This document shows, in pieces, positions 1 through 64,000 of a stretch of DNA of 64,000 nt. A program made the position numbers and the translations under genes. Positions within the stretch are counted from its first letter, which is position 1. The number at the start of each line of letters is the position of its first letter. The DNA comes from Aurantibacillus circumpalustris (lineage in GTDB: Bacteria; Bacteroidota; Bacteroidia; B-17B0; Aurantibacillaceae), in contig NZ_CP121197.1 of the NCBI RefSeq assembly GCF_029625215.1, positions 310,001-374,000 of the forward strand, read 5' to 3'. The notes below the pieces were generated by a model, which saw only the letters and a program-made list of their open reading frames with translations, searched no databases and was not told the origin of the DNA.

Positions 1-643
1 TATCAGAAATAAGTCCTTGAGAAATCTCGTATTTTTCTTGAAGAAATTTCTGAAGATACGATACACTTCCACCACCGTGCTCTTCCCAACTGCTAAATAC
101 GAGTGCGCCGTTTTTCAGTGTTTCCGCAACTTTAAGAGCATTATAAACTCCTAATCTATTATCCATATAACAACACTGAATGAAATCTTCATCCTCACGC
201 CAATCTGCTTTAAAAACAAGTTCGGTGCCTCTTTCAAAATCGCGTTTAGCTTTGTATTCCAATTTTGCATATCCGGTTTTTTTATCTTCACTAACATTTA
301 AAACAGCATCCTGAGAACCGAGGCTATCAGATCCAACTAGCTTAAAGCCTGTCTGAGTAACCGGTCCGCCAATCTTTACCAATTGTTTACCGTACCTCAC
401 AGTAAAACCAATGCTGTCCATATGTGCAAAAATTGCGGTACGTGGTTTTCCGAAAATTAAAATAATATTATCCTGAAATCCTTTTCCAGAAAAAATTTTC
501 GGCTGCTGTGCCCATTGTTTCGAGTGCTTCTTTACATACTCCAAAATAAAATCTTTCATCTTAACTTCATTTCCGCTAGGAGCATGAATATGACACATTT
601 GCTTGAGTAAATCGTATTTGATGGGTTTAGTTAACTTTTTCAT
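1..643 (-). CDS. M42/M20-like metal-dependent aminopeptidase, partial
   Basis: The reading frame is open from an ATG at 643 to the left window edge, so only the N-terminal 214 residues are present. It reads as a co-catalytic zinc peptidase of the M42 (glutamyl aminopeptidase/endoglucanase M) type. An N-terminal HAPSGNE segment matches the family's opening motif, HMDS supplies the first metal-ligand His, DNRLG the bridging Asp, and SWEEHG the catalytic/ligand Glu pair. The likely role is cytoplasmic peptide turnover. It reads away from the window centre, 42 bp downstream of the YigZ-like gene on the same strand. The family is fairly sure from motif order; M42 versus an M20/M28 relative is less so because the C-terminal half is missing. 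Confidence 0.72.
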   Translation of the reverse strand, partial: MKKLTKPIKYDLLKQMCHIHAPSGNEVKMKDFILEYVKKHSKQWAQQPKIFSGKGFQDNIILIFGKPRTAIFAHMDSIGFTVRYGKQLVKIGGPVTQTGFKLVGSDSLGSQDAVLNVSEDKKTGYAKLEYKAKRDFERGTELVFKADWREDEDFIQCCYMDNRLGVYNALKVAETLKNGALVFSSWEEHGGGSVSYLQKFLQEKYEISQGLISD

Positions 644-685
644 TTGTCTTAATTTTTTATTGTTTAGTATATTCTTTAATTATTA

Positions 686-1300
686 TTAAACCATTTTTAG
701 AAATTTTAATTTCGTTGTATATAACTCCTGGAACTTTGTTTCCATCCTATCTGCATATAGTTTTTTTACATGAAACACAATTGCGTTTTTCTCTTCATAA
801 GTAGTTGAAATAATTTTAGCCTCACACTCCTTGAATAACCTCATCACCGCGCTTAATACATCAAAGTCAAACTCAATCTTATATTCGTAGAGAATAAATT
901 TTTCTTCCAGATTTGCGCCTTTTAGAACATCTTCAGCTGCATTTTTATAAGCGTTAATCAATCCGCTCACTCCTAAAAGTGTTCCTCCAAAATAGCGAAC
1001 CACTACAATTAATACATCCGTTAAATCGTTTGCCTGTATTTGTGAGAAGATTGGCTTACCAGCAGTATTGGAGGGTTCGCCGTCATCATTGGTTCTGTAA
1101 GCTAATTTATCAGGACCCAACCGCCAGGCATAACAAAGATGATTTGCAGAAGGGTGTTCTTTTTTCAGTTGTAATAGATGTTCCTTTACTTCTAATTCTG
1201 TTTTAACAGGCCAAGCAAAAGCCAGGAACTTAGAACCCTTATCCTTAAAAACTCCCTGCGCAGAATCTGTTATAGTAATGTATGAATCAGAAAAAAGCAT
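686..1300 (-). CDS. YigZ/IMPACT family protein
   Basis: This 204-residue protein (ATG at 1300; a TTG six codons upstream is also possible) matches the YigZ/IMPACT N-terminal family. It has an early KGSKFLAF segment, a central NDDGEPSNTAGKP motif, then VVRYFGGTLLG, which are the family signatures. Length is normal for bacterial YigZ (about 200 aa), including a C-terminal ferredoxin-like DUF1949-type domain. Related proteins are implicated in translation or stress regulation, but the bacterial biochemical role is not settled. It precedes the M42-like peptidase on the same strand by 42 bp and may be co-transcribed with it. Its 5' end faces a divergent secreted-protein gene. Confidence 0.85.
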   Translation of the reverse strand: MLFSDSYITITDSAQGVFKDKGSKFLAFAWPVKTELEVKEHLLQLKKEHPSANHLCYAWRLGPDKLAYRTNDDGEPSNTAGKPIFSQIQANDLTDVLIVVVRYFGGTLLGVSGLINAYKNAAEDVLKGANLEEKFILYEYKIEFDFDVLSAVMRLFKECEAKIISTTYEEKNAIVFHVKKLYADRMETKFQELYTTKLKFLKMV

Positions 1301-1390
1301 GTAACTTAGATATTGCAAGTGTTTGTTTGACCTTATTTCGTAAATTTAAGCCTATTTGACTGGAAAAATAAAATTTAGTTGCTTCGCTTT

Positions 1391-2101
1391 ATGATAAAAC
1401 GTTTGTTCTTCATATTTGTTTCATTGCTTTTTCTTTCACAGAATAGCAGTGCCCAGCACCAATATTACAAAAACGTAACACCAGATATTACAAAACAATT
1501 CAATGACTCTGCTAATCGTGTTTCAAATCTTGATGCTAACAGTTTGCTAAGAAAACAATTTGATTATGTGTTGAAATTTTATCCAAAAATGCGGGTAAAA
1601 AATATTTTAGTTAAGTACAACAAGTCTTCTTCAATTGCCAGAGTAAAGCCAAAATTTGCATCTATTTTTAAATTACCGGGACAACGTGTTTACACTGTTT
1701 ATTTTAGCAAGCAAACCAAAACAACTTTAGACAGTGTATTACTGGATAATTTGAGTTTTAATCCTCAAATAGCTTTAATCGCTAATCAAATCAGTGTTAT
1801 TGAAGATTTAAGTACTGGAGGTTTCTTCAACTTTCTCGGATTCTATGTCAAACAGCTTACTATTAAAGGAAGAAAAGGGGTTAAAGAAGAAGCAGAATTA
1901 AAAACAATTGAAGTTGGTCTAGGTTATCAATTGCTTGAATTAAATAAAGAATACGAACAAAAATTAGAAATAAATAATTGGGTTTCCACAAAAGGCTACT
2001 CTAACTACTTTAAACATTACCGGGGCCAATCAATGAAACCACAAAGAGTCCTTAATTTTTTGAATGATTTTCCAATCTACGTAAGCAATAGTTATAAATG
2101 A
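1391..2101 (+). CDS. Secreted hypothetical protein
   Basis: A 236-residue protein of unknown function. The ATG at 1391 is preferred over an in-frame TTG at 1379 because it directly gives a signal peptide: MIKR, a hydrophobic stretch FFIFVSLLFL, and a likely cleavage near NSSAQ. The mature part is basic and carries a C-terminal region with many Lys/Asn/Tyr. I recognise no domain. It is probably periplasmic or cell-surface. It lies between a divergent YigZ-like gene and a convergent glutamine synthetase, so it is likely a single-gene transcript. Confidence 0.6.
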   Translation: MIKRLFFIFVSLLFLSQNSSAQHQYYKNVTPDITKQFNDSANRVSNLDANSLLRKQFDYVLKFYPKMRVKNILVKYNKSSSIARVKPKFASIFKLPGQRVYTVYFSKQTKTTLDSVLLDNLSFNPQIALIANQISVIEDLSTGGFFNFLGFYVKQLTIKGRKGVKEEAELKTIEVGLGYQLLELNKEYEQKLEINNWVSTKGYSNYFKHYRGQSMKPQRVLNFLNDFPIYVSNSYK

Positions 2102-2112
2102 TTTGTTACGAT

Positions 2113-2189
2113 ATGGAAAATGTAAGAGGGAAAATGGAAAATGGAAAAAATAATTAATTCCTATACATCTCCCATTTTACATTTTACAT
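2113..2189. repeat. Imperfect inverted repeat between convergent genes
   Basis: The 95-bp gap between two convergent genes holds a run made of ATGGAAAATG-like units (2113-2145) and a complementary run of CATTTTACATT-like units (2169-2189). About 17 of 21 positions can pair. It could act as a weak bidirectional terminator, or be one of the low-complexity intergenic repeats common in this phylum. Confidence 0.35.
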
Positions 2190-2196
2190 TCAGCTA

Positions 2197-4386
2197 TTAT
2201 CTTAAATAAAGCATCTCTCTATACTTAGGAAGTGGCCAAGTGGCATCATCAATGATAAATTCCAATTTATCCACTTCGTAACGAATTTTTTCGAAATACG
2301 GTTTTACTTTATCGCAATAAGCATGGGCTTGTTTTTTTGCACTATCAAGCGTATTGGCTTTTTTACGCTCTTCGCGCATTGCCTCTGCCGACTTAATAAT
2401 TGTAGTAACACGCTGACTAATTTCTTTTGCTAAGTCAATTTGTGTCTCGGCAGCTACTTTATAATCTGCAGCACTTAACACATTTTTTAAACCTGCTATA
2501 TTATCCACCAAGGTCTTTTGGTAAGCAATGGCAGCCGGTACAATTTGATTGTTTACCATATCGGCAATGATACGTGACTCTATCTGAATTTTTTTGGTGT
2601 AAGTTTCCAAATAAATTTCATAACGCGATTCTTGTTCTCGGTGATTTAAAATACCCAGGTTATCAAAAAGTCCTAGTGTTTTCTTACTGATAAAAGCTTC
2701 TAAAGCTCCCGGTGTTGTTGGAATATTTGATAGTCCGCGTTTTTTTGCTTCCGCTTTCCACTCATCCCCATAACCGTTACCTTCAAAACGTATTTTTTTA
2801 GATTCAATAATGTACCGCTTTAATACTTGGAATATCGCATCGTCCTTATCCATCTTATTATCCATGAGCGCATCAACATCTGTTTTAAAATCAATTAGCT
2901 GCTGCGCAACAATAGAGTTTAAAACCGTCATCGCTCCAGCGCAATTAGCCGAAGAACCAACCGCACGGAATTCGAATTTATTTCCTGTGAACGCGAATGG
3001 TGACGTTCTGTTTCTATCTGTATTGTCTAATAAAATATCAGGTATTTTACCGATGCTTAATTTAAGTGCTGTTTTTTCTTCAGGACTTAATTTTTTATCT
3101 CCAACACTTTTCTCGATCTCTTCTAAAACTTTGTTTAATTGCTCTCCTAAGAAAACGCTCATTATTGCCGGTGGAGCTTCATTCGCGCCAAGACGGTGAT
3201 CGTTATTTGCAGAAGCAATACAAGCACGCATTAAATCTGCATGTTCATAAACAGCTTTTACAGTACTTATAAAAAAGGTTAGAAACTGTAAATTTGTTTT
3301 TGGCGTTTTTCCCGGTGATAATAAATTTTTTCCGGTATTTGTAGCAAGACTCCAGTTATTGTGTTTACCGCTTCCGTTAACACCTGCGTAAGGTTTTTCG
3401 TGTAACAATACTCTGAAATTATGACGGATAGCCACTTTTTCCATCACATCCATTAATAACTGATTGTGATCTACCGCAATGTTAATCTCTTCAAATACAG
3501 GAGCACACTCAAACTGAGCAGGTGCCACTTCGTTATGACGGGTACGAACAGGAATTCCCAACAAATGAGATTCGTATTCGAAGTCTTTCATATACGCTAA
3601 CACTCTTTCTGGAATTGAACCCCAGTAATGATCTTCTAACTGTTGTCCCTTTGCCGAAGCATGACCAAACAAAGTACGACCTGTTTGTTGAAGGTCGTAA
3701 CGAATATTATATAAAGATGCGTCAATTAAAAAATATTCCTGCTCCCAACCAAGCGTGCCAATTACTTTGGTAACGTTTTTGTCGAAGTACTGACAAACGT
3801 CAGTTGCAGCCTTATCTAAAATAGACAAGGACTTTAATAAAGGCGTTTTAAAATCAAGTGCTTCACCCGTATAGGACACAAAAATAGTTGGAATACACAA
3901 AGTGTTTCCCCAAATAAATGCCGGAGACGTTGGATCCCAAGCTGTGTAACCACGGGCTTCAAAGGTGCTACGCACACCACCGTTAGGAAAAGAAGAAGCG
4001 TCGGGTTCTTGTTGCACCAATTGCGAACCACTGAAACGTTCAACAGCACGACCACCACCAATGGGTTCAAAAAAACCATCATGCTTTTCAGCTGTTGTTC
4101 CTGTTAAAGGTTGAAACCAATGTGTAAAATGCGTTACCCCTTTGCTTTGGGCCCAAGCTTTCATGCATGCGGCAACCTGATCTGCAATTTTGCGATCGAG
4201 TGTTACGCCTTTTTCCATGGCTTCCATTACGCGTGTAAAAGCTTCTTCGCTTAAAAATTCACGCATGGCATCAATGCCAAATACAGAGTCTCCAAAATAC
4301 TGACTCACTTGTTTATCCGGATACGAAATATCCGCAGGCTTGCGATTTACAACTTCCTGCATTGCTAAATTTCTTCTTGTGCTCAT
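2197..4386 (-). CDS. glnN: Glutamine synthetase type III
   Basis: Makes glutamine from glutamate, ammonia and ATP in the cytoplasm, the main ammonia assimilation route in many Bacteroidota. The 729-residue length is typical of the large GSIII class (GSI is about 450-470). The catalytic core contains HNEVAPAQFE and the downstream DHNQ segment, the ATP-site NRTSPFAFTGNKFEFR, and SSANCAGAM. An N-terminal GSIII-specific extension and a C-terminal helical region flank the core. ATG at 4386 is the obvious start. The 5' region is unusual, with poly-G tracts, spaced palindrome-like repeats and a candidate promoter. The upstream T9SS gene ends in its own terminator, so glnN is probably transcribed alone. 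Confidence 0.95.
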   Translation of the reverse strand: MSTRRNLAMQEVVNRKPADISYPDKQVSQYFGDSVFGIDAMREFLSEEAFTRVMEAMEKGVTLDRKIADQVAACMKAWAQSKGVTHFTHWFQPLTGTTAEKHDGFFEPIGGGRAVERFSGSQLVQQEPDASSFPNGGVRSTFEARGYTAWDPTSPAFIWGNTLCIPTIFVSYTGEALDFKTPLLKSLSILDKAATDVCQYFDKNVTKVIGTLGWEQEYFLIDASLYNIRYDLQQTGRTLFGHASAKGQQLEDHYWGSIPERVLAYMKDFEYESHLLGIPVRTRHNEVAPAQFECAPVFEEINIAVDHNQLLMDVMEKVAIRHNFRVLLHEKPYAGVNGSGKHNNWSLATNTGKNLLSPGKTPKTNLQFLTFFISTVKAVYEHADLMRACIASANNDHRLGANEAPPAIMSVFLGEQLNKVLEEIEKSVGDKKLSPEEKTALKLSIGKIPDILLDNTDRNRTSPFAFTGNKFEFRAVGSSANCAGAMTVLNSIVAQQLIDFKTDVDALMDNKMDKDDAIFQVLKRYIIESKKIRFEGNGYGDEWKAEAKKRGLSNIPTTPGALEAFISKKTLGLFDNLGILNHREQESRYEIYLETYTKKIQIESRIIADMVNNQIVPAAIAYQKTLVDNIAGLKNVLSAADYKVAAETQIDLAKEISQRVTTIIKSAEAMREERKKANTLDSAKKQAHAYCDKVKPYFEKIRYEVDKLEFIIDDATWPLPKYREMLYLR

Positions 4387-4424
4387 TTTTATAGGGGTGT
4401 TTGGTTAAAATATCAATTATTCGA

Positions 4425-4455
4425 CAAAATTATATCAAAAAAAGGGGGGGTGCAA
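4425..4455 (-). promoter_or_regulatory. Candidate glnN promoter with poly-G in spacer
   Basis: Read on the minus strand, TAATTTTG at 4432-4425 fits the Bacteroidota -7 consensus TAnnTTTG. A TTG at 4455-4453 sits 20 bp further upstream as a possible -33 element. The 4444-4450 homopolymer (G7 on plus) falls in the spacer. The -7 box is about 38 bp before the glnN ATG. Assigned by motif only. Confidence 0.4.
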
Positions 4456-4509
4456 GTAAAAAAATCACTTTTTTGAAAATATTTTTGGGTTTTAGGGGGG
4501 GGGTAGGCA

Positions 4510-4625
4510 AACTTTTCCAAAATTTACTTTGCGCTGGCTTGGAACTTTTCCAAAGTTACCAGAATAAATGGCCGCAACTTTGGAAAAGTTGCGTGGCTGA
4601 CTCAGCAAACCTTGAAAAGGTTTGC
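4510..4625. repeat. Regularly spaced AACTTTTCCAAAGTT repeats and hairpin
   Basis: A 15-bp unit AACTTTTCCAAAGTT occurs at 4543-4557, with a one-mismatch copy at 4510-4524 and a perfect inverted copy at 4576-4590. The three start exactly 33 bp apart. The second and third can form a 15-bp stem. A further perfect 9-bp hairpin (GCAAACCTT/AAGGTTTGC) lies at 4605-4625. The block is 124-240 bp upstream of glnN and just past the terminator of the T9SS gene. It could be an operator array, a 5' attenuator-like structure if a transcript starts upstream, or an interspersed repeat. Confidence 0.6.
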
Positions 4626-4637
4626 CAACTTTAGGGC

Positions 4638-4672
4638 ATTAAAAAACCTCTTTGCAAAAAGCAAAGAGGTTT
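4638..4672 (-). terminator. Rho-independent terminator of T9SS protein gene
   Basis: A perfect 12-bp stem (AAACCTCTTTGC at 4644-4655, GCAAAGAGGTTT at 4661-4672) with an A5 loop lies just downstream of the minus-strand gene ending at 4696. It is followed on the minus strand by a T tract. Confidence 0.8.
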
Positions 4673-4695
4673 AAAAAAAATTGACTCGCCAAAAA

Positions 4696-7329
4696 TTAAT
4701 TAATCACGATCTTCTTAGTAGTGCTTTCTTTATCGGTAACTACTCTTATTAATACAACTTGATTATGTATACCTAAATTTAAGTGAGTATCGGTTACTCT
4801 ACCTTCAACCTGAACGTCATCCATTATTTTTTGACCAACAATGTTGTAAGCCGAAATTGTTGCTTTTGTGTTTTTATCAAAAGATGTTTTTACAAATGCA
4901 CCCTGTGCGTCTTGACTGATGAATACAGATCTATTAATTAAGTCTTCTTTGATTCCCAGTGGCGTGAAGCTTTCATCTTTACACAAAACCAAATCAAAAC
5001 GCGGTGCAGATGTGGTATCATTTATGGTAAATACATAAGGACTTACACCCAAATCATGGTACGAATTATCCAGTTTATCAATTAGTACTAAACAACTTGA
5101 GAAGTTTTGAAAATCGAAAGCATTGATGGTATAGCTGCCAGAAGCACTTACTCTTGTCATAATAGGCACGTGAGTAGTTTTATCTAAAGGTGGCAAGGTG
5201 TTAATGCTGTAATCCCTATTATCTGCATCTTTACTCGATATAGTTGTGTAGTGCGAATAATTGCCGGGATAACCAACATAACCAGGCGTTTGGAGTATCT
5301 TTCTTGCATCAAATTTGCTATCAAACAAAGGTGTTGCATTTTGATGAATACTAATAACCGTTTCACTTTCATCTTGAGCGCCTGCAAGCTTCAACCTAAA
5401 ATAAGAAAGCGAAGTTGATGCTGAAGACTTGAGTAATTGCGTTGTGCCAGTGGTAGCGACTTTCATGTCTTCGGTAAAATTAGCATTCAAACCGCCACCG
5501 CCGCCGCTGCCTCCTGTGTACTCAATGTAAAATGCTTGACCGCCCATTATAACATCATTATTAAAGCCGCCTGGGTTTGAAACCCCAGTGGTATTGTAAT
5601 CCACGAAAGTACCAATATTTGCGTTCCAGATGGAAATTGTCCCTCCAAAATCCAACGGGTTCAGTCCGAAAGCATAAAATTTAGAAATTGAAATCGGCGA
5701 TGGATATGGGTTGGCGATAAGATTAAACCCCTGATCTGCTCCTGAACCAGCGGCGGTTACCGACACTGAAACAGGGCCTTGCTTAATTGAACCTGTATTG
5801 ATTAATGTTAAGTCATTGGTAGTTGTTTGTCCATCGCCAACGTAAACCCAATAACCAATACCTGGATCTATTGGACTATTTACTGTTAAACTGTCGTAAG
5901 AACTACTAAACTCTTTCCAACTCTGGATAGAATTAAACCATGGGCCAAGCGCATCAGATGGAAAAGAACACAAACTACAGGTCATTGGAATTCCATTTAA
6001 TCCTCCGCTTGAAGAGTGGGTGTCCCAATTAGCTACAGATTGTGAATTAACACCTCTTACACCCAAATTAGCCCAGCCTGTTGCGCCTCCAGGTATAAAC
6101 GTTTCAACAGTGGCGCTTCCCGAAATAGTTCCGTTCGATTCCGCAACTCTCGCTGTTAAACTTGAATTTGATTTTAAGGTTAAACTGCCGCCTGTATTGA
6201 GTGTTGTATTTAATTCAGCTTTGATAGAATCAAGCACGTTAATAGAACCACTAAGTGTCACTGCTCTCGTTCCGCCAGTATTGTAAGCCGTAATACCAGC
6301 TAAAGTAATGCCACCTAAAGAAACTGATTGAGCTCCCGCTCCATTAAAACCCAAAGAGCTAGTAGATTGAAACGTGAGTGTGCCCGTTCTGGTTAAACTG
6401 CCGCCGATTTTTACTTCTGATGCTGGCATTGTAACACTTGCTCCCGTTTGAATAGTTAAATCATTAAAAGCCGCTGCTGTGCCATTTATTGTAGCTGAAG
6501 ACCCATACATGTTAACAATGCTGGATCCAGCGGTAAGTATTCCTTGGGTGCCTGTCCAATTACCTTGAACATTAACATTTCCTGTAATACTTATATTTCC
6601 TGAAGTATTAAAAACAAGGTTTGGCAATTTATTTCTGGTCGCATTCGTTGCGCCAGTTATAGAAATTGGGCCGGCTCCACTAAAAGTAAAGGTGCCACTA
6701 TTTGGCGATGGGTTTCCTGTATTAGTACCCCCTATCACCAGGCTACTGAGTATATTAACCGAACCCAGATAACCAAATCTTTCACTCCCACCATTTAAGA
6801 TCAAATTGTTAACAGTAGTGTTTGTTCCAAAGTCTACAGTACGTTGTGGAACCCCGACGCCCCTATCGTTGATACTTAAATCATTAAAGGCTATTGAGCC
6901 TGCGATTGTTGTTACAACTAAGTCGTTTACTTTTAAGGTAATTAAACCACCGTTATGATCAAAAGTGCCACCAGTAAAAGACATACTACCGCTAATCCCA
7001 ATATTTGAACTTGATGCTGAAAAAGTTCCAACAGATTGAGAAAAATCACCGCGAAAAACATGGCTGCCAGCTAATCCGTTAACTAATCCCGTATAACCTG
7101 CATTGATTGAAATATTCGTTACATCTACGTCTATATCAAAATCACAATTAATGATTGATGAACCGTTAAAAATAATATCGTCACCAGGCCCTGGATTTCC
7201 ATTTGGAGACCAATTTGCTGATGTACTAAAACTAGTACTACCAGTGCTGGCCCAAGTATAGGAGGTTTGTGAATTGTAATAACCAAAAGTTAAAAACAAT
7301 AAAAAAATTATGCTGTAAATTCGTTTCAT
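4696..7329 (-). CDS. T9SS-sorted surface protein, paralog 1
   Basis: An 877-residue exported protein. The N-terminus is a signal peptide (MKR, then hydrophobic IIFLLFLTFGYY). The long middle is Ser/Thr/Gly-rich with recurring short beta-strand units (NLVFNTSGN, STLNT-like), suggesting a repetitive beta-helix or solenoid. The last 75 or so residues form a type A T9SS sorting domain: an ISQD strand, YNIVGQKI, and a final KKIVIN. The family is exported by the type IX system and anchored or released at the surface. It is paralogous over its whole length to the next gene upstream (7578-10202), one block being almost identical in DNA. No catalytic motif was found; an adhesin-like or structural role is inferred. 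Confidence 0.8.
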   Translation of the reverse strand: MKRIYSIIFLLFLTFGYYNSQTSYTWASTGSTSFSTSANWSPNGNPGPGDDIIFNGSSIINCDFDIDVDVTNISINAGYTGLVNGLAGSHVFRGDFSQSVGTFSASSSNIGISGSMSFTGGTFDHNGGLITLKVNDLVVTTIAGSIAFNDLSINDRGVGVPQRTVDFGTNTTVNNLILNGGSERFGYLGSVNILSSLVIGGTNTGNPSPNSGTFTFSGAGPISITGATNATRNKLPNLVFNTSGNISITGNVNVQGNWTGTQGILTAGSSIVNMYGSSATINGTAAAFNDLTIQTGASVTMPASEVKIGGSLTRTGTLTFQSTSSLGFNGAGAQSVSLGGITLAGITAYNTGGTRAVTLSGSINVLDSIKAELNTTLNTGGSLTLKSNSSLTARVAESNGTISGSATVETFIPGGATGWANLGVRGVNSQSVANWDTHSSSGGLNGIPMTCSLCSFPSDALGPWFNSIQSWKEFSSSYDSLTVNSPIDPGIGYWVYVGDGQTTTNDLTLINTGSIKQGPVSVSVTAAGSGADQGFNLIANPYPSPISISKFYAFGLNPLDFGGTISIWNANIGTFVDYNTTGVSNPGGFNNDVIMGGQAFYIEYTGGSGGGGGLNANFTEDMKVATTGTTQLLKSSASTSLSYFRLKLAGAQDESETVISIHQNATPLFDSKFDARKILQTPGYVGYPGNYSHYTTISSKDADNRDYSINTLPPLDKTTHVPIMTRVSASGSYTINAFDFQNFSSCLVLIDKLDNSYHDLGVSPYVFTINDTTSAPRFDLVLCKDESFTPLGIKEDLINRSVFISQDAQGAFVKTSFDKNTKATISAYNIVGQKIMDDVQVEGRVTDTHLNLGIHNQVVLIRVVTDKESTTKKIVIN

Positions 7330-7510
7330 GATCTATTTTAAGATAAAAGCAAGTAAAAGTAGGCTAATTTATTTAAATACAAAACTTTAAGGCTATATAA
7401 AATGCCCTTAAACTCAATAATTTATCATCTGAATGTCAATTTTTTATCGATGAACAAATTCTGATTTTTTATTTTCTGTGCCCTAAATTGGCAACGATTG
7501 AATTTTAGTA

Positions 7511-7549
7511 AAAAAACGAACCCCTCTGTTAGAAATAACAAAGGGGTTC
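7511..7549 (-). terminator. Rho-independent terminator of T9SS paralog 2
   Basis: A 14-nt stem with one mismatch (7518-7531 and 7536-7549, GAACCCCT...AGGGGTTC) with a GAAA loop lies 29 bp past the end of the minus-strand gene. It is followed on the minus strand by T6 at 7516-7511. Confidence 0.78.
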
Positions 7550-7577
7550 AAAATGTATTCATGGCTAGTTTCGCGTT

Positions 7578-10202
7578 TTAATGCAGTACAATCTTCTTAG
7601 TAGTATTTTCTTTATCAGTAATCACCCTAATTAATACAACCTGATTGTGAGTGTTTAAATTTAAGTGCGTATCTGTTACTTTACCTTCTACTAGAACGTC
7701 ATCCATTATTTTTTGACCAACAATATTATATACCGAAATCGTTGCCTTTGTATTTTCATCAAAACTTGTTTTCACAAAAGCCCCTTGTTGATCTTGACTA
7801 ATTAGAATAGACTTACTACTTAAGTTTTCTTTAATTCCTAATGGCGTATAACTCTCATCTTTACAAAGCACTAATTCAAAACGTGGTGCAGAAGTAGTAT
7901 CGCTGATTGTAAACACATAAGGACTAACGCCCAAATCATGGTAGGAGTTATCTAGTTTGTCAATTAAAACTAAACAACTCGTGAAATTTTGAAAGTCGAA
8001 AGCGTTGATGGTATAGGTGCCAGAAGCACTCACTCTTACCATAACCGGCACATTTGTGCTCTTATTTAAAGGTGGTAGGGTATTGATTGAATAATCCTTG
8101 TTATTTGCATCTTTAGTGGATATAGTTGTATAGTGCGAATAATTACCCGGATAACCAACGTAACCAGGCGTTTGGAATATTTTTTTTGAATCATATTTAC
8201 GATCAAAAAGTGGTGTAGCGCTTTGATTAATGCTCAGAACAGTCTCACTTTCATCGTAAGCGCCCGCAAGCTTTAACCTGAAATAAGAGAGTGGATTTGA
8301 AGCAGAAGACTTAAGTAATTGGGCTCCGCCAGTGGCCGCTACCTTCATGTTTTCAGCAAAATTGACACCTCCGCCAAACAAAAGAGGACTGTATTCGATG
8401 TAGAATCCCTGACCACCCATTAAAACGTTAGTATTAATACCACCTGGCGTTGAAATACCACTATTGTTATAAGACACAAAATCGCCTGCCTCCGCGTTCC
8501 AGATATACAATGTATTCACAAAATCTATTGTATTATTAGCGTCAGAAAAAAATCTAGAAATTGAAATTGGGGATGGATAAGGATTAGCAATAAGGTTAAA
8601 ACCCTGATCTGCTCCCGATCCGGAATTCGTTACCGGAACGAAAACATTATTTTGTTTAACAGAACCTGTGTTGATTAAGGTTAATCCTCCAGTACTTGTT
8701 TGCCCGTCACCAACATACACCCAATAACCAACACCTGGATCTATTGGGCTATTTACCGTTAAACTGTCGTAAGAACTACTAGACTCTTTCCAGCCCTGAA
8801 TAGAGTTAAACCATGCGCCAAGCGCATCAGATGGGAAAGAGCACAAACTGCAGGTCATTGGTATTCCATTTAGTCCTCCGCTTGAAACATAGGTATCCCA
8901 ACTAGAAACAAGTTGCGAGTTAACCCCTCTAACACCCAGATTAGCCCAGCCTGTTGAGCCGCCAGGTATAAAAGTCTCTACAATCACATTACCCGATATT
9001 GTTCCATTTGATTCGGCGACCCTTCCTGTTAAAGTTGAATTTGATTTTAAAGTTAAACTTCCACCCGTATTTAGAGTTGTATTCGTTTCAGCTTTTATCG
9101 AATCAAGCACGGTAATCGCACCGCTGAGTGTCACTGCTCTCGAGGAACCAGTATTGTAGGCAGTAATACCAGCTAAGGTAACACCTCCCAAAGAAATTGA
9201 TTGCGCGCCGCTTCCGTTAAAACCCAATGAACTTGTTGTTTGAAATGTGAGTGTACCTGTTCTGGTTAAACTACCGCCAATTTTAACTTCTGATGCAGGC
9301 ATTGTAACACTTGCCCCTGTTTGAATCGTTAAATTGCTAAAAGCGGCGGCCGTTCCAGTTATCGTAGCCGAAGATCCGTACATATTTACAGTGCTAGATC
9401 CGGCGTTAAGCGTTCCTTGAGTACCCGTCCAGTTTCCCTGAATATTAATATTTCCTGTAATAGTTATATTTCCTGAAGTATTAAAAACAAGGTTAGGCAA
9501 TTTATTTCTGGTCGCATTCGTTGCGCCAGTTATAGAAATTGGGCCGGCTCCGCTAAAAGTAAACGTACCACTATTTGGCGATGGGTTTCCTGTATTAGTA
9601 CCCCCTATCACTAGGCTACTGAGTATATTAACCGAACCCAGATAACCAAATCTTCCGCCGCTCCCATTCAAATTCAAATTGTTAACGGTTGTACTTGTTC
9701 CAAAGTCTACAGTTCTTTGAGGAGATCCAACCCCAATATCGCTTATTGTCAAATCATTAAAGGTAATTGAGCCAGAAATAGTTGTGGCAATTAAATCATT
9801 AACTCTTAAAGTAACTAAACCGCCATTGTGATCAAAAGTTCCACCTGTGAAAGAAATACTTCCCGTAATAGTTAGATCTGAGCTTGATGATGAAAAAGTT
9901 CCAGCAGATTGAGAAAAATCACCGCGAACTAAATGACTACCAGAGAATCCGTCTACCTTGCCTGAGTAGCCAGCGTTTATTGAAACACTGCCCACATCCA
10001 TGTCATCATCTAAATCACAATTAATCGTTGAGGTCGAATTAAAAATGATAGCGTCTCCAGGCCCAGGATTTCCATTCGGAGACCAATTTGCAGCTGTACT
10101 ATAACTGGTACTTCCTGTACTGGCCCAAGTGTAAGATACTTGCCCATGATAGTTTTCGGCAAAACCAAATAAAACAGCACTCAAAATAATTATCCTTTTC
10201 AT
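7578..10202 (-). CDS. T9SS-sorted surface protein, paralog 2
   Basis: An 874-residue paralog of the 4696-7329 product with the same layout. It has a signal peptide (MKRIIILSAVLFGF), an N-terminal SYTWASTGST block shared by both, a Ser/Thr/Gly-rich beta-repeat middle, a cysteine pair in CSLCSFP near the middle, and a C-terminal T9SS type A domain ending KKIVLH. Each gene has its own terminator, so the two probably form separate transcripts. The most variable section is near residues 520-620, where the two proteins differ in length and composition. Function is unknown; surface location is well supported by the sorting domain. Confidence 0.8.
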   Translation of the reverse strand: MKRIIILSAVLFGFAENYHGQVSYTWASTGSTSYSTAANWSPNGNPGPGDAIIFNSTSTINCDLDDDMDVGSVSINAGYSGKVDGFSGSHLVRGDFSQSAGTFSSSSSDLTITGSISFTGGTFDHNGGLVTLRVNDLIATTISGSITFNDLTISDIGVGSPQRTVDFGTSTTVNNLNLNGSGGRFGYLGSVNILSSLVIGGTNTGNPSPNSGTFTFSGAGPISITGATNATRNKLPNLVFNTSGNITITGNINIQGNWTGTQGTLNAGSSTVNMYGSSATITGTAAAFSNLTIQTGASVTMPASEVKIGGSLTRTGTLTFQTTSSLGFNGSGAQSISLGGVTLAGITAYNTGSSRAVTLSGAITVLDSIKAETNTTLNTGGSLTLKSNSTLTGRVAESNGTISGNVIVETFIPGGSTGWANLGVRGVNSQLVSSWDTYVSSGGLNGIPMTCSLCSFPSDALGAWFNSIQGWKESSSSYDSLTVNSPIDPGVGYWVYVGDGQTSTGGLTLINTGSVKQNNVFVPVTNSGSGADQGFNLIANPYPSPISISRFFSDANNTIDFVNTLYIWNAEAGDFVSYNNSGISTPGGINTNVLMGGQGFYIEYSPLLFGGGVNFAENMKVAATGGAQLLKSSASNPLSYFRLKLAGAYDESETVLSINQSATPLFDRKYDSKKIFQTPGYVGYPGNYSHYTTISTKDANNKDYSINTLPPLNKSTNVPVMVRVSASGTYTINAFDFQNFTSCLVLIDKLDNSYHDLGVSPYVFTISDTTSAPRFELVLCKDESYTPLGIKENLSSKSILISQDQQGAFVKTSFDENTKATISVYNIVGQKIMDDVLVEGKVTDTHLNLNTHNQVVLIRVITDKENTTKKIVLH

Positions 10203-10511
10203 TTCACTATCTATATTTTAAAATTATTATTTTCTAAACACCAGTAAATTTAAACAAAATTTAATTCATTTAGACCTTGTTTGTACGATTATAACCATGA
10301 AAACGTTGCGTAATGTTAATTAATGCTCAAAACCTGAAAATGTTTCATTCATAGACCTTTTTAATTGATTTTAAGCAAAATTATTGCTCGTTAATTATAT
10401 CAATAAATCAGGTTCAAAAACCATTTAGCACTTACAATAAACCATTTATGTATTTCAAAGCTCTTCTCCGGTAAATTTTAATACATTTACGCGCGCAAGT
10501 AATTAACGTTT
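10203..10511. other. Divergent intergenic region
   Basis: This 309-bp, very AT-rich gap separates the divergent T9SS paralog 2 and TonB-receptor genes. On the minus strand TAATTTTG (10383-10376) fits the phylum's -7 consensus, with TTG 17 bp upstream (10403-10401). On the plus strand TACATTTA (10482-10489) is a 7/8 match about 23 bp before the receptor ATG. Both are weak calls. No ORF or strong hairpin was seen. Confidence 0.35.
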
Positions 10512-12857
10512 ATGAGATCAATTTGGATTGGTATTTTTATTTTGCTTTGTTCATTGCCGTTTTTTTCGCAAACAGGTACTGTTAAAGGATTTGTTTATGA
10601 TAAAGCCAATGGAGAGCCTGTTCCATTTAGTAACGTTTATTTTAAAGGAACTACCATTGGGGCGAATACCGATATCAACGGTTTTTTTAGCATTAATCGC
10701 ATTCCACCTGGCAATTATATTTTAATTGCAGTAAGTCTTGATTTTGATACTATTCAAGAACCGGTTAATGTTACTGCCGATAACACCCTTAACAAGAAAA
10801 TATTTGTAGTCAAAGGTGGTGTAAAATTAGATGAGGTTGAAATAAATACAACTTCGGCTGAAAAAATTGAAAACACTTCGGTAGGTGTCCAAAAAATTGA
10901 TCCTATCGTTATTAATAAATTACCTAGTGTAGGGGAGCCTGATATTGCACAATATTTACAAGTTCTGCCTGGTGTTGTTTTTACAGGTGACCAAGGGGGG
11001 CAACTTTATATTCGTGGAGGTTTGCCGGTTCAAAACAAAGTATTATTAGACGGGCTTATTATTTACAATCCCTTCCACTCTATTGGTTTGTTTTCTGTAT
11101 TTGATAGTGATATCATGAAGAATGCCGATGTTTATAGCGCCGGATTTGGCGCAGAATATGGCGGTAGAACTTCATCCATCATGGATATTACTACAAGGGA
11201 CGGAAATAAAAAACATGGTGGGGGAAAAATATCTGCTTCTACGTTTGGAGCTAAAGCCATGCTTGAAGGTCCGTTTGTAAAGCTAAAAGAAAATGGAAAC
11301 ACCAGTGCTTCCTATATACTTTCTATGAAGCATTCGTATTTGCCCCAGACTTCAAAATCTTTATACAGCTATGCAAATCCCAACGGACTTCCTTTCTATT
11401 ATACGGATGTGTATGGTAAAGCTTCTATAAATTCTACTGGTGGTAGTAAAATAAGTCTCTTTGGTTTTAGTTTTAATGATAAGGTGAACTATAGTGATAT
11501 TGCTTCTTTTAACTGGAATAATACTGGCGCAGGAGTTAACTTTTTATTGGTACCTCAATCGAGTAATTTACTCGTTGAAGGTTTATTCGCTTATTCAAAA
11601 TACGATGTAAATTTTACAAACCCTTCTTTGGAAACCGACTCTAAAAACAGTGGTGTGAGTGGCATAAACACTGGATTTAATTTTGTGAAATTCTTAGGCA
11701 AACAAGAGTTGCGCTTCGGATTTGAAGGCGTAATTACGAATACAAAATTCGATGTTCAAAATCCTTATTTTGCGAAAATCACCCTTAACAGATCAACAAC
11801 AGACATTGCAGGATTTATTAAATATAAGTTTATTGACCGCAAAAAAAGATTAGTTTTTGAACCGAGTTTCCGTATGCAATATTACGCAACGCTTGGTGTA
11901 GCTTCACCAGAACCAAGAGCCTCTTTAAAATTTAATTTTACAAAAAAAATACGCTTTAAGGCTGCCGGCGGTTTTTACAGCCAAACACTCATGAGTGCCA
12001 ATAGCGATAGAGATATTGTAAACCTCTTTTATGGTTTTATTAATGCCCCTGAAAATGAAGACATTTCTAATTCCTATCTCGATAACAAAGGCGTATCACA
12101 AAATGTAAATTCTTCAGTACAAAAAGCCACGCATATGGTTGGTGGTTTTGAATTAGATCTCTTTAAACATTTTGAATTAAATATTGAGGTGTACCAGAAA
12201 TTTTTTAATCAGGTAATTAATATCAATCGTGACAAAGTATTTGAAGACAATACAACAAACGCTCTACGCCCCGACGATTTAAAAAAGAACTTTGTAATTG
12301 AACAAGGCCGTGCACGCGGATTTGATGTTGTGTTGAAATACGACAGAAAACGGTTTTATTTCTGGGCAGTTTATTCTCTTACATTTAACGACAGGTGGGT
12401 AGGTACAAATGGTAATACTGTTGTTACAAATTACGCTCCAAACTTTGATCGTCGTCACAACGTTAATCTCGTTACTTCCTACTCTTTTGGTAAAAAGAAA
12501 CAGTGGGAGCTAAATGGTCGCTGGAATTTCGGTACAGGATTCCCCTTTACGCCAACCCAAGGTTATATTAATCAGTTGAACCCACAGGGTAACATTAACT
12601 ATAATTTTAATACAGGAAATGGTACTTTAAATTATATTCCCGGAGATCTTAATAGTTCTCGTCTGCCAGATTACCACCGTTTTGACATTGGTGTAAAATA
12701 CAAATACAAACTAAGTGAAAAAACAACACTCGAAATTAATTTTGGAGCAACCAATATTTATAACCGCGAAAATATTTTTTATGTGGATAGGTTTACCTTT
12801 AAACGTATTAATCAACTCCCAATTATGCCGAACTTGAATGTGAGTTTGACTTTTTAA
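10512..12857 (+). CDS. TonB-dependent outer-membrane receptor
   Basis: A 781-residue outer-membrane protein. It has a signal peptide (ending FFSQT), then a carboxypeptidase-regulatory-like domain (about residues 20-105) with GEPVPFSNVYFKGT and TDINGFFSI. The plug follows (about 125-235: YLQVLPGVV, YIRGGLPVQNKVLLDG), then a beta-barrel ending in the aromatic LNVSLTF. It imports a large or scarce substrate using TonB energy; the substrate cannot be read from sequence. At 781 residues it is shorter than SusC proteins (about 1000) and no SusD partner is adjacent. The next gene makes coenzyme B12, so a cobalamin link is possible but unproven. Confidence 0.88.
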   Translation: MRSIWIGIFILLCSLPFFSQTGTVKGFVYDKANGEPVPFSNVYFKGTTIGANTDINGFFSINRIPPGNYILIAVSLDFDTIQEPVNVTADNTLNKKIFVVKGGVKLDEVEINTTSAEKIENTSVGVQKIDPIVINKLPSVGEPDIAQYLQVLPGVVFTGDQGGQLYIRGGLPVQNKVLLDGLIIYNPFHSIGLFSVFDSDIMKNADVYSAGFGAEYGGRTSSIMDITTRDGNKKHGGGKISASTFGAKAMLEGPFVKLKENGNTSASYILSMKHSYLPQTSKSLYSYANPNGLPFYYTDVYGKASINSTGGSKISLFGFSFNDKVNYSDIASFNWNNTGAGVNFLLVPQSSNLLVEGLFAYSKYDVNFTNPSLETDSKNSGVSGINTGFNFVKFLGKQELRFGFEGVITNTKFDVQNPYFAKITLNRSTTDIAGFIKYKFIDRKKRLVFEPSFRMQYYATLGVASPEPRASLKFNFTKKIRFKAAGGFYSQTLMSANSDRDIVNLFYGFINAPENEDISNSYLDNKGVSQNVNSSVQKATHMVGGFELDLFKHFELNIEVYQKFFNQVININRDKVFEDNTTNALRPDDLKKNFVIEQGRARGFDVVLKYDRKRFYFWAVYSLTFNDRWVGTNGNTVVTNYAPNFDRRHNVNLVTSYSFGKKKQWELNGRWNFGTGFPFTPTQGYINQLNPQGNINYNFNTGNGTLNYIPGDLNSSRLPDYHRFDIGVKYKYKLSEKTTLEINFGATNIYNRENIFYVDRFTFKRINQLPIMPNLNVSLTF

Positions 12858-12928
12858 GTCTAAAACCACTATTACTACTGCTTTTCTTTGTTGTTTAATT
12901 TGTAATTTAGTTGCACTATTGAATTATC

Positions 12929-13483
12929 ATGGCATTTAAGATTTATACAAAAACGGGAGATAAGGGTTTAACCTCTTTAATTGGAGGCACGCGCCTTCCA
13001 AAACATCACATTCGCATTGAGGCATATGGCACAGTGGATGAACTTAATTCTCATATTGGATTATTAAGAGATATTACTACTGATAAAACGACTTCTGATC
13101 TATTGATACATATTCAAGACCGTTTATTTACTATCGGCTCACATCTTGCCGCAGATCCTGTAAAAAGTAAAATGCAATTACCGCCCATCTTTGAAGAGGA
13201 TGTTGTTATGCTGGAGAAAGCCATCGATGTTATTGACAAAATAGTTCCTGAAATGAAATCGTTTGTTTTACCAGGCGGACACGTCCATGTTTCTTATTGC
13301 CACATTGCCCGCTGCGTTTGTCGCCGTGCGGAGCGCTCTGTTTTACGTTTAGCTGAAAATGAACTGGTTGATAGCATTCATATAAAGTATTTGAATCGCC
13401 TTTCTGATTATTTATTTATGTTATCGCGTTGGTTTACTTTAGAATTGAAAGCTTCTGAGATTCCCTGGAAGCCAAAGATGTAA
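12929..13483 (+). CDS. Cob(I)yrinic acid a,c-diamide adenosyltransferase, PduO type
   Basis: Transfers the adenosyl group of ATP to cob(I)alamin to make coenzyme B12. The 184-residue protein has the PduO N-terminal motif TKTGDKGLTSLIGG with the AYGTVDELNS segment, and later FVLPGG and an RCVCRRAER helix that carries the conserved ATP/cobalamin-site Arg residues. Length is normal for a stand-alone PduO/MMAB-type enzyme. It lies 71 bp after the TonB receptor and may be co-transcribed with it. A 129-bp repeat element follows. Confidence 0.92.
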   Translation: MAFKIYTKTGDKGLTSLIGGTRLPKHHIRIEAYGTVDELNSHIGLLRDITTDKTTSDLLIHIQDRLFTIGSHLAADPVKSKMQLPPIFEEDVVMLEKAIDVIDKIVPEMKSFVLPGGHVHVSYCHIARCVCRRAERSVLRLAENELVDSIHIKYLNRLSDYLFMLSRWFTLELKASEIPWKPKM

Positions 13484-13521
13484 ATACCTTTAGAGATAGA
13501 TACTCCTATAATTGTGTGCAT

Positions 13522-13650
13522 TTTAAACCACATAGGCACATAGTTTGCATAGAAATAGTTATTTGATTTATAAGGAAAACATAGGATTTGAAGCAAAGCT
13601 TCAAATCCTATGTTTGGCAAACAGTTGATCCTATGCCCCTATGTGGTTAA
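13522..13650. repeat. MITE-like repeat, copy A
   Basis: The element starts with AAACCACATAGGCACATAG (13525-13543) and ends with the near-complement CTATGCCCCTATGTGGTTAA (13631-13650). In between is a perfect 18-bp-armed hairpin (13577-13594 and 13598-13615, loop AAA) built on AACATAGGATTTGAAGC. The same termini and central GAAGC/GCTTC hairpin recur at 51.6-52.7 kb. No ORF is inside. It may also help terminate the upstream transcript. Confidence 0.75.
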
Positions 13651-13782
13651 AATAAGCTACGTTCATCTCTACTGCCTATTAAGCCCAAATTCTAACATAT
13701 TTTAGTTTTATTAATGAATTAAAGCCAGTATTTTTAACGTGAAAACGGACAGATGTTTATTCGTTGATAAAACAGATTTTTT

Positions 13783-14988
13783 ATGAATCAAGCTTACATA
13801 ATAAACGGCGTAAGAACGGCAATCGGTAATTTTGGTGGAACACTATCAGCTGTGAGAGCAGACGATATGGCTGCTTTTGTTTTAAAAGAACTTGTAAAAA
13901 AGAATCCCAGTGTTGATTTTTCGAAAGTAGGTGATGTTATTATGGGTTGCGCCAATCAGGCTGGTGAAGATAACCGTAACGTAGCAAGAATGGCAGTTTT
14001 GCTTGCGGGACTTCCAGTTACTGTTCCTGGCCAAACGGTAAACCGTTTATGTGCCAGTGGCTTGAGTGCTGCAATTGACTGTGCAAGAGCCATACAAGTT
14101 GGTGACGAAAATTTAATGATTGCTTCTGGTGTAGAAAACATGACCAGAGGTCCTTTAGTATTAAGCAAAGCTTCCGGCGCATTTGGACGCGATCAACAAT
14201 TGTTCGATAGTAGTTTTGGCTGGCGATTTATCAATCCAAAAATGGAAGCGCAGTTTGGTGTAGACGCTATGGGCGATACAGCGGAAAATGTCGCCGAAAA
14301 ATATAAAATTAACCGTGCTGATCAGGATAAATTCGCTTTATGGAGTCAACAAAAAGCGGCCAAGGCGGTTGAAAATAAACGCTTTGAAAAAGAGATTGTA
14401 GCACTGGAAATTCCCCAAAGAAAAGGTGATCCTGTAGTATTTAGCAAGGATGAATTTGCAAAACCGAAAACAACCTTAGAAGGTTTATCTGGTTTAAGAG
14501 CATCCTTTAAAAAAGAGGGAACTGTAACCGCAGGTAATGCCAGCGGTTTAAATGACGGTGCTGCCGCGATGCTTATTGCAAGTGAACAAGGAATTAAAGA
14601 AAATAATTTAAAACCATTAGCCAGAATAGTTTCAAGTGCGGTGGTTGGCGTTGAACCAAAATACATGGGCATTGGTCCTGTAGAGGCTGCTAATAAAGCG
14701 CTTAAACGTGCTGGCTTAACTTTTAAAGACATTGATTTAATTGAATTAAACGAAGCTTTTGCCGCTCAGAGTCTCGCTTGCACCCGCACATGGGGCTTAG
14801 CCGATACAGATGAACGCATAAATATTAATGGTGGTGCTATTGCATTAGGACATCCCCTGGGCATGAGTGGTGCAAGAATTTTAAATTCAGCGGCGATTGA
14901 TTTACATTTACATAATAAAAAATACGCCCTTGTTACCATGTGCATTGGTGTTGGTCAGGGTTATGCAGTTATTATAGAGAAATGTTGA
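13783..14988 (+). CDS. Acetyl-CoA acyltransferase (thiolase)
   Basis: Cleaves or forms 3-ketoacyl-CoA in fatty-acid beta-oxidation or aromatic degradation. The 401-residue length and motifs are those of thiolase I/II: nucleophile Cys90 in NRLCASG, NEAFAAQ, the catalytic His in GHPLGMSG, and the second Cys in CIGVGQG near the C-terminus. The closest described relatives in the phylum are annotated FadA or PcaF; sequence alone does not decide. No other beta-oxidation gene is adjacent. ATG at 13783 follows a 299-bp region that holds repeat copy A. Confidence 0.92.
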
Positions 14989-15040
14989 TACGCTCGGAGC
15001 GATTAGGATAAAGGATTTACGAATTTTAAAACACATACCT

Positions 15041-15691
15041 ATGATAAACAATTTAGCGCTCGGGAATACAATTTTAAATCAATTTATCACTGAGATCAGA
15101 GATGTTGAAATTCAAAAAGACAGCATGCGTTTTAGAAAAAATCTTGAACGGATCGGAGAAATTTTCGCCTACGAAATAAGCAAGTCACTTTCCTACAAAA
15201 ACGTTAAGACCACCACTTCTTTAGGCATTGCAGACTCTAAAGTGCTGAGTGATCAACCTGTTGTTGCGACCATACTTCGTGCCGGTTTACCCTTACATAC
15301 AGGAATTCTCAATTATTTCGACAAAGCCGGAAGTGCCTTTATTGGCGCTTATCGTCGTCATCATAAAAACAATACTTTTGATATTTCACTAGATTATACA
15401 AGCTGCCCTGATCTCACAGACAAAACACTTATTCTTTGTGATCCCATGTTAGCTTCAGGATCATCCATGGTGATGGCATATAAGACCCTTCTTAAAAATG
15501 GAATTCCAACACATACACACATTGTGAGTGTACTTGCAAGTGCTGAAGGTCTCGATTATATAAAAACAAATATGCCTTCTCCTAATTACACTATTTGGTG
15601 TGGTGCTATTGATCAAGAACTAACAGCGCAGGCATATATTGTTCCTGGCCTTGGAGATGCCGGTGATTTAGCCTACGGAGATAAATTGTAA
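15041..15691 (+). CDS. upp: Uracil phosphoribosyltransferase
   Basis: Salvages uracil to UMP using PRPP in the cytoplasm. The 216-residue protein carries the PRTase PRPP loop CDPMLASGSS and the uracil-binding C-terminal signature YIVPGLGDAGDLAYG, which is specific to Upp. The AILRAGLP-like segment (ATILRAGLPLH) is also present. Length matches the family (about 210). It ends 2 bp before the bshC start, so the two are very likely co-transcribed. Confidence 0.95.
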   Translation: MINNLALGNTILNQFITEIRDVEIQKDSMRFRKNLERIGEIFAYEISKSLSYKNVKTTTSLGIADSKVLSDQPVVATILRAGLPLHTGILNYFDKAGSAFIGAYRRHHKNNTFDISLDYTSCPDLTDKTLILCDPMLASGSSMVMAYKTLLKNGIPTHTHIVSVLASAEGLDYIKTNMPSPNYTIWCGAIDQELTAQAYIVPGLGDAGDLAYGDKL

Positions 15692-15693
15692 CT

Positions 15694-17310
15694 ATGTTTA
15701 AAAAAACGACGCTCGATTTTAAAAGTGCCGGCGTGCTGAGTTCGCTGGTATTTGACTATTTAAATAAAGAAGAAAAACTAAAGTCCTTTTATACAGCTTT
15801 TCCAGATATAAATGGTTTTGAAAAAATATTAAAATCAAACCCATACGCTAATTTTAATCGAGAAATTCTTTTCACTGCTCTCAGTAAACAGAGTCAAGTA
15901 GTTGCCAATACTTCCGAAATTTCACAGAGTAACATTTCTAAACTTAAAAATAAAAATACTTTTACAGTCACGACGGGGCACCAACTCTGTTTGTTTACTG
16001 GTCCGCTTTATTTTATTTATAAAATAATTTCTACTCTTAATATAGCGGAGAGCTTAAAGAAAAAATTCCCTGAACAGGATTTTGTACCTGTTTATTGGAT
16101 GGCCAGCGAAGATCATGATTTTGAAGAGGTTAATAATTTTAATGCGCTCGGTAAAACAATTGTCTGGAAAAGTTCACAAACCGGTGCGGTTGGAGATTTT
16201 AAAACAGAAGAATTAAAAAAACTCTTTCCTTCCATACAAGAACTTTTTGGTAGATCAGAAAATGCTAACTACCTCGTTGATCTATTTGAAAAGGCTTACT
16301 TGAAACATTCCAATCTAGCGGACGCGACACGTTTTTTAGTGAACGAGTTATTTGGAGAATATGGTATTGTAATCATTGACGGAAATGAAGCGGAGTTTAA
16401 GCATCAATTTAAAGAAGAATTCAAAAAAGATATTTTTGATAATACGCATTTCAATTTAGTAAATGATTCTATAAAAGCATTAATAAACATGGGTTATACT
16501 TCTCAAGTTAATCCAAGAGCAATTAATTGTTTTTATATTGAAGAAGGGCTTAGAACGCGCATCGAAAAAACAGGAGAGGTTTTTAATCTAGTTGGCTCTA
16601 AAAGAAATTTTTTAAAAAAAGAACTCGAAGCTATTATAGAGCATACGCCTGAAAAAATAAGTCCGAATGTTGTGTTGCGTCCACTCTACCAACAAATGAT
16701 TCTTCCAAATATTGCATACGTTGGTGGCCCGGGCGAATTAGCTTATTGGTTGGAATTTAAAAAAATGTTTGATGTTTCGGGTGTTGTCTTTCCTATATTG
16801 ATGCCAAGGAATTTTGTTGCGGTGGTCGACAAAATAACAGAAAGCAAAATTGAAAAGCTCCACTTTTCGGTGAAAGATTTTTATAAATCGGAACAAGAAC
16901 TTATTAAAGAATTACAAGCTAATAAGGATACTATTTTTAATCTTTCTTCAGAAAAAGAAACGATCTCTGAATTTTATTCTAAACTACTTGAAAGGGTGAG
17001 TGCTATTGATAAGACTCTATCAGGAAGTGTTTCCGCAGAACTTAAGCGGACATTGAATGGTTTTGAAAGGGTAACGGGTAAAGCGAACAGAGCCATTCGC
17101 CGTAAATACGAAACTGAGATCAATCAGTTAAGCGCGATAAAACAAAAATTGTTTCCGAAAAATGTGCCGCAGGAGCGTTATGAGAATTTTTCTTCCCTTT
17201 ATTTGAGTTATGGTAAATCTTTTATTAGGGAAATAAAAGAAAACTGCGATCCACTTTTATTGGAGCAGACTATTTTTGCAGAGAGTTCTTTTTTTGAACT
17301 GTCTGTTTAG
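15694..17310 (+). CDS. bshC: Bacillithiol biosynthesis cysteine-adding enzyme
   Basis: Adds cysteine to glucosaminyl-malate in the last step of bacillithiol synthesis. The 538-residue length fits BshC. Family hallmarks are TTGHQLCLFTGPLY (about residues 89-102), VYWMASEDHDFEEVN with an HxGH-like nucleotide-site region, and GGPGELAYW in the C-terminal half. A coiled-coil stretch (about 390-480) is typical. It follows upp by 2 bp and converges with the ligase-like gene. It implies bacillithiol is the low-molecular-weight thiol here. Confidence 0.93.
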   Translation: MFKKTTLDFKSAGVLSSLVFDYLNKEEKLKSFYTAFPDINGFEKILKSNPYANFNREILFTALSKQSQVVANTSEISQSNISKLKNKNTFTVTTGHQLCLFTGPLYFIYKIISTLNIAESLKKKFPEQDFVPVYWMASEDHDFEEVNNFNALGKTIVWKSSQTGAVGDFKTEELKKLFPSIQELFGRSENANYLVDLFEKAYLKHSNLADATRFLVNELFGEYGIVIIDGNEAEFKHQFKEEFKKDIFDNTHFNLVNDSIKALINMGYTSQVNPRAINCFYIEEGLRTRIEKTGEVFNLVGSKRNFLKKELEAIIEHTPEKISPNVVLRPLYQQMILPNIAYVGGPGELAYWLEFKKMFDVSGVVFPILMPRNFVAVVDKITESKIEKLHFSVKDFYKSEQELIKELQANKDTIFNLSSEKETISEFYSKLLERVSAIDKTLSGSVSAELKRTLNGFERVTGKANRAIRRKYETEINQLSAIKQKLFPKNVPQERYENFSSLYLSYGKSFIREIKENCDPLLLEQTIFAESSFFELSV

Positions 17311-17351
17311 GGTTTAATGCGAATTACCTCAATATATAGGTGAGACACTAA

Positions 17352-18689
17352 TCACAATTGTGGTAATATCAGTTTTTCCTGATCTTTTTCAGCTAAAGTT
17401 TGTTCATACAAATCTTTGCTTGTTTCAAGATAAAGTTTGTAGGAAACAGAATTGAAATAATATAGAATGACAAAAAACGGAAAGCCGTTTAAAAAGTAAT
17501 GCCCTTGCCGAAAGAGGTTGAGGAGGATCATCACGAGAATGCCATTACTTACAAGCCAGTGATAGGAGTCGTAATGTTCATTCCGCCTCACATAACATTT
17601 GAAAATAAGAATTACGAAAATTCCGATACCAAAAATTCCAGTTTCTGATATTAAGCGTAGCAGCATCGAATTTGCATCGGCTGAATTTAAATTCAAACCA
17701 TACACCTTAATGTTTTTACCAATGGAATATTTTTCAAAGGCGATGGGATGTGAACCGATACCCGTGCCAAAAACAAAATTTTGCTTAAAATTTTCAGTTG
17801 CAACCACAAAATTATTATACAAGATAAAAGATGAACCATGTGTTTTACCCAGCTTAAAGCCTTCTCCTGCAAATAAAGAGGTTAAGCCGTCTAAGCGTTC
17901 CCTAAATTCAGATACATTAGCATAAAGTACATTAAATAAAATAATACCCACAGGAATGGCAATAAAAATATAACGCACCAACCCGAAACTTACTGCCAGT
18001 AAAATAAGTGTTACAAAAACACCGAATTGCCCCACACCGGAAAATGACAAAATGAATACAACTATTATAACAACACTTTGAAATCGCGTATAAAAATAGA
18101 CTTCCTTTCTTAAAAGATTATAAAAAGACACAAAAAATGCAGCTGATAATACAGTGGCTAGATGTGTGGGTTCAGCAAATATTGAGTTCAAGCGGATACC
18201 GAACATGCCTCCTTTAATAACACCCCATTTATTTAAAATAAAACCAAACCAATACCCCCACTCAAAACCTATTTGAAAACTCACAAATTGAAAGACTCCG
18301 AGTAAGGCTGCTATGTAACAGCCTTTTAAATACCATTGAAATAGCTGTTCAACATTATAGTCAAACTCAACTACCACATAATAATAAAAAAAATAAGATA
18401 AGCTTAAACCAATAAATACCTTGAAAAACAAGGCAGCAGTATTGTTTCCGTAAAAAACATTTACCATTCCCACTAGCAAAAGCGTAAGAAAAATAAAGAA
18501 CAGACTCCGGTTAATACCGTAACGTACAAAAAACGTAGGCAATAAAATCAAATAAACCAAATACCCAAACTGAAATTCAACCGGTTCTTTAAAAAAGACA
18601 ACCGAATTAATAAAAACGGAAAGATATATAAATACCACCATCACTAGAGTCTTTCGATCTAATACGATACTGTGATTTAGTGAGTGCAT
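17352..18689 (-). CDS. O-antigen ligase/polymerase-like membrane protein
   Basis: A 445-residue protein with around ten hydrophobic segments and a large periplasmic loop (about residues 255-340) near the C-terminal third, the usual layout of Wzy polymerases and WaaL-type ligases. The loop holds FGTGIGSHP, a common Wzy/WaaL-like signature region. It would polymerise or ligate undecaprenyl-linked glycan at the periplasmic face. The nearby locus exports by Wzm/Wzt, which normally pairs with a ligase rather than a Wzy polymerase, so a ligase role is the better inference. It is separated from the main minus-strand run by a plus-strand acyltransferase and converges with bshC. Confidence 0.75.
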   Translation of the reverse strand: MHSLNHSIVLDRKTLVMVVFIYLSVFINSVVFFKEPVEFQFGYLVYLILLPTFFVRYGINRSLFFIFLTLLLVGMVNVFYGNNTAALFFKVFIGLSLSYFFYYYVVVEFDYNVEQLFQWYLKGCYIAALLGVFQFVSFQIGFEWGYWFGFILNKWGVIKGGMFGIRLNSIFAEPTHLATVLSAAFFVSFYNLLRKEVYFYTRFQSVVIIVVFILSFSGVGQFGVFVTLILLAVSFGLVRYIFIAIPVGIILFNVLYANVSEFRERLDGLTSLFAGEGFKLGKTHGSSFILYNNFVVATENFKQNFVFGTGIGSHPIAFEKYSIGKNIKVYGLNLNSADANSMLLRLISETGIFGIGIFVILIFKCYVRRNEHYDSYHWLVSNGILVMILLNLFRQGHYFLNGFPFFVILYYFNSVSYKLYLETSKDLYEQTLAEKDQEKLILPQL

Positions 18690-18835
18690 GGTTAATTATT
18701 ATTACAAACTAGTGTAAAAATACAGAATATTGAAGCGAAAAACGGCTTCTCTTTTAATAAAAACAGTACTTTTACGCAGTTTTATTTTAAACACACAAGT
18801 ACACTCTTAACAACAGATCGGCTTTATTTGACACA

Positions 18836-19975
18836 ATGAGTTCTGAAAAAACTGTTTTTTTCTCCGGCATCAATGGTCTGCGTTTTTTTGCAGCACTCGC
18901 GGTTATTATTACCCATACGGAATTAATGAAAGGGGTTTTTGGATTTACAAATTACTGGGACTCACCGCTTATTTTTAATTTAGGAGGCCTGGGTGTTTAT
19001 TTCTTTTTTGTATTAAGCGGTTTTTTAATTACTTACTTGCTGTTGAAGGAAAAAGAAAAATTTGGGCGCATCCATGTGAAAGCATTTTATATGAGGCGGA
19101 TCTTAAGAATATGGCCTCTTTATTACTTAATACTTTTGCTAGGCTTTTTTATTTTACCTCACTTCAGTCAGATCCAAATCCCTTATTTACTGACAGATTT
19201 TAATGACTATTTTGGCACTAACCTACTCTTCTATTTATTGATTTTACCAAATGTTGCTTATTCGTTTTTTACCGCAGTACCTCATATTGGTCAGTCATGG
19301 TCTATTGGCATAGAAGAGCAGTTTTATATTGTTTGGCCTTGGTTAATCTCCAGAAGTAAAAATATACTAAAAACACTTTTTGTTGTAGTAATCGCGCTTA
19401 TTTTGTTTAAAGTAGTCATTTTAGTTTTAGGCCATTTTTATTCACAAGACAATTGGTACGCTGGCATTAAAAGACTCGTTGCCATGTCCAAATTCGAGTG
19501 CATGGCCATTGGAGGATTTGGGGCCTTTTACCTTTTTACCAACAAAACTTCTATTCTTAATTTTGCTTACAAAAAACTGGTACTCTTTACTGCTTTGGGT
19601 TTAATTCCAATTCTTGTATACATTACCCCAGATTTCATTCAAGACGGCATTCATCTTGTTTATTCAATTTTATTTCTCATCGTTATACTAAATGTGGCCA
19701 AACGCGACAAACTATTTGAAAATCCAGTCTTATCTTATTTAGGGAAAATATCCTATGGGATATATATGTACCACTTGATGATTATTCCAATAGTGCTTTT
19801 TGCCTTTAAGCATTATTTAATTCTGGATGAAGGATTTCTACTGAATACACTTATATACCTTGCAGTTATTTCAATTACTATAATGGTCTCTGCATTATCT
19901 TACAACTTGTTCGAGAACTATTTCATTCGTCTCAAACATACATTTTCACTTATAAAATCGGGAAAAAAGGACTGA
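18836..19975 (+). CDS. Acyltransferase 3 (OafA/YrhL family)
   Basis: A 379-residue integral membrane acyltransferase that would move acyl (usually acetyl) groups to extracytoplasmic glycans. Motifs: the N-terminal GLRFFAALAVIITH with the conserved Arg and His, FFFVLSGFLIT, YMRRILRIWPLYY, and QSWSIGIEEQFYIVWP. About ten membrane segments fill the rest. It lies opposite the main operon and diverges from the ligase-like gene, so it has its own promoter. A hairpin terminator follows. It is a second, distinct family member from the 20247-21284 product. Confidence 0.88.
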   Translation: MSSEKTVFFSGINGLRFFAALAVIITHTELMKGVFGFTNYWDSPLIFNLGGLGVYFFFVLSGFLITYLLLKEKEKFGRIHVKAFYMRRILRIWPLYYLILLLGFFILPHFSQIQIPYLLTDFNDYFGTNLLFYLLILPNVAYSFFTAVPHIGQSWSIGIEEQFYIVWPWLISRSKNILKTLFVVVIALILFKVVILVLGHFYSQDNWYAGIKRLVAMSKFECMAIGGFGAFYLFTNKTSILNFAYKKLVLFTALGLIPILVYITPDFIQDGIHLVYSILFLIVILNVAKRDKLFENPVLSYLGKISYGIYMYHLMIIPIVLFAFKHYLILDEGFLLNTLIYLAVISITIMVSALSYNLFENYFIRLKHTFSLIKSGKKD

Positions 19976-20008
19976 TATATCAGTCGGTAAATACATTTTT
20001 GGTATTTA

Positions 20009-20033
20009 ATAAAAGTGGAGAACCCACTTTTAT
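20009..20033 (+). terminator. Hairpin terminator after acyltransferase
   Basis: A perfect 10-bp stem ATAAAAGTGG (20009-20018)/CCACTTTTAT (20024-20033) with a 5-nt loop lies 34 bp after the acyltransferase stop. It is followed by a short T-rich stretch on the plus strand. Confidence 0.6.
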
Positions 20034-20090
20034 CGTCTTTCTATGAATATAACTAACTTATATTATTAGCTTAATTGCTTAAACCCTAAA

Positions 20091-20246
20091 TAGACAGTTG
20101 AAAAAATCAACTGCCTACGATATAAGTTATTGTAAGCATTTCACTGCAAGTAGCTGAAAAGAAATGCTAACAATAACTAAATCGGGATTACCCGCATTAA
20201 GGCAGGTAGTTCACCTTTTTCAAAGGCTTCTACTGTCTAAATGCGG
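20091..20246 (-). ncRNA. Candidate structured RNA or repeat element
   Basis: Three consecutive hairpins directly follow the stop codon of the minus-strand acyltransferase. (a) 20192-20246: outer CCGCATT/AATGCGG, then CAG(G)TAG/CTACTG, then CCTTT/AAAGG. (b) 20125-20142 pairs with 20161-20178 (17 of 18, AGTTATTGT(A/T)AGCATTTC). (c) CAGTTGA/TCAACTG at 20095-20113 with an A5 loop. No ORF. The stems are too long and ordered for chance. It could be a 3'-end processing or terminating structure of the 34-kb transcript, a small RNA, or a non-autonomous repeat. Strand is inferred from its position. Confidence 0.45.
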
Positions 20247-21284
20247 TTAAAAAGGCGTTTGGATTGATTTTTTATATTGACGAAATGAAAACTCCTCCCT
20301 CAACATCATCATTGGGTGTTCGTAAAAATAATAGATGATAAAAGAGCATAAATATATCACACTCAAACAAAGCATAAATCCAGCTAGTTGATTTGAGAGA
20401 TAAATAAAACGATAAACTTCCATATGAATCAAATAAATAGAATAGGTTAAAATACTCGTCCAGGTTATTGGCAAATATAAAAACTTGAACTGCTTAAGTT
20501 TTATGTTTACAAATTCGGACTGCTCAACAAAAGGGACAATAAAAGTAATAGAAACGCTCAGTAAAAACACCCATACAACTCTATAAAACACATCAAAAAG
20601 TGGCACTAATTTTATATCGCCTAAAGAAAATGTTAGTAGAACAACGGCACATAAACCAACCACAAAAAGCGGTAGGGAATTCAATTTCAGATAAAGGTAA
20701 TTGAACTTTAGCTTCAAAAGTGCCAAAAACACTCCTATAAGCATACAGTCAAACTGATAAAGGATAATTCCTTTTTCAAAATAATTCCACATAAAACGGG
20801 CGCAAAAAAAGAGAATAATAATCGTCAATAGAAAATACAAAAACTTTTTTTTCTCAATACCATTTCTAAAAAAAAGAAAAGTAGCTAAAGGTAAAAAAAT
20901 GTAAAACCATTCTTCTACTACTAAACTCCATGAAACACTGAAGAAACTAATGCCAACAAAATTAGCCTGAAGAAAGAAAAAATAAACAATCATTTTCCAT
21001 CCAAAGGGATTTGAATAAAATAAAATTTTTAAAACGAGTATTAAATAATACAGAGGAAGCGTTCTGTACCAGCGGCGTTTCCAGAATTTTAAAACTTCGT
21101 TGGATGAGGCTCCGGCTGTGAATTGTTTAATCAGAATCTGACCAATTAGGAACCCACTCAGAATAAAAAAAAATTGAACTCCAACTAAGCCCAACTCAAC
21201 CGAAAAACTAAAATAATGCGCGATGATAACCAAGAAGATCGAAACTGCCCTTATAATATCTAGTCCGAAGTTCCTATTCTGCAT
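20247..21284 (-). CDS. Acyltransferase 3 family protein
   Basis: A 345-residue membrane acyltransferase with the same family signatures as the plus-strand neighbour but clearly divergent: FGLDIIRAVSIFLVIIAH, FFFILSGFLIG, WKRRWYRTLPLYYL and SWSLVVEEWFYIFLP. About ten membrane segments. It would add acetyl or a similar acyl group to glycan at the membrane. Its start overlaps the end of the upstream glycosyltransferase by 11 bp, so it is the last gene of the long operon. A multi-hairpin element abuts its stop. Confidence 0.87.
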   Translation of the reverse strand: MQNRNFGLDIIRAVSIFLVIIAHYFSFSVELGLVGVQFFFILSGFLIGQILIKQFTAGASSNEVLKFWKRRWYRTLPLYYLILVLKILFYSNPFGWKMIVYFFFLQANFVGISFFSVSWSLVVEEWFYIFLPLATFLFFRNGIEKKKFLYFLLTIIILFFCARFMWNYFEKGIILYQFDCMLIGVFLALLKLKFNYLYLKLNSLPLFVVGLCAVVLLTFSLGDIKLVPLFDVFYRVVWVFLLSVSITFIVPFVEQSEFVNIKLKQFKFLYLPITWTSILTYSIYLIHMEVYRFIYLSNQLAGFMLCLSVIYLCSFIIYYFYEHPMMMLREEFSFRQYKKSIQTPF

Positions 21285-22467
21285 TGTGGTTTATAAGTTC
21301 ATTCATATTAAGATTTTCTAATAAAACTTTATAAGCTGTATTATTCACTGAAGACTCTTTTGTAAAATCTTTTATAGCAAGTTCAAAACAATGTTGTTTC
21401 ATTTTTGAGCTTGCCGTTGACAAAAAAGTCCAGTCTTTTGTATCAAGCTTTAATACATGGCCACAATGATTCTTTGCAACATACTCACTAAAATCTCCCA
21501 GATTTTCAGAAATTAATACTGGCAGACCAGCGTACAAGTATTCTGCAAATTTTACCGGCGAGGCAACCTTGTTAGTAGTTGATTGCTCCCTAATTAATAT
21601 ACCATAGTCACCGCATTGCAAATAGTTCAGGACTTCCTCATGCGCAACCCATTTAATAGCGATTCGGTCAACATATTTTTTCTTAAACTTCTTAATATCT
21701 TCAGTTTCTTTAGACAAAAAAAGTAGTTTAACTCTTGGATCGCTGTCTAGAATCGGAGTTACCATCTTCTCTAACAAGGCGAAAGATTGCCAGGGTGCAG
21801 TGGATCCGGAATAAACAAATACGATGTCTGATTCTTTGAACCCCAAACTTTTTCTTAGGTTTAAGACACTCGTCGACACACGGTAGCCAGTTTCGCTAAA
21901 GTGTTTCGTGTCCAAGGTACAAGGAATGACAACGTGTTTGTTGTCGTTATAGCCATACTCTTTTCGCCAATAGTCAATCAATTGATTTGATACAGCCATT
22001 CTAAAATCACTTTTATTTACCGCATCTTTTTCAATTTGCAAGGTGTTTTTTCTGAAGTAGTCGATCGGAAACACGTCGTATTCAGAAATTTCAGCGGCCA
22101 AGGCGCTTCGTCCATCTAAAACAACTAGCTTTAGTAATCCAAAGCTCCTTATCCGCAAAGCCATTTTGGTACAAAAGGCATTTCTACAAATTGCACTACG
22201 TTCTCCCGTAAACAGACAAATGAAAAACAAAAAAAAGGCTGTTAACTCAAAATTCTTTAATCCCGGAAAAGCTGGAAACACGATTGCACTTGGCGACATG
22301 GCCTTAAGTTTTTTTCTGGCATCCGTTTTTAATAATTCTCTCACAGACAAAAAAGCCACAATTCGAATTTTAAATTTACTTATCTTATTCAAATGATGGC
22401 ATACATCCACCACCTGACTGGAATAAATACCGGGATGAAATTGATCTAATAAAGTAATGTATAACAT
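21274..22467 (-). CDS. Glycosyltransferase, GT4-like
   Basis: A 397-residue GT-B glycosyltransferase, probably cytoplasmic or membrane-associated. The C-terminal Rossmann half has the family pattern VFVYSGSTAPWQ, a VKLLFLSKE strand, then KWVAHEEVLNYLQCGDYGILIRE and a nucleotide-sugar site around SPVKFAEYLYAGLPVLIS. The N-terminal acceptor half is divergent. It overlaps wecB at its 5' end (the start shares a base with the wecB stop) and the acyltransferase at its 3' end, so it is translationally coupled. Donor and acceptor are unknown; UDP-ManNAc made by WecB is a candidate donor. Confidence 0.82.
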   Translation of the reverse strand: MLYITLLDQFHPGIYSSQVVDVCHHLNKISKFKIRIVAFLSVRELLKTDARKKLKAMSPSAIVFPAFPGLKNFELTAFFLFFICLFTGERSAICRNAFCTKMALRIRSFGLLKLVVLDGRSALAAEISEYDVFPIDYFRKNTLQIEKDAVNKSDFRMAVSNQLIDYWRKEYGYNDNKHVVIPCTLDTKHFSETGYRVSTSVLNLRKSLGFKESDIVFVYSGSTAPWQSFALLEKMVTPILDSDPRVKLLFLSKETEDIKKFKKKYVDRIAIKWVAHEEVLNYLQCGDYGILIREQSTTNKVASPVKFAEYLYAGLPVLISENLGDFSEYVAKNHCGHVLKLDTKDWTFLSTASSKMKQHCFELAIKDFTKESSVNNTAYKVLLENLNMNELINHNAE

Positions 22468-23564
22468 CAGAAAGGAAATGAATCCATTAATTTGACTATT
22501 CGCTCAGTCGATTTACCATCCCATAAAGGTGGTATTTGTCCTTTCTTATAAGAACCATCTTCTATACTTTTAATTGTATTTTTAATTTGTTTGATATCAA
22601 AAGGTAATAAAGTATTTGTGCCCAAATTTACCGTGCTAGGTCTTTCAGTATTTGGACGCAGCGTTATACAAGGTTTTAAGCGAAAGGTGCTTTCCTCCTG
22701 AATGCCGCCACTATCAGTTAATATGAAACGACAATCAGCAATGAGTTTTTGAAAAGCGAAATAATCAAGTGGCTCTGTGATTATAATATTTGTGATTGCG
22801 TTAAAACGCTCGTATAATTCAAATTTTTTAAGGTTATTAATTGTACGTGGATGAACCGGAAAAACAACTTTGTATGCATTTGAAAGATATTCTAGAAGAT
22901 CTAATAGTTTTTCCAGCTCTTTCACATTATCAACCGTAGCAGGTCTGTGAATAGTCATTAGCACAAACTTACCAAGCTCTAGTTGTAATTCAGTAATTAT
23001 GGCGGAACTTTGAATCTTCTCCTCGAAAGCCACCATCGTATCTATCATTGTGTTACCAACAAAAAAAATCTGCCCGTCTTGTTTACCTTCCTTTTTTAAA
23101 TGCTCCGTACCACTTTGCTCCGTAACAAAATAATAATCTGCAATTTCATCCGATAAAATTCGGTTAATTTCTTCCGGCATTGTTCGATCAAAACTTCTGA
23201 GTCCGCTTTCTAAATGAGCAATTTTTAAACCCAGTTTATTAGCAGTAAGAGCTGCCGCGAAAGTTGAATTCACATCGCCTACTACAATAATTAACTGAGG
23301 ATTGTATTCTTTGCAAACTCTTTCAAGACCTATCATAATCTCAGCCATTTGTGTATTGGCAGAAGTGTTGGAAATGTTCAAAAAATAATCAGGTACTAAT
23401 TCAAATTGCTCAAAAAATACATCAGCCATTTTTGCATCGTAATGCTGACCAGTATGCACAATCTTAAATTCAAGCGATGGATATTCTTTGGCGCATCTTT
23501 TGAATTGCGTCACTTTAATAAAGTTAGGCCGGGTTCCAACGACTATAAGTATTTTTTTTGACAT
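22467..23564 (-). CDS. wecB: UDP-N-acetylglucosamine 2-epimerase (non-hydrolysing)
   Basis: Interconverts UDP-GlcNAc and UDP-ManNAc for polysaccharide synthesis. The 365 residues match the WecB/MnaA family: GTRPNFIK at the N-terminus, HTGQHYD, HLESGLRSFDRTMPEEINR and LTDSGGIQEE with the expected acidic and His residues. Length is normal. It supplies an N-acetylmannosamine precursor, consistent with a downstream amidotransferase acting on acetamido sugars. Flanked by an unknown gene upstream (6 bp gap) and an overlapping GT4. Confidence 0.93.
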   Translation of the reverse strand: MSKKILIVVGTRPNFIKVTQFKRCAKEYPSLEFKIVHTGQHYDAKMADVFFEQFELVPDYFLNISNTSANTQMAEIMIGLERVCKEYNPQLIIVVGDVNSTFAAALTANKLGLKIAHLESGLRSFDRTMPEEINRILSDEIADYYFVTEQSGTEHLKKEGKQDGQIFFVGNTMIDTMVAFEEKIQSSAIITELQLELGKFVLMTIHRPATVDNVKELEKLLDLLEYLSNAYKVVFPVHPRTINNLKKFELYERFNAITNIIITEPLDYFAFQKLIADCRFILTDSGGIQEESTFRLKPCITLRPNTERPSTVNLGTNTLLPFDIKQIKNTIKSIEDGSYKKGQIPPLWDGKSTERIVKLMDSFPF

Positions 23565-23570
23565 GGTTAA

Positions 23571-24554
23571 TTACTTTCTATTTGGTTCATAGTTTGCTGC
23601 TCTTAACACATCGTTTACCATCATTCTTCCACCTGGTACATTAATTATTTCTTTCGCAAATGTGTCTTTTATAGTTTCATTATTTAATAGCATTTTTATC
23701 CACTTTTGATAATATGTCGGCACATCTTTCGAAGCGAGCATAGACTTTAAAAACTCCTTGTCATCAAATCCCATGCGTTGCATGAAGGCAAAAACTGTTT
23801 GGATAGAATAGTCATCGACTTCTGGGCCGGCTTGAGCGCGTGTGGGTGCGAAAAAATCATCTTCGGGTATGCCGTAAAAATTATTTTCCTTAACGAAATA
23901 TTGATAGGTGTCTTTCGCAGCAATTCCAATTTTTTTATCAAGACCCAAAATATAAATTAATTTACGCAATGGTACTTTAATCATCTTTAACAATGGGTTA
24001 CTGCGAAGTGCATCCGTAGCTCTTTTCTTATCTGGGCTCCATAAAACAAGTGTTGCTGATAGAGAGATAGGATTTACTACTGCATGCGGTTCCCAGGCAT
24101 CCACCATATGCATTGGTCTTTCTGCTTGTGTAAAATGTTCGCGCACCCGTAAGTCTGTTTTTTTTGTGTTAGGATCAGTATTAAAATCCTTTTCAAAAAT
24201 AAGCGCTTCGTAACCCGAACCGTAAGCTGCGTAACTTGTTAGCAAATAATTATTGTGATGATGAATAGCAGAAGCAACAACATGAGGCTCGTATGTTTTA
24301 AGAGGAACAAACAAATGTACTTTGATGTAAAAGTCATCGTTTTCATAGACATAGAAAAACGGGATTTCGTACATCGTCCATTTACGTTGTAAATAGCCCT
24401 TATCACTGAGGTTTTGCTTAAAAAGATCAAACCAAAATGTTTTATCTTTTCCCATTTGAACAATAAACTCTGACGCGCGTTTGTGAAATTCGTAACGATC
24501 CTGAATCGAACTATTTAGATCGATAACTTTTTGTACATATGTATTTGAATGCAT
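23571..24554 (-). CDS. Hypothetical protein, possibly cupin-like
   Basis: A 327-residue soluble protein I cannot assign. A His cluster HHHNN (about residues 98-102), GSGYE fifteen residues on, and a later EPHAVV (about 155-160) followed by a hydrophobic strand TLVLWSPD recall the metal-binding order of cysteine-dioxygenase-like cupins, but this is only a pattern match. The C-terminal third looks helical. It has no signal peptide or membrane segment. It sits 6 bp upstream of wecB in the polysaccharide operon, so a role in a sugar or substituent modification is likely by context. Confidence 0.5.
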   Translation of the reverse strand: MHSNTYVQKVIDLNSSIQDRYEFHKRASEFIVQMGKDKTFWFDLFKQNLSDKGYLQRKWTMYEIPFFYVYENDDFYIKVHLFVPLKTYEPHVVASAIHHHNNYLLTSYAAYGSGYEALIFEKDFNTDPNTKKTDLRVREHFTQAERPMHMVDAWEPHAVVNPISLSATLVLWSPDKKRATDALRSNPLLKMIKVPLRKLIYILGLDKKIGIAAKDTYQYFVKENNFYGIPEDDFFAPTRAQAGPEVDDYSIQTVFAFMQRMGFDDKEFLKSMLASKDVPTYYQKWIKMLLNNETIKDTFAKEIINVPGGRMMVNDVLRAANYEPNRK

Positions 24555-24602
24555 TGTGAGATTATTTTAGTGATTACTACTTATGTAAATACGAAGCGTT
24601 TA

Positions 24603-25814
24603 TTAATTTTTAAAATTCTTTAATGCATTTAAAAAATTATCTGTTACTGAAGAAAAAGTATATTGCTTTACGTCAAAATAATCTCGCTCGAAAGGCACAT
24701 TTCCATTTAAATACTGTGGCAAATCGCGTTCCATGTTTTCAGGCAATATATGAACACCAACCCGATTTTCTCTAACAAATCTTCCTACATCACCTTCTTC
24801 TCCAATATAGAGTATCGGTGTATGAGTATAAATTATTTCAAAAAATTTTGTGGAAATTAAATCTTTATCTGATGGCGGAAAAAACGCTAAGTAAGCAGCA
24901 GATTTTTTAATCCTTGAAAACAATTCTTCTTCGGGAACAAAGGTATGTTTTTGAACACTTCCATTAGCGAAATGTGAGTCTAATAATGGGTAAGTGCTCC
25001 CGGTGTAGATATCCCATTTAAAACCTGAATCTGGATTTGTTTTCACCACTTCGGCAAGTTTTTTGAGATAACCTTCAATTCCGGGATACAAACTGCCACC
25101 ATAAATAAATCCTTGTCTTTTTTCTTCTGTGGTGGATTTGGGAAATTTATCCGGATCATAAGCATGTGCGAGCAAATAGAGTTTAAAGGAAAACGCAGGG
25201 TATTTTTTTCTTAAAAAATTCCCCATGTGTTCGGTGGGAAAACAAACCATATCACATGCTTCCATCATTACCTTTTCTGATAACTCTTGGAAATTTTTCT
25301 TTGCACTTGCTAAAATCGGTATGCCATAATAGCTTCCCCAGGTCCATGGATCGCGAAGGTCGCCTACATACTTTATTTCTTTGTTCCGTTTTTTAAAGAG
25401 TGATCCGTAATATAATAAAGAGAAAGGTGCACCCGTTACCACCAAAACATCAATAGGTTTTTTATGATGAATGTTTTCTAAAGCGCTTAGCATAGGTTTT
25501 TTCCATGCATACGCTCTGTCAAATAAATTCTGTTTGGTGAAAGCACTTAAAACACGCGTGTAAAAAACGTATTTTAATTTATCCATTAAAGATTTTGTAT
25601 AACCACTCAGCCAATCTGGATAACATTTTGGTAAGACCTTTACATTTATACCAGGAAATTCTTTTTCATACCACTCCTTATTTTCCTGATCACTCGCACA
25701 AATTACTGTGACTTCATGTCCTTTTTTTGCCAACTGCTGACTGAATTTGGCCCAGCGTCTGCCCCCAATTTCTTTAGAAGGTGGGAAGGTGTAAGAGACA
25801 ATGGTGAAATGCAT
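24603..25814 (-). CDS. Glycosyltransferase, GT4 family
   Basis: A 403-residue GT-B glycosyltransferase. The N-terminus has the GT4 acceptor-domain hallmark: SYTFPPSKEIGGRRW, then LAKKGHEVTVICA. The middle contains KYVGDLRDPWTWG. The C-terminal donor domain has GFIYGGSLYPGIEG and a KFFEIIYTHTPILYIG segment equivalent to the E-x7-E region. The role is transfer of a sugar from a nucleotide donor during repeat-unit assembly. It stands 159 bp downstream of the amidotransferase fusion, a gap holding only a short CTTGC/GCAAG hairpin and one CTAAG/CTTAG-type intergenic repeat. Confidence 0.85.
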   Translation of the reverse strand: MHFTIVSYTFPPSKEIGGRRWAKFSQQLAKKGHEVTVICASDQENKEWYEKEFPGINVKVLPKCYPDWLSGYTKSLMDKLKYVFYTRVLSAFTKQNLFDRAYAWKKPMLSALENIHHKKPIDVLVVTGAPFSLLYYGSLFKKRNKEIKYVGDLRDPWTWGSYYGIPILASAKKNFQELSEKVMMEACDMVCFPTEHMGNFLRKKYPAFSFKLYLLAHAYDPDKFPKSTTEEKRQGFIYGGSLYPGIEGYLKKLAEVVKTNPDSGFKWDIYTGSTYPLLDSHFANGSVQKHTFVPEEELFSRIKKSAAYLAFFPPSDKDLISTKFFEIIYTHTPILYIGEEGDVGRFVRENRVGVHILPENMERDLPQYLNGNVPFERDYFDVKQYTFSSVTDNFLNALKNFKN

Positions 25815-25973
25815 TTTAATTATGGGAATTTAAATTTTAATTAGTTTTGGAATTCAATCTTGCTTTATATTAGCAAGTGAAAATTAATAAAATCAAGTAC
25901 TTCGATTTGATCTGCTATAAACAATACTTAGTGTTTCTGAGTGCGCTAAGTGCCTTAGTGGTTCTATAAATTC

Positions 25974-27800
25974 TCATTCCTTGTACAACTTTGGAATGTT
26001 ATTTACAATTTTTATAACGCGTTCAAAATCCAGTCCTAATGTATCGAGGTACCATCTTATGTTTTGATAACGCGGTTGATTTTCATCTTCCACTAACTCT
26101 AAGGCTTTTTCTCTGGTTATTTGACCTTCACGAATTTGGTTACTACGAAAGGTATCGTGTTCCGTAAATCCTGCAACGGTATAATACACATAATTATAAA
26201 AAGCTGCTGTGCCATCGCCAATTCTCCAGGTGGTGCTAGTATCTACCGCAAGCTCCCATCCATATTGATTAATCAAAGTGTCATTCACTTGCTCCTCATC
26301 CCAACGCCAGTAATCAAAGATGTGATAGTAGTCTTTCTTTTTATTAAAGCTTCTGTAGTACTCGCCAGATAAAGTATCCCAAAGTGAGGAATTAAAATAT
26401 CCCGGACTATCCATCATGGCACGAAACCGCTTCGCATGGTAACGCAATTGTTTCATAGCGCCATGGCTATATACACGATCTTCTTCAAAATCAGGTTTAA
26501 TGCCTAAGAAACCTGTTTTAAAATGTGTCACTTCCAATGGATTGATGCCCCATAAATTCAAATCGATGCCTGTTTGTTTCTTCATTTCTTCTGCATAACG
26601 AAAGAAGTGTTTATCACCGGCGGTTAACATTGCCATCATACCCAAGTTGGGCGATTTTAGCCATGCTTCCAAATTCATCCGAATGTTTTTACGTTTTAAA
26701 GAAATGTCTGCGGCTACAATAATATTCTCGACGCCGAGCTCGGCGCACATCCTACTGATATTCCTTCTGCCCAAATCTGTCACCATTCCCCAATCATAGG
26801 TATAGGTCACCGGCCGAAGCTTTAGTTCTTTCACGATTAAATGCAAACCAAAACAACTATCTCTTCCACCTGAAAATGGAACGATGCATTCTAATCCACT
26901 TTTTTTTCTGTAAGGTTCAAGTATTTTGAATAATTCTTCTTTCGGTTTAGGTGTGTTACGAAGTTTATAGTTATGACAATAGTTACAAACTCCTTGTTCG
27001 TCAAAACGAATGTATGGCATCGTTTCAGGAAGGATACATTTTGTGCAACGCTTCAAATGAAGTTTTTTGTATTCCAATAATGCTTCCTGAGATTTATTAA
27101 AAACAAATTCAGGTATTAGGTTCTCGGTGCGAACTTTAAAATCATCCAAATTCCATTTTAAATTTTTTGGTACAGGAACATCTAAAACTTTATAGGATTG
27201 ATGGATCTGGGAAATAGCCTCACAGCCTATCTCCGTTAAAGCATATTTTTCAGAAGCAAAATAAGTAGCACCTGCTTTAGTTCCAGTATAAAGACTACCA
27301 TTATTTGAGATTAAAATAATTTTGCCAAGGTTCTGAATCAGGATGGCGCAGGAAACAACTCCCACACATTTTTTCATAATCACGGCTGCCAAATCATCAA
27401 TAGAAAAACCATTTTTAAGATGTTCAATAGTAATGCCAGCTATCACCTCTGTATCAATTTGATGCTTTCTTTCTACCGCAAGAGTTTTCCATATCTCTTC
27501 ATCGTTAACAATGATCCCATTGTGCAACACAAAAACATCTTCCCTCACTACCGGTTGATTATCAGCAAGCCCATTTGTAATCAAGCGGCTATGCCCCAAA
27601 ACAATTCGCGAATGATAGGGCTTGATTTTATTCAACAGCTTGTCAATATTGTAATCAGCTCTATAAATCTGGTAACGATCGTCTTTAGTAAAAATCAAGC
27701 CACTAGAATCTTTCCCTCTTTGCTGTGCATGTTTTGCCAGCAATTTCAAGTCTTTTTTATTAACCGCTTCAGAAGCTATAATGCCAAATATTCCGCACAT
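25974..27800 (-). CDS. Class II glutaminase fused to N-acetyl sugar amidotransferase
   Basis: A 608-residue two-domain enzyme. Residues 1-225 are an Ntn (class II) glutaminase: MCGIFG gives the Cys2 nucleophile, with LGHSRLIT and LHNGII following. Residues 250-608 are an N-acetyl sugar amidotransferase of the PseA/WbpG type: a CxxC-CxxC zinc knuckle (Cys252, 255, 272, 275) and an ATP-pyrophosphatase loop PFSGGRDS (308-315). WbpG-type enzymes turn an acetamido group into an acetamidino group with ammonia that HisH/HisF-like partners supply. Here the glutaminase is built in and no hisH/hisF homolog is nearby. It lies between asnB and a GT4. It probably makes an amidinated sugar, possibly from a ManNAc-type substrate. 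Confidence 0.85.
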   Translation of the reverse strand: MCGIFGIIASEAVNKKDLKLLAKHAQQRGKDSSGLIFTKDDRYQIYRADYNIDKLLNKIKPYHSRIVLGHSRLITNGLADNQPVVREDVFVLHNGIIVNDEEIWKTLAVERKHQIDTEVIAGITIEHLKNGFSIDDLAAVIMKKCVGVVSCAILIQNLGKIILISNNGSLYTGTKAGATYFASEKYALTEIGCEAISQIHQSYKVLDVPVPKNLKWNLDDFKVRTENLIPEFVFNKSQEALLEYKKLHLKRCTKCILPETMPYIRFDEQGVCNYCHNYKLRNTPKPKEELFKILEPYRKKSGLECIVPFSGGRDSCFGLHLIVKELKLRPVTYTYDWGMVTDLGRRNISRMCAELGVENIIVAADISLKRKNIRMNLEAWLKSPNLGMMAMLTAGDKHFFRYAEEMKKQTGIDLNLWGINPLEVTHFKTGFLGIKPDFEEDRVYSHGAMKQLRYHAKRFRAMMDSPGYFNSSLWDTLSGEYYRSFNKKKDYYHIFDYWRWDEEQVNDTLINQYGWELAVDTSTTWRIGDGTAAFYNYVYYTVAGFTEHDTFRSNQIREGQITREKALELVEDENQPRYQNIRWYLDTLGLDFERVIKIVNNIPKLYKE

Positions 27801-27853
27801 ATTATTAGATTTATTTTATAATTTCTATTTGTAGTTGATCCGTCCACATCCCA

Positions 27854-29719
27854 TTATCTTTTTACGATTCCATTTACTTTAAACCAGGCTCCTAAAGTGT
27901 AGTTCCTGTATTTACTATAGGAAGGTGTTCTGGTTCCCAATACAGTTTTATTATATTCAAGATACTCTTCAAAATCTTTGCCATAGCGCCCCAGCCAAAC
28001 CTCTTCAGGCGTCGTAAAACCCTTTTTATCTTTTCTGTATCTTATTTGTTGAGGCATCTCCACCATGGCTTCACGAAGGATGTTTTTTTGCCAACCATCT
28101 TTTATTAAAAAATTATTCGGCAAAGAATAACCGAACTCCACCAGCCTGTAATCCATAAAGGGATGACGCGATTCCATACTAAATGCCATACTATTTCTGT
28201 CATCTACCCTTAAGTACATGGGCAACTGATAGGTGTCGAAATCTTTAAGCATGATTTCATCCAGGCTATCTATTCTATTCCAATGCTTCTGAAGATGATG
28301 GTCGAATTTTTTAATTCCAGCTTTCATAAGAGCCGATAATTTAAGCTCATTAAAAACTATTTTATGTACTTTATTTTTTTCAATTTGTTTAATCGTAGAA
28401 TATTGCGCGATCAAGGAGAAATATTCCGGCAGTTTTCCTTTCACTAATAATTGCCGGCAGTATTTGTAAAAGTGATGATGATATCCACCAAACACTTCAT
28501 CCGCACCCTGGCCGTTAAAAAGTATTTTAATACCTGACTTGCTAGCCTTTTCATAAACACCCCACTGTGCGAGAAATGAGGTGTCAATTAAAGGTTCTTC
28601 CTGATGATAAACATGCTTTTCAAATTCAGGTATATTAAAGTCATTCATGACCTCCGCATAAATAGTTTTACAGGGAAGATCATTCGCGACAATTTTCACA
28701 TATTCAGATTCGTCTGCTTCCTTATATCCCGGAAAAACAGCAGAAAAACCAAGAAGTTCATTTTTTTTATTCTCAGATTTTAAAATATTCCTCGCAGAAT
28801 ATAAAATAGCACTTGAGTCGAGCCCGCCTGAAAGGGCAAAGCCAAAATCTACGTCGGCACGCATTCTTATTTTAACGGCATCATTCAGCAATTCTCTAAA
28901 CTGCATTATTGCTGCATCGTGCTCAATTCTGATTTTTGATTGACTGATTTGATAGTAACGGACTTGGTGTTTATGCAGAAAATTTTTAGCATACTCATTC
29001 ACATTCCATAAAAAATAATGCGATCCTTTGAATCTGAAAACGTCCTGGTAAATAGTGTTTTCATTGTGATCTACATAGCCAAAATCGGCAAAATCTTTAA
29101 TGTGTTCCTCATTTAGTTTTAATTCTATAGACCGGAACGCCTGTAGTTGTTTAGTTTCAGAAACGAGTACAAAACCATCTGCATTCTCCTTATAGTATAA
29201 GGGTTTCACACCAAAGCGATCGTTACTTATAAAAAGTTTTTTATGGATGGCATCCCAGAGACAAATGCTCCACATCCCATTGAATTTGTTCAGGCAATCT
29301 TTGCCCCAAATACGATACGCTTCTAAAATAACTTCTGTGTCAGAAGCGGTTTTAAAATTACATCCCAATAGTTTCAATTCTGCCCTTAGCTCAATGTAAT
29401 TATATATTTCACCATTAAAAACAATCCAAGAACCTTCCTTTCCTTCCATTGGTTGATGACCTGCCGGACTTAAATCTATAATACTTAGTCGTTTGTGCCC
29501 CAGAGCGAGATCAAATTTTTCTACTTCCTGATTGAACGGATTATTTATTCCTTCAATTTGAGAATAAGTAATTTTGTATTCTCCCGTATTAGTATTAATA
29601 AGCACTATTCCCTCATCATCAGGGCCGCGATGATTAATCTTTTGAAGAGATTCTATAAAATTAGTGTAGAGTTCTCTTGTTATATAGTTTTTATTAAATA
29701 ATATTGATATTCCACACAT
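27854..29719 (-). CDS. asnB: Asparagine synthase (glutamine-hydrolysing)-like amidotransferase
   Basis: A 621-residue AsnB-family protein: Ntn glutaminase (MCGIS with Cys2, NHRGPDDEG, FNGEIYNY) plus an ATP-pyrophosphatase synthetase domain (FALSGGLDSSAI, FNGQGADEVFGGY). In the housekeeping role it makes asparagine. In polysaccharide loci such paralogs are often presumed to amidate uronic acids or amino-acid substituents, which I consider more likely here. A 110-bp gap separates it from the SGNH gene upstream; 53 bp follow before the next glutaminase fusion. A second AsnB homolog is at 46275-48173. Confidence 0.85.
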   Translation of the reverse strand: MCGISILFNKNYITRELYTNFIESLQKINHRGPDDEGIVLINTNTGEYKITYSQIEGINNPFNQEVEKFDLALGHKRLSIIDLSPAGHQPMEGKEGSWIVFNGEIYNYIELRAELKLLGCNFKTASDTEVILEAYRIWGKDCLNKFNGMWSICLWDAIHKKLFISNDRFGVKPLYYKENADGFVLVSETKQLQAFRSIELKLNEEHIKDFADFGYVDHNENTIYQDVFRFKGSHYFLWNVNEYAKNFLHKHQVRYYQISQSKIRIEHDAAIMQFRELLNDAVKIRMRADVDFGFALSGGLDSSAILYSARNILKSENKKNELLGFSAVFPGYKEADESEYVKIVANDLPCKTIYAEVMNDFNIPEFEKHVYHQEEPLIDTSFLAQWGVYEKASKSGIKILFNGQGADEVFGGYHHHFYKYCRQLLVKGKLPEYFSLIAQYSTIKQIEKNKVHKIVFNELKLSALMKAGIKKFDHHLQKHWNRIDSLDEIMLKDFDTYQLPMYLRVDDRNSMAFSMESRHPFMDYRLVEFGYSLPNNFLIKDGWQKNILREAMVEMPQQIRYRKDKKGFTTPEEVWLGRYGKDFEEYLEYNKTVLGTRTPSYSKYRNYTLGAWFKVNGIVKR

Positions 29720-29829
29720 AGTAACTAAAAATACGTTTGGTTATGAACTTAATTTATATTCATAAACAAAATCTGCAGCTTGATTTTGAACAAAGAAATT
29801 ATTAATGGTAGAATGTAAAAACACTTTCA

Positions 29830-30795
29830 CTATTTTGATTCCTCTTTATTTAAGAGCTTGTCTTTAACTAATTTATTTATCAGCTGTTTATTGAAAATTT
29901 CAACTCCAGCCTGATTCAAATGTGAATTATCATAAAAATGATATGCTGTATTTATTGAATCACACTTACCATAGTCATAAAATATTATGTTGCTTTTGCG
30001 GATATTTTGTTTTAATAAATTAATAAATGGCTTGTGTATTTTGTAATTATCGAAATAAGAAACGGGTGAATAAACCAAGACAACCTTGATATTTTTCATT
30101 CTACACAAATCAACAATGTTTTTAAAATACTCCATTTGCTCCTCATCTATTTCAATTTTCTCATCATGTAATTTAATCTTTGCAAAATATTGTTCTTGCT
30201 TTTGCAAACTCATACTGTCTGGATTCATAGAATAGCCTTTCCCTGTATAATCTGCATTTTGATAATAAGAATTATCAGATTCAGTAAGTAGTCTCAGCGA
30301 TGCCATATTCATGGTTCTGACATCGCTATTATTTAACGCAATATCGCATGCCGCATTTTTGCTTTCAATGTTTTCTATTAGATCTGATGTGGACTCCAAG
30401 TCACTTTTAGCAAAAGATCCTGCAAAAACATCTATTAATAATAGTTTGCAATTTGTTGAATTTATGTAATGTTTTATTACAAAATATGTGTTTTTTATTG
30501 ATTGAGCCGACGTACCTAAATTAAAAGCTTTATAACCAGCGGATTCAAAAATAAATGGCGAATACCCTCTGTAAGCTCTTGATGAGCCAACAAAAACAAT
30601 ATCATAATTCTTAATACCATTCTTAAACTCTTGATACTTATTATACGTATCTCCACCTTTCCAGGTATAGTATTCATTTGTAATATAAATGATCGGCTTA
30701 CCTTTATATTTGATGTTTTTAAGTGTCACCATTCCAATAACATATAAACCGAAAATGGTTAATAGTGATACAAAAAGATGTTTAATGATAATCAT
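29830..30795 (-). CDS. Membrane-anchored SGNH-like protein (DltD/AlgX-like position)
   Basis: A 321-residue protein with one N-terminal membrane segment (about residues 5-25) and an extracytoplasmic SGNH-hydrolase-like domain. Block I is VFVGSSRAYRG (Ser at 71/72) and block V is DNSHLN (Asp289, His292), giving a Ser-Asp-His triad. Such proteins partner MBOAT acyltransferases (AlgJ/X with AlgI, DltD with DltB). Its start overlaps the MBOAT stop by one base, so the two are coupled. Likely role: completing transfer of an acyl or aminoacyl group to the exported glycan. Base composition looks more AT-rich than the flanking genes. Confidence 0.72.
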   Translation of the reverse strand: MIIIKHLFVSLLTIFGLYVIGMVTLKNIKYKGKPIIYITNEYYTWKGGDTYNKYQEFKNGIKNYDIVFVGSSRAYRGYSPFIFESAGYKAFNLGTSAQSIKNTYFVIKHYINSTNCKLLLIDVFAGSFAKSDLESTSDLIENIESKNAACDIALNNSDVRTMNMASLRLLTESDNSYYQNADYTGKGYSMNPDSMSLQKQEQYFAKIKLHDEKIEIDEEQMEYFKNIVDLCRMKNIKVVLVYSPVSYFDNYKIHKPFINLLKQNIRKSNIIFYDYGKCDSINTAYHFYDNSHLNQAGVEIFNKQLINKLVKDKLLNKEESK

Positions 30796-32234
30796 TAAAA
30801 TTGAAAATAAATAAAATCAACCTTGCCAAAGGTTCCAAATAGTATAATAAATACAATTAATAGAGATGTGATCATTGTTAGAACAAATGATTTTCTATTT
30901 TGTAATTTTACCATAGTTGAAAATAATTTATCTGTTAAAATAAAAAATAATAACAGGAGTAATGAAAATGCAAACTTAATTCCACCAAAATGCATCACAA
31001 AGATTTTAATTGCGGCTACATCGCTAAAAGTTGTGAATTGTTTCCTAATCAGAAGAAACGCATCTTCAGTAGACTCCGCTCTAAAAAAAACAAATGATAA
31101 TAATGTAAATCCAAACGTTAATAACCAACTAAAGGTATTGTATAAAAATGGATTAAATGTTTTTGACCATAATTGCCGTTTTTCTCTGGTAAGCATTTCA
31201 TAGGTTAAAGCTAATCCTTGTATAATGCCAAATAAAACAAATGTGAATTTTGCACCATGCCACAAACCACAAATAAAAAACGTTAAGAAAATTGCATAAA
31301 CTGTAGCCCCTTTTTTCCACTTCCTTTTACTGAATTGAAGAGGTGTATACATGTAATCTCTTAGCCATGCGGATAAGGACATGTGCCATCTCCTCCAAAA
31401 CTCAGTAACATTCTTACTTATAAATGGGAAATCGAAATTTTCTGCCAACTTAAAACCAAAAAACCTTGCAACGCCAATTGCCATATCTGTATAGGCAGAA
31501 AAATCTGTATATAATTGAAAAGCAAATAAAAATGTTCCTAACCATAATACCGAACCTGGATAGTGCGAAATATTACTATAAATATCATTTACATAAACAT
31601 CCAACCTATCCGCAATGACTATTTTTTTAAATAGGCCCCACACAAATCGCTGAATACCATATCCTATATTATCCCATGAAAATTTTTGAGGTGTGTGAAT
31701 CTGCGGAAATAACTCACTAGATCGACCAATTGGACCAGATAATATTTGAGGAAAAAAACTAACAAATAATGCAAAATAGCCCAAATGTTTTTCGGGTTTT
31801 CGCAAACCAAAAAATACATCTAAACTATAGCCAATGCTTTGAAAAGTGTAAAACGAGATCCCAATAGGCAATAGTAATTTTAAAGGGGGAATTTTAAGAC
31901 CGAATGATAACAAATTTGCTAGTTGCGAATATATATCTGTAAAAAAACCTAAATACTTAAATACAATTAAAATTCCCAAATTAACAACCATAGCCGAATA
32001 AAGAAATACCCGCTTTTTCACCATTACTTTTTTATACTCGTCCATTTTAATAGCTGAGTAATAAGTTATGGAAATAGTTAAGGCTAATAGTATTAAATAA
32101 GTTGGCTTTTCCCAACCATAAAATACTAAACTAGCGCACAGCAATACAACCCACCTAAAATTAATAGGAGTTACTAACCAACTAAGGAAAACTACACTAA
32201 AATAAAATAAAAAATCGAAGGAATTAAAAAGCAT
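30795..32234 (-). CDS. MBOAT-family O-acyltransferase (AlgI/DltB-like)
   Basis: A 479-residue polytopic protein of the membrane-bound O-acyltransferase family. The conserved PIGISFYTFQSIGY and FPQILSGPIGR segments, NVTEFWRRWHMSLS and the catalytic-His region CGLWHGAKFTF all match AlgI/DltB proteins. The family moves an acyl group from a carrier across the membrane. The gene is 6 bp from a carrier-protein gene upstream and overlaps an SGNH gene downstream, so its acyl donor is probably the adjacent carrier rather than acetyl-CoA. AT-rich. Confidence 0.9.
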   Translation of the reverse strand: MLFNSFDFLFYFSVVFLSWLVTPINFRWVVLLCASLVFYGWEKPTYLILLALTISITYYSAIKMDEYKKVMVKKRVFLYSAMVVNLGILIVFKYLGFFTDIYSQLANLLSFGLKIPPLKLLLPIGISFYTFQSIGYSLDVFFGLRKPEKHLGYFALFVSFFPQILSGPIGRSSELFPQIHTPQKFSWDNIGYGIQRFVWGLFKKIVIADRLDVYVNDIYSNISHYPGSVLWLGTFLFAFQLYTDFSAYTDMAIGVARFFGFKLAENFDFPFISKNVTEFWRRWHMSLSAWLRDYMYTPLQFSKRKWKKGATVYAIFLTFFICGLWHGAKFTFVLFGIIQGLALTYEMLTREKRQLWSKTFNPFLYNTFSWLLTFGFTLLSFVFFRAESTEDAFLLIRKQFTTFSDVAAIKIFVMHFGGIKFAFSLLLLLFFILTDKLFSTMVKLQNRKSFVLTMITSLLIVFIILFGTFGKVDFIYFQF

Positions 32235-32240
32235 TAACTA

Positions 32241-32480
32241 TTAATCTTCAATTTTTCGTTGTATTAAGTCTAATAAATCACCTACATTTTTCAAGCCCAT
32301 TACATCAAAACCTGTAATTTCTATTGCAAACGCTTCTTCAACAGCTGTAATCAAATCCAGGTGTGTAATCGAGTCCCACTGATCTATATCAGAAGCATTT
32401 GTACTATCAGTAATTTCGATTGCATCGTTTTTAAAAACACTTCTAAATACTTGAGTCAATTTTTCGTGATGTTGTTTCAT
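32241..32480 (-). CDS. Acyl/peptidyl carrier protein
   Basis: A 79-residue acidic carrier protein. WDSITHLDL places the phosphopantetheine attachment Ser at residue 37, and the surrounding helices and length fit ACP/PCP/DltC. It is predicted to hold the unit activated by the adenylating enzyme two genes upstream and present it to the MBOAT protein. It is separated from the GNAT gene by 2 bp and from the MBOAT gene by 6 bp. Confidence 0.9.
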   Translation of the reverse strand: MKQHHEKLTQVFRSVFKNDAIEITDSTNASDIDQWDSITHLDLITAVEEAFAIEITGFDVMGLKNVGDLLDLIQRKIED

Positions 32481-32482
32481 AA

Positions 32483-33109
32483 CTATTTTATATTTTTTAT
32501 CATTAATACTTTTCCATTACCGCTATCGGCGTTACTCAACATTTCAGCAGATATCTTATACCCAGATTTTTCATACACTTTAACGGCTCCATCATTTTTT
32601 TTCCAAACCTGAATTTGTATTTCGTTTAATTGAGAGTTGTGTGCAATTTTTTCAGTTTCTGCGAGTAATTGTTTTAATATTCCTTTACCTCTATATTCTG
32701 GCAAAGTGGCTACACAATCTATTTGCAGTGTATTTATTTTTTTTTGAATGCTTATATCTGAATGGTTTTTTAAAAAACCAAACGCTAATGCTACACTTTT
32801 TCTATCAAAACCTGTCATTAAAGCGCCTGTCATTAAATGATTAGAATCTCCAAACTCTCCTTCTTTATATACTGAAATTGCTGAAACTGGCACATTATCT
32901 ATACAGGCAATTAGATATGATTTATATGTAAGTGGATGCCCGTCTGTTTCATTATTTATAATTTTTTCAAAGTAAGATAAAAGTTCATCATTTGTTTTAC
33001 TAAACATTTTAGTATATGATGTGATTTCAAAACCTGTTGATTCTGCTAACAAAATAATTTTGGCTATAAAATTACAATCGTTCGAATTCGCTTTTCTTAT
33101 AGTTATCAT
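32483..33109 (-). CDS. GNAT-family N-acetyltransferase
   Basis: A 208-residue acetyltransferase fold. IDCVATLPEYRGKGILKQLL is the GNAT acetyl-CoA (motif A) loop, here with the R/Q-x-x-G-x-G/A form RGKGIL, followed by VWKKNDGAVKVYEKSGYK (motif B region). The start directly abuts the stop of the adenylating enzyme (no gap). In this position it might N-acylate an amino-acid substituent before or after loading, or act on an amino sugar; the substrate cannot be told from sequence. Confidence 0.85.
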   Translation of the reverse strand: MITIRKANSNDCNFIAKIILLAESTGFEITSYTKMFSKTNDELLSYFEKIINNETDGHPLTYKSYLIACIDNVPVSAISVYKEGEFGDSNHLMTGALMTGFDRKSVALAFGFLKNHSDISIQKKINTLQIDCVATLPEYRGKGILKQLLAETEKIAHNSQLNEIQIQVWKKNDGAVKVYEKSGYKISAEMLSNADSGNGKVLMIKNIK

Positions 33110-34588
33110 TTAGCTTAAATAAATTTTATGCAATAATTGTTTGTCTATTTTTCCACTAGTATTTACCGGCAAAGGATTAACGGCAATGAAATGGCGAGGA
33201 ATCATATAAAAAGGCAGTGAATTTTTCAAATTGTTTACCAAATCATCTTGTTCAAACTTCCCTTCGATTAATGCATACAAATCGGTATACTCATCAGTAA
33301 TTTTTGCCAACACCACTATACTATCTAATCCACTTGCTTGCTTAATTGCATGTTCAACTTCTCCCAACTCAACTCTAAATCCATTAACTTGTACCTGATT
33401 ATCTTTTCGATTAATGTATACAACATTTTTGTTTTTGTTTTTCACAACTATATCTCCTGTTTTATACCATTTCTTTTCATTGCTGTCAATATAAAACGCT
33501 TGAGCTGTTTTTTCTGAATTATTCCAATAACCTTTAAAAATCTGGTCGCCTTCTACAATCAATTCACCTCTTTCTCCATCAATAACATCTTCGTTCTTTT
33601 CATTAATTATTCTAAAATTTATGCCGCTTAAGCCTTCTCCAATTGGGCATAAACCATTAATCGTTTGATTTTCAGTATTTTCATCTAACTTATAAAACAA
33701 ACACCAAACAGTCGTTTCAGTTGGACCATAGGCATTTTCTACGACAGAATTTTCTGCCGATTTCTGCCATTCGATTGCTAATTTAAGGGGTAATGCTTCA
33801 CCTGTAAATAACGTGGTGTGTACACTTGGTATTTTAATAGAACCTAACATTTTTAATTTTTTCAAATAAAAAATAGCTGAAGGAGGAATTGTAACAAATG
33901 TTGCTTTATACTCATAAATAGCTTTAAACGAATTTACAGCTACAATGCCATCCATATCGGGGACTAACAAAGCGGCTCCGCGTTCCCAAGCCATAAAAGT
34001 ACAAGCTAATGAAACATCAAAAGATAATTCGAAAGCTTGCAGAACTATATCCGTTTCATTGATTTTAAATCTTTTATCTAATGCTTTAATTAATGCAGAA
34101 AAATTTCTATTGGTGATTGATATGCCTTTAGGAATTCCAGTACTACCAGAAGTAAACAAGATGTAAACTATTTGACTTTCATTAAACTCGTATTGATGCG
34201 ATTGATTGTTATAATTTAAATCGTCAACAGGTAATGATGCATTTTCTTGTAACTCATTAACTCTTTCTAATGAATGATTAGAGTGTAGAATAGTTTTAAT
34301 ACCTGCATCGTTTATCATTTTTTTTAATCGATCATTTGGAAATTTATGATTGAGTGGTACAAATCCTTTATTAGATAATAAAATAGCAATTAGTGAAGCA
34401 TAAGTGTTTTCATTATTATCTGTGTACAGGCCAATCAAATTTGTCTCACTTTTATCTTTAACGATTAACTCCTGGGCTATTGAGATGGCCTTGTTTAATA
34501 TCCATTGATAAGTAAACTTTTTTCCATTTATAATGATGGCTGTGTGGTTTGGGAATTTTAGCGCTGATTTGAAAAAACCTGTTAACAT
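33110..34588 (-). CDS. AMP-forming adenylating enzyme (amino acid adenylation, DltA-like)
   Basis: A 492-residue stand-alone adenylation domain. Core motifs are intact: A3 ILFTSGSTGIPKG, A5 NAYGPTETTVW, A7 WYKTGDIV, A8 RKDNQVQVNGFRVELGEVE and A10 NTSGKIDKQ with its catalytic Lys. The size and domain order are those of DltA and single-module NRPS adenylation enzymes. It would activate an amino acid or small carboxylic acid as AMP ester and load it on the downstream carrier. It is the first gene of the five-gene cassette, 72 bp after a GT4 gene. The substrate is unknown; the binding pocket (FDVSLACTF helix) needs modelling. Confidence 0.88.
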   Translation of the reverse strand: MLTGFFKSALKFPNHTAIIINGKKFTYQWILNKAISIAQELIVKDKSETNLIGLYTDNNENTYASLIAILLSNKGFVPLNHKFPNDRLKKMINDAGIKTILHSNHSLERVNELQENASLPVDDLNYNNQSHQYEFNESQIVYILFTSGSTGIPKGISITNRNFSALIKALDKRFKINETDIVLQAFELSFDVSLACTFMAWERGAALLVPDMDGIVAVNSFKAIYEYKATFVTIPPSAIFYLKKLKMLGSIKIPSVHTTLFTGEALPLKLAIEWQKSAENSVVENAYGPTETTVWCLFYKLDENTENQTINGLCPIGEGLSGINFRIINEKNEDVIDGERGELIVEGDQIFKGYWNNSEKTAQAFYIDSNEKKWYKTGDIVVKNKNKNVVYINRKDNQVQVNGFRVELGEVEHAIKQASGLDSIVVLAKITDEYTDLYALIEGKFEQDDLVNNLKNSLPFYMIPRHFIAVNPLPVNTSGKIDKQLLHKIYLS

Positions 34589-34660
34589 GATTCTTTTTGT
34601 AATTATTAAGCTTAGTTATTTTGCGTTATTTAAATTTCTTGCTCGTTTTAATATTATCGA

Positions 34661-35899
34661 CTAGTTTGCACTAATTTGAGAACAAAACACCTTATAGTTA
34701 TCTTCCGCATTAAAATTATTTTCCCAAAAAATACGAACACCGATTCGGAATTGCTCAGTATTTTTATCAGATCCAATAAAATCTTCGATTTGTTTTGCAA
34801 CTGCAATTGCTTTAAAATCTTTTTCAATTAAAATACCTGTTTGATTAGTTACAATTTCTTTACATCCCCCAACATCAGTGGATAATATAGGTATACCAAA
34901 ACTAATGGCTTCAATCATTGAAAAAGGAAGGCCTTCTGAACGACTCAAACTCAAAAAAAGGTTAACAGGATTCTCCTCATAATATTTAAAAACTTCTTTA
35001 GATGATAAACTCCCTGTAAAACAACAGGTAATATTCGGTGGTAATTGCTCTGCTTTTCTTTTAATCATTCCTAACCCTTCACCTCCCCCAATCAAAGTCC
35101 ATTTAATTTTAAAGTCAGCTTTAACGTTTGCCAAGATATCGCAAACCAAATCTAATCGTTTAATTTCGCTAACATGGGCGCAACTAACAATGTGAAAAAC
35201 ATCACCATTCATTTGATTTAAACTACTATTTTGAAATCCCAAATAAGAAAATTCTATTTTTTTTTTGTACCCGCTATAAGATTTTTTTAAATAGTGCATC
35301 CCCATTTGCGAAACAGCATATACCTTTTTAACCCCTGCTAACATAAATCTCTTGAAAGGGTGGTAACCAAATTGGGTTTGGTCCTTAAATATTTCGAAGC
35401 CATGAGCTCTTGAAACAAATTTTAAGGTTTTATAATTTTTATCCTCTTTAATAATAGATAATATAATTGCCCAACGATCAAACCAATAAGAGTAAAATAC
35501 CACATTGTCATATGGAATATCATTTAAATAATTTTTTAATATATCTGCGCGATACGCTTGTTGTAAAAAATCAACGGATAAATTTCTGAATTGCTTTATG
35601 GATAAAATTGGGTTATGCATTAATTCATTAAACATAACCTTAGCAAACAAAAATAAATTCTGTTTCAAGCTATTTAAAGAGTTATAATTTTTAAAATGAT
35701 TTTCAAATAAATAAACTGTCTTTACATTACTTGGCATTTTTTTAGTTTCAAATTTTCCAGACGGCTTTTCTGAGGGAAAAATTACTACTTCCTCAAAATA
35801 TTCTGATAAGAATTTAATTTCGCCTTCTATAAATACTTCACTTTCTCCATAAGGAAAATTTTGAGTGAACAAATAACACGTTTTCTTTGAGTTATTCAT
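34661..35899 (-). CDS. Glycosyltransferase, GT4 family
   Basis: A 412-residue GT-B transferase. The ATG at 35899 is preferred over a TTG two codons upstream. Features include a C-terminal donor domain with WTLIGGGEGLGMIK, CCFTGSLSSKEVFKYY and SLSRSEGLPFSMIEAISFGIPILSTDVGG, which is the classic GT4 E-x7-E signature. It overlaps the GT39-like gene by 8 bp. It probably adds one sugar of the repeat unit. Strongly AT-rich like the downstream cassette. Confidence 0.9.
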   Translation of the reverse strand: MNNSKKTCYLFTQNFPYGESEVFIEGEIKFLSEYFEEVVIFPSEKPSGKFETKKMPSNVKTVYLFENHFKNYNSLNSLKQNLFLFAKVMFNELMHNPILSIKQFRNLSVDFLQQAYRADILKNYLNDIPYDNVVFYSYWFDRWAIILSIIKEDKNYKTLKFVSRAHGFEIFKDQTQFGYHPFKRFMLAGVKKVYAVSQMGMHYLKKSYSGYKKKIEFSYLGFQNSSLNQMNGDVFHIVSCAHVSEIKRLDLVCDILANVKADFKIKWTLIGGGEGLGMIKRKAEQLPPNITCCFTGSLSSKEVFKYYEENPVNLFLSLSRSEGLPFSMIEAISFGIPILSTDVGGCKEIVTNQTGILIEKDFKAIAVAKQIEDFIGSDKNTEQFRIGVRIFWENNFNAEDNYKVFCSQISAN

Positions 35900-37460
35900 G
35901 CACAACTTTGTAAATTCTAACTTTTCCGAATACTGTATCCAAAAAAACCGTTTTATTTAATTGCAAACGCATCAGTGAATCTCCCTTCCCCTCCATTTCA
36001 TCTTTTAAACTTCCATGTCTCCGAATACTGGTTTCAAAATTCTTCAGATAAGTTAGGATATAATCGGCCTTTTCCTTTTCAATAGTCGCGGGGTTTATAA
36101 AGTCTATCCAGCTGATCTTTTGTTTCAAATCTTCGTAAGGATACGTGTCAGAAAAAGGATGGTATCTGCCTGTTTGTAAAAAGTCCTTGTAGGGATACCA
36201 AACGGATATGTCTTGAACAGCTACAAATGTTTCACTTTTATTTTTGAGATAGTTATGCGCTTTAGAAGAATTGACTACAATCTCTGTTGATTGTTCAGAC
36301 AAGTCCTTTAAGCTTATAATTCGTGAAATTGAAAACAAGCTGGTTATGAAAAAACAGGTCAGAATAAATATTTTAGAAACATTTATCCGTTTGGTTGGTA
36401 AAATGTCCTCGTCAAGAAATGTCAGTAAGCCCAAAGCCATAAATATAAAACCGGTCCAAAGATAATGAGGCCACATACGCTTTGTAAGAAGAATGACGGG
36501 TAACAAAAAGCAAAAACCAATTAATAATACAATAAGTGATGAGGAGATTTTTTTTGTTTTAAAATAATTTATCGTTAGCAGCCCAATTAAAAAGAGAAAA
36601 AGGCAGAACATAATAAGGCCTAACAGCGTATTACCTCCATAGTATTTAAACAAACCATCTTTCAACCATTCTATAATCGTAGCTCCGGTATCATCATAAT
36701 GGCCTGTGTTTTTAAATGTAGATTTAATATACGTTTTTAGAAAAACGGGTTTGATTGGGCTTAATAATAAGGCAGGCATCGCAATTAATAATCCGGCTAA
36801 AAAATAGAAAGCAGAAACCAGTCCTGTTTTAAATTTAAATTGTCCGTTAAAAGCCGGAAGTAAAAAAAATAGCGGCAAGATCAGTAATACATTGAACTTC
36901 AAACCATAAGCCATTCCCAGAAAAATAAAATGTTTACCATAAGCCCAGTTGTTTTTTAAACTATAATATAAAAATACCGCTAACACAAAGAGTTGAAGAG
37001 GTTCCGGTTTCGGAATAATAATGAAATAAGCTGAATAATAAAGGCTTAATACTCCTAAATAAAAAAAGGCTCTGTTCAAACTATTTTTTAAAAATGTTCT
37101 TCCTAATAAACAAACCCCTAAAAAAAGAAACAAAACGTGCGTCATACGGATACTAAACACCAATGCACTTATTCCCCAGATCTTATAAGGTAAAAAAGCA
37201 AAAAGCGCATCGGTATAGAACATCATCCTACCATAAAAATAGATGTCGCCTGCGACTAAACCCATAAAAAAATGTTTAAAAGAAGCAGGTTCAAGGATTG
37301 AAAACACCTCCCTTACTGTAAGATACTCATCATGACCTGAGAAAGTATAATTTACATTTGCGCCTTCTAAAAATTGCAGATTCAACATCACAGAATAACA
37401 CATCAACACAATAAATGCGATAGATTCAGTTGCGTATTTTTTGAAAAAACTATTAATCAT
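35892..37460 (-). CDS. GT-C (GT39-like) membrane glycosyltransferase
   Basis: A 522-residue protein with around ten to twelve hydrophobic segments and a C-terminal soluble domain. The first extracytoplasmic loop has GHDEYLTVREV, placing an Asp-Glu pair where GT-C enzymes keep their catalytic acidic residue. Such transferases use a polyprenyl-phosphate sugar on the outer membrane face. The next gene upstream is a DPM1-like GT2 that could make that donor, overlapping by 8 bp, so the two are a likely pair. Family placement is by topology and motif; sugar identity is unknown. Confidence 0.68.
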   Translation of the reverse strand: MINSFFKKYATESIAFIVLMCYSVMLNLQFLEGANVNYTFSGHDEYLTVREVFSILEPASFKHFFMGLVAGDIYFYGRMMFYTDALFAFLPYKIWGISALVFSIRMTHVLFLFLGVCLLGRTFLKNSLNRAFFYLGVLSLYYSAYFIIIPKPEPLQLFVLAVFLYYSLKNNWAYGKHFIFLGMAYGLKFNVLLILPLFFLLPAFNGQFKFKTGLVSAFYFLAGLLIAMPALLLSPIKPVFLKTYIKSTFKNTGHYDDTGATIIEWLKDGLFKYYGGNTLLGLIMFCLFLFLIGLLTINYFKTKKISSSLIVLLIGFCFLLPVILLTKRMWPHYLWTGFIFMALGLLTFLDEDILPTKRINVSKIFILTCFFITSLFSISRIISLKDLSEQSTEIVVNSSKAHNYLKNKSETFVAVQDISVWYPYKDFLQTGRYHPFSDTYPYEDLKQKISWIDFINPATIEKEKADYILTYLKNFETSIRRHGSLKDEMEGKGDSLMRLQLNKTVFLDTVFGKVRIYKVVHE

Positions 37461-38181
37461 TTTTTAATTTCTTTTTTAATTCAAATATATAAGTCAGTGT
37501 ACGTTTTATTAGTTTTTTTCTGACTTTGAAACTACTCCCGCTTCCTCCTTTTGCCTCTCCTGCAACTCGCTTTGCAAAATAAACCGGGAAATCAATGATC
37601 TGCCCATGTTTTTTTGCGCAATACAACAAATAGAGATCTAAAGAAAAATCATGTGGTGCATTTACTTCAAAACGATCAAAGAAAACTTTACTAAATAATT
37701 TCGGTTGCGCATTGATTTCGCTTAAACGTTCTCCTAATGCCAGTGAAGACAATAGGCCCATTCCATAAGAAAAAAAAGCCTCACTTGCTTTCCTATTTTT
37801 ACGAAAGCCTTTCACTAAAACCGCAGGATTGTTTTGCTTTTGAAATATCTCCAGGGCCTTTAAAACATCCATTGGATCAGTTTGTCGGTCAGCATGCGTG
37901 TAAGAAAGAATTTCACCCTTCGCATTTCTCAAGCCTTCCAGAATTCCAAATCCGTAACCTTTGTTCACAGGAACATTTACTACCTTGAAATTTTTAGAAT
38001 TACGTTTATTAAGTTCTTGTTCAAATATTAGTGCTGAATTATCAGTTGAGCCATTATTCACAAGTACAATTTCCAACTGTTGCTTAGCCTGTGTCAATTT
38101 ATCTAAACGCTCAAACAAAGCAGGTAAATTATCCTGTTCGTTATAACATGGCAATACCAAAGAAAGAAGGGTTTCTGTCAC
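37453..38181 (-). CDS. GT2 family, DPM1-like polyprenyl-phosphate glycosyltransferase
   Basis: A 242-residue GT-A enzyme. The N-terminus SLVLPCYNEQDNLPALFERL, NNGSTDNS and the DADG-equivalent THADRQTD motif are the GT2/DPM1 signature. No membrane segments at the C-terminus. The start is GTG at 38181, overlapping the upstream stop in a GTGA arrangement typical of coupled translation. It likely transfers a sugar to a polyprenyl phosphate for GT-C enzymes encoded nearby. Confidence 0.88.
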   Translation of the reverse strand: MTETLLSLVLPCYNEQDNLPALFERLDKLTQAKQQLEIVLVNNGSTDNSALIFEQELNKRNSKNFKVVNVPVNKGYGFGILEGLRNAKGEILSYTHADRQTDPMDVLKALEIFQKQNNPAVLVKGFRKNRKASEAFFSYGMGLLSSLALGERLSEINAQPKLFSKVFFDRFEVNAPHDFSLDLYLLYCAKKHGQIIDFPVYFAKRVAGEAKGGSGSSFKVRKKLIKRTLTYIFELKKKLKND

Positions 38182-38945
38182 AGTTTTTTAGAGATTAAAT
38201 CGTAATAATTACTCCAGTAATTAAAAGTTTGGTAATCCACCGGTGTACCCCAGCATACATAATGGTCAATTTCGAATACCTTTACTTTATAACCCAGTTC
38301 TATTAAATCATTTATGCACTCATCCACATAAAATTCATTATTTATTCTGCGGTTATTTGCAATCATGTGTTCTGCTGCTTTTACAAAATAGTCTGCTTTT
38401 TTAAACCAGAAAGCGCCCACAACCGCATGATCATTTTGTGGTGTGGAACTAATAGGCACTTTCACGCTCATACGCTCCACAACTTCGGAATTACCCTTCA
38501 ACTTTACCCAGCCATAGGCCTGTGGTTTGGCATCTACTGCAGGATTATTCCGGAATGTAAACACTAAAGCGTCTGCATCCTGTTTCACTTTTTCAAATGC
38601 CTTCAGGTCGTAAATCATACCGTTGTCACTGGCGCCAATCAACAATTCTTCATCCGCTCTAAAAACTTCTTTTGCTTTTAAGCAGGTGACTGCCTGTCCT
38701 TCCGTTAAGTGATCCAGAACTATTACATCCGCATTGGGGTAGTACTTTTTTAAATGCTGATCTATTTGATATTCGCTAATTTGAAAATCGCGTACAATAA
38801 AAGTATAGTTATCTGATTCCGGCAATGCTTTTGTGGCATTAATCACCATGGGTTCACCTAAAATTGGTAACAAGGGTTTTGGAATAGTATAACCCGCTTC
38901 TGTAAAACGGCTTCCTGCTCCAGCCATTGGTATTAAAGTTCTCAT
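38178..38945 (-). CDS. Sugar-phosphate nucleotidyltransferase-like protein (1)
   Basis: A 255-residue NTP_transferase-fold protein. The N-terminal PMAGAGSRFTEAG, IPKPLLPILGEPM gives the nucleotide-binding loop and Lys; the C-terminus carries WGTPVDYQ, common in capsule-type nucleotidyltransferases. It would activate a phosphorylated sugar or alditol with an NTP. Its stop overlaps the GT2 start and its start overlaps the second nucleotidyltransferase (ATGA), so three genes are coupled. It is a divergent tandem paralog of the next gene. The substrate cannot be assigned. Confidence 0.8.
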   Translation of the reverse strand: MRTLIPMAGAGSRFTEAGYTIPKPLLPILGEPMVINATKALPESDNYTFIVRDFQISEYQIDQHLKKYYPNADVIVLDHLTEGQAVTCLKAKEVFRADEELLIGASDNGMIYDLKAFEKVKQDADALVFTFRNNPAVDAKPQAYGWVKLKGNSEVVERMSVKVPISSTPQNDHAVVGAFWFKKADYFVKAAEHMIANNRRINNEFYVDECINDLIELGYKVKVFEIDHYVCWGTPVDYQTFNYWSNYYDLISKKL

Positions 38946-39727
38946 GCTGTTAAAGCCTTTCTATTATAATGCGACATAATTTCCATCCAGGTTTCATATT
39001 CCTTCAGGTCTTTTGGTGTACCCCACTGGCAAAAATAATCTACCTTATCGTAAACCAAAACATCCAAACCGTCCTGCACTAATAAATTATAGACAAGACT
39101 TATATAATACTCGCCATTTAAATCGTGTTTTTCGTCCATTAGTTTTTGGAAATATTTTTTTACGTATTTCCCTTTTGCAAAATAATACGTTCCTCCCGAA
39201 TGGCTTGTTTTTGTTTTGTCTGCTTCAAACGAGAACTTTTCTTTTATCTCCGTTAAATTTCCTTTTTCATCTTTTTTACAACTGGCATACAAGTTCTCCG
39301 GATGCATCAAATGGGGATGAAATCCTGTATAACAGGGTATAGCCCCATGTGATCCGCGTTGCTTTACTGTTTTTCGAAAATGTTCAAAATCCCAGATCTG
39401 AAAAAAATCGCAGTAATTTGTTATCACTTCAGCCTCATCATTAATTAAATCAAAAACTTTAGAGACCGCGTAAACAGGTCCCAGTTTATGCCCTTCAATA
39501 GAAACAATTTTACCATCTGGTTTAATACGTGTCAACTCAGATCTTAAGTTAGTTTCTCTTAAATGTTCTTCACGGCAAATAAAAATAAATTCATGATCGC
39601 CCGGAAACATATCGACAACCCATTCAATAATCGGCCGCCCATGTACTTTGATTAAAGGTTTGATGTCTTTGTAACCGGCATCCTGAAACCTTTTGCCTAG
39701 TCCTGAAAGAGGGATGATAATTTGCAT
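38942..39727 (-). CDS. Sugar-phosphate nucleotidyltransferase-like protein (2)
   Basis: A 261-residue paralog of the previous product: PLSGLGKRFQDAG, IKPLIKVHGRP, and a C-terminal CQWGTPKDL. The middle has YCDFFQIW in place of the usual D-x-D metal site, so the catalytic metal site differs from the first copy. Two tandem enzymes may activate different precursors or one may be regulatory. It follows the class II aldolase by 22 bp. Confidence 0.78.
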   Translation of the reverse strand: MQIIIPLSGLGKRFQDAGYKDIKPLIKVHGRPIIEWVVDMFPGDHEFIFICREEHLRETNLRSELTRIKPDGKIVSIEGHKLGPVYAVSKVFDLINDEAEVITNYCDFFQIWDFEHFRKTVKQRGSHGAIPCYTGFHPHLMHPENLYASCKKDEKGNLTEIKEKFSFEADKTKTSHSGGTYYFAKGKYVKKYFQKLMDEKHDLNGEYYISLVYNLLVQDGLDVLVYDKVDYFCQWGTPKDLKEYETWMEIMSHYNRKALTA

Positions 39728-39749
39728 AGAAATTGATCTAATGGGTTTC

Positions 39750-40805
39750 TTAAGATTTGTTCATTAAATTTTTACGGTGTTTCTCCATGTCCATATTATT
39801 AATGTAATCGATTTCTTCACCACTAATTAATCTTAATGTCTGACCCAACTCGAACAGAGTGCTGTACAAGAACAGATAAGCTGTCAGTGTTTCATGAATA
39901 GACATGGCTTCACGTTCGTTGCAGGCGTAACTTACCTTGTAATCAGCGCCAATATTTATCTTATTTCGCTGCTGCGAATTGAAGGAAATATTAGCATTAA
40001 AAAAAACTGTTTGATCAGGAAATAAAACCTGATCAAAAAAACTTAAGGTCACATTATTCTTTTTTAGAAAATCAGAACAATAAGTATTGACTGGAAAAAA
40101 TTCATTTTCTGTTTTGGATAAAACGGTACTTGGATAGGATTCGATTTTACTCGAAAACAATTCTGCGCAGACACTGTCTAATTCCGTTAATAAATCCACA
40201 ATTTTACTTGGTGAATCACCGTGCGCCACAATGCCATGATTTTCAAGAAAAAACAGTACAGGTTTATTAGTACGATGCTCTTCGGCATTTTTTAGTTCCT
40301 TGGTAATCAAATAAGACAAACCGAAACCAGGACTAACAAAAGGAATATACGCAATGGGTTGTTTTAAACGCTCACTTATTTTTTGAATAAGTTCAGAACT
40401 ATTTGTATTGCAATTTATCAGATTGGTCCATACAGAATGCGTGTGCACAACATATTTATCTAACACGGCGTGAAAACCAGTTTCCATTGAAGGCTTAGGA
40501 AATTTGATACCTGCTGCATCACTTAAAATGTTTTGAGAAACAAGTTCAAGGGATTCTTTTTCGCATTTCTCTTTTGATATCACTTCCACAGTAGAAAAGT
40601 AATCAGCAATAGCTCTTGCATTAACTGCAGAGATGCCGGATTTTTCACTTAACTCATTGAAGCGATATCCCGAAGCTTTTATGAGCATGTCTCCAGATTC
40701 GTTTTTTACAGAAGTATTTCCACCAGGCCCTTGAATAAGATCTGGTCTACCAACAAAGGGCTTGGTTAAATTTAAAAGTTCAGAGATTGCTTTTGAAAAA
40801 TCCAT
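39750..40805 (-). CDS. Class II aldolase/adducin family protein
   Basis: A 351-residue protein. The ATG at 40805 is chosen because it lies 2 bp past the stop of the upstream gene and directly precedes the conserved domain; a longer frame would overlap that gene by 76 bp. GGNTSVK, a catalytic Glu region METGFHAVL, zinc ligands HTHS and ENHGIVAHG are the class II aldolase signature. Related enzymes cleave or form ketose phosphates (fuculose, rhamnulose, ribulose). The C-terminal 130 residues after the domain are unassigned. Context with a kinase, HAD and nucleotidyltransferases suggests a precursor pathway for an unusual glycan component. Confidence 0.83.
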   Translation of the reverse strand: MDFSKAISELLNLTKPFVGRPDLIQGPGGNTSVKNESGDMLIKASGYRFNELSEKSGISAVNARAIADYFSTVEVISKEKCEKESLELVSQNILSDAAGIKFPKPSMETGFHAVLDKYVVHTHSVWTNLINCNTNSSELIQKISERLKQPIAYIPFVSPGFGLSYLITKELKNAEEHRTNKPVLFFLENHGIVAHGDSPSKIVDLLTELDSVCAELFSSKIESYPSTVLSKTENEFFPVNTYCSDFLKKNNVTLSFFDQVLFPDQTVFFNANISFNSQQRNKINIGADYKVSYACNEREAMSIHETLTAYLFLYSTLFELGQTLRLISGEEIDYINNMDMEKHRKNLMNKS

Positions 40806-40807
40806 TT

Positions 40808-42901
40808 TTAATTCGCCTTTATGCGGCTGAAAACAATGTATATGGTAAAAAGTTGCAAAATACCTTCGTAGTCTTCTTTCCACTGCGCGTTGTAAACTCC
40901 CACCTCTTCTAACTCAGGAATAAGTTGGGAAGCCAAAATATCTAAAGCCTCGCTGTTGATATTACCTTTAAGTGTAAGTATTATCCTACTTTCGGTATAG
41001 TCAACGTTTATTTGAATTGTGTTAATTAATACGATTTTTTCGAGCAGCGCTTCCAGGTTTTCGTTGTTATTGAAACTCAATTTTAATCCTAGATCAGGCT
41101 CAATACTTAAGTCGTTTGGATCTAATGTATTCGTACTAAAAAAACTAACAATCATGTCAGCATTTTCAGACTGTGAGCGTATATACTTTAAAGAATCTTC
41201 TTCGCGCTTTTTTAACTGCTCAAGAACCTGTTCTGGCGCATATCCTCTTTTTGCAGCATCACGTTTTACCTTCCACCAAACACGAAGGTTTTCATCGGGC
41301 TCCATAAATATTTTTAAATCATACACATCCGAATGATTTTTTAAATAAAACGAATGAAGACCTTCAAAAATCAGTAGCTTATTTGATTTGATAAATTGAG
41401 GTAAAGTAAATTTACCTGTTGAGTGATCATAAAAACTTCTTTTAATTCCTTTTCCGGTTTTTAAACTTTTTGCCTGGCTCAAATCTTCGTGCAATTTATT
41501 CGCGCGTGGATCGAGGTGAGTAAAGTTGTTCCAGTTGTCATTACCCCTTTCCCACTTATGCATATCGTCACCGCGAATAACGCTTGTATTCTGTGTTTCG
41601 AAAATGGATAGGAGAGAATTGCTCAATGTAGATTTTCCCGCTGCGGAATCACCGCCTATACCAATTAAATAAGGTTGCGATAAAAATTTTGTTTGAATAT
41701 TATTATGAATGCCTTTTTTAAATACCAGATAAGCAATAAAGGTTAAAGTTGTTTGTAGAAGCGTAAAAGTAATATCCAGCGCTTTTGGATTTTTTAAGAA
41801 CGCGAAAGGAAGTTCATTTTCGCGGCCTCCTAAATTAAAAGCGATCAGGTAATCAGAATTTTGAACTAGCCCAAAATAAACAAAATAAAATATGTTGAGT
41901 AAAATTAACAACTGACGATCCTCTTTATCCTGCTTAATTGCAAAATAGATTAAGAAAGGAAAAATCCAATAGTACCATCCTTGCATTGGAGCAACCATTA
42001 GGGTTAAAGCCAAAAAGGTAAAGGTTAGAAAAAGGATTAATTGATCGCGATTTACAAATTTAAAATGCAGGTACCAGATAAGCAGTGAAAAATAAATTGC
42101 AGGAATAAAATAAATTTTAAGCGTACCATTAAACTGGTAAAATAAATCAAATACCTGCTGTTGAACAGGATTGTTGTAAACCATACTTATAAAAGCAGGA
42201 GAAAATAAATACGGCAAATTAATGAGAAAAACCACTACTCCAAAAAGTGCAAGCGGCAAAAGACCTTTTCGCCAGCTCATATTTTGCGTGCGCCATAAAT
42301 AAATACTATAAAAAGGAAACACCAAAACCATGTTCGTTTTGCAACCAATTGCAAAAGCAAGAAACAGAAAAGAAAGCACCCACTTTTGCTTAAATAGGAA
42401 ATACAGAGAAATAAATAAAACGGCAATTGGAAGAACATCTAACTGACCATGGAAATAATTAATATATATAAGTACAGGTGATAGCCAATACCACACCAAA
42501 ACCTCACGCATGCGTGTTTTAAGCCAGCGTATCAAAACAAATAGAATACACAGGTCTGCTAATAATAGAGGGATGCGATAAACAAAACTTTCAAATAAAT
42601 TTAGGACACCGTCCGTGGAACAAAACGGTGAGAAAATAATGCGAGGGATGCTAAACAACCACAACATCATAGGTGGATACGGAAATTCATTCCCTTTACC
42701 CTGCTCAATAAAATGCGCGTAAGGATTTTCGAAACCACTGCTTACAAAATACTCAACAAAAGGAGCAAATAAGTCTCTTAAATAAGCAGAGGCAAAAAAG
42801 AAGGACAAGAGTATCTTTATACTCAAACCTGCCCAAAACAATCTTGATTTCAACAAAGGGAGTTTGCTCCTACCTTGTTTATCGTTTAATAATGTAATCA
42901 C
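40808..42901 (-). CDS. Fusion: GT87-like membrane glycosyltransferase plus uridine kinase-like domain
   Basis: A 697-residue protein starting with GTG. Residues 1-395 form about ten membrane segments; the loop with FPYPPMMLW (about 73-81) is the GT87/PIG-M-like signature seen in polyprenyl-mannose-dependent enzymes. Residues 410-620 are a P-loop kinase of the uridine kinase/phosphoribulokinase type: GGDSAAGKST Walker A (416-425), RGDDMHKW, LIFEGLHSFYL, and a lid-like KRDAAKRGY. The C-terminal 80 residues are unassigned. The kinase half would sit in the cytoplasm. A kinase fused to a GT-C enzyme is unusual; it may phosphorylate a small alcohol, sugar or lipid precursor. Flanked by class II aldolase and HAD genes in one operon. 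Confidence 0.75.
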   Translation of the reverse strand: MITLLNDKQGRSKLPLLKSRLFWAGLSIKILLSFFFASAYLRDLFAPFVEYFVSSGFENPYAHFIEQGKGNEFPYPPMMLWLFSIPRIIFSPFCSTDGVLNLFESFVYRIPLLLADLCILFVLIRWLKTRMREVLVWYWLSPVLIYINYFHGQLDVLPIAVLFISLYFLFKQKWVLSFLFLAFAIGCKTNMVLVFPFYSIYLWRTQNMSWRKGLLPLALFGVVVFLINLPYLFSPAFISMVYNNPVQQQVFDLFYQFNGTLKIYFIPAIYFSLLIWYLHFKFVNRDQLILFLTFTFLALTLMVAPMQGWYYWIFPFLIYFAIKQDKEDRQLLILLNIFYFVYFGLVQNSDYLIAFNLGGRENELPFAFLKNPKALDITFTLLQTTLTFIAYLVFKKGIHNNIQTKFLSQPYLIGIGGDSAAGKSTLSNSLLSIFETQNTSVIRGDDMHKWERGNDNWNNFTHLDPRANKLHEDLSQAKSLKTGKGIKRSFYDHSTGKFTLPQFIKSNKLLIFEGLHSFYLKNHSDVYDLKIFMEPDENLRVWWKVKRDAAKRGYAPEQVLEQLKKREEDSLKYIRSQSENADMIVSFFSTNTLDPNDLSIEPDLGLKLSFNNNENLEALLEKIVLINTIQINVDYTESRIILTLKGNINSEALDILASQLIPELEEVGVYNAQWKEDYEGILQLFTIYIVFSRIKAN

Positions 42902-42905
42902 TGTC

Positions 42906-43559
42906 TTAATTATTATTTGCTTGGATTAAATAGCTTTTTATCCCGAGCGCTGAGGCTCCGGCAATGTCTTTTTTTTCGTTATCACCTATCATTATTGCGT
43001 CGGTAGCATTCACGTGTAACTTTTCTAATGCCAAATTAAAGATTTCGGAGGACGGTTTCTCGACTCCTGCTTCTTCTGAACTCACAAGAAAGTCGAAGTA
43101 ATTTCCCAGTCCCAAATGAATCCACTTTTTCATTTGAATCTGCGTCGTCAAATCGGTTACAATGCATGTTTTGATATTTTTTTGTTTTAGTACTTCTAAA
43201 AAGATCTTCGCTTCCGGATCTAATTTCATAATAGAAATAAATTCTGACCAAAAAAGTTCCTCCATTTCAAGGGCATATGTTGGATTACTCTTATTAAAAA
43301 TAAATTCGTACTGTTTTTGAAAATAAAGTAATCGCGAGTGCGAAGAACCCTGACCATGCAAATCTGCGTGTACTTTCTCCCGCGCCAATTTCCATGTTCT
43401 CTCAAAATCACCTTCAGATATTGCGTATTTTTTAAAAGCCAGGCTTACACAGGCATTAAAACCTTTTTTTTGAGAAGGCTCATACGCATAAAGTGTGTCA
43501 TCGAGATCGAACAATACTGCTTTTACGCCATTTAGATCAATGTCTGAATAATTCCGCAT
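42906..43559 (-). CDS. HAD-superfamily phosphatase/hydrolase
   Basis: A 217-residue HAD hydrolase. The ATG at 43559 is preferred over an in-frame GTG at 43592 that would overlap the upstream gene. Catalytic motif I is VLFDLDDTLY, motif II IVTDLTTQ, motif III the Lys of GVEKPSSEIF, and motif IV IGDNEKKDI. A helical cap lies between motifs I and II. It would dephosphorylate a small phosphometabolite. Gap to the GDPD-like gene is 5 bp, so one transcript. Confidence 0.9.
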   Translation of the reverse strand: MRNYSDIDLNGVKAVLFDLDDTLYAYEPSQKKGFNACVSLAFKKYAISEGDFERTWKLAREKVHADLHGQGSSHSRLLYFQKQYEFIFNKSNPTYALEMEELFWSEFISIMKLDPEAKIFLEVLKQKNIKTCIVTDLTTQIQMKKWIHLGLGNYFDFLVSSEEAGVEKPSSEIFNLALEKLHVNATDAIMIGDNEKKDIAGASALGIKSYLIQANNN

Positions 43560-43564
43560 AAGGG

Positions 43565-44143
43565 TTACCAAAGTTCGGGACGTTTGGTGCACACCGCATC
43601 CAAGTCCATTCCTTTTAATTTTTGTTTAAATTTTTCTATTTTACTTAGGTCAAAGCCCTGTAGTTCTGGAGAGACTAAACACAATTTGAAATGTTTTTTT
43701 AGCAGCGCATAATTTTCAAAGGTTAATGGGAGATCTGTAAAACAATCAACCCAAACCCAGTCTACTTTTCCTGCAAATTTCATAACAAAATCGAGTGGTT
43801 CGTATTCCGAAAAACGCACCGCCATTTTTGAAACGCCTTTCTTCATGTACTTAATTAAAAAAGGTAATGAAAGATCTAAGAAAAAGTAATCTTTAATTTG
43901 TTGGGCTTCCATTAACTGAAGGATGCGTTCTTCCATCCCTTCCGCTTTTGTATTAAGTATGATAAAACTATGTTTATAATATTTTAACCACTCTTCAAAA
44001 TCTTCGCCATCAGTAAACGCGTCGTGATGGATAATTATTTTTGTACCATAGGGACGAAGATCAAGTTCTACGCCGTATTCCAGAGGTGTAGCTTTAAGCT
44101 GTTCGATGGTGTTTATGCGGTGTGCGATTTTTAACAGAGCCAT
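43565..44143 (-). CDS. GDPD-like TIM-barrel protein
   Basis: A 192-residue protein resembling the front part of glycerophosphodiester phosphodiesterases. AHR (His8, Arg9), ELDLR (Glu27, Asp29) and HHDAF (His39/40, Asp41) supply the family's catalytic residues in order. It is shorter than most GDPDs (about 240-260), lacks the ENT motif after the HR pair, and has no signal peptide. It may therefore act on a cytoplasmic phosphodiester or phosphosugar rather than a lipid. It sits in the aldolase/HAD/kinase group. Confidence 0.65.
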   Translation of the reverse strand: MALLKIAHRINTIEQLKATPLEYGVELDLRPYGTKIIIHHDAFTDGEDFEEWLKYYKHSFIILNTKAEGMEERILQLMEAQQIKDYFFLDLSLPFLIKYMKKGVSKMAVRFSEYEPLDFVMKFAGKVDWVWVDCFTDLPLTFENYALLKKHFKLCLVSPELQGFDLSKIEKFKQKLKGMDLDAVCTKRPELW

Positions 44144-44154
44144 GCGTTAAGTAA

Positions 44155-45720
44155 TTAAGATTCTTTTATTTTATACAAAAAAATATCTAACCTTTCATCC
44201 GTGTCCACCAACTCTAACACAGATAACAAATCTCCATATTCTTTCGTGTGTATAAGATAATCATCTAAATCATTTTTTGTGGTGAGCCAATATTTTAAAT
44301 CAAAACGCCGTATCAAAGCAATAAAATCACCGCTTGGTGCAGGATAATTACCGAATGCCAAATAATTATCATCCAGAGAAAGGTAATTTAAGTTCATAAA
44401 ACCTCGGTTTCCGAAATAGTTAAATGTGCCAAAATAGGCTGCTTTTGTTCTAAAATAAACTGAACCATAAACGTTCCCTTCAATTAAGGGATTAATACGT
44501 AAAAAAAACTCTTGGTAAAAAGGATAGTTATCGTTTGAACTTTTGTTATTTCGAAGAAATTCTATTACATAATATATATATCTCACTATGGCAATTAACA
44601 TCCAGATTAAAATAAAAGGAAGAAACCACTTATAATTATTGAATTGAATAAAAAATAAAATTAATCCTGGTACCACTCCGTACTCTAGATATCTATAAGC
44701 TTCGCCAAGGAACAACAGTGGTTTTAACATTGTTAAGAGGTAAACCAGCAATACCGATAACACAACAGTAGAAAGAAAATTTAAAACACCATTATCGGAA
44801 TTAAAAAAGAAAAAAGCAGATACAAAAAAGAAAAAAGAAGTCACTAACAGATGTATTGGATTATAACAGATGTTAAAATAGATGAGCAAGCTCCTCCATT
44901 TAAAAGTTACTAGCAGTTTAAGCCAAAACTTTATTTGCGTAAAATAATCTGATATAGGATTTGAAAGATATTTCCATTTATACAAGGTGGCTTTTTGATA
45001 AAATTTGAAATACCAATTATAATGTCCGAATCTACCCTCAAATCTTTGAATGGCTTTACCAAAACTTATTAGAAACAGAAAAACCGCCGATAATACTACA
45101 ACCAAATAATAGGAAGGAAGTACTAAGCCAATAAAAATACCAGTGAATATAAAAGCCTGCGAACCAAAAGCTGACATTGGGAACATTAACGACCCAACGA
45201 AAGAGGCTAACATTAGAAAAATAAAATTATTACTACTAATATATTTATGAAACATCAAGACGATTAACAAAAAAAACAATTGGCCAATAACTCTGGCACT
45301 GCCTTGATACGCTCTTGGACCGGTATCATTTTTTAGATAAGCAGGTAACAAAGTAAGCACAGCTGCAAACAGTAGATAATAGTATTCTTCAATTTGTAAG
45401 TGACTGTACTCCATTACATCCTTAAAAAAAAGAAAAGAAACTAATACAATTAATGTATCTGCCAATGGACTTACAATCATTTCAACAATAATTTCGAATT
45501 TTTTTGGAAATAATGAGAGCAATTTCGAATAATAGTGCGCGTAGCCGAATTTACTTTTGAAAAGTGTTTTATTGTAAAATTCGGGCATGCGTTGTTTGTG
45601 ATCTCTGATTAATTGCGCGTCCGAAAAATAACTATACCCATCATCGCCAATTGCTTTTGGCAATAGTATTCTTGGTAAAATCCTTAAACTAAAAGCCACT
45701 ATTAAAATCAAATACAGCAT
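44155..45720 (-). CDS. Polytopic membrane protein, probable GT-C glycosyltransferase
   Basis: A 521-residue protein with about ten hydrophobic segments, the first at residues 1-14, and a C-terminal soluble part. An acidic pair in GDDGYSYF (first loop, about residues 24-31) resembles the catalytic loop of GT-C enzymes. No strong family match. It is 11 bp upstream of the GDPD-like gene. It could use polyprenyl-phosphate sugar donors made by the DPM1-like GT2. Confidence 0.5.
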   Translation of the reverse strand: MLYLILIVAFSLRILPRILLPKAIGDDGYSYFSDAQLIRDHKQRMPEFYNKTLFKSKFGYAHYYSKLLSLFPKKFEIIVEMIVSPLADTLIVLVSFLFFKDVMEYSHLQIEEYYYLLFAAVLTLLPAYLKNDTGPRAYQGSARVIGQLFFLLIVLMFHKYISSNNFIFLMLASFVGSLMFPMSAFGSQAFIFTGIFIGLVLPSYYLVVVLSAVFLFLISFGKAIQRFEGRFGHYNWYFKFYQKATLYKWKYLSNPISDYFTQIKFWLKLLVTFKWRSLLIYFNICYNPIHLLVTSFFFFVSAFFFFNSDNGVLNFLSTVVLSVLLVYLLTMLKPLLFLGEAYRYLEYGVVPGLILFFIQFNNYKWFLPFILIWMLIAIVRYIYYVIEFLRNNKSSNDNYPFYQEFFLRINPLIEGNVYGSVYFRTKAAYFGTFNYFGNRGFMNLNYLSLDDNYLAFGNYPAPSGDFIALIRRFDLKYWLTTKNDLDDYLIHTKEYGDLLSVLELVDTDERLDIFLYKIKES

Positions 45721-45767
45721 TCTTCCCTATTAAATTTGGAGTAGTTCGGTTTAATTTTTATAGCTAA

Positions 45768-46268
45768 TTAATCGATTTGTTTCGCTGGGTTGCCAGCTAT
45801 TTTGGAGTTTTCTCCGAATGATTTGTTCACGAAACTATTAGCCCCTACAATTGTACCTTTACCTACAGTAACACCTTTTGCGATAATAACATTTGGTGCT
45901 ATGTAACAATTATCACCTATTTCGGTAGGCGCGTATTCATAAGGTTCTTTTCCACCTGAAACTGCCCATTGTACAGTGTCATGGGTATATATTTGGACGC
46001 CACTCGATATTGAACAATTACTTCCAATTTTTAAGCCACCTGACCCGTCAAGAATTACGAAAGGACCAATCCAAGTATTTACACCGACCTGAACATCGCC
46101 AAACACCAATGACGAATCATAAATACTAGAACCTTTTCCGAACTCGAGAAAAATGGCTTTTTCCCATCTATCGGACAGCAGTTCATTTAATGGTAAAACT
46201 CGATTAAATTTTTTCTTTACGACCAAACGTCGTTTCTTAAATATTCTTTCTAAAAATTTAATAAACAT
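45768..46268 (-). CDS. Hexapeptide-repeat acyltransferase
   Basis: A 166-residue left-handed beta-helix protein. ATG at 46268 is preferred over a TTG one codon upstream. Hexapeptide pattern runs from about GVNTWIGPFVI to VGANSFVNKSFG, with an inserted HDTVQW loop holding the likely catalytic His. Such enzymes acetylate a sugar amino or hydroxyl group. Next to a DegT aminotransferase and a dehydratase/epimerase, it probably N-acetylates an amino sugar made in this cluster. Confidence 0.85.
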   Translation of the reverse strand: MFIKFLERIFKKRRLVVKKKFNRVLPLNELLSDRWEKAIFLEFGKGSSIYDSSLVFGDVQVGVNTWIGPFVILDGSGGLKIGSNCSISSGVQIYTHDTVQWAVSGGKEPYEYAPTEIGDNCYIAPNVIIAKGVTVGKGTIVGANSFVNKSFGENSKIAGNPAKQID

Positions 46269-46274
46269 CAAATA

Positions 46275-48173
46275 TTAATTTTCAAAATTTTCTCCATTCA
46301 AAAAGAGCCTGCACCACCATTCGAAATTCATAAAACTCCATATTAATAATCTGTGATTAACACGTTCGTTTATATGCTCATTAACTATTTTTCTTACATA
46401 ATCGTGATTGATAAATTCTGCTGAAATTGATTTTTTGTTCAACAACAAATCTTTGACGTATTCAGCATTTTCACCTCTATACCAACTTTCATCTGGCGCA
46501 GAGAAACCTTGTTTCTTTCTATTCACAATCGATTCAGGTATAAAGTCCATCATTGCTTTTCGTAATACACTTTTACCGTCATCAAATTCCTGGTACCCTT
46601 TCTTTTTATTTCCCGAACTGTTCTCGTCTAGTTTTTTCATCAATTGTAAATTTCCTAGTTTATGCTTCACCGGGATTTTTTGAGCAAAATTTACAAGTTC
46701 GTTATCTAGGAAAGGAAAACGTTCTTCAAGTCCGTTAGCCATAGCTAATTTATCTCCAACCAGAAGCAAACCTGGCAAAAAGGTTTTTATCTCAAAGTAT
46801 AAACTATTATTTATATGCTGTTCTGGTGTATCGTATCTTAGCTGCTTATTAAATGTAAAAACTCTCTCAAACACTTTTCTTGGTTCCTCGACCTTGATCT
46901 TTGAATAAACATCTGTATTAAATAAGTTTTTTTTGTCTTCATCACTAACAAGCCTTTGCCAGAAACCGTAATAGTTATCAAAGTAAGCTTTTTGATCTAA
47001 GGATTGAAAAACCCTGTAATAACGCCATGGATAACCACCATATAATTCATCACCGCCAGTTCCTTGCAAACAAACTTTTACAAATTTGGAAGCAAGTCTG
47101 CTGATATAATAATTTGGATAACTCATGCCAACCCTTAAATCTTCAAGGTGCCAAACTACCCGTGGCAAAGACCAAGACAAATCACCGGCATTAATTACTT
47201 GTTCGTAATGTTCTGTTTTAAAATAATTAGCCATTAGTTCAGCATCCCTTCGCTCATCGTAATTGGCTTCAACACCGGTTACTGAAGACATATCAAAACC
47301 TGCAGTGAACGTTGTAAGCCTTTTTACATGTTTACTAGCAATGGCTGTTAAGGAGCCTGAATCCATTCCGCCGGATAAATAAGAGCCAACCGGGACATCG
47401 GATATCATTTGTCTGGCAACAGCATTTTGTAACAATCGTTCAGTTTCTAGCTTAGCATCTTCAAACGTAAGGGTTTCATCAGGCTCTGAGAAATTATAAT
47501 TCCACCAAGAATTATGTTTAATACTGGTAACATTTTCAGTGTTTACCTTAACAGTATTCGCCGGGGGCAACATAACCACACCTTTAAATAAGGTATGATA
47601 ACTAAACAAGTTTTGAAAAGTGAAATACTCATTTAAGGCTTCGTGATTAAGTTCAACTTTAAAGCTAGGATGCGCCATAAAAGCTTTGATCTCTGAAGCA
47701 AATAAAATTGTTTTACCATTCAGCCAGTAATACAAAGGTTTCACGCCAAAACGATCTCTGCTGAGGTACAATGTTTTACTTGGCGTATGCCAGGCGGCAA
47801 TTGCAAACATTCCGTCAAATCTTTCAAAATAAGATGGACCATAAGCCGCGAGACCTTCAGAAATTACTTCGGTATCGGTGGTAGACACAAAGGAATGTCC
47901 TTTCGATTTAAGTTCCGATTTTAATTCGAGGTAATTATAGATACAACCATTAAATACAACTACCCACTCTCCGTTTTTTGATTCCATTGGCTGACTGCCA
48001 AGTGCTGAGGTGTCAAGTATCGCAAGCCTTCTATGCCCAAGCGCAATATTCTCTTTAACATAAAAACCTTCGCCGTCAGGACCACGATGAGCAATTTTAG
48101 TAGTCATTGCTTTAATGGTACTTAAGGAAGTTGGATTTCCGTTGATGTTAAATATTCCAGCTATTCCGCACAC
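46275..48173 (-). CDS. asnB: Asparagine synthase-like amidotransferase, second copy
   Basis: A 632-residue AsnB paralog. GTG at 48173 places the nucleophile at Cys2, essential for the family, so no upstream start is needed; the codon abuts the DegT stop. Ntn domain (AHRGPDGEG, FNGCIYNY) and ATP-pyrophosphatase loop SYLSGGMDSGS are intact, with GTGGDELYGGYP following. It probably amidates a cluster-specific substrate such as a uronic acid, the ammonia coming from glutamine. The divergence from the 27854-29719 paralog argues for different substrates. Confidence 0.85.
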   Translation of the reverse strand: MCGIAGIFNINGNPTSLSTIKAMTTKIAHRGPDGEGFYVKENIALGHRRLAILDTSALGSQPMESKNGEWVVVFNGCIYNYLELKSELKSKGHSFVSTTDTEVISEGLAAYGPSYFERFDGMFAIAAWHTPSKTLYLSRDRFGVKPLYYWLNGKTILFASEIKAFMAHPSFKVELNHEALNEYFTFQNLFSYHTLFKGVVMLPPANTVKVNTENVTSIKHNSWWNYNFSEPDETLTFEDAKLETERLLQNAVARQMISDVPVGSYLSGGMDSGSLTAIASKHVKRLTTFTAGFDMSSVTGVEANYDERRDAELMANYFKTEHYEQVINAGDLSWSLPRVVWHLEDLRVGMSYPNYYISRLASKFVKVCLQGTGGDELYGGYPWRYYRVFQSLDQKAYFDNYYGFWQRLVSDEDKKNLFNTDVYSKIKVEEPRKVFERVFTFNKQLRYDTPEQHINNSLYFEIKTFLPGLLLVGDKLAMANGLEERFPFLDNELVNFAQKIPVKHKLGNLQLMKKLDENSSGNKKKGYQEFDDGKSVLRKAMMDFIPESIVNRKKQGFSAPDESWYRGENAEYVKDLLLNKKSISAEFINHDYVRKIVNEHINERVNHRLLIWSFMNFEWWCRLFLNGENFEN

Positions 48174-49316
48174 TTATTTTATAGATTTTAAACAGTGAAC
48201 CACATAGTGATAATCTTCCTCTGTCATTTTATTAAAGAGCGGTATTGACATTGAATAATTATTGCAATCTCTTGCCCCAGGAAAATCATCCGGTTTTATA
48301 TTATATTTTTCAGCATAATAGTGCAACATGTGAGGAGCGTGGGTACCAGGACGGGTTGATACTCCCATTTGCTGAAGCTTTTCCATAATCTCATTTCTTG
48401 ATATTGGAGATTTTGACTCATCAATATATACTACATACGATTGCCAGCCATGTTTGTAATCAGTTCCAACAAGCGGGGTCCTTAACCAGTTAATTTCTTT
48501 TAGTTGCTCATCATAAAATTTAGCCCATGTCTCACGTTCATCAATAAACGAATCCAGCTTTTTCAACTGCACAATTCCTACAGAGGCTTGCAAATCTGTC
48601 ATTCTATAATTATAGCCCAACATATTAAAATCTGGAAGGATATATGGTTTTGCACCATGGTGTCTTTGCTCTTCGCTTATAGAAGCCCCGTGATTCCTTA
48701 AATTTGAAATATGTTCTGCCAGTGCATCGTCATTTGTAGTAACCATACCGCCTTCGCCAGTAGTTACAGATTTGCGGGGATGAAATGAAAAGCAGCCAAG
48801 AGTCCCTAAGCTACCTGCCGCATTTCCCTTATAGCCAGCGCCAGCTGCACAAGCTCCATCTTCAACTAGTGGAATATTTCCAGCAACTTTTTTTATGGCA
48901 TCCATATCAGCGCATAATCCAAATAAATGCACTGGAATAATTGCCTTTGTTTTAGGTGTAATTTTACTTTTAAGATCGTTAACATCTAGATTAAACGTTG
49001 TTCTGTCAACATCGACAAATACCACATTCGCACCGCAATACAAAACCACATTTGCAGTAGAGATCCAAGTAAAAGCCGGAACTATCACTTCATCACCCTC
49101 TTTTACGCCCAATGCCACTAATGCTAAATGTAAAGCTGTAGTTGCGCTTGTAACAGCCATTGCATGTTTTACTCCGTGACGTTTGGCGAAAATTTGTTCA
49201 AACTCGCGCACCTTCGGTCCTGCAGTTAACCAACCAGACATTATTGATTCCTTAGTGGCTAGCCACTCTTCTTCACCTGTATGAGGTAATGAAATAGGTA
49301 TTATTCTTTTTTCCAT
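48174..49316 (-). CDS. DegT/DnrJ/EryC1/StrS-family sugar aminotransferase
   Basis: A 380-residue PLP enzyme that transaminates a keto sugar nucleotide. The N-terminal SLPHTGEEEW, the PLP-binding VEDGACAAGAGYKG, and the Schiff-base Lys in SFHPRKSVTTGEGG are the DegT hallmarks; NYRMTDLQA follows. Length is normal (about 370-390). It probably works with the adjacent NAD-dependent sugar epimerase/dehydratase and the hexapeptide acyltransferase in an acetamido-sugar pathway. Confidence 0.92.
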   Translation of the reverse strand: MEKRIIPISLPHTGEEEWLATKESIMSGWLTAGPKVREFEQIFAKRHGVKHAMAVTSATTALHLALVALGVKEGDEVIVPAFTWISTANVVLYCGANVVFVDVDRTTFNLDVNDLKSKITPKTKAIIPVHLFGLCADMDAIKKVAGNIPLVEDGACAAGAGYKGNAAGSLGTLGCFSFHPRKSVTTGEGGMVTTNDDALAEHISNLRNHGASISEEQRHHGAKPYILPDFNMLGYNYRMTDLQASVGIVQLKKLDSFIDERETWAKFYDEQLKEINWLRTPLVGTDYKHGWQSYVVYIDESKSPISRNEIMEKLQQMGVSTRPGTHAPHMLHYYAEKYNIKPDDFPGARDCNNYSMSIPLFNKMTEEDYHYVVHCLKSIK

Positions 49317-49318
49317 TT

Positions 49319-50305
49319 CTAAGCTGTGATTTCTTTAAATTTATTTTCTTCTCTCCAAGCTATTAATCTTAACAAACCTTCAGTTAAGTTATACTTATAC
49401 TCAAATCCAATTTCTTTTTTTGCTTTAACCGCAGAACCAATTCTATTTTGTACTAAAGATCTTGCGTCATCAGCGCTGTAAGGTTTATAGGTAACTTTTA
49501 AATTTGATTTTTTTAAATTCAAAATTAAATCACATAACTCTTTAATTGAAGTTTGTACTTCTGTTCCTACATTATAAAAACCATAATCCACATCCGACTT
49601 CAACGCTTTTACATTGCACTGTGCCACATCCTCCACATAAATAAAATCATACGCTTGACTGCCATCACCATTAATAATAGGCGCTTCATTCGCGTCAATC
49701 TTATTCAGCATAATAGGGACAACTCCCGTATATGCAGCTGTTTGATCCTGATGAGGCCCATAAACATTCATATAGCGTAGTCCAATTACTTTTAGGCCAT
49801 AACGATCATTAAATGCGGTAGCCATTGCTTCACCTGCGATTTTGGTTGCTCCATAAAAATTTTTATTGTTAAATGGATGCTCTTCAGTCATTGGTAATTG
49901 TACAGCATCTCCATAAACTGAAGCGGAAGAAGACCAAATTAATTTTTTAATGTTGTTTTTCACACAGGCTTCCAATACATTAAAGGTTCCCGCAATGTTA
50001 ACATCGAAGGCCGTGCGTGGGAAATCTTTGCAATGAAGTAACCACATGGCCGATAAACATATTACGTAATCCATTCCTGCCATGGCAGTATTTAATATGT
50101 CTATTTCCCTTATGTCGCCTCCTATTGGAAATATTTTACATCTTGGGTCTTTAAGAGATTCTTTCAGGTATTCTTTTTTTCCCCGTGCGAAATTGTCATA
50201 AACAAGCACTTCGCTAACTTTTTCTTTTAGTAATTCGGCCACTACAAAACTGCCGATAAATCCGGCTCCGCCGATTACCAAAACTTTTGAATTGTTTAAT
50301 TCCAT
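49319..50305 (-). CDS. NAD-dependent sugar-nucleotide epimerase/dehydratase
   Basis: A 328-residue extended short-chain dehydrogenase: GGAGFIGSF at the N-terminus binds NAD(P), Ser in SSSASVYGD and the YxxxK pair in YGATK are catalytic, and MNVYGPHQ follows. Acts on a UDP/dTDP-sugar. Its stop lies 2 bp before the DegT aminotransferase start. Specific activity (4-epimerase or 4,6-dehydratase) cannot be fixed; lack of a canonical dehydratase TDE triad favours an epimerase. Confidence 0.88.
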   Translation of the reverse strand: MELNNSKVLVIGGAGFIGSFVVAELLKEKVSEVLVYDNFARGKKEYLKESLKDPRCKIFPIGGDIREIDILNTAMAGMDYVICLSAMWLLHCKDFPRTAFDVNIAGTFNVLEACVKNNIKKLIWSSSASVYGDAVQLPMTEEHPFNNKNFYGATKIAGEAMATAFNDRYGLKVIGLRYMNVYGPHQDQTAAYTGVVPIMLNKIDANEAPIINGDGSQAYDFIYVEDVAQCNVKALKSDVDYGFYNVGTEVQTSIKELCDLILNLKKSNLKVTYKPYSADDARSLVQNRIGSAVKAKKEIGFEYKYNLTEGLLRLIAWREENKFKEITA

Positions 50306-50317
50306 ATTTATTTTAGT

Positions 50318-51610
<1,293 letters not shown>

Positions 51611-51622
51611 TAGTTGTATTTT

Positions 51623-51762
51623 TTAACCACATAGAGACATAGGATCAACTAAACGCCTAAGGAGACATAGAGTCACATAAATTTGAAGCGTCGCTTCAAA
51701 TCCTATGTTCTCTTTATTACCTGCTTTGTTTTTCATCTTTTTCTATGTGCCTATGTGGTTAA
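51623..51762. repeat. MITE-like repeat, copy B
   Basis: Begins TTAACCACATAGAGACATAG and ends CTATGTGCCTATGTGGTTAA (51743-51762), a near-perfect terminal inverted repeat, with an internal TTTGAAGCG/CGCTTCAAA hairpin. It closely resembles copy C and shares ends with copies A and D. Twelve bp upstream of wzt, so it could affect wzt expression in the operon. Confidence 0.8.
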
Positions 51763-51778
51763 TTATTTGTGCTACTTT

Positions 51779-51914
51779 TTAACCACATAGAGACATAGGA
51801 TCAACTAAACGCCTAAGACATAGAACCACATATATTTGAAGCTTTGCTTCAAATTCTATGTTTTCTTTATTATTACTATTGCTTTTCATTCTTTTTCTAT
51901 GTGCCTATGTGGTT
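51779..51914. repeat. MITE-like repeat, copy C
   Basis: Same ends and internal GAAGC/GCTTC hairpin as copy B, from TTAACCACATAGAGACATAGG to CTATGTGCCTATGTGGTT. It differs from B mainly by short internal deletions and substitutions. It directly precedes the duplicated wzt 5' remnant. Confidence 0.8.
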
Positions 51915-51924
51915 CATATTTATT

Positions 51925-51996
<72 letters not shown>

Positions 51997-52040
51997 ATTC
52001 AAATTTTAAACTACAGTGGTTGGAAATTTATCTTCCTATC

Positions 52041-52689
52041 TTAACCACATAGGAACATAGGATCGACTGGATGCTTAAGACATAGAACAACATATTCCCG
52101 ATAGCTATCGGGATGAAGCTTCGCTTCAAACTTGTGACAACATAACTTCGGAATTATTACCATTTACGCAGGTTCAAGTGATTTAAAATACTCATTCACT
52201 AATGTTTTCTGGCCTTCATTAAAAATATTGTAACAATTAAAATTTATCAAAAGTCCCTTAGGAGCTTTCAAGAGTTTCATATAAGTTAGTAATTAAGCAT
52301 CAATATAGTTATGTAATTCGTTTACTGCTTTCAATTCAACTACCAAACAATTTTCAACATATAAATCACACCTTAAATCTATTTCTAATTCTTTAGACTT
52401 ATAAACAACTGGCACTTTTAATTCACTTTTAAAATTTATCTTTCTCTGTTTTAATTCCTCTTTCATACATTGGTGATAAACACTTTCTAATAAACCCCTT
52501 CCCATGTTTTTATGCACTTCGATAGCTGCACCAATAACTTCATAGGTTAACTCATCCAGATATTTTTGCGTTACAATTTTCAAATTCAATTATATGAATG
52601 ATTCTTTATTTGAGCGAAGCGAAAATCCTATGTTTTCTTTTTTAAGCATCAAGTTTAATTTCTTACTTTCTATGTGCCTATGTGGTTAA
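52041..52689. mobile_element. MITE-like element D carrying a GxxExxY pseudogene
   Basis: The same terminal sequence (TTAACCACATAGGAACATAGGA) appears at 52041 and its complement (TTTCTATGTGCCTATGTGGTTAA) ends at 52689, but 649 bp apart rather than about 130-140. Between the ends are a CCCGATAGCTATCGGG palindrome (52098-52113), half of the GAAGC/GCTTC internal hairpin, and the GxxExxY frame, with the other half (GAGCGAAGCGAAAATCCTATG) near 52611-52632. It looks like a repeat of the B/C family with a gene inside. Its mobility is inference; no transposase is present. Confidence 0.65.
52164..52589 (-). pseudogene. GxxExxY family protein, inactivated by a nonsense codon
   Basis: Reading from 52589 the frame gives the GxxExxY hallmark (GRGLLESVYHQCMKEEL, VVELKAVNEL) and then a TAA at 52295-52293 after YIDA. 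Beyond it the same frame continues without a gap (LLTYMKLLKAPKGLLINFN, the usual family C-terminus) to a second TAA at 52166-52164. The stop stands where relatives normally have Gln, a single CAA to TAA change. Start is TTG with a stop codon just before it and no ATG, a further sign of decay. The family's function is unknown; it is often in repeat-rich DNA. Confidence 0.85.
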
Positions 52690-52691
52690 AT

Positions 52692-53543
52692 TTAAACCGT
52701 GTCCATAAAGGATTTTTCAACTCTGTGAAAAATAATCAATCCTACCACAAACAACACCACTGTAACACCAAAACTATATCCTAAATGCATCCAGTTAAAT
52801 TCTCCAACACCTAAAAACGCATATTTAAAAGTTTCAATAATACTGGTAACAGGATTGGCCAAAATAGCCCATCTGTATTTATCAGGAACAATAGAAAGTG
52901 GATAAACAATTGGAGATGCGTACATCATCAATTGCACTCCAAACACAACCAAAAATTTTAAGTCGCGGTATTTAGTCGTTAGGGAAGAAATAATGATCCC
53001 CAAACTTAAACCAAGAAAACCCATGAGTATAATCAAAAAAGGAACGAGTAATAGTGCTGATGTTGGATGAACAGAATCGGTGGTTACCAAATAAAAAATC
53101 CACAAAACAATGAATAGAAGAAACTGAACGCCCAATTTAATTAAGTTAGATACAACCACTGAAAGAGGGACAATCATCCGCGGAAAATAAACTTTCCCAA
53201 AAATATTCGCATTGGCTGTAAAGGTATCGGATGTTTTTGTGAGAGTGTCTGAGAAGTAAGCCCAAAGCGTCACCCCGCACATATAAAATAAAATTTGCGG
53301 CAAACCATCTGTTGAAATGTTAGCTAAGTTTCCAAATATTACCACGAACGTAAGTGAGGTAATAATTGGTTGAATGAAGAACCAAAGCGGGCCTAAAATG
53401 GTTTGTTTGTATAGCGCAACAAAATCACGGCGCACAAATAAAAATAGTAAATCACTGTACCGTAAGATTTCTCTTAGTTGTAGATCATACCATTTAGATT
53501 TGGGTTGGATGACGAGGTCCCAATTTTCTGTATCAGTGTTCAT
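52692..53543 (-). CDS. wzm: Polysaccharide ABC transporter permease Wzm
   Basis: Membrane half of the exporter: 283 residues, six hydrophobic segments, ABC2-type. The N-terminal cytoplasmic stretch has IQPKSKWYDLQLREI and YSDLLFLFVRRDFVALYKQTILGPLW, the signature preceding the first segment in Wzm/TagG/KpsM-like permeases. A short amphipathic loop near PIVYPLS follows a hydrophobic segment. It is 58 bp after upxY and is the first structural gene of the long minus-strand run. Confidence 0.92.
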   Translation of the reverse strand: MNTDTENWDLVIQPKSKWYDLQLREILRYSDLLFLFVRRDFVALYKQTILGPLWFFIQPIITSLTFVVIFGNLANISTDGLPQILFYMCGVTLWAYFSDTLTKTSDTFTANANIFGKVYFPRMIVPLSVVVSNLIKLGVQFLLFIVLWIFYLVTTDSVHPTSALLLVPFLIILMGFLGLSLGIIISSLTTKYRDLKFLVVFGVQLMMYASPIVYPLSIVPDKYRWAILANPVTSIIETFKYAFLGVGEFNWMHLGYSFGVTVVLFVVGLIIFHRVEKSFMDTV

Positions 53544-53601
53544 ATTTTCTCGCAGAGGCGCAAAGAGCGCAAAGTTTTTGATATGTAAAAGTTCAGTGAA
53601 T

Positions 53602-54099
53602 TCATTTCTGTTTCACCAACACCTCTTCCGGCACCTTCACGGTGAGCGCGTAGCCAATACCTTCAATACTTATATTATAAATACACTCTTTCGCTTGTGT
53701 TTTTACAGAGCCGTACAAACCTTTAAAAGGGCCGTGTTCAATTTTTACTCGGTCACCGGTATTAAGATCTTTTGAGAATTCTCCATCTACAAAATATCCT
53801 TTTTCTTCAATAGATTTTAAGGCTTCTATTTCAATGTCTCTCACAATGGCGTCGCCTGAATTGTAACGCACATATTGTAAAACGCTTTGAAACTGAAGTA
53901 CAGAATCTCGCTGCAAGGCTGTTGGTTTTACAAATACATAGCCGCTAATTAAAGGACTTTCCACCATCTTTTTACGATCGCTCCAATGTTTGAGTTCTTT
54001 TTTAATGGGCACGTAACATTCAATCCCGTCTTGTTGAAGGCGTTCCGCTACTTTTTTTTCAGCTCGGGAGGAGACGTATATGACTTTCCACTGATTCAT
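53602..54099 (-). CDS. UpxY/NusG-like transcription antiterminator
   Basis: A 165-residue NusG paralog: NGN domain (WKVIYVSSRAEKKVAERL at the N-terminus, SGYVFVKPT) and a C-terminal KOW motif (GDRVKIEHGPFKGLYGSV, about residues 111-128). UpxY proteins bind RNA polymerase and stop premature termination in the long capsule operons of Bacteroides. It precedes wzm directly and has only AT-rich sequence and a CCGATAGCTATCGG palindrome upstream, so its own operon leader would lie within 54100-54277. Confidence 0.9.
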   Translation of the reverse strand: MNQWKVIYVSSRAEKKVAERLQQDGIECYVPIKKELKHWSDRKKMVESPLISGYVFVKPTALQRDSVLQFQSVLQYVRYNSGDAIVRDIEIEALKSIEEKGYFVDGEFSKDLNTGDRVKIEHGPFKGLYGSVKTQAKECIYNISIEGIGYALTVKVPEEVLVKQK

Positions 54100-54123
54100 T
54101 TAAATTTTAAATTATAAATGTTT

Positions 54124-54235
54124 ATCCGATAGCTATCGGATGTTGAATTATTGGGTTCATTTAAAATTTAGCATTTCTCTTTTCCCTTCGATAACTATCG
54201 GGACTCCTGGCGTCGGATCTACTCGAAGTGACAGT
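54124..54235. repeat. Interspersed palindromes ATCCGATAGCTATCGGAT and related
   Basis: A perfect 18-bp palindrome at 54124-54141 and a diverged arm (TTCGATAACTATCGGGAC at 54187-54204) followed by GTCGGATCTACTCGAAGTGACAG (54212-54234). The palindrome also occurs inside element D (52098-52113). These resemble REP-like intergenic repeats; copies lie in the leader upstream of upxY. Confidence 0.55.
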
Positions 54236-54277
54236 GTTTGGAATTATAAATTTTGAAAATCACCATTAACTCCTGTA

Positions 54278-54889
54278 TTATAACTGAGAGGCAAAGTGAA
54301 TTAATCTAGTTTGAATTTTCTTTAACGACAATGGTTTTACCACCCATTCCACCTCTTCACTAAAATCAATATCTTTAAAGTATACTAATTGAATGCGGAA
54401 CATTTTTTCAGAGAAAGCTTCCTTAAAAATCTCTGCCGCCCGTTTTGAAATTTGATCGATCGTATGGTGATTTTCAATAATAAATAGCAAATCAACATAA
54501 TCCTTCCATTTCGATCGCCTTCCGAGCGCATATGCTTTCATGGCTGCAAGTGTTAACAAATCAGGTATTTTAAACTGCTTTTCCCTAACAACAGAATCTT
54601 GAATTAAAAATGGATAGTAAAAAAAAGTCCACTTCACACCATTGATCAATAAATGAAAGCCGACATCGTTTTGAAATAAAATTTGATATTTTAATTTTTT
54701 GGCACTTAAGGCGCTCTTTATTTTTGAGGGATGAATTTGATTGCTTTTAAATAAATCAAAATCAATGCTTTTACGGTGCCCAATATGTAATGCGATGGCG
54801 GTGCCACCTACCAGTGTATATTCGCGTTTAAATGCGGATAGAATAGTGAGTTGTTGAAACTGTTCCTTACTTAATATATTCAGGTGCAT
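54278..54889 (-). CDS. AbiEii-like nucleotidyltransferase
   Basis: A 203-residue protein of the AbiEii/AbiGii family, the toxin half of abortive-infection/toxin-antitoxin pairs. LVGGTAIALHIGHRKSIDFDLF carries the nucleotidyltransferase GG and D-x-D residues, and a downstream KAYALGRRSKWKDYVDLLFI segment with a conserved Lys-Asp is typical. Its start overlaps the end of a 91-residue partner by 23 bp. Placed between the wHTH regulator and upxY, on the minus strand, it may ride in the polysaccharide leader. Confidence 0.82.
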   Translation of the reverse strand: MHLNILSKEQFQQLTILSAFKREYTLVGGTAIALHIGHRKSIDFDLFKSNQIHPSKIKSALSAKKLKYQILFQNDVGFHLLINGVKWTFFYYPFLIQDSVVREKQFKIPDLLTLAAMKAYALGRRSKWKDYVDLLFIIENHHTIDQISKRAAEIFKEAFSEKMFRIQLVYFKDIDFSEEVEWVVKPLSLKKIQTRLIHFASQL

Positions 54890-55142
54890 GTTTTTTAAAA
54901 AACAGGTTAAAAAAATAAATGATCTCCGGCAATAAATTTGTCCTTTTTTTGGCCTTTTGGATCTTAAAAATTTTAGCGACTTTAGGCGTTCCTAAGGTTT
55001 TTAGTAAATCAGAAAAGGCTTCCCAGCTCCCATAATTTAAAATAAATTCAACTAATACTTCATCACTCATACTTTCGAGCTTGGTCTTATCGAAGTACCA
55101 AAACAATTGCTTATACTTTTTAATTAGAGTGCTTCTTGTCAT
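54867..55142 (-). CDS. Small partner protein of the AbiEii-like gene
   Basis: A 91-residue, basic, helical-looking protein (FWYFDKTKLESMSDEVLVEFILNY). Its 3' end overlaps the AbiEii-like start by 23 bp, so the pair is coupled. Similar short proteins are often found just upstream of AbiEii-like genes and are proposed antitoxin or partner proteins; the sequence matches no antitoxin I recognise. Possible DUF6922 relative, not confirmed. Confidence 0.5.
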   Translation of the reverse strand: MTRSTLIKKYKQLFWYFDKTKLESMSDEVLVEFILNYGSWEAFSDLLKTLGTPKVAKIFKIQKAKKRTNLLPEIIYFFNLFFKKHAPEYIK

Positions 55143-55371
55143 ACTATTCCATTAAAACAGATTAAGAACATTTAGCATTTCTCATGGCTTCGCCACCTCA
55201 GTCCCATTACTGAATTTTGAATGTTAAATGATGAAACGTCCATTCAACATTTCTCTTCTTATACCAACTATCAACTGCTCCTGCAAACTGCCTACTATTC
55301 ACTGCCTACCGCCCCTGCTAACTTGACCCCCTTCTCTTAGTGCTCCTTCGTGTTCTCCGTGTCTTAGTGGT

Positions 55372-55905
55372 TTACCGCGACCAAATCAACAAAGGATGCA
55401 TGCCAGGTTCTTTAATCTTCGCAATATCAAACTCACTGGAACCGTAGTGTACATACCTTATTTTTTTGTCTATCTTTTTTTCTGCTTTTTCTATTTGTTC
55501 TATTAAAAAGGTTTTGTTGAGATTGTCACCCACCAAAACCAGATCAATAATTTCTGTTGCTTGTCCCTTCGACATTTTGCCTACAAGGTAAACTTTTTCG
55601 AGGTCACCAATTCGTTGTAAAAGATAATCTACCACGTATTCCAAACCCGTCATTTTCATGATGATGCGGTTAATGTCAGGAAACAATGGATGCTTGGTAT
55701 TGACGCTAAATATTTTTTTATTGCCTTCGCTAGCGGAAGCCAGGAAGCCGGCTTTCTCAAACTTGTTTAATTCTAAACGAATGGCGTTGGTAGACTCTCC
55801 AAATTCTTCTTCTAAATTGCGTAAATAGGCGGTGTTCTTGCTGTTCAGAAAGAACTTCAGCAACAGCTTGACGCGCGTTTTAGAGGATATGAGGGTTTCA
55901 ATCAT
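55372..55905 (-). CDS. Winged-helix regulator with degenerate nucleotidyltransferase domain
   Basis: A 177-residue protein; the ATG at 55905 follows an in-frame TTG and is preferred. Residues 1-75 form a wHTH (SKTRVKLLLKFFLN, LEEEFGESTNAIRLELNKFEKAGFL). The C-terminal half looks like an MNT-type nucleotidyltransferase (VYLVGKMSKGQ, IDLVLVGD) but has lost the GS-x-x-R-G/D-x-D catalytic pattern. Such proteins are found at the start of Bacteroidota polysaccharide loci and are thought to regulate them. A 7-bp-armed palindrome lies just before its ATG, fitting autoregulation. Confidence 0.75.
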   Translation of the reverse strand: MIETLISSKTRVKLLLKFFLNSKNTAYLRNLEEEFGESTNAIRLELNKFEKAGFLASASEGNKKIFSVNTKHPLFPDINRIIMKMTGLEYVVDYLLQRIGDLEKVYLVGKMSKGQATEIIDLVLVGDNLNKTFLIEQIEKAEKKIDKKIRYVHYGSSEFDIAKIKEPGMHPLLIWSR

Positions 55906-55907
55906 GT

Positions 55908-55928
55908 TTGAGTAGTAAAAGTACTCAA
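55908..55928. promoter_or_regulatory. Palindrome upstream of wHTH gene
   Basis: TTGAGTA (55908-55914), seven spacer bases, TACTCAA (55922-55928): perfect 7-bp arms 2 bp before the regulator's ATG. Size and place fit an operator for the encoded wHTH protein. Confidence 0.45.
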
Positions 55929-56197
55929 TATATACAAACAAAGATGCGAAATTCTTTCAAAAAAGCAAAATATTATGGGTTTAATTTGAGGAAACCTTGC
56001 TTCGTTTTTAGCCACGAATTACGCTAATTTTCACTAAAGAGAAATTAAGCTTAGCAGTATTCATCAACCTCTATACCTTCCCATCACGACAAGTTATGGA
56101 ATGTTGGTATTTTAAATACCGCGACAAGGGAAAATTATGGTATTTTGTGTGGTAAAATTCGTGTTTGGAAAATCTTCAGTTTGAACAGAATCTATTT

Positions 56198-57220
56198 ATG
56201 AAATTACTTAATTCCATTTTACTTTACCTTTTATTTCTTTTTCTAGGGCTCCCCCTATTTTATTTTGTTTACAAGTTTGGTGACCCTGAACCCTTAGCCC
56301 ATGATTTTTTTCAATACTATTGGCTCTATAAAGATTTTGATGTCAGCCGAGTAATTGCGCCGCATAATATGCGATTGGTAGGTGCTTTTTTCGCGCACCT
56401 ATTCTACCAAGCAAATTTTTTTTACGATACCGCTACAGTCTTTGATAAATATGCTGCCTGGGGCTTTTTAAAACAAGTATATTTTAATGCCGTCTTTTTT
56501 AATTACTTATCTGTAGCGGCTACTTGTCTTGTTCTGTTTAGCATTTTAAAAAAACATTTCAAAGATTTTTTGTTTTCTTTCACGGGTTCATTACTTTATT
56601 TGTTAGGTTTTGGAACCTTGTTTTATGAATTAATGCCTTTAACGGATGCTTTTTCAATTCTGCTTTTTGCGATTGCTTTAAAAGCCTATCTTGACAAAAA
56701 ACCTTATATAATTATTCCCTTACTTCTTTTAGTTTTTCAGCGGGAATATATTTTGATTGCTGTTGGAACTTATGCGCTCATAGACTATCTCTATCACAAA
56801 GATTTTTATTTTCTCAAAATATTTATTGCTTGTTCTCTTTTTTTTCTCGTTCATGTTACTTTGCGTAAAACAGTTTTTTACACACCACACCTAGATTACC
56901 AGGCATCGGGAAATTATTTTTCTTCAAATTTATTTCATATAAATTATTCATTGACTTCTTATTTAAAACAATTAGCAATGACGCTTAATTTACTTTTTGT
57001 GTACCTAGGTATTGTTCTTTACAAAAAATTAAAAGGACTTTCGTTTGATGGATTTAGTCTTATAAAAATTTCAATTCTTTTTTTACAGATTAATGTCATT
57101 TGCCATTTAGCGGGGCATGGTAATAACTGCGGACGCTATTTTTATATGCTGACACCTTTAATTGTTTTCATGCTTATCAGAGAGATTTTTCCTTTGGTAC
57201 AAAGGGGTAAGAGTCTGTAA
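56198..57220 (+). CDS. Polytopic membrane protein, possibly GT-C-like
   Basis: A 340-residue protein with about eight hydrophobic segments; the ATG at 56198 is preferred over an in-frame TTG at 56165 because it directly precedes the first segment. An acidic loop with FGDPEPLAHDFFQYYW and later MRLVGAFFAHLFY recall GT-C first-loop organisation. No firm family. It is on the plus strand, just outside the minus-strand polysaccharide run, so it may act with it or alone. Confidence 0.5.
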   Translation: MKLLNSILLYLLFLFLGLPLFYFVYKFGDPEPLAHDFFQYYWLYKDFDVSRVIAPHNMRLVGAFFAHLFYQANFFYDTATVFDKYAAWGFLKQVYFNAVFFNYLSVAATCLVLFSILKKHFKDFLFSFTGSLLYLLGFGTLFYELMPLTDAFSILLFAIALKAYLDKKPYIIIPLLLLVFQREYILIAVGTYALIDYLYHKDFYFLKIFIACSLFFLVHVTLRKTVFYTPHLDYQASGNYFSSNLFHINYSLTSYLKQLAMTLNLLFVYLGIVLYKKLKGLSFDGFSLIKISILFLQINVICHLAGHGNNCGRYFYMLTPLIVFMLIREIFPLVQRGKSL

Positions 57221-57371
57221 ATCCTGTGACAAAAAACACCAGTGGCTTGATGAGCCAGCTTGTGTGTTGAGCCCGGCGTGGCCCGCTCGAGCGCCCAAAA
57301 ATAAGCAACCACGTTTTTGACTTAAATAATTATATGATTGAAAGCTGTAAAAAAATTTAGAGGCGTCACAA

Positions 57372-58169
57372 TTAATCTTTAATTCCAAGATCTCTCTTTC
57401 TTTTCACCTGACGCTCTTTCATATTAAAGCCTTCAATAAGCATGGCAAAGGCCAGAGCTATGTAAGCATAATTTTTGTTTAACTCCACATGTTCCGCTTC
57501 CGGCACACTAAAATTATAACAATCAATTAAACCTTCTGCTAGAAGTATACCGCCAATTGCTAATAAGAACGTCAATGCAATCATTTTTATGCCTTGATTT
57601 TTATTGATAAATTCCGAAACCCCTCCGCTAAATAAGATCATTAAAATCATACTGATTACAACCGCACCAATCATAATAAGTACAACGCCGCTTACGCCAA
57701 CGGCTGCCAGAATACTATCGAAACTAAATACAAAATCAATAATTATAATTTGTAGAATAATCGCATTAAAAGTTGTTTTACCTTTTCCTGTTTTGTATTC
57801 AGTTTCATCTTCATCAGTATAAATTTTTTCCATTATTTCTTGCCAGGTCTTCACTAAAAGAAAAACCCCTCCTGCAATGAGTATCAGGCTTTTTCCACTT
57901 ATGCCATAATCTCCCAAATAAAATAGTGCGTCCTTTAAACCGGCAATCCAACCAATAAACATTAAGAGAATACAGCGAACAACGAGAGCCAATACCAAAC
58001 CTAACGTGCGGGCGTTTTTTTGTTGATGAACAGGTAATTTATTTACAGCAATGGAAATAAATATAATGTTATCAATGCCAAGAATGATCTCCAAAATAGA
58101 TAAAGTAATTAAGCCAATAAATCCTTCAAGTGAAAATAATACGGCAAAATCCGAAGACCAAGTGTGCAT
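57372..58169 (-). CDS. TerC-family integral membrane protein
   Basis: A 265-residue protein with seven or so segments; the ATG at 58169 is preferred over a TTG at 58199. LEIILGIDNIIFISI and VDFVFSFDSILAAVG hold the family's paired acidic residues in membrane segments. TerC proteins are linked to tellurite resistance and to metal (Mn) export. A palindrome-promoter region separates it from the divergent PadR operon. Confidence 0.92.
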   Translation of the reverse strand: MHTWSSDFAVLFSLEGFIGLITLSILEIILGIDNIIFISIAVNKLPVHQQKNARTLGLVLALVVRCILLMFIGWIAGLKDALFYLGDYGISGKSLILIAGGVFLLVKTWQEIMEKIYTDEDETEYKTGKGKTTFNAIILQIIIIDFVFSFDSILAAVGVSGVVLIMIGAVVISMILMILFSGGVSEFINKNQGIKMIALTFLLAIGGILLAEGLIDCYNFSVPEAEHVELNKNYAYIALAFAMLIEGFNMKERQVKRKRDLGIKD

Positions 58170-58266
58170 TTTTAATAAATTATCGTACAAAGATACCAAA
58201 TTATTGAAATCGCTCGAAAAATATTCATATTGATAATCAATAAGTTAACTTGCTTACTGAAAATAT

Positions 58267-58311
58267 TTAGTACTATGCCTTACATAGTACTAATAAAATA
58301 ACGTATGTTTG
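58267..58311 (+). promoter_or_regulatory. Perfect palindrome and promoter of PadR-PspC operon
   Basis: TTAGTACTATG (58267-58277), spacer CCTTA, CATAGTACTAA (58283-58293): perfect 11-bp arms. Ten bp later TATGTTTG (58304-58311) matches the -7 consensus TAnnTTTG exactly; the palindrome would cover the -33 region. The operon encodes a PadR regulator, so this is a likely PadR operator. Confidence 0.65.
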
Positions 58312-58386
58312 CATCGCATAATAGCTACAATTAAAAAGTACCATAAATAAAAATTACAAAATAAAAAATAACATTAAAAACAAATC

Positions 58387-58752
58387 ATGAAAACACACAT
58401 CACACTTTTAAAGTTCAGCTTAATACTAAGTTTGCTCTTTACAACCTTCGTTGCATTTTCGCATACCGACCCAAGTAAAAAAACGGTTACTGAAGAAACT
58501 GAAAAAACCATTCGCAGTTATTTTAAATTTCCACAGGTATTGTTACCAAGTTACGAAACCAAATCTGTTCAGTTAAATAAAATAGAAGTTCTTTTTACCA
58601 CAGACAAAACCGGGAAAGTGAATTTTGTAATGGCTAAAACACTTAATAAAGAACTTAAACAAGAAATAGAAAAACAGTTTTCGAATTTGCATTTGAATAA
58701 ATTAAAACAAAATGTAGTGCACAGCGTAACTCTGAATTTTAAAACTCTATAG
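58387..58752 (+). CDS. Small secreted protein
   Basis: A 121-residue protein with a signal peptide (MKTHITLLKFSLILSLLFTT) and a small beta-rich domain (YFKFPQVLLPS, VLFTTDKTGKVNF) reminiscent of TonB-C-like energy-transducer folds, without a membrane anchor or Pro-rich linker. First gene of the PadR-PspC transcript and 75 bp downstream of the -7 box. Function unknown. Confidence 0.55.
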   Translation: MKTHITLLKFSLILSLLFTTFVAFSHTDPSKKTVTEETEKTIRSYFKFPQVLLPSYETKSVQLNKIEVLFTTDKTGKVNFVMAKTLNKELKQEIEKQFSNLHLNKLKQNVVHSVTLNFKTL

Positions 58753-58759
58753 AACCTCC

Positions 58760-58803
58760 CTTATCGCTCGCCACTTATCACTCGCCACTTATCACTTATC
58801 ACT
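58760..58803. repeat. Short tandem repeat
   Basis: CTTATCGCT, CGCCACTTATCACT, CGCCACTTATCACT, TATCACT units in a row between two co-oriented genes. It looks like slippage-derived intergenic sequence. Confidence 0.6.
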
Positions 58804-58816
58804 AAATAAAGTAAAC

Positions 58817-59194
58817 ATGTCAAACACAGAGAACACATCTAAAACAGAAAGCGCAAATGAGAGGGCTGGTGCTCAGGCTCAAATGCGAAAAGGTGTTCTT
58901 GAACTCTGCATACTTTCTATCTTATCGCAAGGCGATGCTTATCCAACTGAAATTATTGAGAAGCTAAGAGATACCAAGCTAGTAGTTGTTGAAGGAACAC
59001 TCTACCCATTGTTAACCCGGTTAAAAAATACGGGACTACTCGGCTACCGCTGGGAAGAGAGTACAAGCGGTCCGCCACGCAAGTACTATAAACTCACCGA
59101 AATTGGCGAACAATATTTAAAAGAACTTCAACTCTCGTGGCAAGAACTGGTTGATGCCGTGAATAAAACAATTGAACTGGGAAAGAAGTTTTGA
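58817..59194 (+). CDS. PadR-family transcriptional regulator
   Basis: A 125-residue wHTH protein: QMRKGVLELCILSILSQGDAYP, EIIEKLRD, EGTLYPLLTRLKNTGLL, GPPRKYYKLTEIGEQYL are all PadR signature positions. It is a repressor in described systems and often sits just upstream of a PspC gene, which it controls. Stop is 57 bp before the pspC-domain start. Confidence 0.93.
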   Translation: MSNTENTSKTESANERAGAQAQMRKGVLELCILSILSQGDAYPTEIIEKLRDTKLVVVEGTLYPLLTRLKNTGLLGYRWEESTSGPPRKYYKLTEIGEQYLKELQLSWQELVDAVNKTIELGKKF

Positions 59195-59251
59195 AGTGAG
59201 CTATGCTCTACTTCAGAAAAAAATTTAAAAAAACACTAAAAAAACATTACA

Positions 59252-61114
59252 ATGAACAAGACAGTCACAATAAATATAAGCGGTATCATTTTCCATATTG
59301 AAGAAGATGCGTACGATAGTTTAAGTAAATACCTTTCCACTATCAAAGGTTATTTTAGTAAAACCGACGGCGGCAACGAGATTATGAGCGACATTGAAGC
59401 GCGTATTGCCGAATTGTTACAAGCAAAAATTAATGTTTCAAAACAAGTCATTTTGATGGCAGATGTGGAACATGTAATGAATGTGATGGGCAAGCCTGAA
59501 GAGTTTGCTGGTGAAGAAAACAATTCAGAAAGTAATTCGAACGACGAACAAACTGAATACACACAAGAAAAAATAAAACGTAGATTGTTCCGCGATCCTG
59601 ATGAAAAAGCCATTGGCGGCGTTTGTAGCGGATTAGCGGCCTACTTCGATATTGATATTGTGTGGGTACGCTTAGCAATGTTTTTACTCGTATTTTTTGG
59701 CGGCGTGAGTTTGTGGGTTTATATTATTCTTTGGATTGTAATTCCTGAAGCTAAAACAACTGCTGACCGTTTAGCCATGCGTGGCGAATCTGCCAACATC
59801 AACACCATTTATAAATCGTTTAAAGATGAGGCAGAAGATGTAAAAAGCAGAATGAATAAATACGGAAGGGAGTTTAAAAATGAAGCGGAGCAAATGCGTG
59901 ATAAAATGAAAGGCCAAGGCAAGGAGTTTAGAAATCAAGGTCAGGCTTATTCTGAGAGTGTGCGTTCAAACATCGGCTCTGCCTTAAACACCATCTTTAA
60001 TATTGCAGGACGCTTGTTTGGTCTTTTCTTAATTTTTATTGGTGGCATTTTATTATTCGGATACCTCGCTGGTTTATTTGGCATATCTGTTTTAAATTCT
60101 AATGACCAAATTATACATTGGAGAAGAGTTATTTTTGATTCCTCATCAGAATATGTACTAGCAATCATAGCCTTTATCATTGTTGCCGGAATCCCTGTAA
60201 TGATGCTCGTTTACGGCGGTGTAAAATTATTATTCAAAATTCATTACAGTAACCGCTGGTTAAACATAGCACTTGGAATTATTTGGACGCTTGGAATTAT
60301 TTTAGGTTTTTATGTAACCGTTTCTACCGTAAAACAATTTAGCGAAAATGCTCGTTCAAAGGAAACGTATACGCTTCATGACATTGGAGACACTCTAATA
60401 ATAAAGATGAATCCGGGAAACAAAAATCTTAAGGGCTTTAATTTTGACAATTACGACGACATAGAAAACTTTCTTTCTAAAAACCATAGCGGTTATTTCT
60501 TTGGTGAAAACAACAAAAATTTAAGTGTTATAGGCTTTGCTGGTCTTAATGTAACAGAAAGCAATTCTGACAGCGTGGAAATGATAATAACCCGTAGTGC
60601 CCGAGACAATACGAAAAGAGGCGCGAATGAAAATGCGAAATCTATCGATTATTCTTTTAGTCAGGATAAAAACATTCTCTCCTTTGATCAAATCTTTACT
60701 GTAATGGAAGGATCTAGATTTCGTGCGCAAGAAGTGGATATTAAAATTAAATTGCCAAAAGGAAAGGTGGTTTATTTTGACAAAAGCACAAAATATTTAC
60801 TCGATGATATTGACAACACAAGCAATACATGGGATGGCCGAATGATTTCTCGTCGTTGGAAGATGACTGAAAAAGGATTAGAGTGTATTGATTGCAAAGG
60901 TTTAGATACGGATGATGACGAAGAAGACGAACACTCTTCGCGCAAAAAAAGAAGAGGAAGAAAATCAGATAAAGTTGTCATCAATAAAGATGGAATTGAA
61001 GTGAATGGCAATCATACAGAAATTAAAATTGACGAAGATGGCATCCGTATAAAAACACCGGACGAAAACATAGAACTGGAAAAAGACAAAAAAGTAGAAA
61101 AAAATAAAAAGTAA
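59252..61114 (+). CDS. PspC-domain membrane protein
   Basis: A 620-residue protein. Residues 1-85 form an N-terminal cytoplasmic domain; 110-170 is the PspC domain (RRLFRDPDEKAIGGVCSGLAAYF with a membrane segment). A charged, coiled-coil-like linker (about 185-230) and three further membrane segments follow, then a C-terminal DUF2807-like beta-rich region ending in a long Lys/Asp/Glu-rich tail. PspC proteins take part in envelope-stress responses. Likely controlled by the adjacent PadR regulator. A good terminator ends the transcript. Confidence 0.85.
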   Translation: MNKTVTINISGIIFHIEEDAYDSLSKYLSTIKGYFSKTDGGNEIMSDIEARIAELLQAKINVSKQVILMADVEHVMNVMGKPEEFAGEENNSESNSNDEQTEYTQEKIKRRLFRDPDEKAIGGVCSGLAAYFDIDIVWVRLAMFLLVFFGGVSLWVYIILWIVIPEAKTTADRLAMRGESANINTIYKSFKDEAEDVKSRMNKYGREFKNEAEQMRDKMKGQGKEFRNQGQAYSESVRSNIGSALNTIFNIAGRLFGLFLIFIGGILLFGYLAGLFGISVLNSNDQIIHWRRVIFDSSSEYVLAIIAFIIVAGIPVMMLVYGGVKLLFKIHYSNRWLNIALGIIWTLGIILGFYVTVSTVKQFSENARSKETYTLHDIGDTLIIKMNPGNKNLKGFNFDNYDDIENFLSKNHSGYFFGENNKNLSVIGFAGLNVTESNSDSVEMIITRSARDNTKRGANENAKSIDYSFSQDKNILSFDQIFTVMEGSRFRAQEVDIKIKLPKGKVVYFDKSTKYLLDDIDNTSNTWDGRMISRRWKMTEKGLECIDCKGLDTDDDEEDEHSSRKKRRGRKSDKVVINKDGIEVNGNHTEIKIDEDGIRIKTPDENIELEKDKKVEKNKK

Positions 61115-61184
61115 GTGTAACCTTTTTCAATTCGAAACCGTCTTATTAACTAAACACACTAAAGGCAGTTTTTTCATGTCCCCG

Positions 61185-61223
61185 AACCGCGATCCTAGCT
61201 GCAAATTGGATCGCGGTTTTTTT
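61185..61223 (+). terminator. Rho-independent terminator of PadR-PspC operon
   Basis: A perfect 11-bp stem AACCGCGATCC (61185-61195)/GGATCGCGGTT (61208-61218) followed by a T7 run (61217-61223), 70 bp after the pspC stop. Confidence 0.88.
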
Positions 61224-61282
61224 ATATAAATGAAAAAAAATCAATGAGAAACTAAGAAAAATTCTTAGAATGGTTTTTGTTT

Positions 61283-61490
61283 GGGCGTGCCCTCTTGAAG
61301 TGAAAGGTCGTCTAAAACCTCTCACTGCCTTTCACTCCAAGGGGTCGGCCTGTTCGTTATAGCCGCCTTCCAAAACTTAAGAGTGGCAAGAACGCGCGTG
61401 CGGGGTCTTTGTTCCAAAGCCTCCGTCGCTTTGCCACTCTAAAGCCTTGTTGCGCCGGGCTGCCTCTTCCAGGCCTCACGCAGCCCCTCG
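61283..61490. repeat. GC-rich structured intergenic element
   Basis: A block markedly richer in G+C than its surroundings with three stems: CTTGAAGTGAAAGG/CCTTTCACTCCAAG (61294-61307, 61328-61341; 13 of 14), AGAGTGGCAA/TTGCCACTCT (61380-61389, 61431-61440; perfect), GGGCTGC/GCAGCCC (61457-61463, 61480-61486). It opens with GGGCGTGCCC (61283-61292). No ORF. Related GGGCGTGCCC...GGTCGG sequences occur between genes in other Bacteroidota to my recollection, which favours an interspersed repeat, but a structured RNA is not excluded. The rest of the 505-bp gap holds the operon terminator and a CTCCGTGTTGAA-type repeat. Confidence 0.6.
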
Positions 61491-61619
61491 GTAATTGAAC
61501 AGCCGTGAAATTACTACTACCTTAAAACCGTGCAGTAGAAAAAGAAAACTTCCTCCCTGCCACCGTGTCTCAGTCTCTCCGTGTTGAATTCGAAGGGCAG
61601 AATTTACATTCGCGGGCTG

Positions 61620-62093
61620 CTATTCATGATGATACTTCTCGCCTTTTAAAATCGTATAAGCCCGGTAAAGTTGCTCAACAAAAAATAAACGAATCATTTG
61701 GTGCGAAAAAGTCATTTTAGAAAAAGATAATTTAAAATTAGCGCGTTCATAAATCTTGCTATCAAAGCCAAAAGGACCACCAATTAAGAACACTAAGCGT
61801 TTTGTCGAAGCATTTTGTTTTTGTGCGATAAATTTAGAAAAATCCATTGAAGAGTATTCTTTGCCCTTATCATCCAGTAAAATAAGGAAATCTTCAGGTG
61901 AAATATGATTAAATATTAGCTTTGCTTCTTCATTTTTTTGTTCATTAAAGCTTCTCTGTCGCACCGTTTTTGGCACATTAATTGTTGTAATATCAAGCGT
62001 AGCATAGTTTTTAAGTCTTTTAATATAAGCATCAATGCCTTCCATAAGGTAACTATCTTGTGTTTTGTCGATTTGAAGTAATGTAATACGCAT
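61620..62093 (-). CDS. rlmH: 23S rRNA pseudouridine-1915 N3-methyltransferase
   Basis: Methylates pseudouridine 1915 of 23S rRNA using SAM. ATG at 62093 gives 157 residues, matching RlmH (155-159). SAM-binding VFLIGGPFGF, C-terminal SKMTFSHQMIR, EQLYRAYTI and the terminal GEKYHH are diagnostic. It diverges from the DUF4783-nadC pair, its usual neighbourhood in the phylum. Confidence 0.96.
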   Translation of the reverse strand: MRITLLQIDKTQDSYLMEGIDAYIKRLKNYATLDITTINVPKTVRQRSFNEQKNEEAKLIFNHISPEDFLILLDDKGKEYSSMDFSKFIAQKQNASTKRLVFLIGGPFGFDSKIYERANFKLSFSKMTFSHQMIRLFFVEQLYRAYTILKGEKYHHE

Positions 62094-62136
62094 GCGATAA
62101 AATTGCAAAAATTAATTAAATTTGTACTAATATATA

Positions 62137-62511
62137 ATGAAACTGTTAATTGTCATATCTTCTTTGTTTTTCGGATTGTTTATTTCGGGGACTGAATTAA
62201 CTGAAGAAATTGTTTCTGCTTTAAAACAAGGCAAGTCTGCAGAACTCGTAAAATATTTTGAAGAGAAAGTTTCAATCAAATTAATTAATCAAGAAGATGT
62301 TTTAAGCAAGTCACAAGCCGAAGCCAACTTAATTTATTTTTTCGAAAAACACCCCGTAAAAAGTTTTTCTGGAACACACACAAGTACTGTCAATAATAGT
62401 CAACAATACATTACCGGTACTCTTGAAACCTCCAATGGAAAATTTCGTGTGTCAATTTTAATAAGACGAAATTTAATCTCACAATTCCGAATCGAAAACG
62501 ATAATGACTGA
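62137..62511 (+). CDS. DUF4783 secreted protein
   Basis: A 124-residue exported protein (signal peptide MKLLIVISSLFFGLFI), whose mature part (EIVSALKQGKSAELVKYFEEKV, ANLIYFFEKHPVKSF) matches the DUF4783 family that is found beside nadC and rlmH in Bacteroidota. A TAAATTTG (62117-62124) -7-like box lies 12 bp before the ATG, giving a nearly leaderless transcript. Overlaps nadC by 8 bp. Confidence 0.85.
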   Translation: MKLLIVISSLFFGLFISGTELTEEIVSALKQGKSAELVKYFEEKVSIKLINQEDVLSKSQAEANLIYFFEKHPVKSFSGTHTSTVNNSQQYITGTLETSNGKFRVSILIRRNLISQFRIENDND

Positions 62512-63373
62512 TTTCGTTAAACGCAACAAAAAACATTTCAATTTCAAACAATTTATTTCAAACGCTTTTAAAGAAGATGTTGGAGATGGTGATCATACCA
62601 GTCTTTCCACCATTCCTAAAAATCATAGAGGCAAAATGCAACTTCTTGCCAAAGAAGATGGGATTATTGCCGGAATTGAAGCGGCTCAGATTATTTTTAA
62701 GCAAATAGATAAAGGCTCAAAACTTAAAACGTTTTTTAAAGACGGAGCAGCAATAAAAAAGGGCGATGTTGTTTTAATCGTTGAAGGAAATACACAAAAG
62801 ATGCTTACTGCTGAACGTTTGGTTTTAAACATTATGCAACGCATGAGCGGTATTGCCACAAAAACGGCTCATTTACAAGATTTGTGTCGAGGTACAAAAA
62901 CTCAGGTGATTGATACGCGCAAAACAACTCCAGGATTTCGCTTTTTTGAAAAATGGGCAGTTCTTATCGGTGGCGGCGGAAATCACCGCTATGGTTTGTA
63001 TGACATGATTTTGATTAAAGACAATCACATCGATTTTGCTGGCGGAATTGAAAAGGCAATTGATTCAGCCAATCGTTACTTAAAGTCCAAGCGCAAAAAA
63101 TTAAACATTGAAGTAGAAACGCGTTCACTCGAAGATGTAAACTTTGTTTTGAAACATGGAGGCGTGCAACGCATCATGCTAGATAATTATACGCCGCAAC
63201 AAACGCTTGCTGCCGTTAAATTAATTAATGGAAAATTCGAAGTTGAATCTTCGGGCGGCATTACAGAAAAAAACATTCAATCGTACGCAAAATGTGGCGT
63301 TGATTTTATTTCTATTGGTGCACTTACCCATCATGTAAAAGGACTCGATCTGAGTTTGAAAGCGGTAAAGTAA
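62504..63373 (+). CDS. nadC: Nicotinate-nucleotide pyrophosphorylase (carboxylating)
   Basis: Makes nicotinate mononucleotide from quinolinate and PRPP in NAD synthesis. 289 residues with the QPRTase signatures DTRKTTPGFR, GGGGNHRYGLYDMILIKDNH, and ESSGGI. Length and order are standard. Its start overlaps the DUF4783 stop, so it is coupled. Confidence 0.96.
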   Translation: MTDFVKRNKKHFNFKQFISNAFKEDVGDGDHTSLSTIPKNHRGKMQLLAKEDGIIAGIEAAQIIFKQIDKGSKLKTFFKDGAAIKKGDVVLIVEGNTQKMLTAERLVLNIMQRMSGIATKTAHLQDLCRGTKTQVIDTRKTTPGFRFFEKWAVLIGGGGNHRYGLYDMILIKDNHIDFAGGIEKAIDSANRYLKSKRKKLNIEVETRSLEDVNFVLKHGGVQRIMLDNYTPQQTLAAVKLINGKFEVESSGGITEKNIQSYAKCGVDFISIGALTHHVKGLDLSLKAVK

Positions 63374-63387
63374 TTCTATTTTCAAAA

Positions 63388-64000
63388 TTAAATTTCAAAT
63401 TCTCTTTTTAATAATTGTTTATCGGGACTAGTTATTTCGAGACTGTATTTGCCTCTAGCCATTCCTTTAATAGGCAAATCTAATTTATAGATTTGATTCG
63501 CTCCTGCCTTAAGCCATTCACTTTTCACCAAACACACATTTAATCCTTTTTCATCGCGAACGCACAGTGTTATGTAATTTTCCTGATCAGTTGACAAGGA
63601 TACCAAGCCTTGAAGTTTGAGATAAATACAAGAAATTGCTCCGTTTTGATAAACATAATTTTGAGAAAGAATGCGGTACCATGGTAATTCTTCGCCTTTG
63701 ATATACGCTACCATTTCACGTAAACTTTGGGTAAGTGAATCATTCTCTGAAGCAATGTTCGCTGCTGAACGTTTCTCACTAATGGCCCAAACGGCACTTT
63801 GCTCTGCTTGTAAATCAAACTTACTTTTATTTAAGTACCGAGCCAATTTTACAAGGTTGCTATCTGCTAACTTATTTATATCGTAGATAGCTCCTTTTGA
63901 AGGCGAATGCATAGAAGCCTGACAGCAATATCCCTTCACATTAATTCGTTTAAGTTCATTCGATTTTAAAGCTAAAAGTTCTTGTTTTACAATGAGTATA
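63388..64000 (-). CDS. Hypothetical protein, partial
   Basis: Open from the right window edge (frame continues through 63940-64000 with no stop; a GTG at 63939 is just internal) to the TAA at 63388. About 204 C-terminal residues are seen. Possible surface or periplasmic protein: the C-terminal 80 residues form beta-rich repeats like a T9SS-associated or Ig-like domain (NQIYKLDLPIKGMARGKYSLEITSPDKQ). Family not recognised. Converges with nadC. Confidence 0.5.
   Translation of the reverse strand, partial: ILIVKQELLALKSNELKRINVKGYCCQASMHSPSKGAIYDINKLADSNLVKLARYLNKSKFDLQAEQSAVWAISEKRSAANIASENDSLTQSLREMVAYIKGEELPWYRILSQNYVYQNGAISCIYLKLQGLVSLSTDQENYITLCVRDEKGLNVCLVKSEWLKAGANQIYKLDLPIKGMARGKYSLEITSPDKQLLKREFEI

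Follow-up and report, generated by a model that had tools for sequence, protein, structure and literature searches.

Side by side in a polysaccharide locus of the Gram-negative bacterium Aurantibacillus circumpalustris lie genes for a stand-alone adenylation enzyme (A), a GNAT N-acyltransferase, a carrier protein, an MBOAT acyltransferase and an SGNH protein. A preliminary description of this DNA, made from the sequence alone, read them as the parts of a Dlt system with an N-acetyltransferase added, which raises the question of what such a cassette activates and where the product goes. The reading that we favor, at a probability of slightly under 0.6, is a Dlt-like transfer onto an exported glycan of an amino acid ester whose amino group is acylated, most likely acetylated. 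Throughout, the window is the whole stretch of 64,000 nucleotides that was analysed (NZ_CP121197.1, positions 310,001 to 374,000).

Gene Layout and Setting

An ORF check of the window found all five minus-strand reading frames intact (Table 1) and as tightly coupled as had been described, with 0 bases between A and GNAT, 2 between GNAT and carrier, 6 between carrier and MBOAT, and an overlap of 1 base between MBOAT and SGNH. Pfam assigns AMP-binding to A (9e-54), Acetyltransf_1 to the GNAT (2e-11), PP-binding to the carrier (5e-7) and MBOAT to the acyltransferase (3e-22), and for the SGNH protein it gives a sub-threshold match to DUF1574 only. The proposed polysaccharide setting also holds: the locus is of the Wzm/Wzt type and includes a DegT aminotransferase, and its Wzt-like ATPase and ABC-2 permease are likely the exporter of the polymer.

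Table 1. Features of the cassette and its surroundings in the window.
Feature	Position	Strand	Basis
Stand-alone amino-acid adenylation enzyme A, 492 aa	33110-34588	-	ORF, Pfam, NCBIfam, model, alignment
GNAT N-acyltransferase, 208 aa	32483-33109	-	ORF, Pfam, relatives
Acyl/aminoacyl carrier protein, 79 aa, Ser37 in WDSxxH	32241-32480	-	ORF, Pfam, alignment
MBOAT acyltransferase, DltB homologue, fused C-terminal shuttle motif, 479 aa	30795-32234	-	ORF, Pfam, BLASTP, tree
FIYFQF (FxYxxF) acyl-shuttle motif codons, MBOAT C-terminus	30798-30815	-	Sequence; motif function from PMC12148441
SGNH protein, N-terminal hydrophobic helix, candidate triad S72/D289/H292, 321 aa	29830-30795	-	ORF, alignment, model
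Wzt-like ATPase with Wzt_C domain	50318-51610	-	Context (exporter region 50318-53543)
ABC-2 permease	52692-53543	-	Context (exporter region 50318-53543)
Adjoining GT4 glycosyltransferase, GC 0.298	34661-35905	-	Context

The cassette and the GT4 gene had also been described as richer in AT than their neighbors, in keeping with horizontal transfer. The cassette has a GC content of 0.303 (single genes 0.29-0.317), against 0.358 +/- 0.028 for 44 other CDS of the window. The low value is real but not unique to cassette and GT4, as four further CDS in the window lie at 0.308-0.316. Occurrence is patchy as well: the GNAT was found at 71-74% identity in two of 150 relatives, both from another genus of the same family. 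Patchiness and AT-richness fit a transfer of the cassette but fall short of proving it.

The Adenylation Enzyme

A is an amino-acid adenylation enzyme. A CoA or fatty-acid ligase, the possibility that the preliminary description had raised against itself, was rejected on the NCBIfam matches, the Foldseek neighbors and the amino-group Asp. TIGR01733 and DltA models are among the best NCBIfam matches of A, all under their own cut-offs (for the DltA models 231 bits with a cut-off of 560 and 246 bits with a cut-off of 476), and A is homologous to the DltA of L. curvatus (26% identity over 502 columns, E 3e-49). With the AF2 model of A (pLDDT 87.7), the ten best Foldseek matches include VinM, AlmE (4oxi, rank 8), DltA and GrsA. 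D191 and K480, which we take to be the positions of the GrsA amino-group Asp and C-terminal Lys, are conserved across the family, in agreement with the intact enzyme described before; the Asp is kept in 55 of 55 A rows, the window's included.

Read at positions presumed from GrsA, the pocket code of the window's enzyme is DVATLTAVWK, for which we know of no specificity. This code is not of the DltA type, as L. curvatus DltA has DLMVVCTVAK; this DltA, a single sequence from a Latilactobacillus plasmid, is the only one compared. D-alanine is therefore not to be assumed, and was set aside as settled substrate. Many other GNAT-linked relatives have the pocket DLMLLCVIFK, and in the A tree the four-row group of the window stands separate from the other GNAT-linked enzymes. 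The count of five changes on this tree, in which L119 stops at a contig edge, holds for uncorrected labels, with L124, L127, and L142 entered as lacking a GNAT. The part seen of PMC13231372 gives no pocket residues. L212 also encodes an A-like protein outside the 55 rows (2504-3937, E 1.4e-24), in which the Asp is missing and the code reads SYSATAMARK.

Carrier Protein and GNAT

Ser37 of the carrier, regarded before as the arm site, lies within a WDSxxH motif shared by all 12 aligned carriers, and PF01648, the family of phosphopantetheinyl transferases, is matched twice in the genome, both in line with a usable site. The DltC of L. curvatus gave no match to the carrier profile.

An amino sugar or a free amino acid can equally be the target of a GNAT. 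The earlier idea that this one acts on the substituent gains support from its coupling to A and to the carrier: the gene lies between the two in several families, it forms a single reading frame with the carrier in L036, and A-GNAT pairs are repeated in tandem in L212. The coupling extends beyond gene neighborhoods. Every genome with a full-length GNAT has a related A (19 of 19, in a class sample of 395 genomes), and this includes all seven in which the GNAT gene has neither an A gene nor a carrier gene nearby (E <= 2.3e-118; p 3e-6, a value that ignores kinship and makes no distinction between two class draws of 395). The GNAT thus probably acts on the carrier-bound amino acid. The GNAT row set consisted of 27 rows, with L064 left out because its row, with 8 stops, came from a wrong frame.

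Six of the seven genomes with an unlinked GNAT have a strong carrier match. In four of the six (G314, G133, G421, and G260) no MBOAT was found in 16 kb around the carrier, so that the set of A, GNAT and carrier may have further functions. In G400, the carrier (8e-7) adjoins a ketosynthase-like ORF and may be the housekeeping ACP. Around the carriers in L166-L169, the stretch read contained no MBOAT.

MBOAT, Acyl-Shuttle Motif and SGNH Protein

The MBOAT is homologous to DltB (28% identity, 2e-24), reaches 164 bits with TIGR04091 (cut-off 375), and its catalytic His region, GLWHGAKFTF, aligns with GFWHGITW of DltB. It ends in FIYFQF, whereas the DltB of L. curvatus has no such motif and its DltX ends in FIYNEF. 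A six-frame search of 29001-35500 for a separate DltX found FxYxxF close to a stop codon nowhere else. According to PMC12148441, PatA, an MBOAT with a fused motif, acetylates the motif Tyr with acetyl-CoA as donor, and PatB is able to use the acetylated peptide. In the MBOAT tree, 18 of 27 cassette MBOATs, including that of the window, have a branch to themselves (SH-aLRT 99), and so apart from the 32 carrier-less MBOATs, a subset of the MBOATs found, each without a carrier in about 1.5 kb on either side; the remaining nine cassette MBOATs are placed elsewhere.

The structural model of the SGNH protein is modest (pLDDT 70.5, pTM 0.67). DltD is its top Foldseek match (9.8e-7), but in VIA-align several SGNH esterases (Z 15-15.6) rank above DltD (Z 13.9). 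BLASTP against L. curvatus DltD gave an E of 4.1, not beyond chance, and a profile search gave no match. S72, D289, and H292 are invariant in eight of eight aligned cassette SGNH proteins.

Occurrence in Bacteroidota

Counted without partial-only matches (32 of 51 genomes), a full-length GNAT is present in 19 of 395 class genomes and adjoins A in 12 of the 19. One of the 12 is truncated by a contig end; the other 11 all have a carrier and an MBOAT with FxYxx[FY] as well. Looked for as the preliminary description had suggested, the gene order was found again: A-GNAT-carrier-MBOAT recurs in genomes of other families, which is more than chance. Forty stretches were read from A matches, with matches in long NRPS frames left out. 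Ten of them contain A-carrier-MBOAT cassettes in which the gap between A and carrier (at most 101 bases) has no room for a GNAT, and 24 have neither carrier nor MBOAT. Another protein of 245-262 aa occupies the slot between A and carrier in three (L124, L127, and L142); those of L127 and L142 match Pfam GNAT models, and that of L124 has no Pfam match. A one-off gene assembly is ruled out by the recurring order and the GNAT-less cassettes.

As background, N-acetylglycyl groups occur in E. coli O121 and S. dysenteriae 7, and Bordetella has the dra locus. Among open-licence PMC papers on N-acetylglycine or N-acetylalanine in O-antigens, or on Gram-negative D-alanylation, we found no description of the cassette. 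The same holds for an A-carrier-MBOAT cassette in Bacteroidetes, as far as the parts seen go, including that of PMC9833829.

Relation to Known Systems

In common with Dlt, the cassette has an adenylating enzyme, a carrier, a DltB-homologous MBOAT, a Tyr shuttle (FxYxxF) and an SGNH-fold protein with an N-terminal helix. The Dlt-like part list of the preliminary description therefore stands, but the cassette is not a Dlt operon. The MBOAT carries the motif itself, like PatA, whereas Dlt has a separate DltX; sequence similarity between the SGNH protein and DltD was not detected; A shares just 26% identity with L. curvatus DltA and has another pocket; and the cassette has an extra GNAT and lies in a Gram-negative glycan locus. 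A plain Dlt operon acquired from Gram-positives was rejected, as no DltX turned up in 29001-35500, sequence similarity to DltD and DltC was not detected, and the MBOAT tree places the window's protein among cassette MBOATs from this class.

PatA and PatB likewise combine an MBOAT that ends in FxYxxF with an SGNH partner, but PatA uses acetyl-CoA, whereas the cassette MBOAT adjoins an adenylator and a carrier. The PatA and PatB data are from PMC12148441. The same source states that non-Dlt MBOAT/SGNH pathways have no similar carrier protein, as acyl-CoA is used. To this rule, as given there, the cassette family is an apparent recurring exception: in several Bacteroidota families, fused-motif MBOATs have a carrier and an adenylator of amino acids as neighbors. 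The earlier view that Gram-negative loci usually lack an activating enzyme and carrier beside an MBOAT needs correction for this class, in which the combination is not exceptional. A Gram-negative precedent for activation and carrier loading is lipid A glycylation in Vibrio cholerae, in which the amino-acid adenylator AlmE loads the carrier AlmF. There, AlmG moves glycine to lipid A, and no MBOAT, SGNH protein or GNAT is named in the part seen (PMC12930378). The glycan locus of Segatella copri DSM 18205 (NZ_CP085933) also combines A and a carrier with an N-acyltransferase. The latter is an N-acetyltransferase of the AAC(3) family, accompanied by an alanine racemase, which suggests D-alanine there, and the features listed in the incomplete gene table include no MBOAT.

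Proposed Pathway and Alternatives

Gene content, intact motifs, homology, recurrence and A-GNAT coupling were observed, whereas every catalytic step is inferred, and with it the source of the acetyl group, the acceptor and the amino acid. A would adenylate an alpha-amino acid and load it onto the phosphopantetheine of the carrier, where the GNAT would acetylate the amino group of the aminoacyl thioester. At the cytoplasmic face, the MBOAT would then accept the acyl group from the carrier and attach it to the Tyr in its C-terminal FIYFQF. The SGNH protein, anchored in the membrane, would receive the group from this acyl-Tyr on Ser72 and would esterify a glycan hydroxyl with it in the periplasm, after Wzm/Wzt export.

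The GNAT-less cassettes indicate that the core works without a GNAT, and an unlikely, though serious, alternative is that A, carrier, MBOAT and SGNH protein transfer an unmodified amino acid as in Dlt, with the GNAT acting on an amino sugar of the repeat or in a neighboring pathway. The DegT aminotransferase of the locus could make such a sugar, and seven of 19 GNATs are unlinked. This reading has to contend with the position of the GNAT between A and carrier in several families, its single frame with the carrier in L036, its repetition along with A in L212, and its restriction, in the class sample, to genomes with a related A. We regard as less probable again that two pathways are interleaved: a cytoplasmic enzyme would attach the thioester made by A, GNAT and carrier elsewhere, for example as an amide on an amino sugar, while MBOAT and SGNH protein O-acetylate the polymer from acetyl-CoA. 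The use of acetyl-CoA by PatA, the four genomes that have GNAT and A but no MBOAT found beside their carrier, and the Segatella copri locus are consistent with this, but in the window, as in several other families, the MBOAT gene comes immediately after that of the carrier, and the separate branch of 18 carrier-linked MBOATs argues against it. That A activates a hydroxy or fatty acid, so that the substituent is an ordinary acyl group, seems highly improbable. The pocket code fits no specificity that we know, but the amino-group Asp is universal among the A rows, the nearest models and structures are amino-acid adenylators, and an N-acyltransferase partner would have no amine substrate.

If the transfer of an N-acetylated amino acid is correct, it may extend to an envelope-modifying class in Bacteroidota, a generalization that we offer tentatively and hold somewhat below even odds. 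In this class, a carrier-fed MBOAT with a built-in acyl-Tyr shuttle would decorate exported glycans with amino acids that a dedicated aminoacyl-carrier N-acetyltransferase has N-acetylated on the carrier. GNAT-less and LysM-SGNH branches would transfer free aminoacyl groups or act at sites associated with peptidoglycan. With the GNAT working as proposed, the decoration would be a neutral N-acetyl-aminoacyl ester, in contrast to the cationic D-alanyl ester of Dlt, which would imply a role other than charge masking. The steps assigned to A, GNAT, and carrier would all be soluble.

Relation of the Cassette to Dlt and Other Acyl Transfer Systems

The cassette, which the preliminary description called Dlt-like, probably works like Dlt, yet it is not a Dlt system, since two defining features of Dlt that were tested are absent: a motif-less DltB with a separate DltX, and an adenylation pocket of the DltA type. 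The MBOAT and DltB are homologues (PDB match 3e-26; 28% to DltB of L. curvatus). However, the MBOAT comprises 479 aa compared to 402 for L. curvatus DltB and terminates in FIYFQF, whereas L. curvatus has the corresponding FIYNEF on a separate 49-aa DltX of its dlt locus and a DltB without the motif. Both in DltX and in PatA, the acyl group is reported to sit on the tyrosine of this FxYxxF-type motif, and no carrier of a similar kind is reported for MBOAT/SGNH pathways apart from Dlt (PMC12148441). In the window, an MBOAT with fused shuttle motif adjoins the carrier. A quick tree without bootstrap of 59 MBOAT rows (27 from cassettes, 32 with no carrier gene in their immediate surroundings, a short stretch on either side) places 18 of the 27 cassette MBOATs, including that of the window, on one branch free of other rows (SH-aLRT 99), while nine are scattered elsewhere; this favours a carrier-fed MBOAT lineage that is old and has exchanged some parts.

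All features of an MBOAT-SGNH pair that were tested are present in the cassette. The SGNH protein starts with a hydrophobic helix, and S72, D289, and H292 are invariant (8/8 aligned). Its model is middling (pLDDT 70.5). Foldseek ranks DltD first and lists PatB as well, but VIA-align Z scores are 16.6 for a designed scaffold, 15-15.6 for several SGNH esterases, 14.4 for PatB, and 13.9 for DltD, over 242-251 residues. The SGNH fold is secure, whereas the assignment to a subfamily is not.

Against NCBIfam, the best models for A include that of the amino-acid adenylation domain, at 300 bits where the cut-off is 317, and two for DltA, which likewise fall short of their cut-offs. The AF2 model of A (mean pLDDT 87.7) has VinM, ApnA A1, Thr1, EntF, AlmE, DltA, and GrsA among its ten best Foldseek matches. 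D191 and K480, which we take to be the equivalents of GrsA Asp235 and Lys517, are kept in all 55 A rows compared, the window included. The pocket code DVATLTAVWK is shared by the window enzyme and two close relatives, and locus stretch L063 has DVASFTAVWK; the remaining GNAT-linked enzymes mostly carry DLMLLCVIFK or a near variant, and the one DltA compared, from L. curvatus, has DLMVVCTVAK. Four code positions and the lysine are thus common to the larger GNAT-linked group and this DltA, and fewer to the window's group. The expected phosphopantetheine site of the carrier is borne out by Ser37 within WDSxxH in 12/12 aligned carriers, with two matches to the PPTase family in the genome.

Recurrence of the Cassette and Coupling of A and GNAT

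The five-gene order, for which a search in other Bacteroidota had been suggested, does recur. Close homologues of the window GNAT occur in 2/150 relatives (71 and 74% identity), both from another genus of the same family and both sharing the order, A being cut by a contig end in one. A profile built from five GNATs yielded 19 full-length matches in 395 class genomes. In 12 of these 19 genomes GNAT adjoins an A gene, once at a contig end, and the other 11 loci all contain a carrier and an MBOAT ending in FxYxx[FY]. In genome G117 a single 299-aa frame, located between A, which it follows directly, and MBOAT, contains both GNAT and carrier. In G102, G245, G231, and G361 the MBOAT is separated from the carrier, with other proteins between or beside; in the two tested, G102 and G231, these include GDSL/SGNH proteins, one with LysM. 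Loci L037, L067, and L165 (L066 and L073 by position and length only) represent a cassette branch in which GDSL/SGNH-type proteins, one of them LysM-bearing, accompany the carrier and MBOAT, an arrangement that suggests a peptidoglycan-associated target. In a phylum-wide draw, GNAT was found at 1e-20 in only 2/395 genomes besides the window's own. Both genomes are from outside the class: one (G680) has A-GNAT pairs repeated in tandem in L212, the other (G763) one A with four GNATs nearby in L211.

Coordinates of features in the window and in compared loci
Stretch	Positions	Feature
Window	4696-10202	two neighbouring long proteins
Window	25974-27800	amidotransferase protein
Window	40808-42901	kinase-domain protein
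L034	12077-14763	extra proteins, close cassette relative
L035	4426-7079	extra proteins, close cassette relative
L036 (G117)	1920-2819	GNAT and carrier in one frame
L166	7756-8001	cassette-family carrier
L167	7586-7828	cassette-family carrier
L201 (Segatella copri, NZ_CP085933)	107804-125237	glycan locus
L211	7518-13848	one A and four GNAT copies around carrier
L212	4676-9360	tandem A-GNAT-A-GNAT-carrier

A and GNAT are also coupled when apart: all seven genomes with an unlinked GNAT encode a related A elsewhere (E at most 2.3e-118). Their overlap with the 78/395 genomes having such an A at 1e-90 gives a hypergeometric p of 3e-6 (6e-15 for 19/19), values that treat two 395-genome draws as one set, as the genome labels suggest, and ignore kinship (G133 and G314 are congeneric). 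Six of the seven also encode a strong carrier match, at 2e-24 or better; the match in G400 is weak (8e-7), has a ketosynthase-like ORF as its neighbour, and therefore may be an ordinary ACP. The carrier locus includes an MBOAT in G327 (L117) and G163 (L165), and none within the 16 kb read around the carrier in G314, G133, G421, and G260. In L166 and L167, whose 16 kb read likewise shows no MBOAT, the carrier stands beside a conserved, exported-looking protein of 358-364 aa, with A and GNAT elsewhere in the genome.

Among 40 A loci picked by A profile and not by GNAT, ten (L120, L121, L122, L126, L128, L130, L131, L136, L137, and L140) are A-carrier-MBOAT loci that lack a GNAT-profile match and leave no space for another gene between A and carrier, and their pocket codes are mostly unlike the GNAT-linked ones. 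L124, L127, and L142 have another protein of 245-262 aa in this slot, matching Pfam GNAT models in L127 and L142 and none in L124. L117 is A-carrier-MBOAT with GNAT elsewhere, L123 and L135 contain just A and carrier, and in the remaining 24, six unlinked-GNAT genomes among them, the stretch read shows A but neither carrier nor MBOAT. The A-carrier-MBOAT core thus exists as a unit without GNAT, and the enzyme in the slot, where present, is usually a GNAT.

Proposed Mechanism and Known Systems

In the reading we favor (probability about 0.6), A would load the carrier, GNAT would N-acetylate the bound aminoacyl group, and the MBOAT tyrosine would relay it to Ser72 of the SGNH protein for ester formation on a glycan. 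The sequence analysis shows intact genes, homology, the fused motif, a recurring gene order, and A-GNAT coupling, whereas loading, N-acetylation, the tyrosine and serine relays, and the ester acceptor are inferred from these. The GNAT substrate is the main weakness of this N-acetyl-aminoacyl mechanism. Alternatively, two separate pathways may be involved, the product of A, GNAT, and carrier being attached elsewhere and MBOAT/SGNH acetylating independently from acetyl-CoA. We consider this unlikely, but two observations speak for it: PatA uses acetyl-CoA, and in four genomes with A, GNAT, and carrier no MBOAT is seen beside the carrier.

For activation and loading, AlmE/AlmF are the nearest Gram-negative precedent (PMC12930378). 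In one Segatella copri record, A, carrier, an AAC(3)-family N-acetyltransferase, and an alanine racemase are encoded in a row, an arrangement suggesting that Bacteroidota decorate their glycans with aminoacyl groups in several ways. Phosphonate and CDP-glycerol-type genes are nearby in the same locus. No description of the cassette came up in searches of an open-licence paper library, which is weak evidence of novelty.

Genomic Setting

The genome containing the window is a single contig of 4.60 Mb. All five cassette genes are intact and on the minus strand, with spacers of 0, 2, and 6 bases and a 1-base overlap of MBOAT and SGNH; their GC content is 0.303 compared to 0.351 for the whole window. 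The surrounding polysaccharide locus encodes glycosyltransferases, a DegT aminotransferase, sugar epimerases, an ATPase with a Wzt_C domain, an ABC-2 permease, and a NusG-domain protein. In L034 and L035, close relatives of the cassette are succeeded by genes for a DUF4910/DUF2172 aminopeptidase-like protein (Pfam tested in L034 only) and an uncharacterised protein of 454-466 aa, neither of which is at the corresponding place in the window. Another protein encoded within the polysaccharide locus, of 697 aa, looks polytopic in its N-terminal half and has a C-terminal domain of the uridine kinase/phosphoribulokinase type (PF00485). A 608-aa protein in the window combines a glutamine amidotransferase domain with a part that resembles, below cut-off, a WbuX-like N-acetyl sugar amidotransferase, and two neighbouring proteins of 877 and 874 aa are closely similar by eye.
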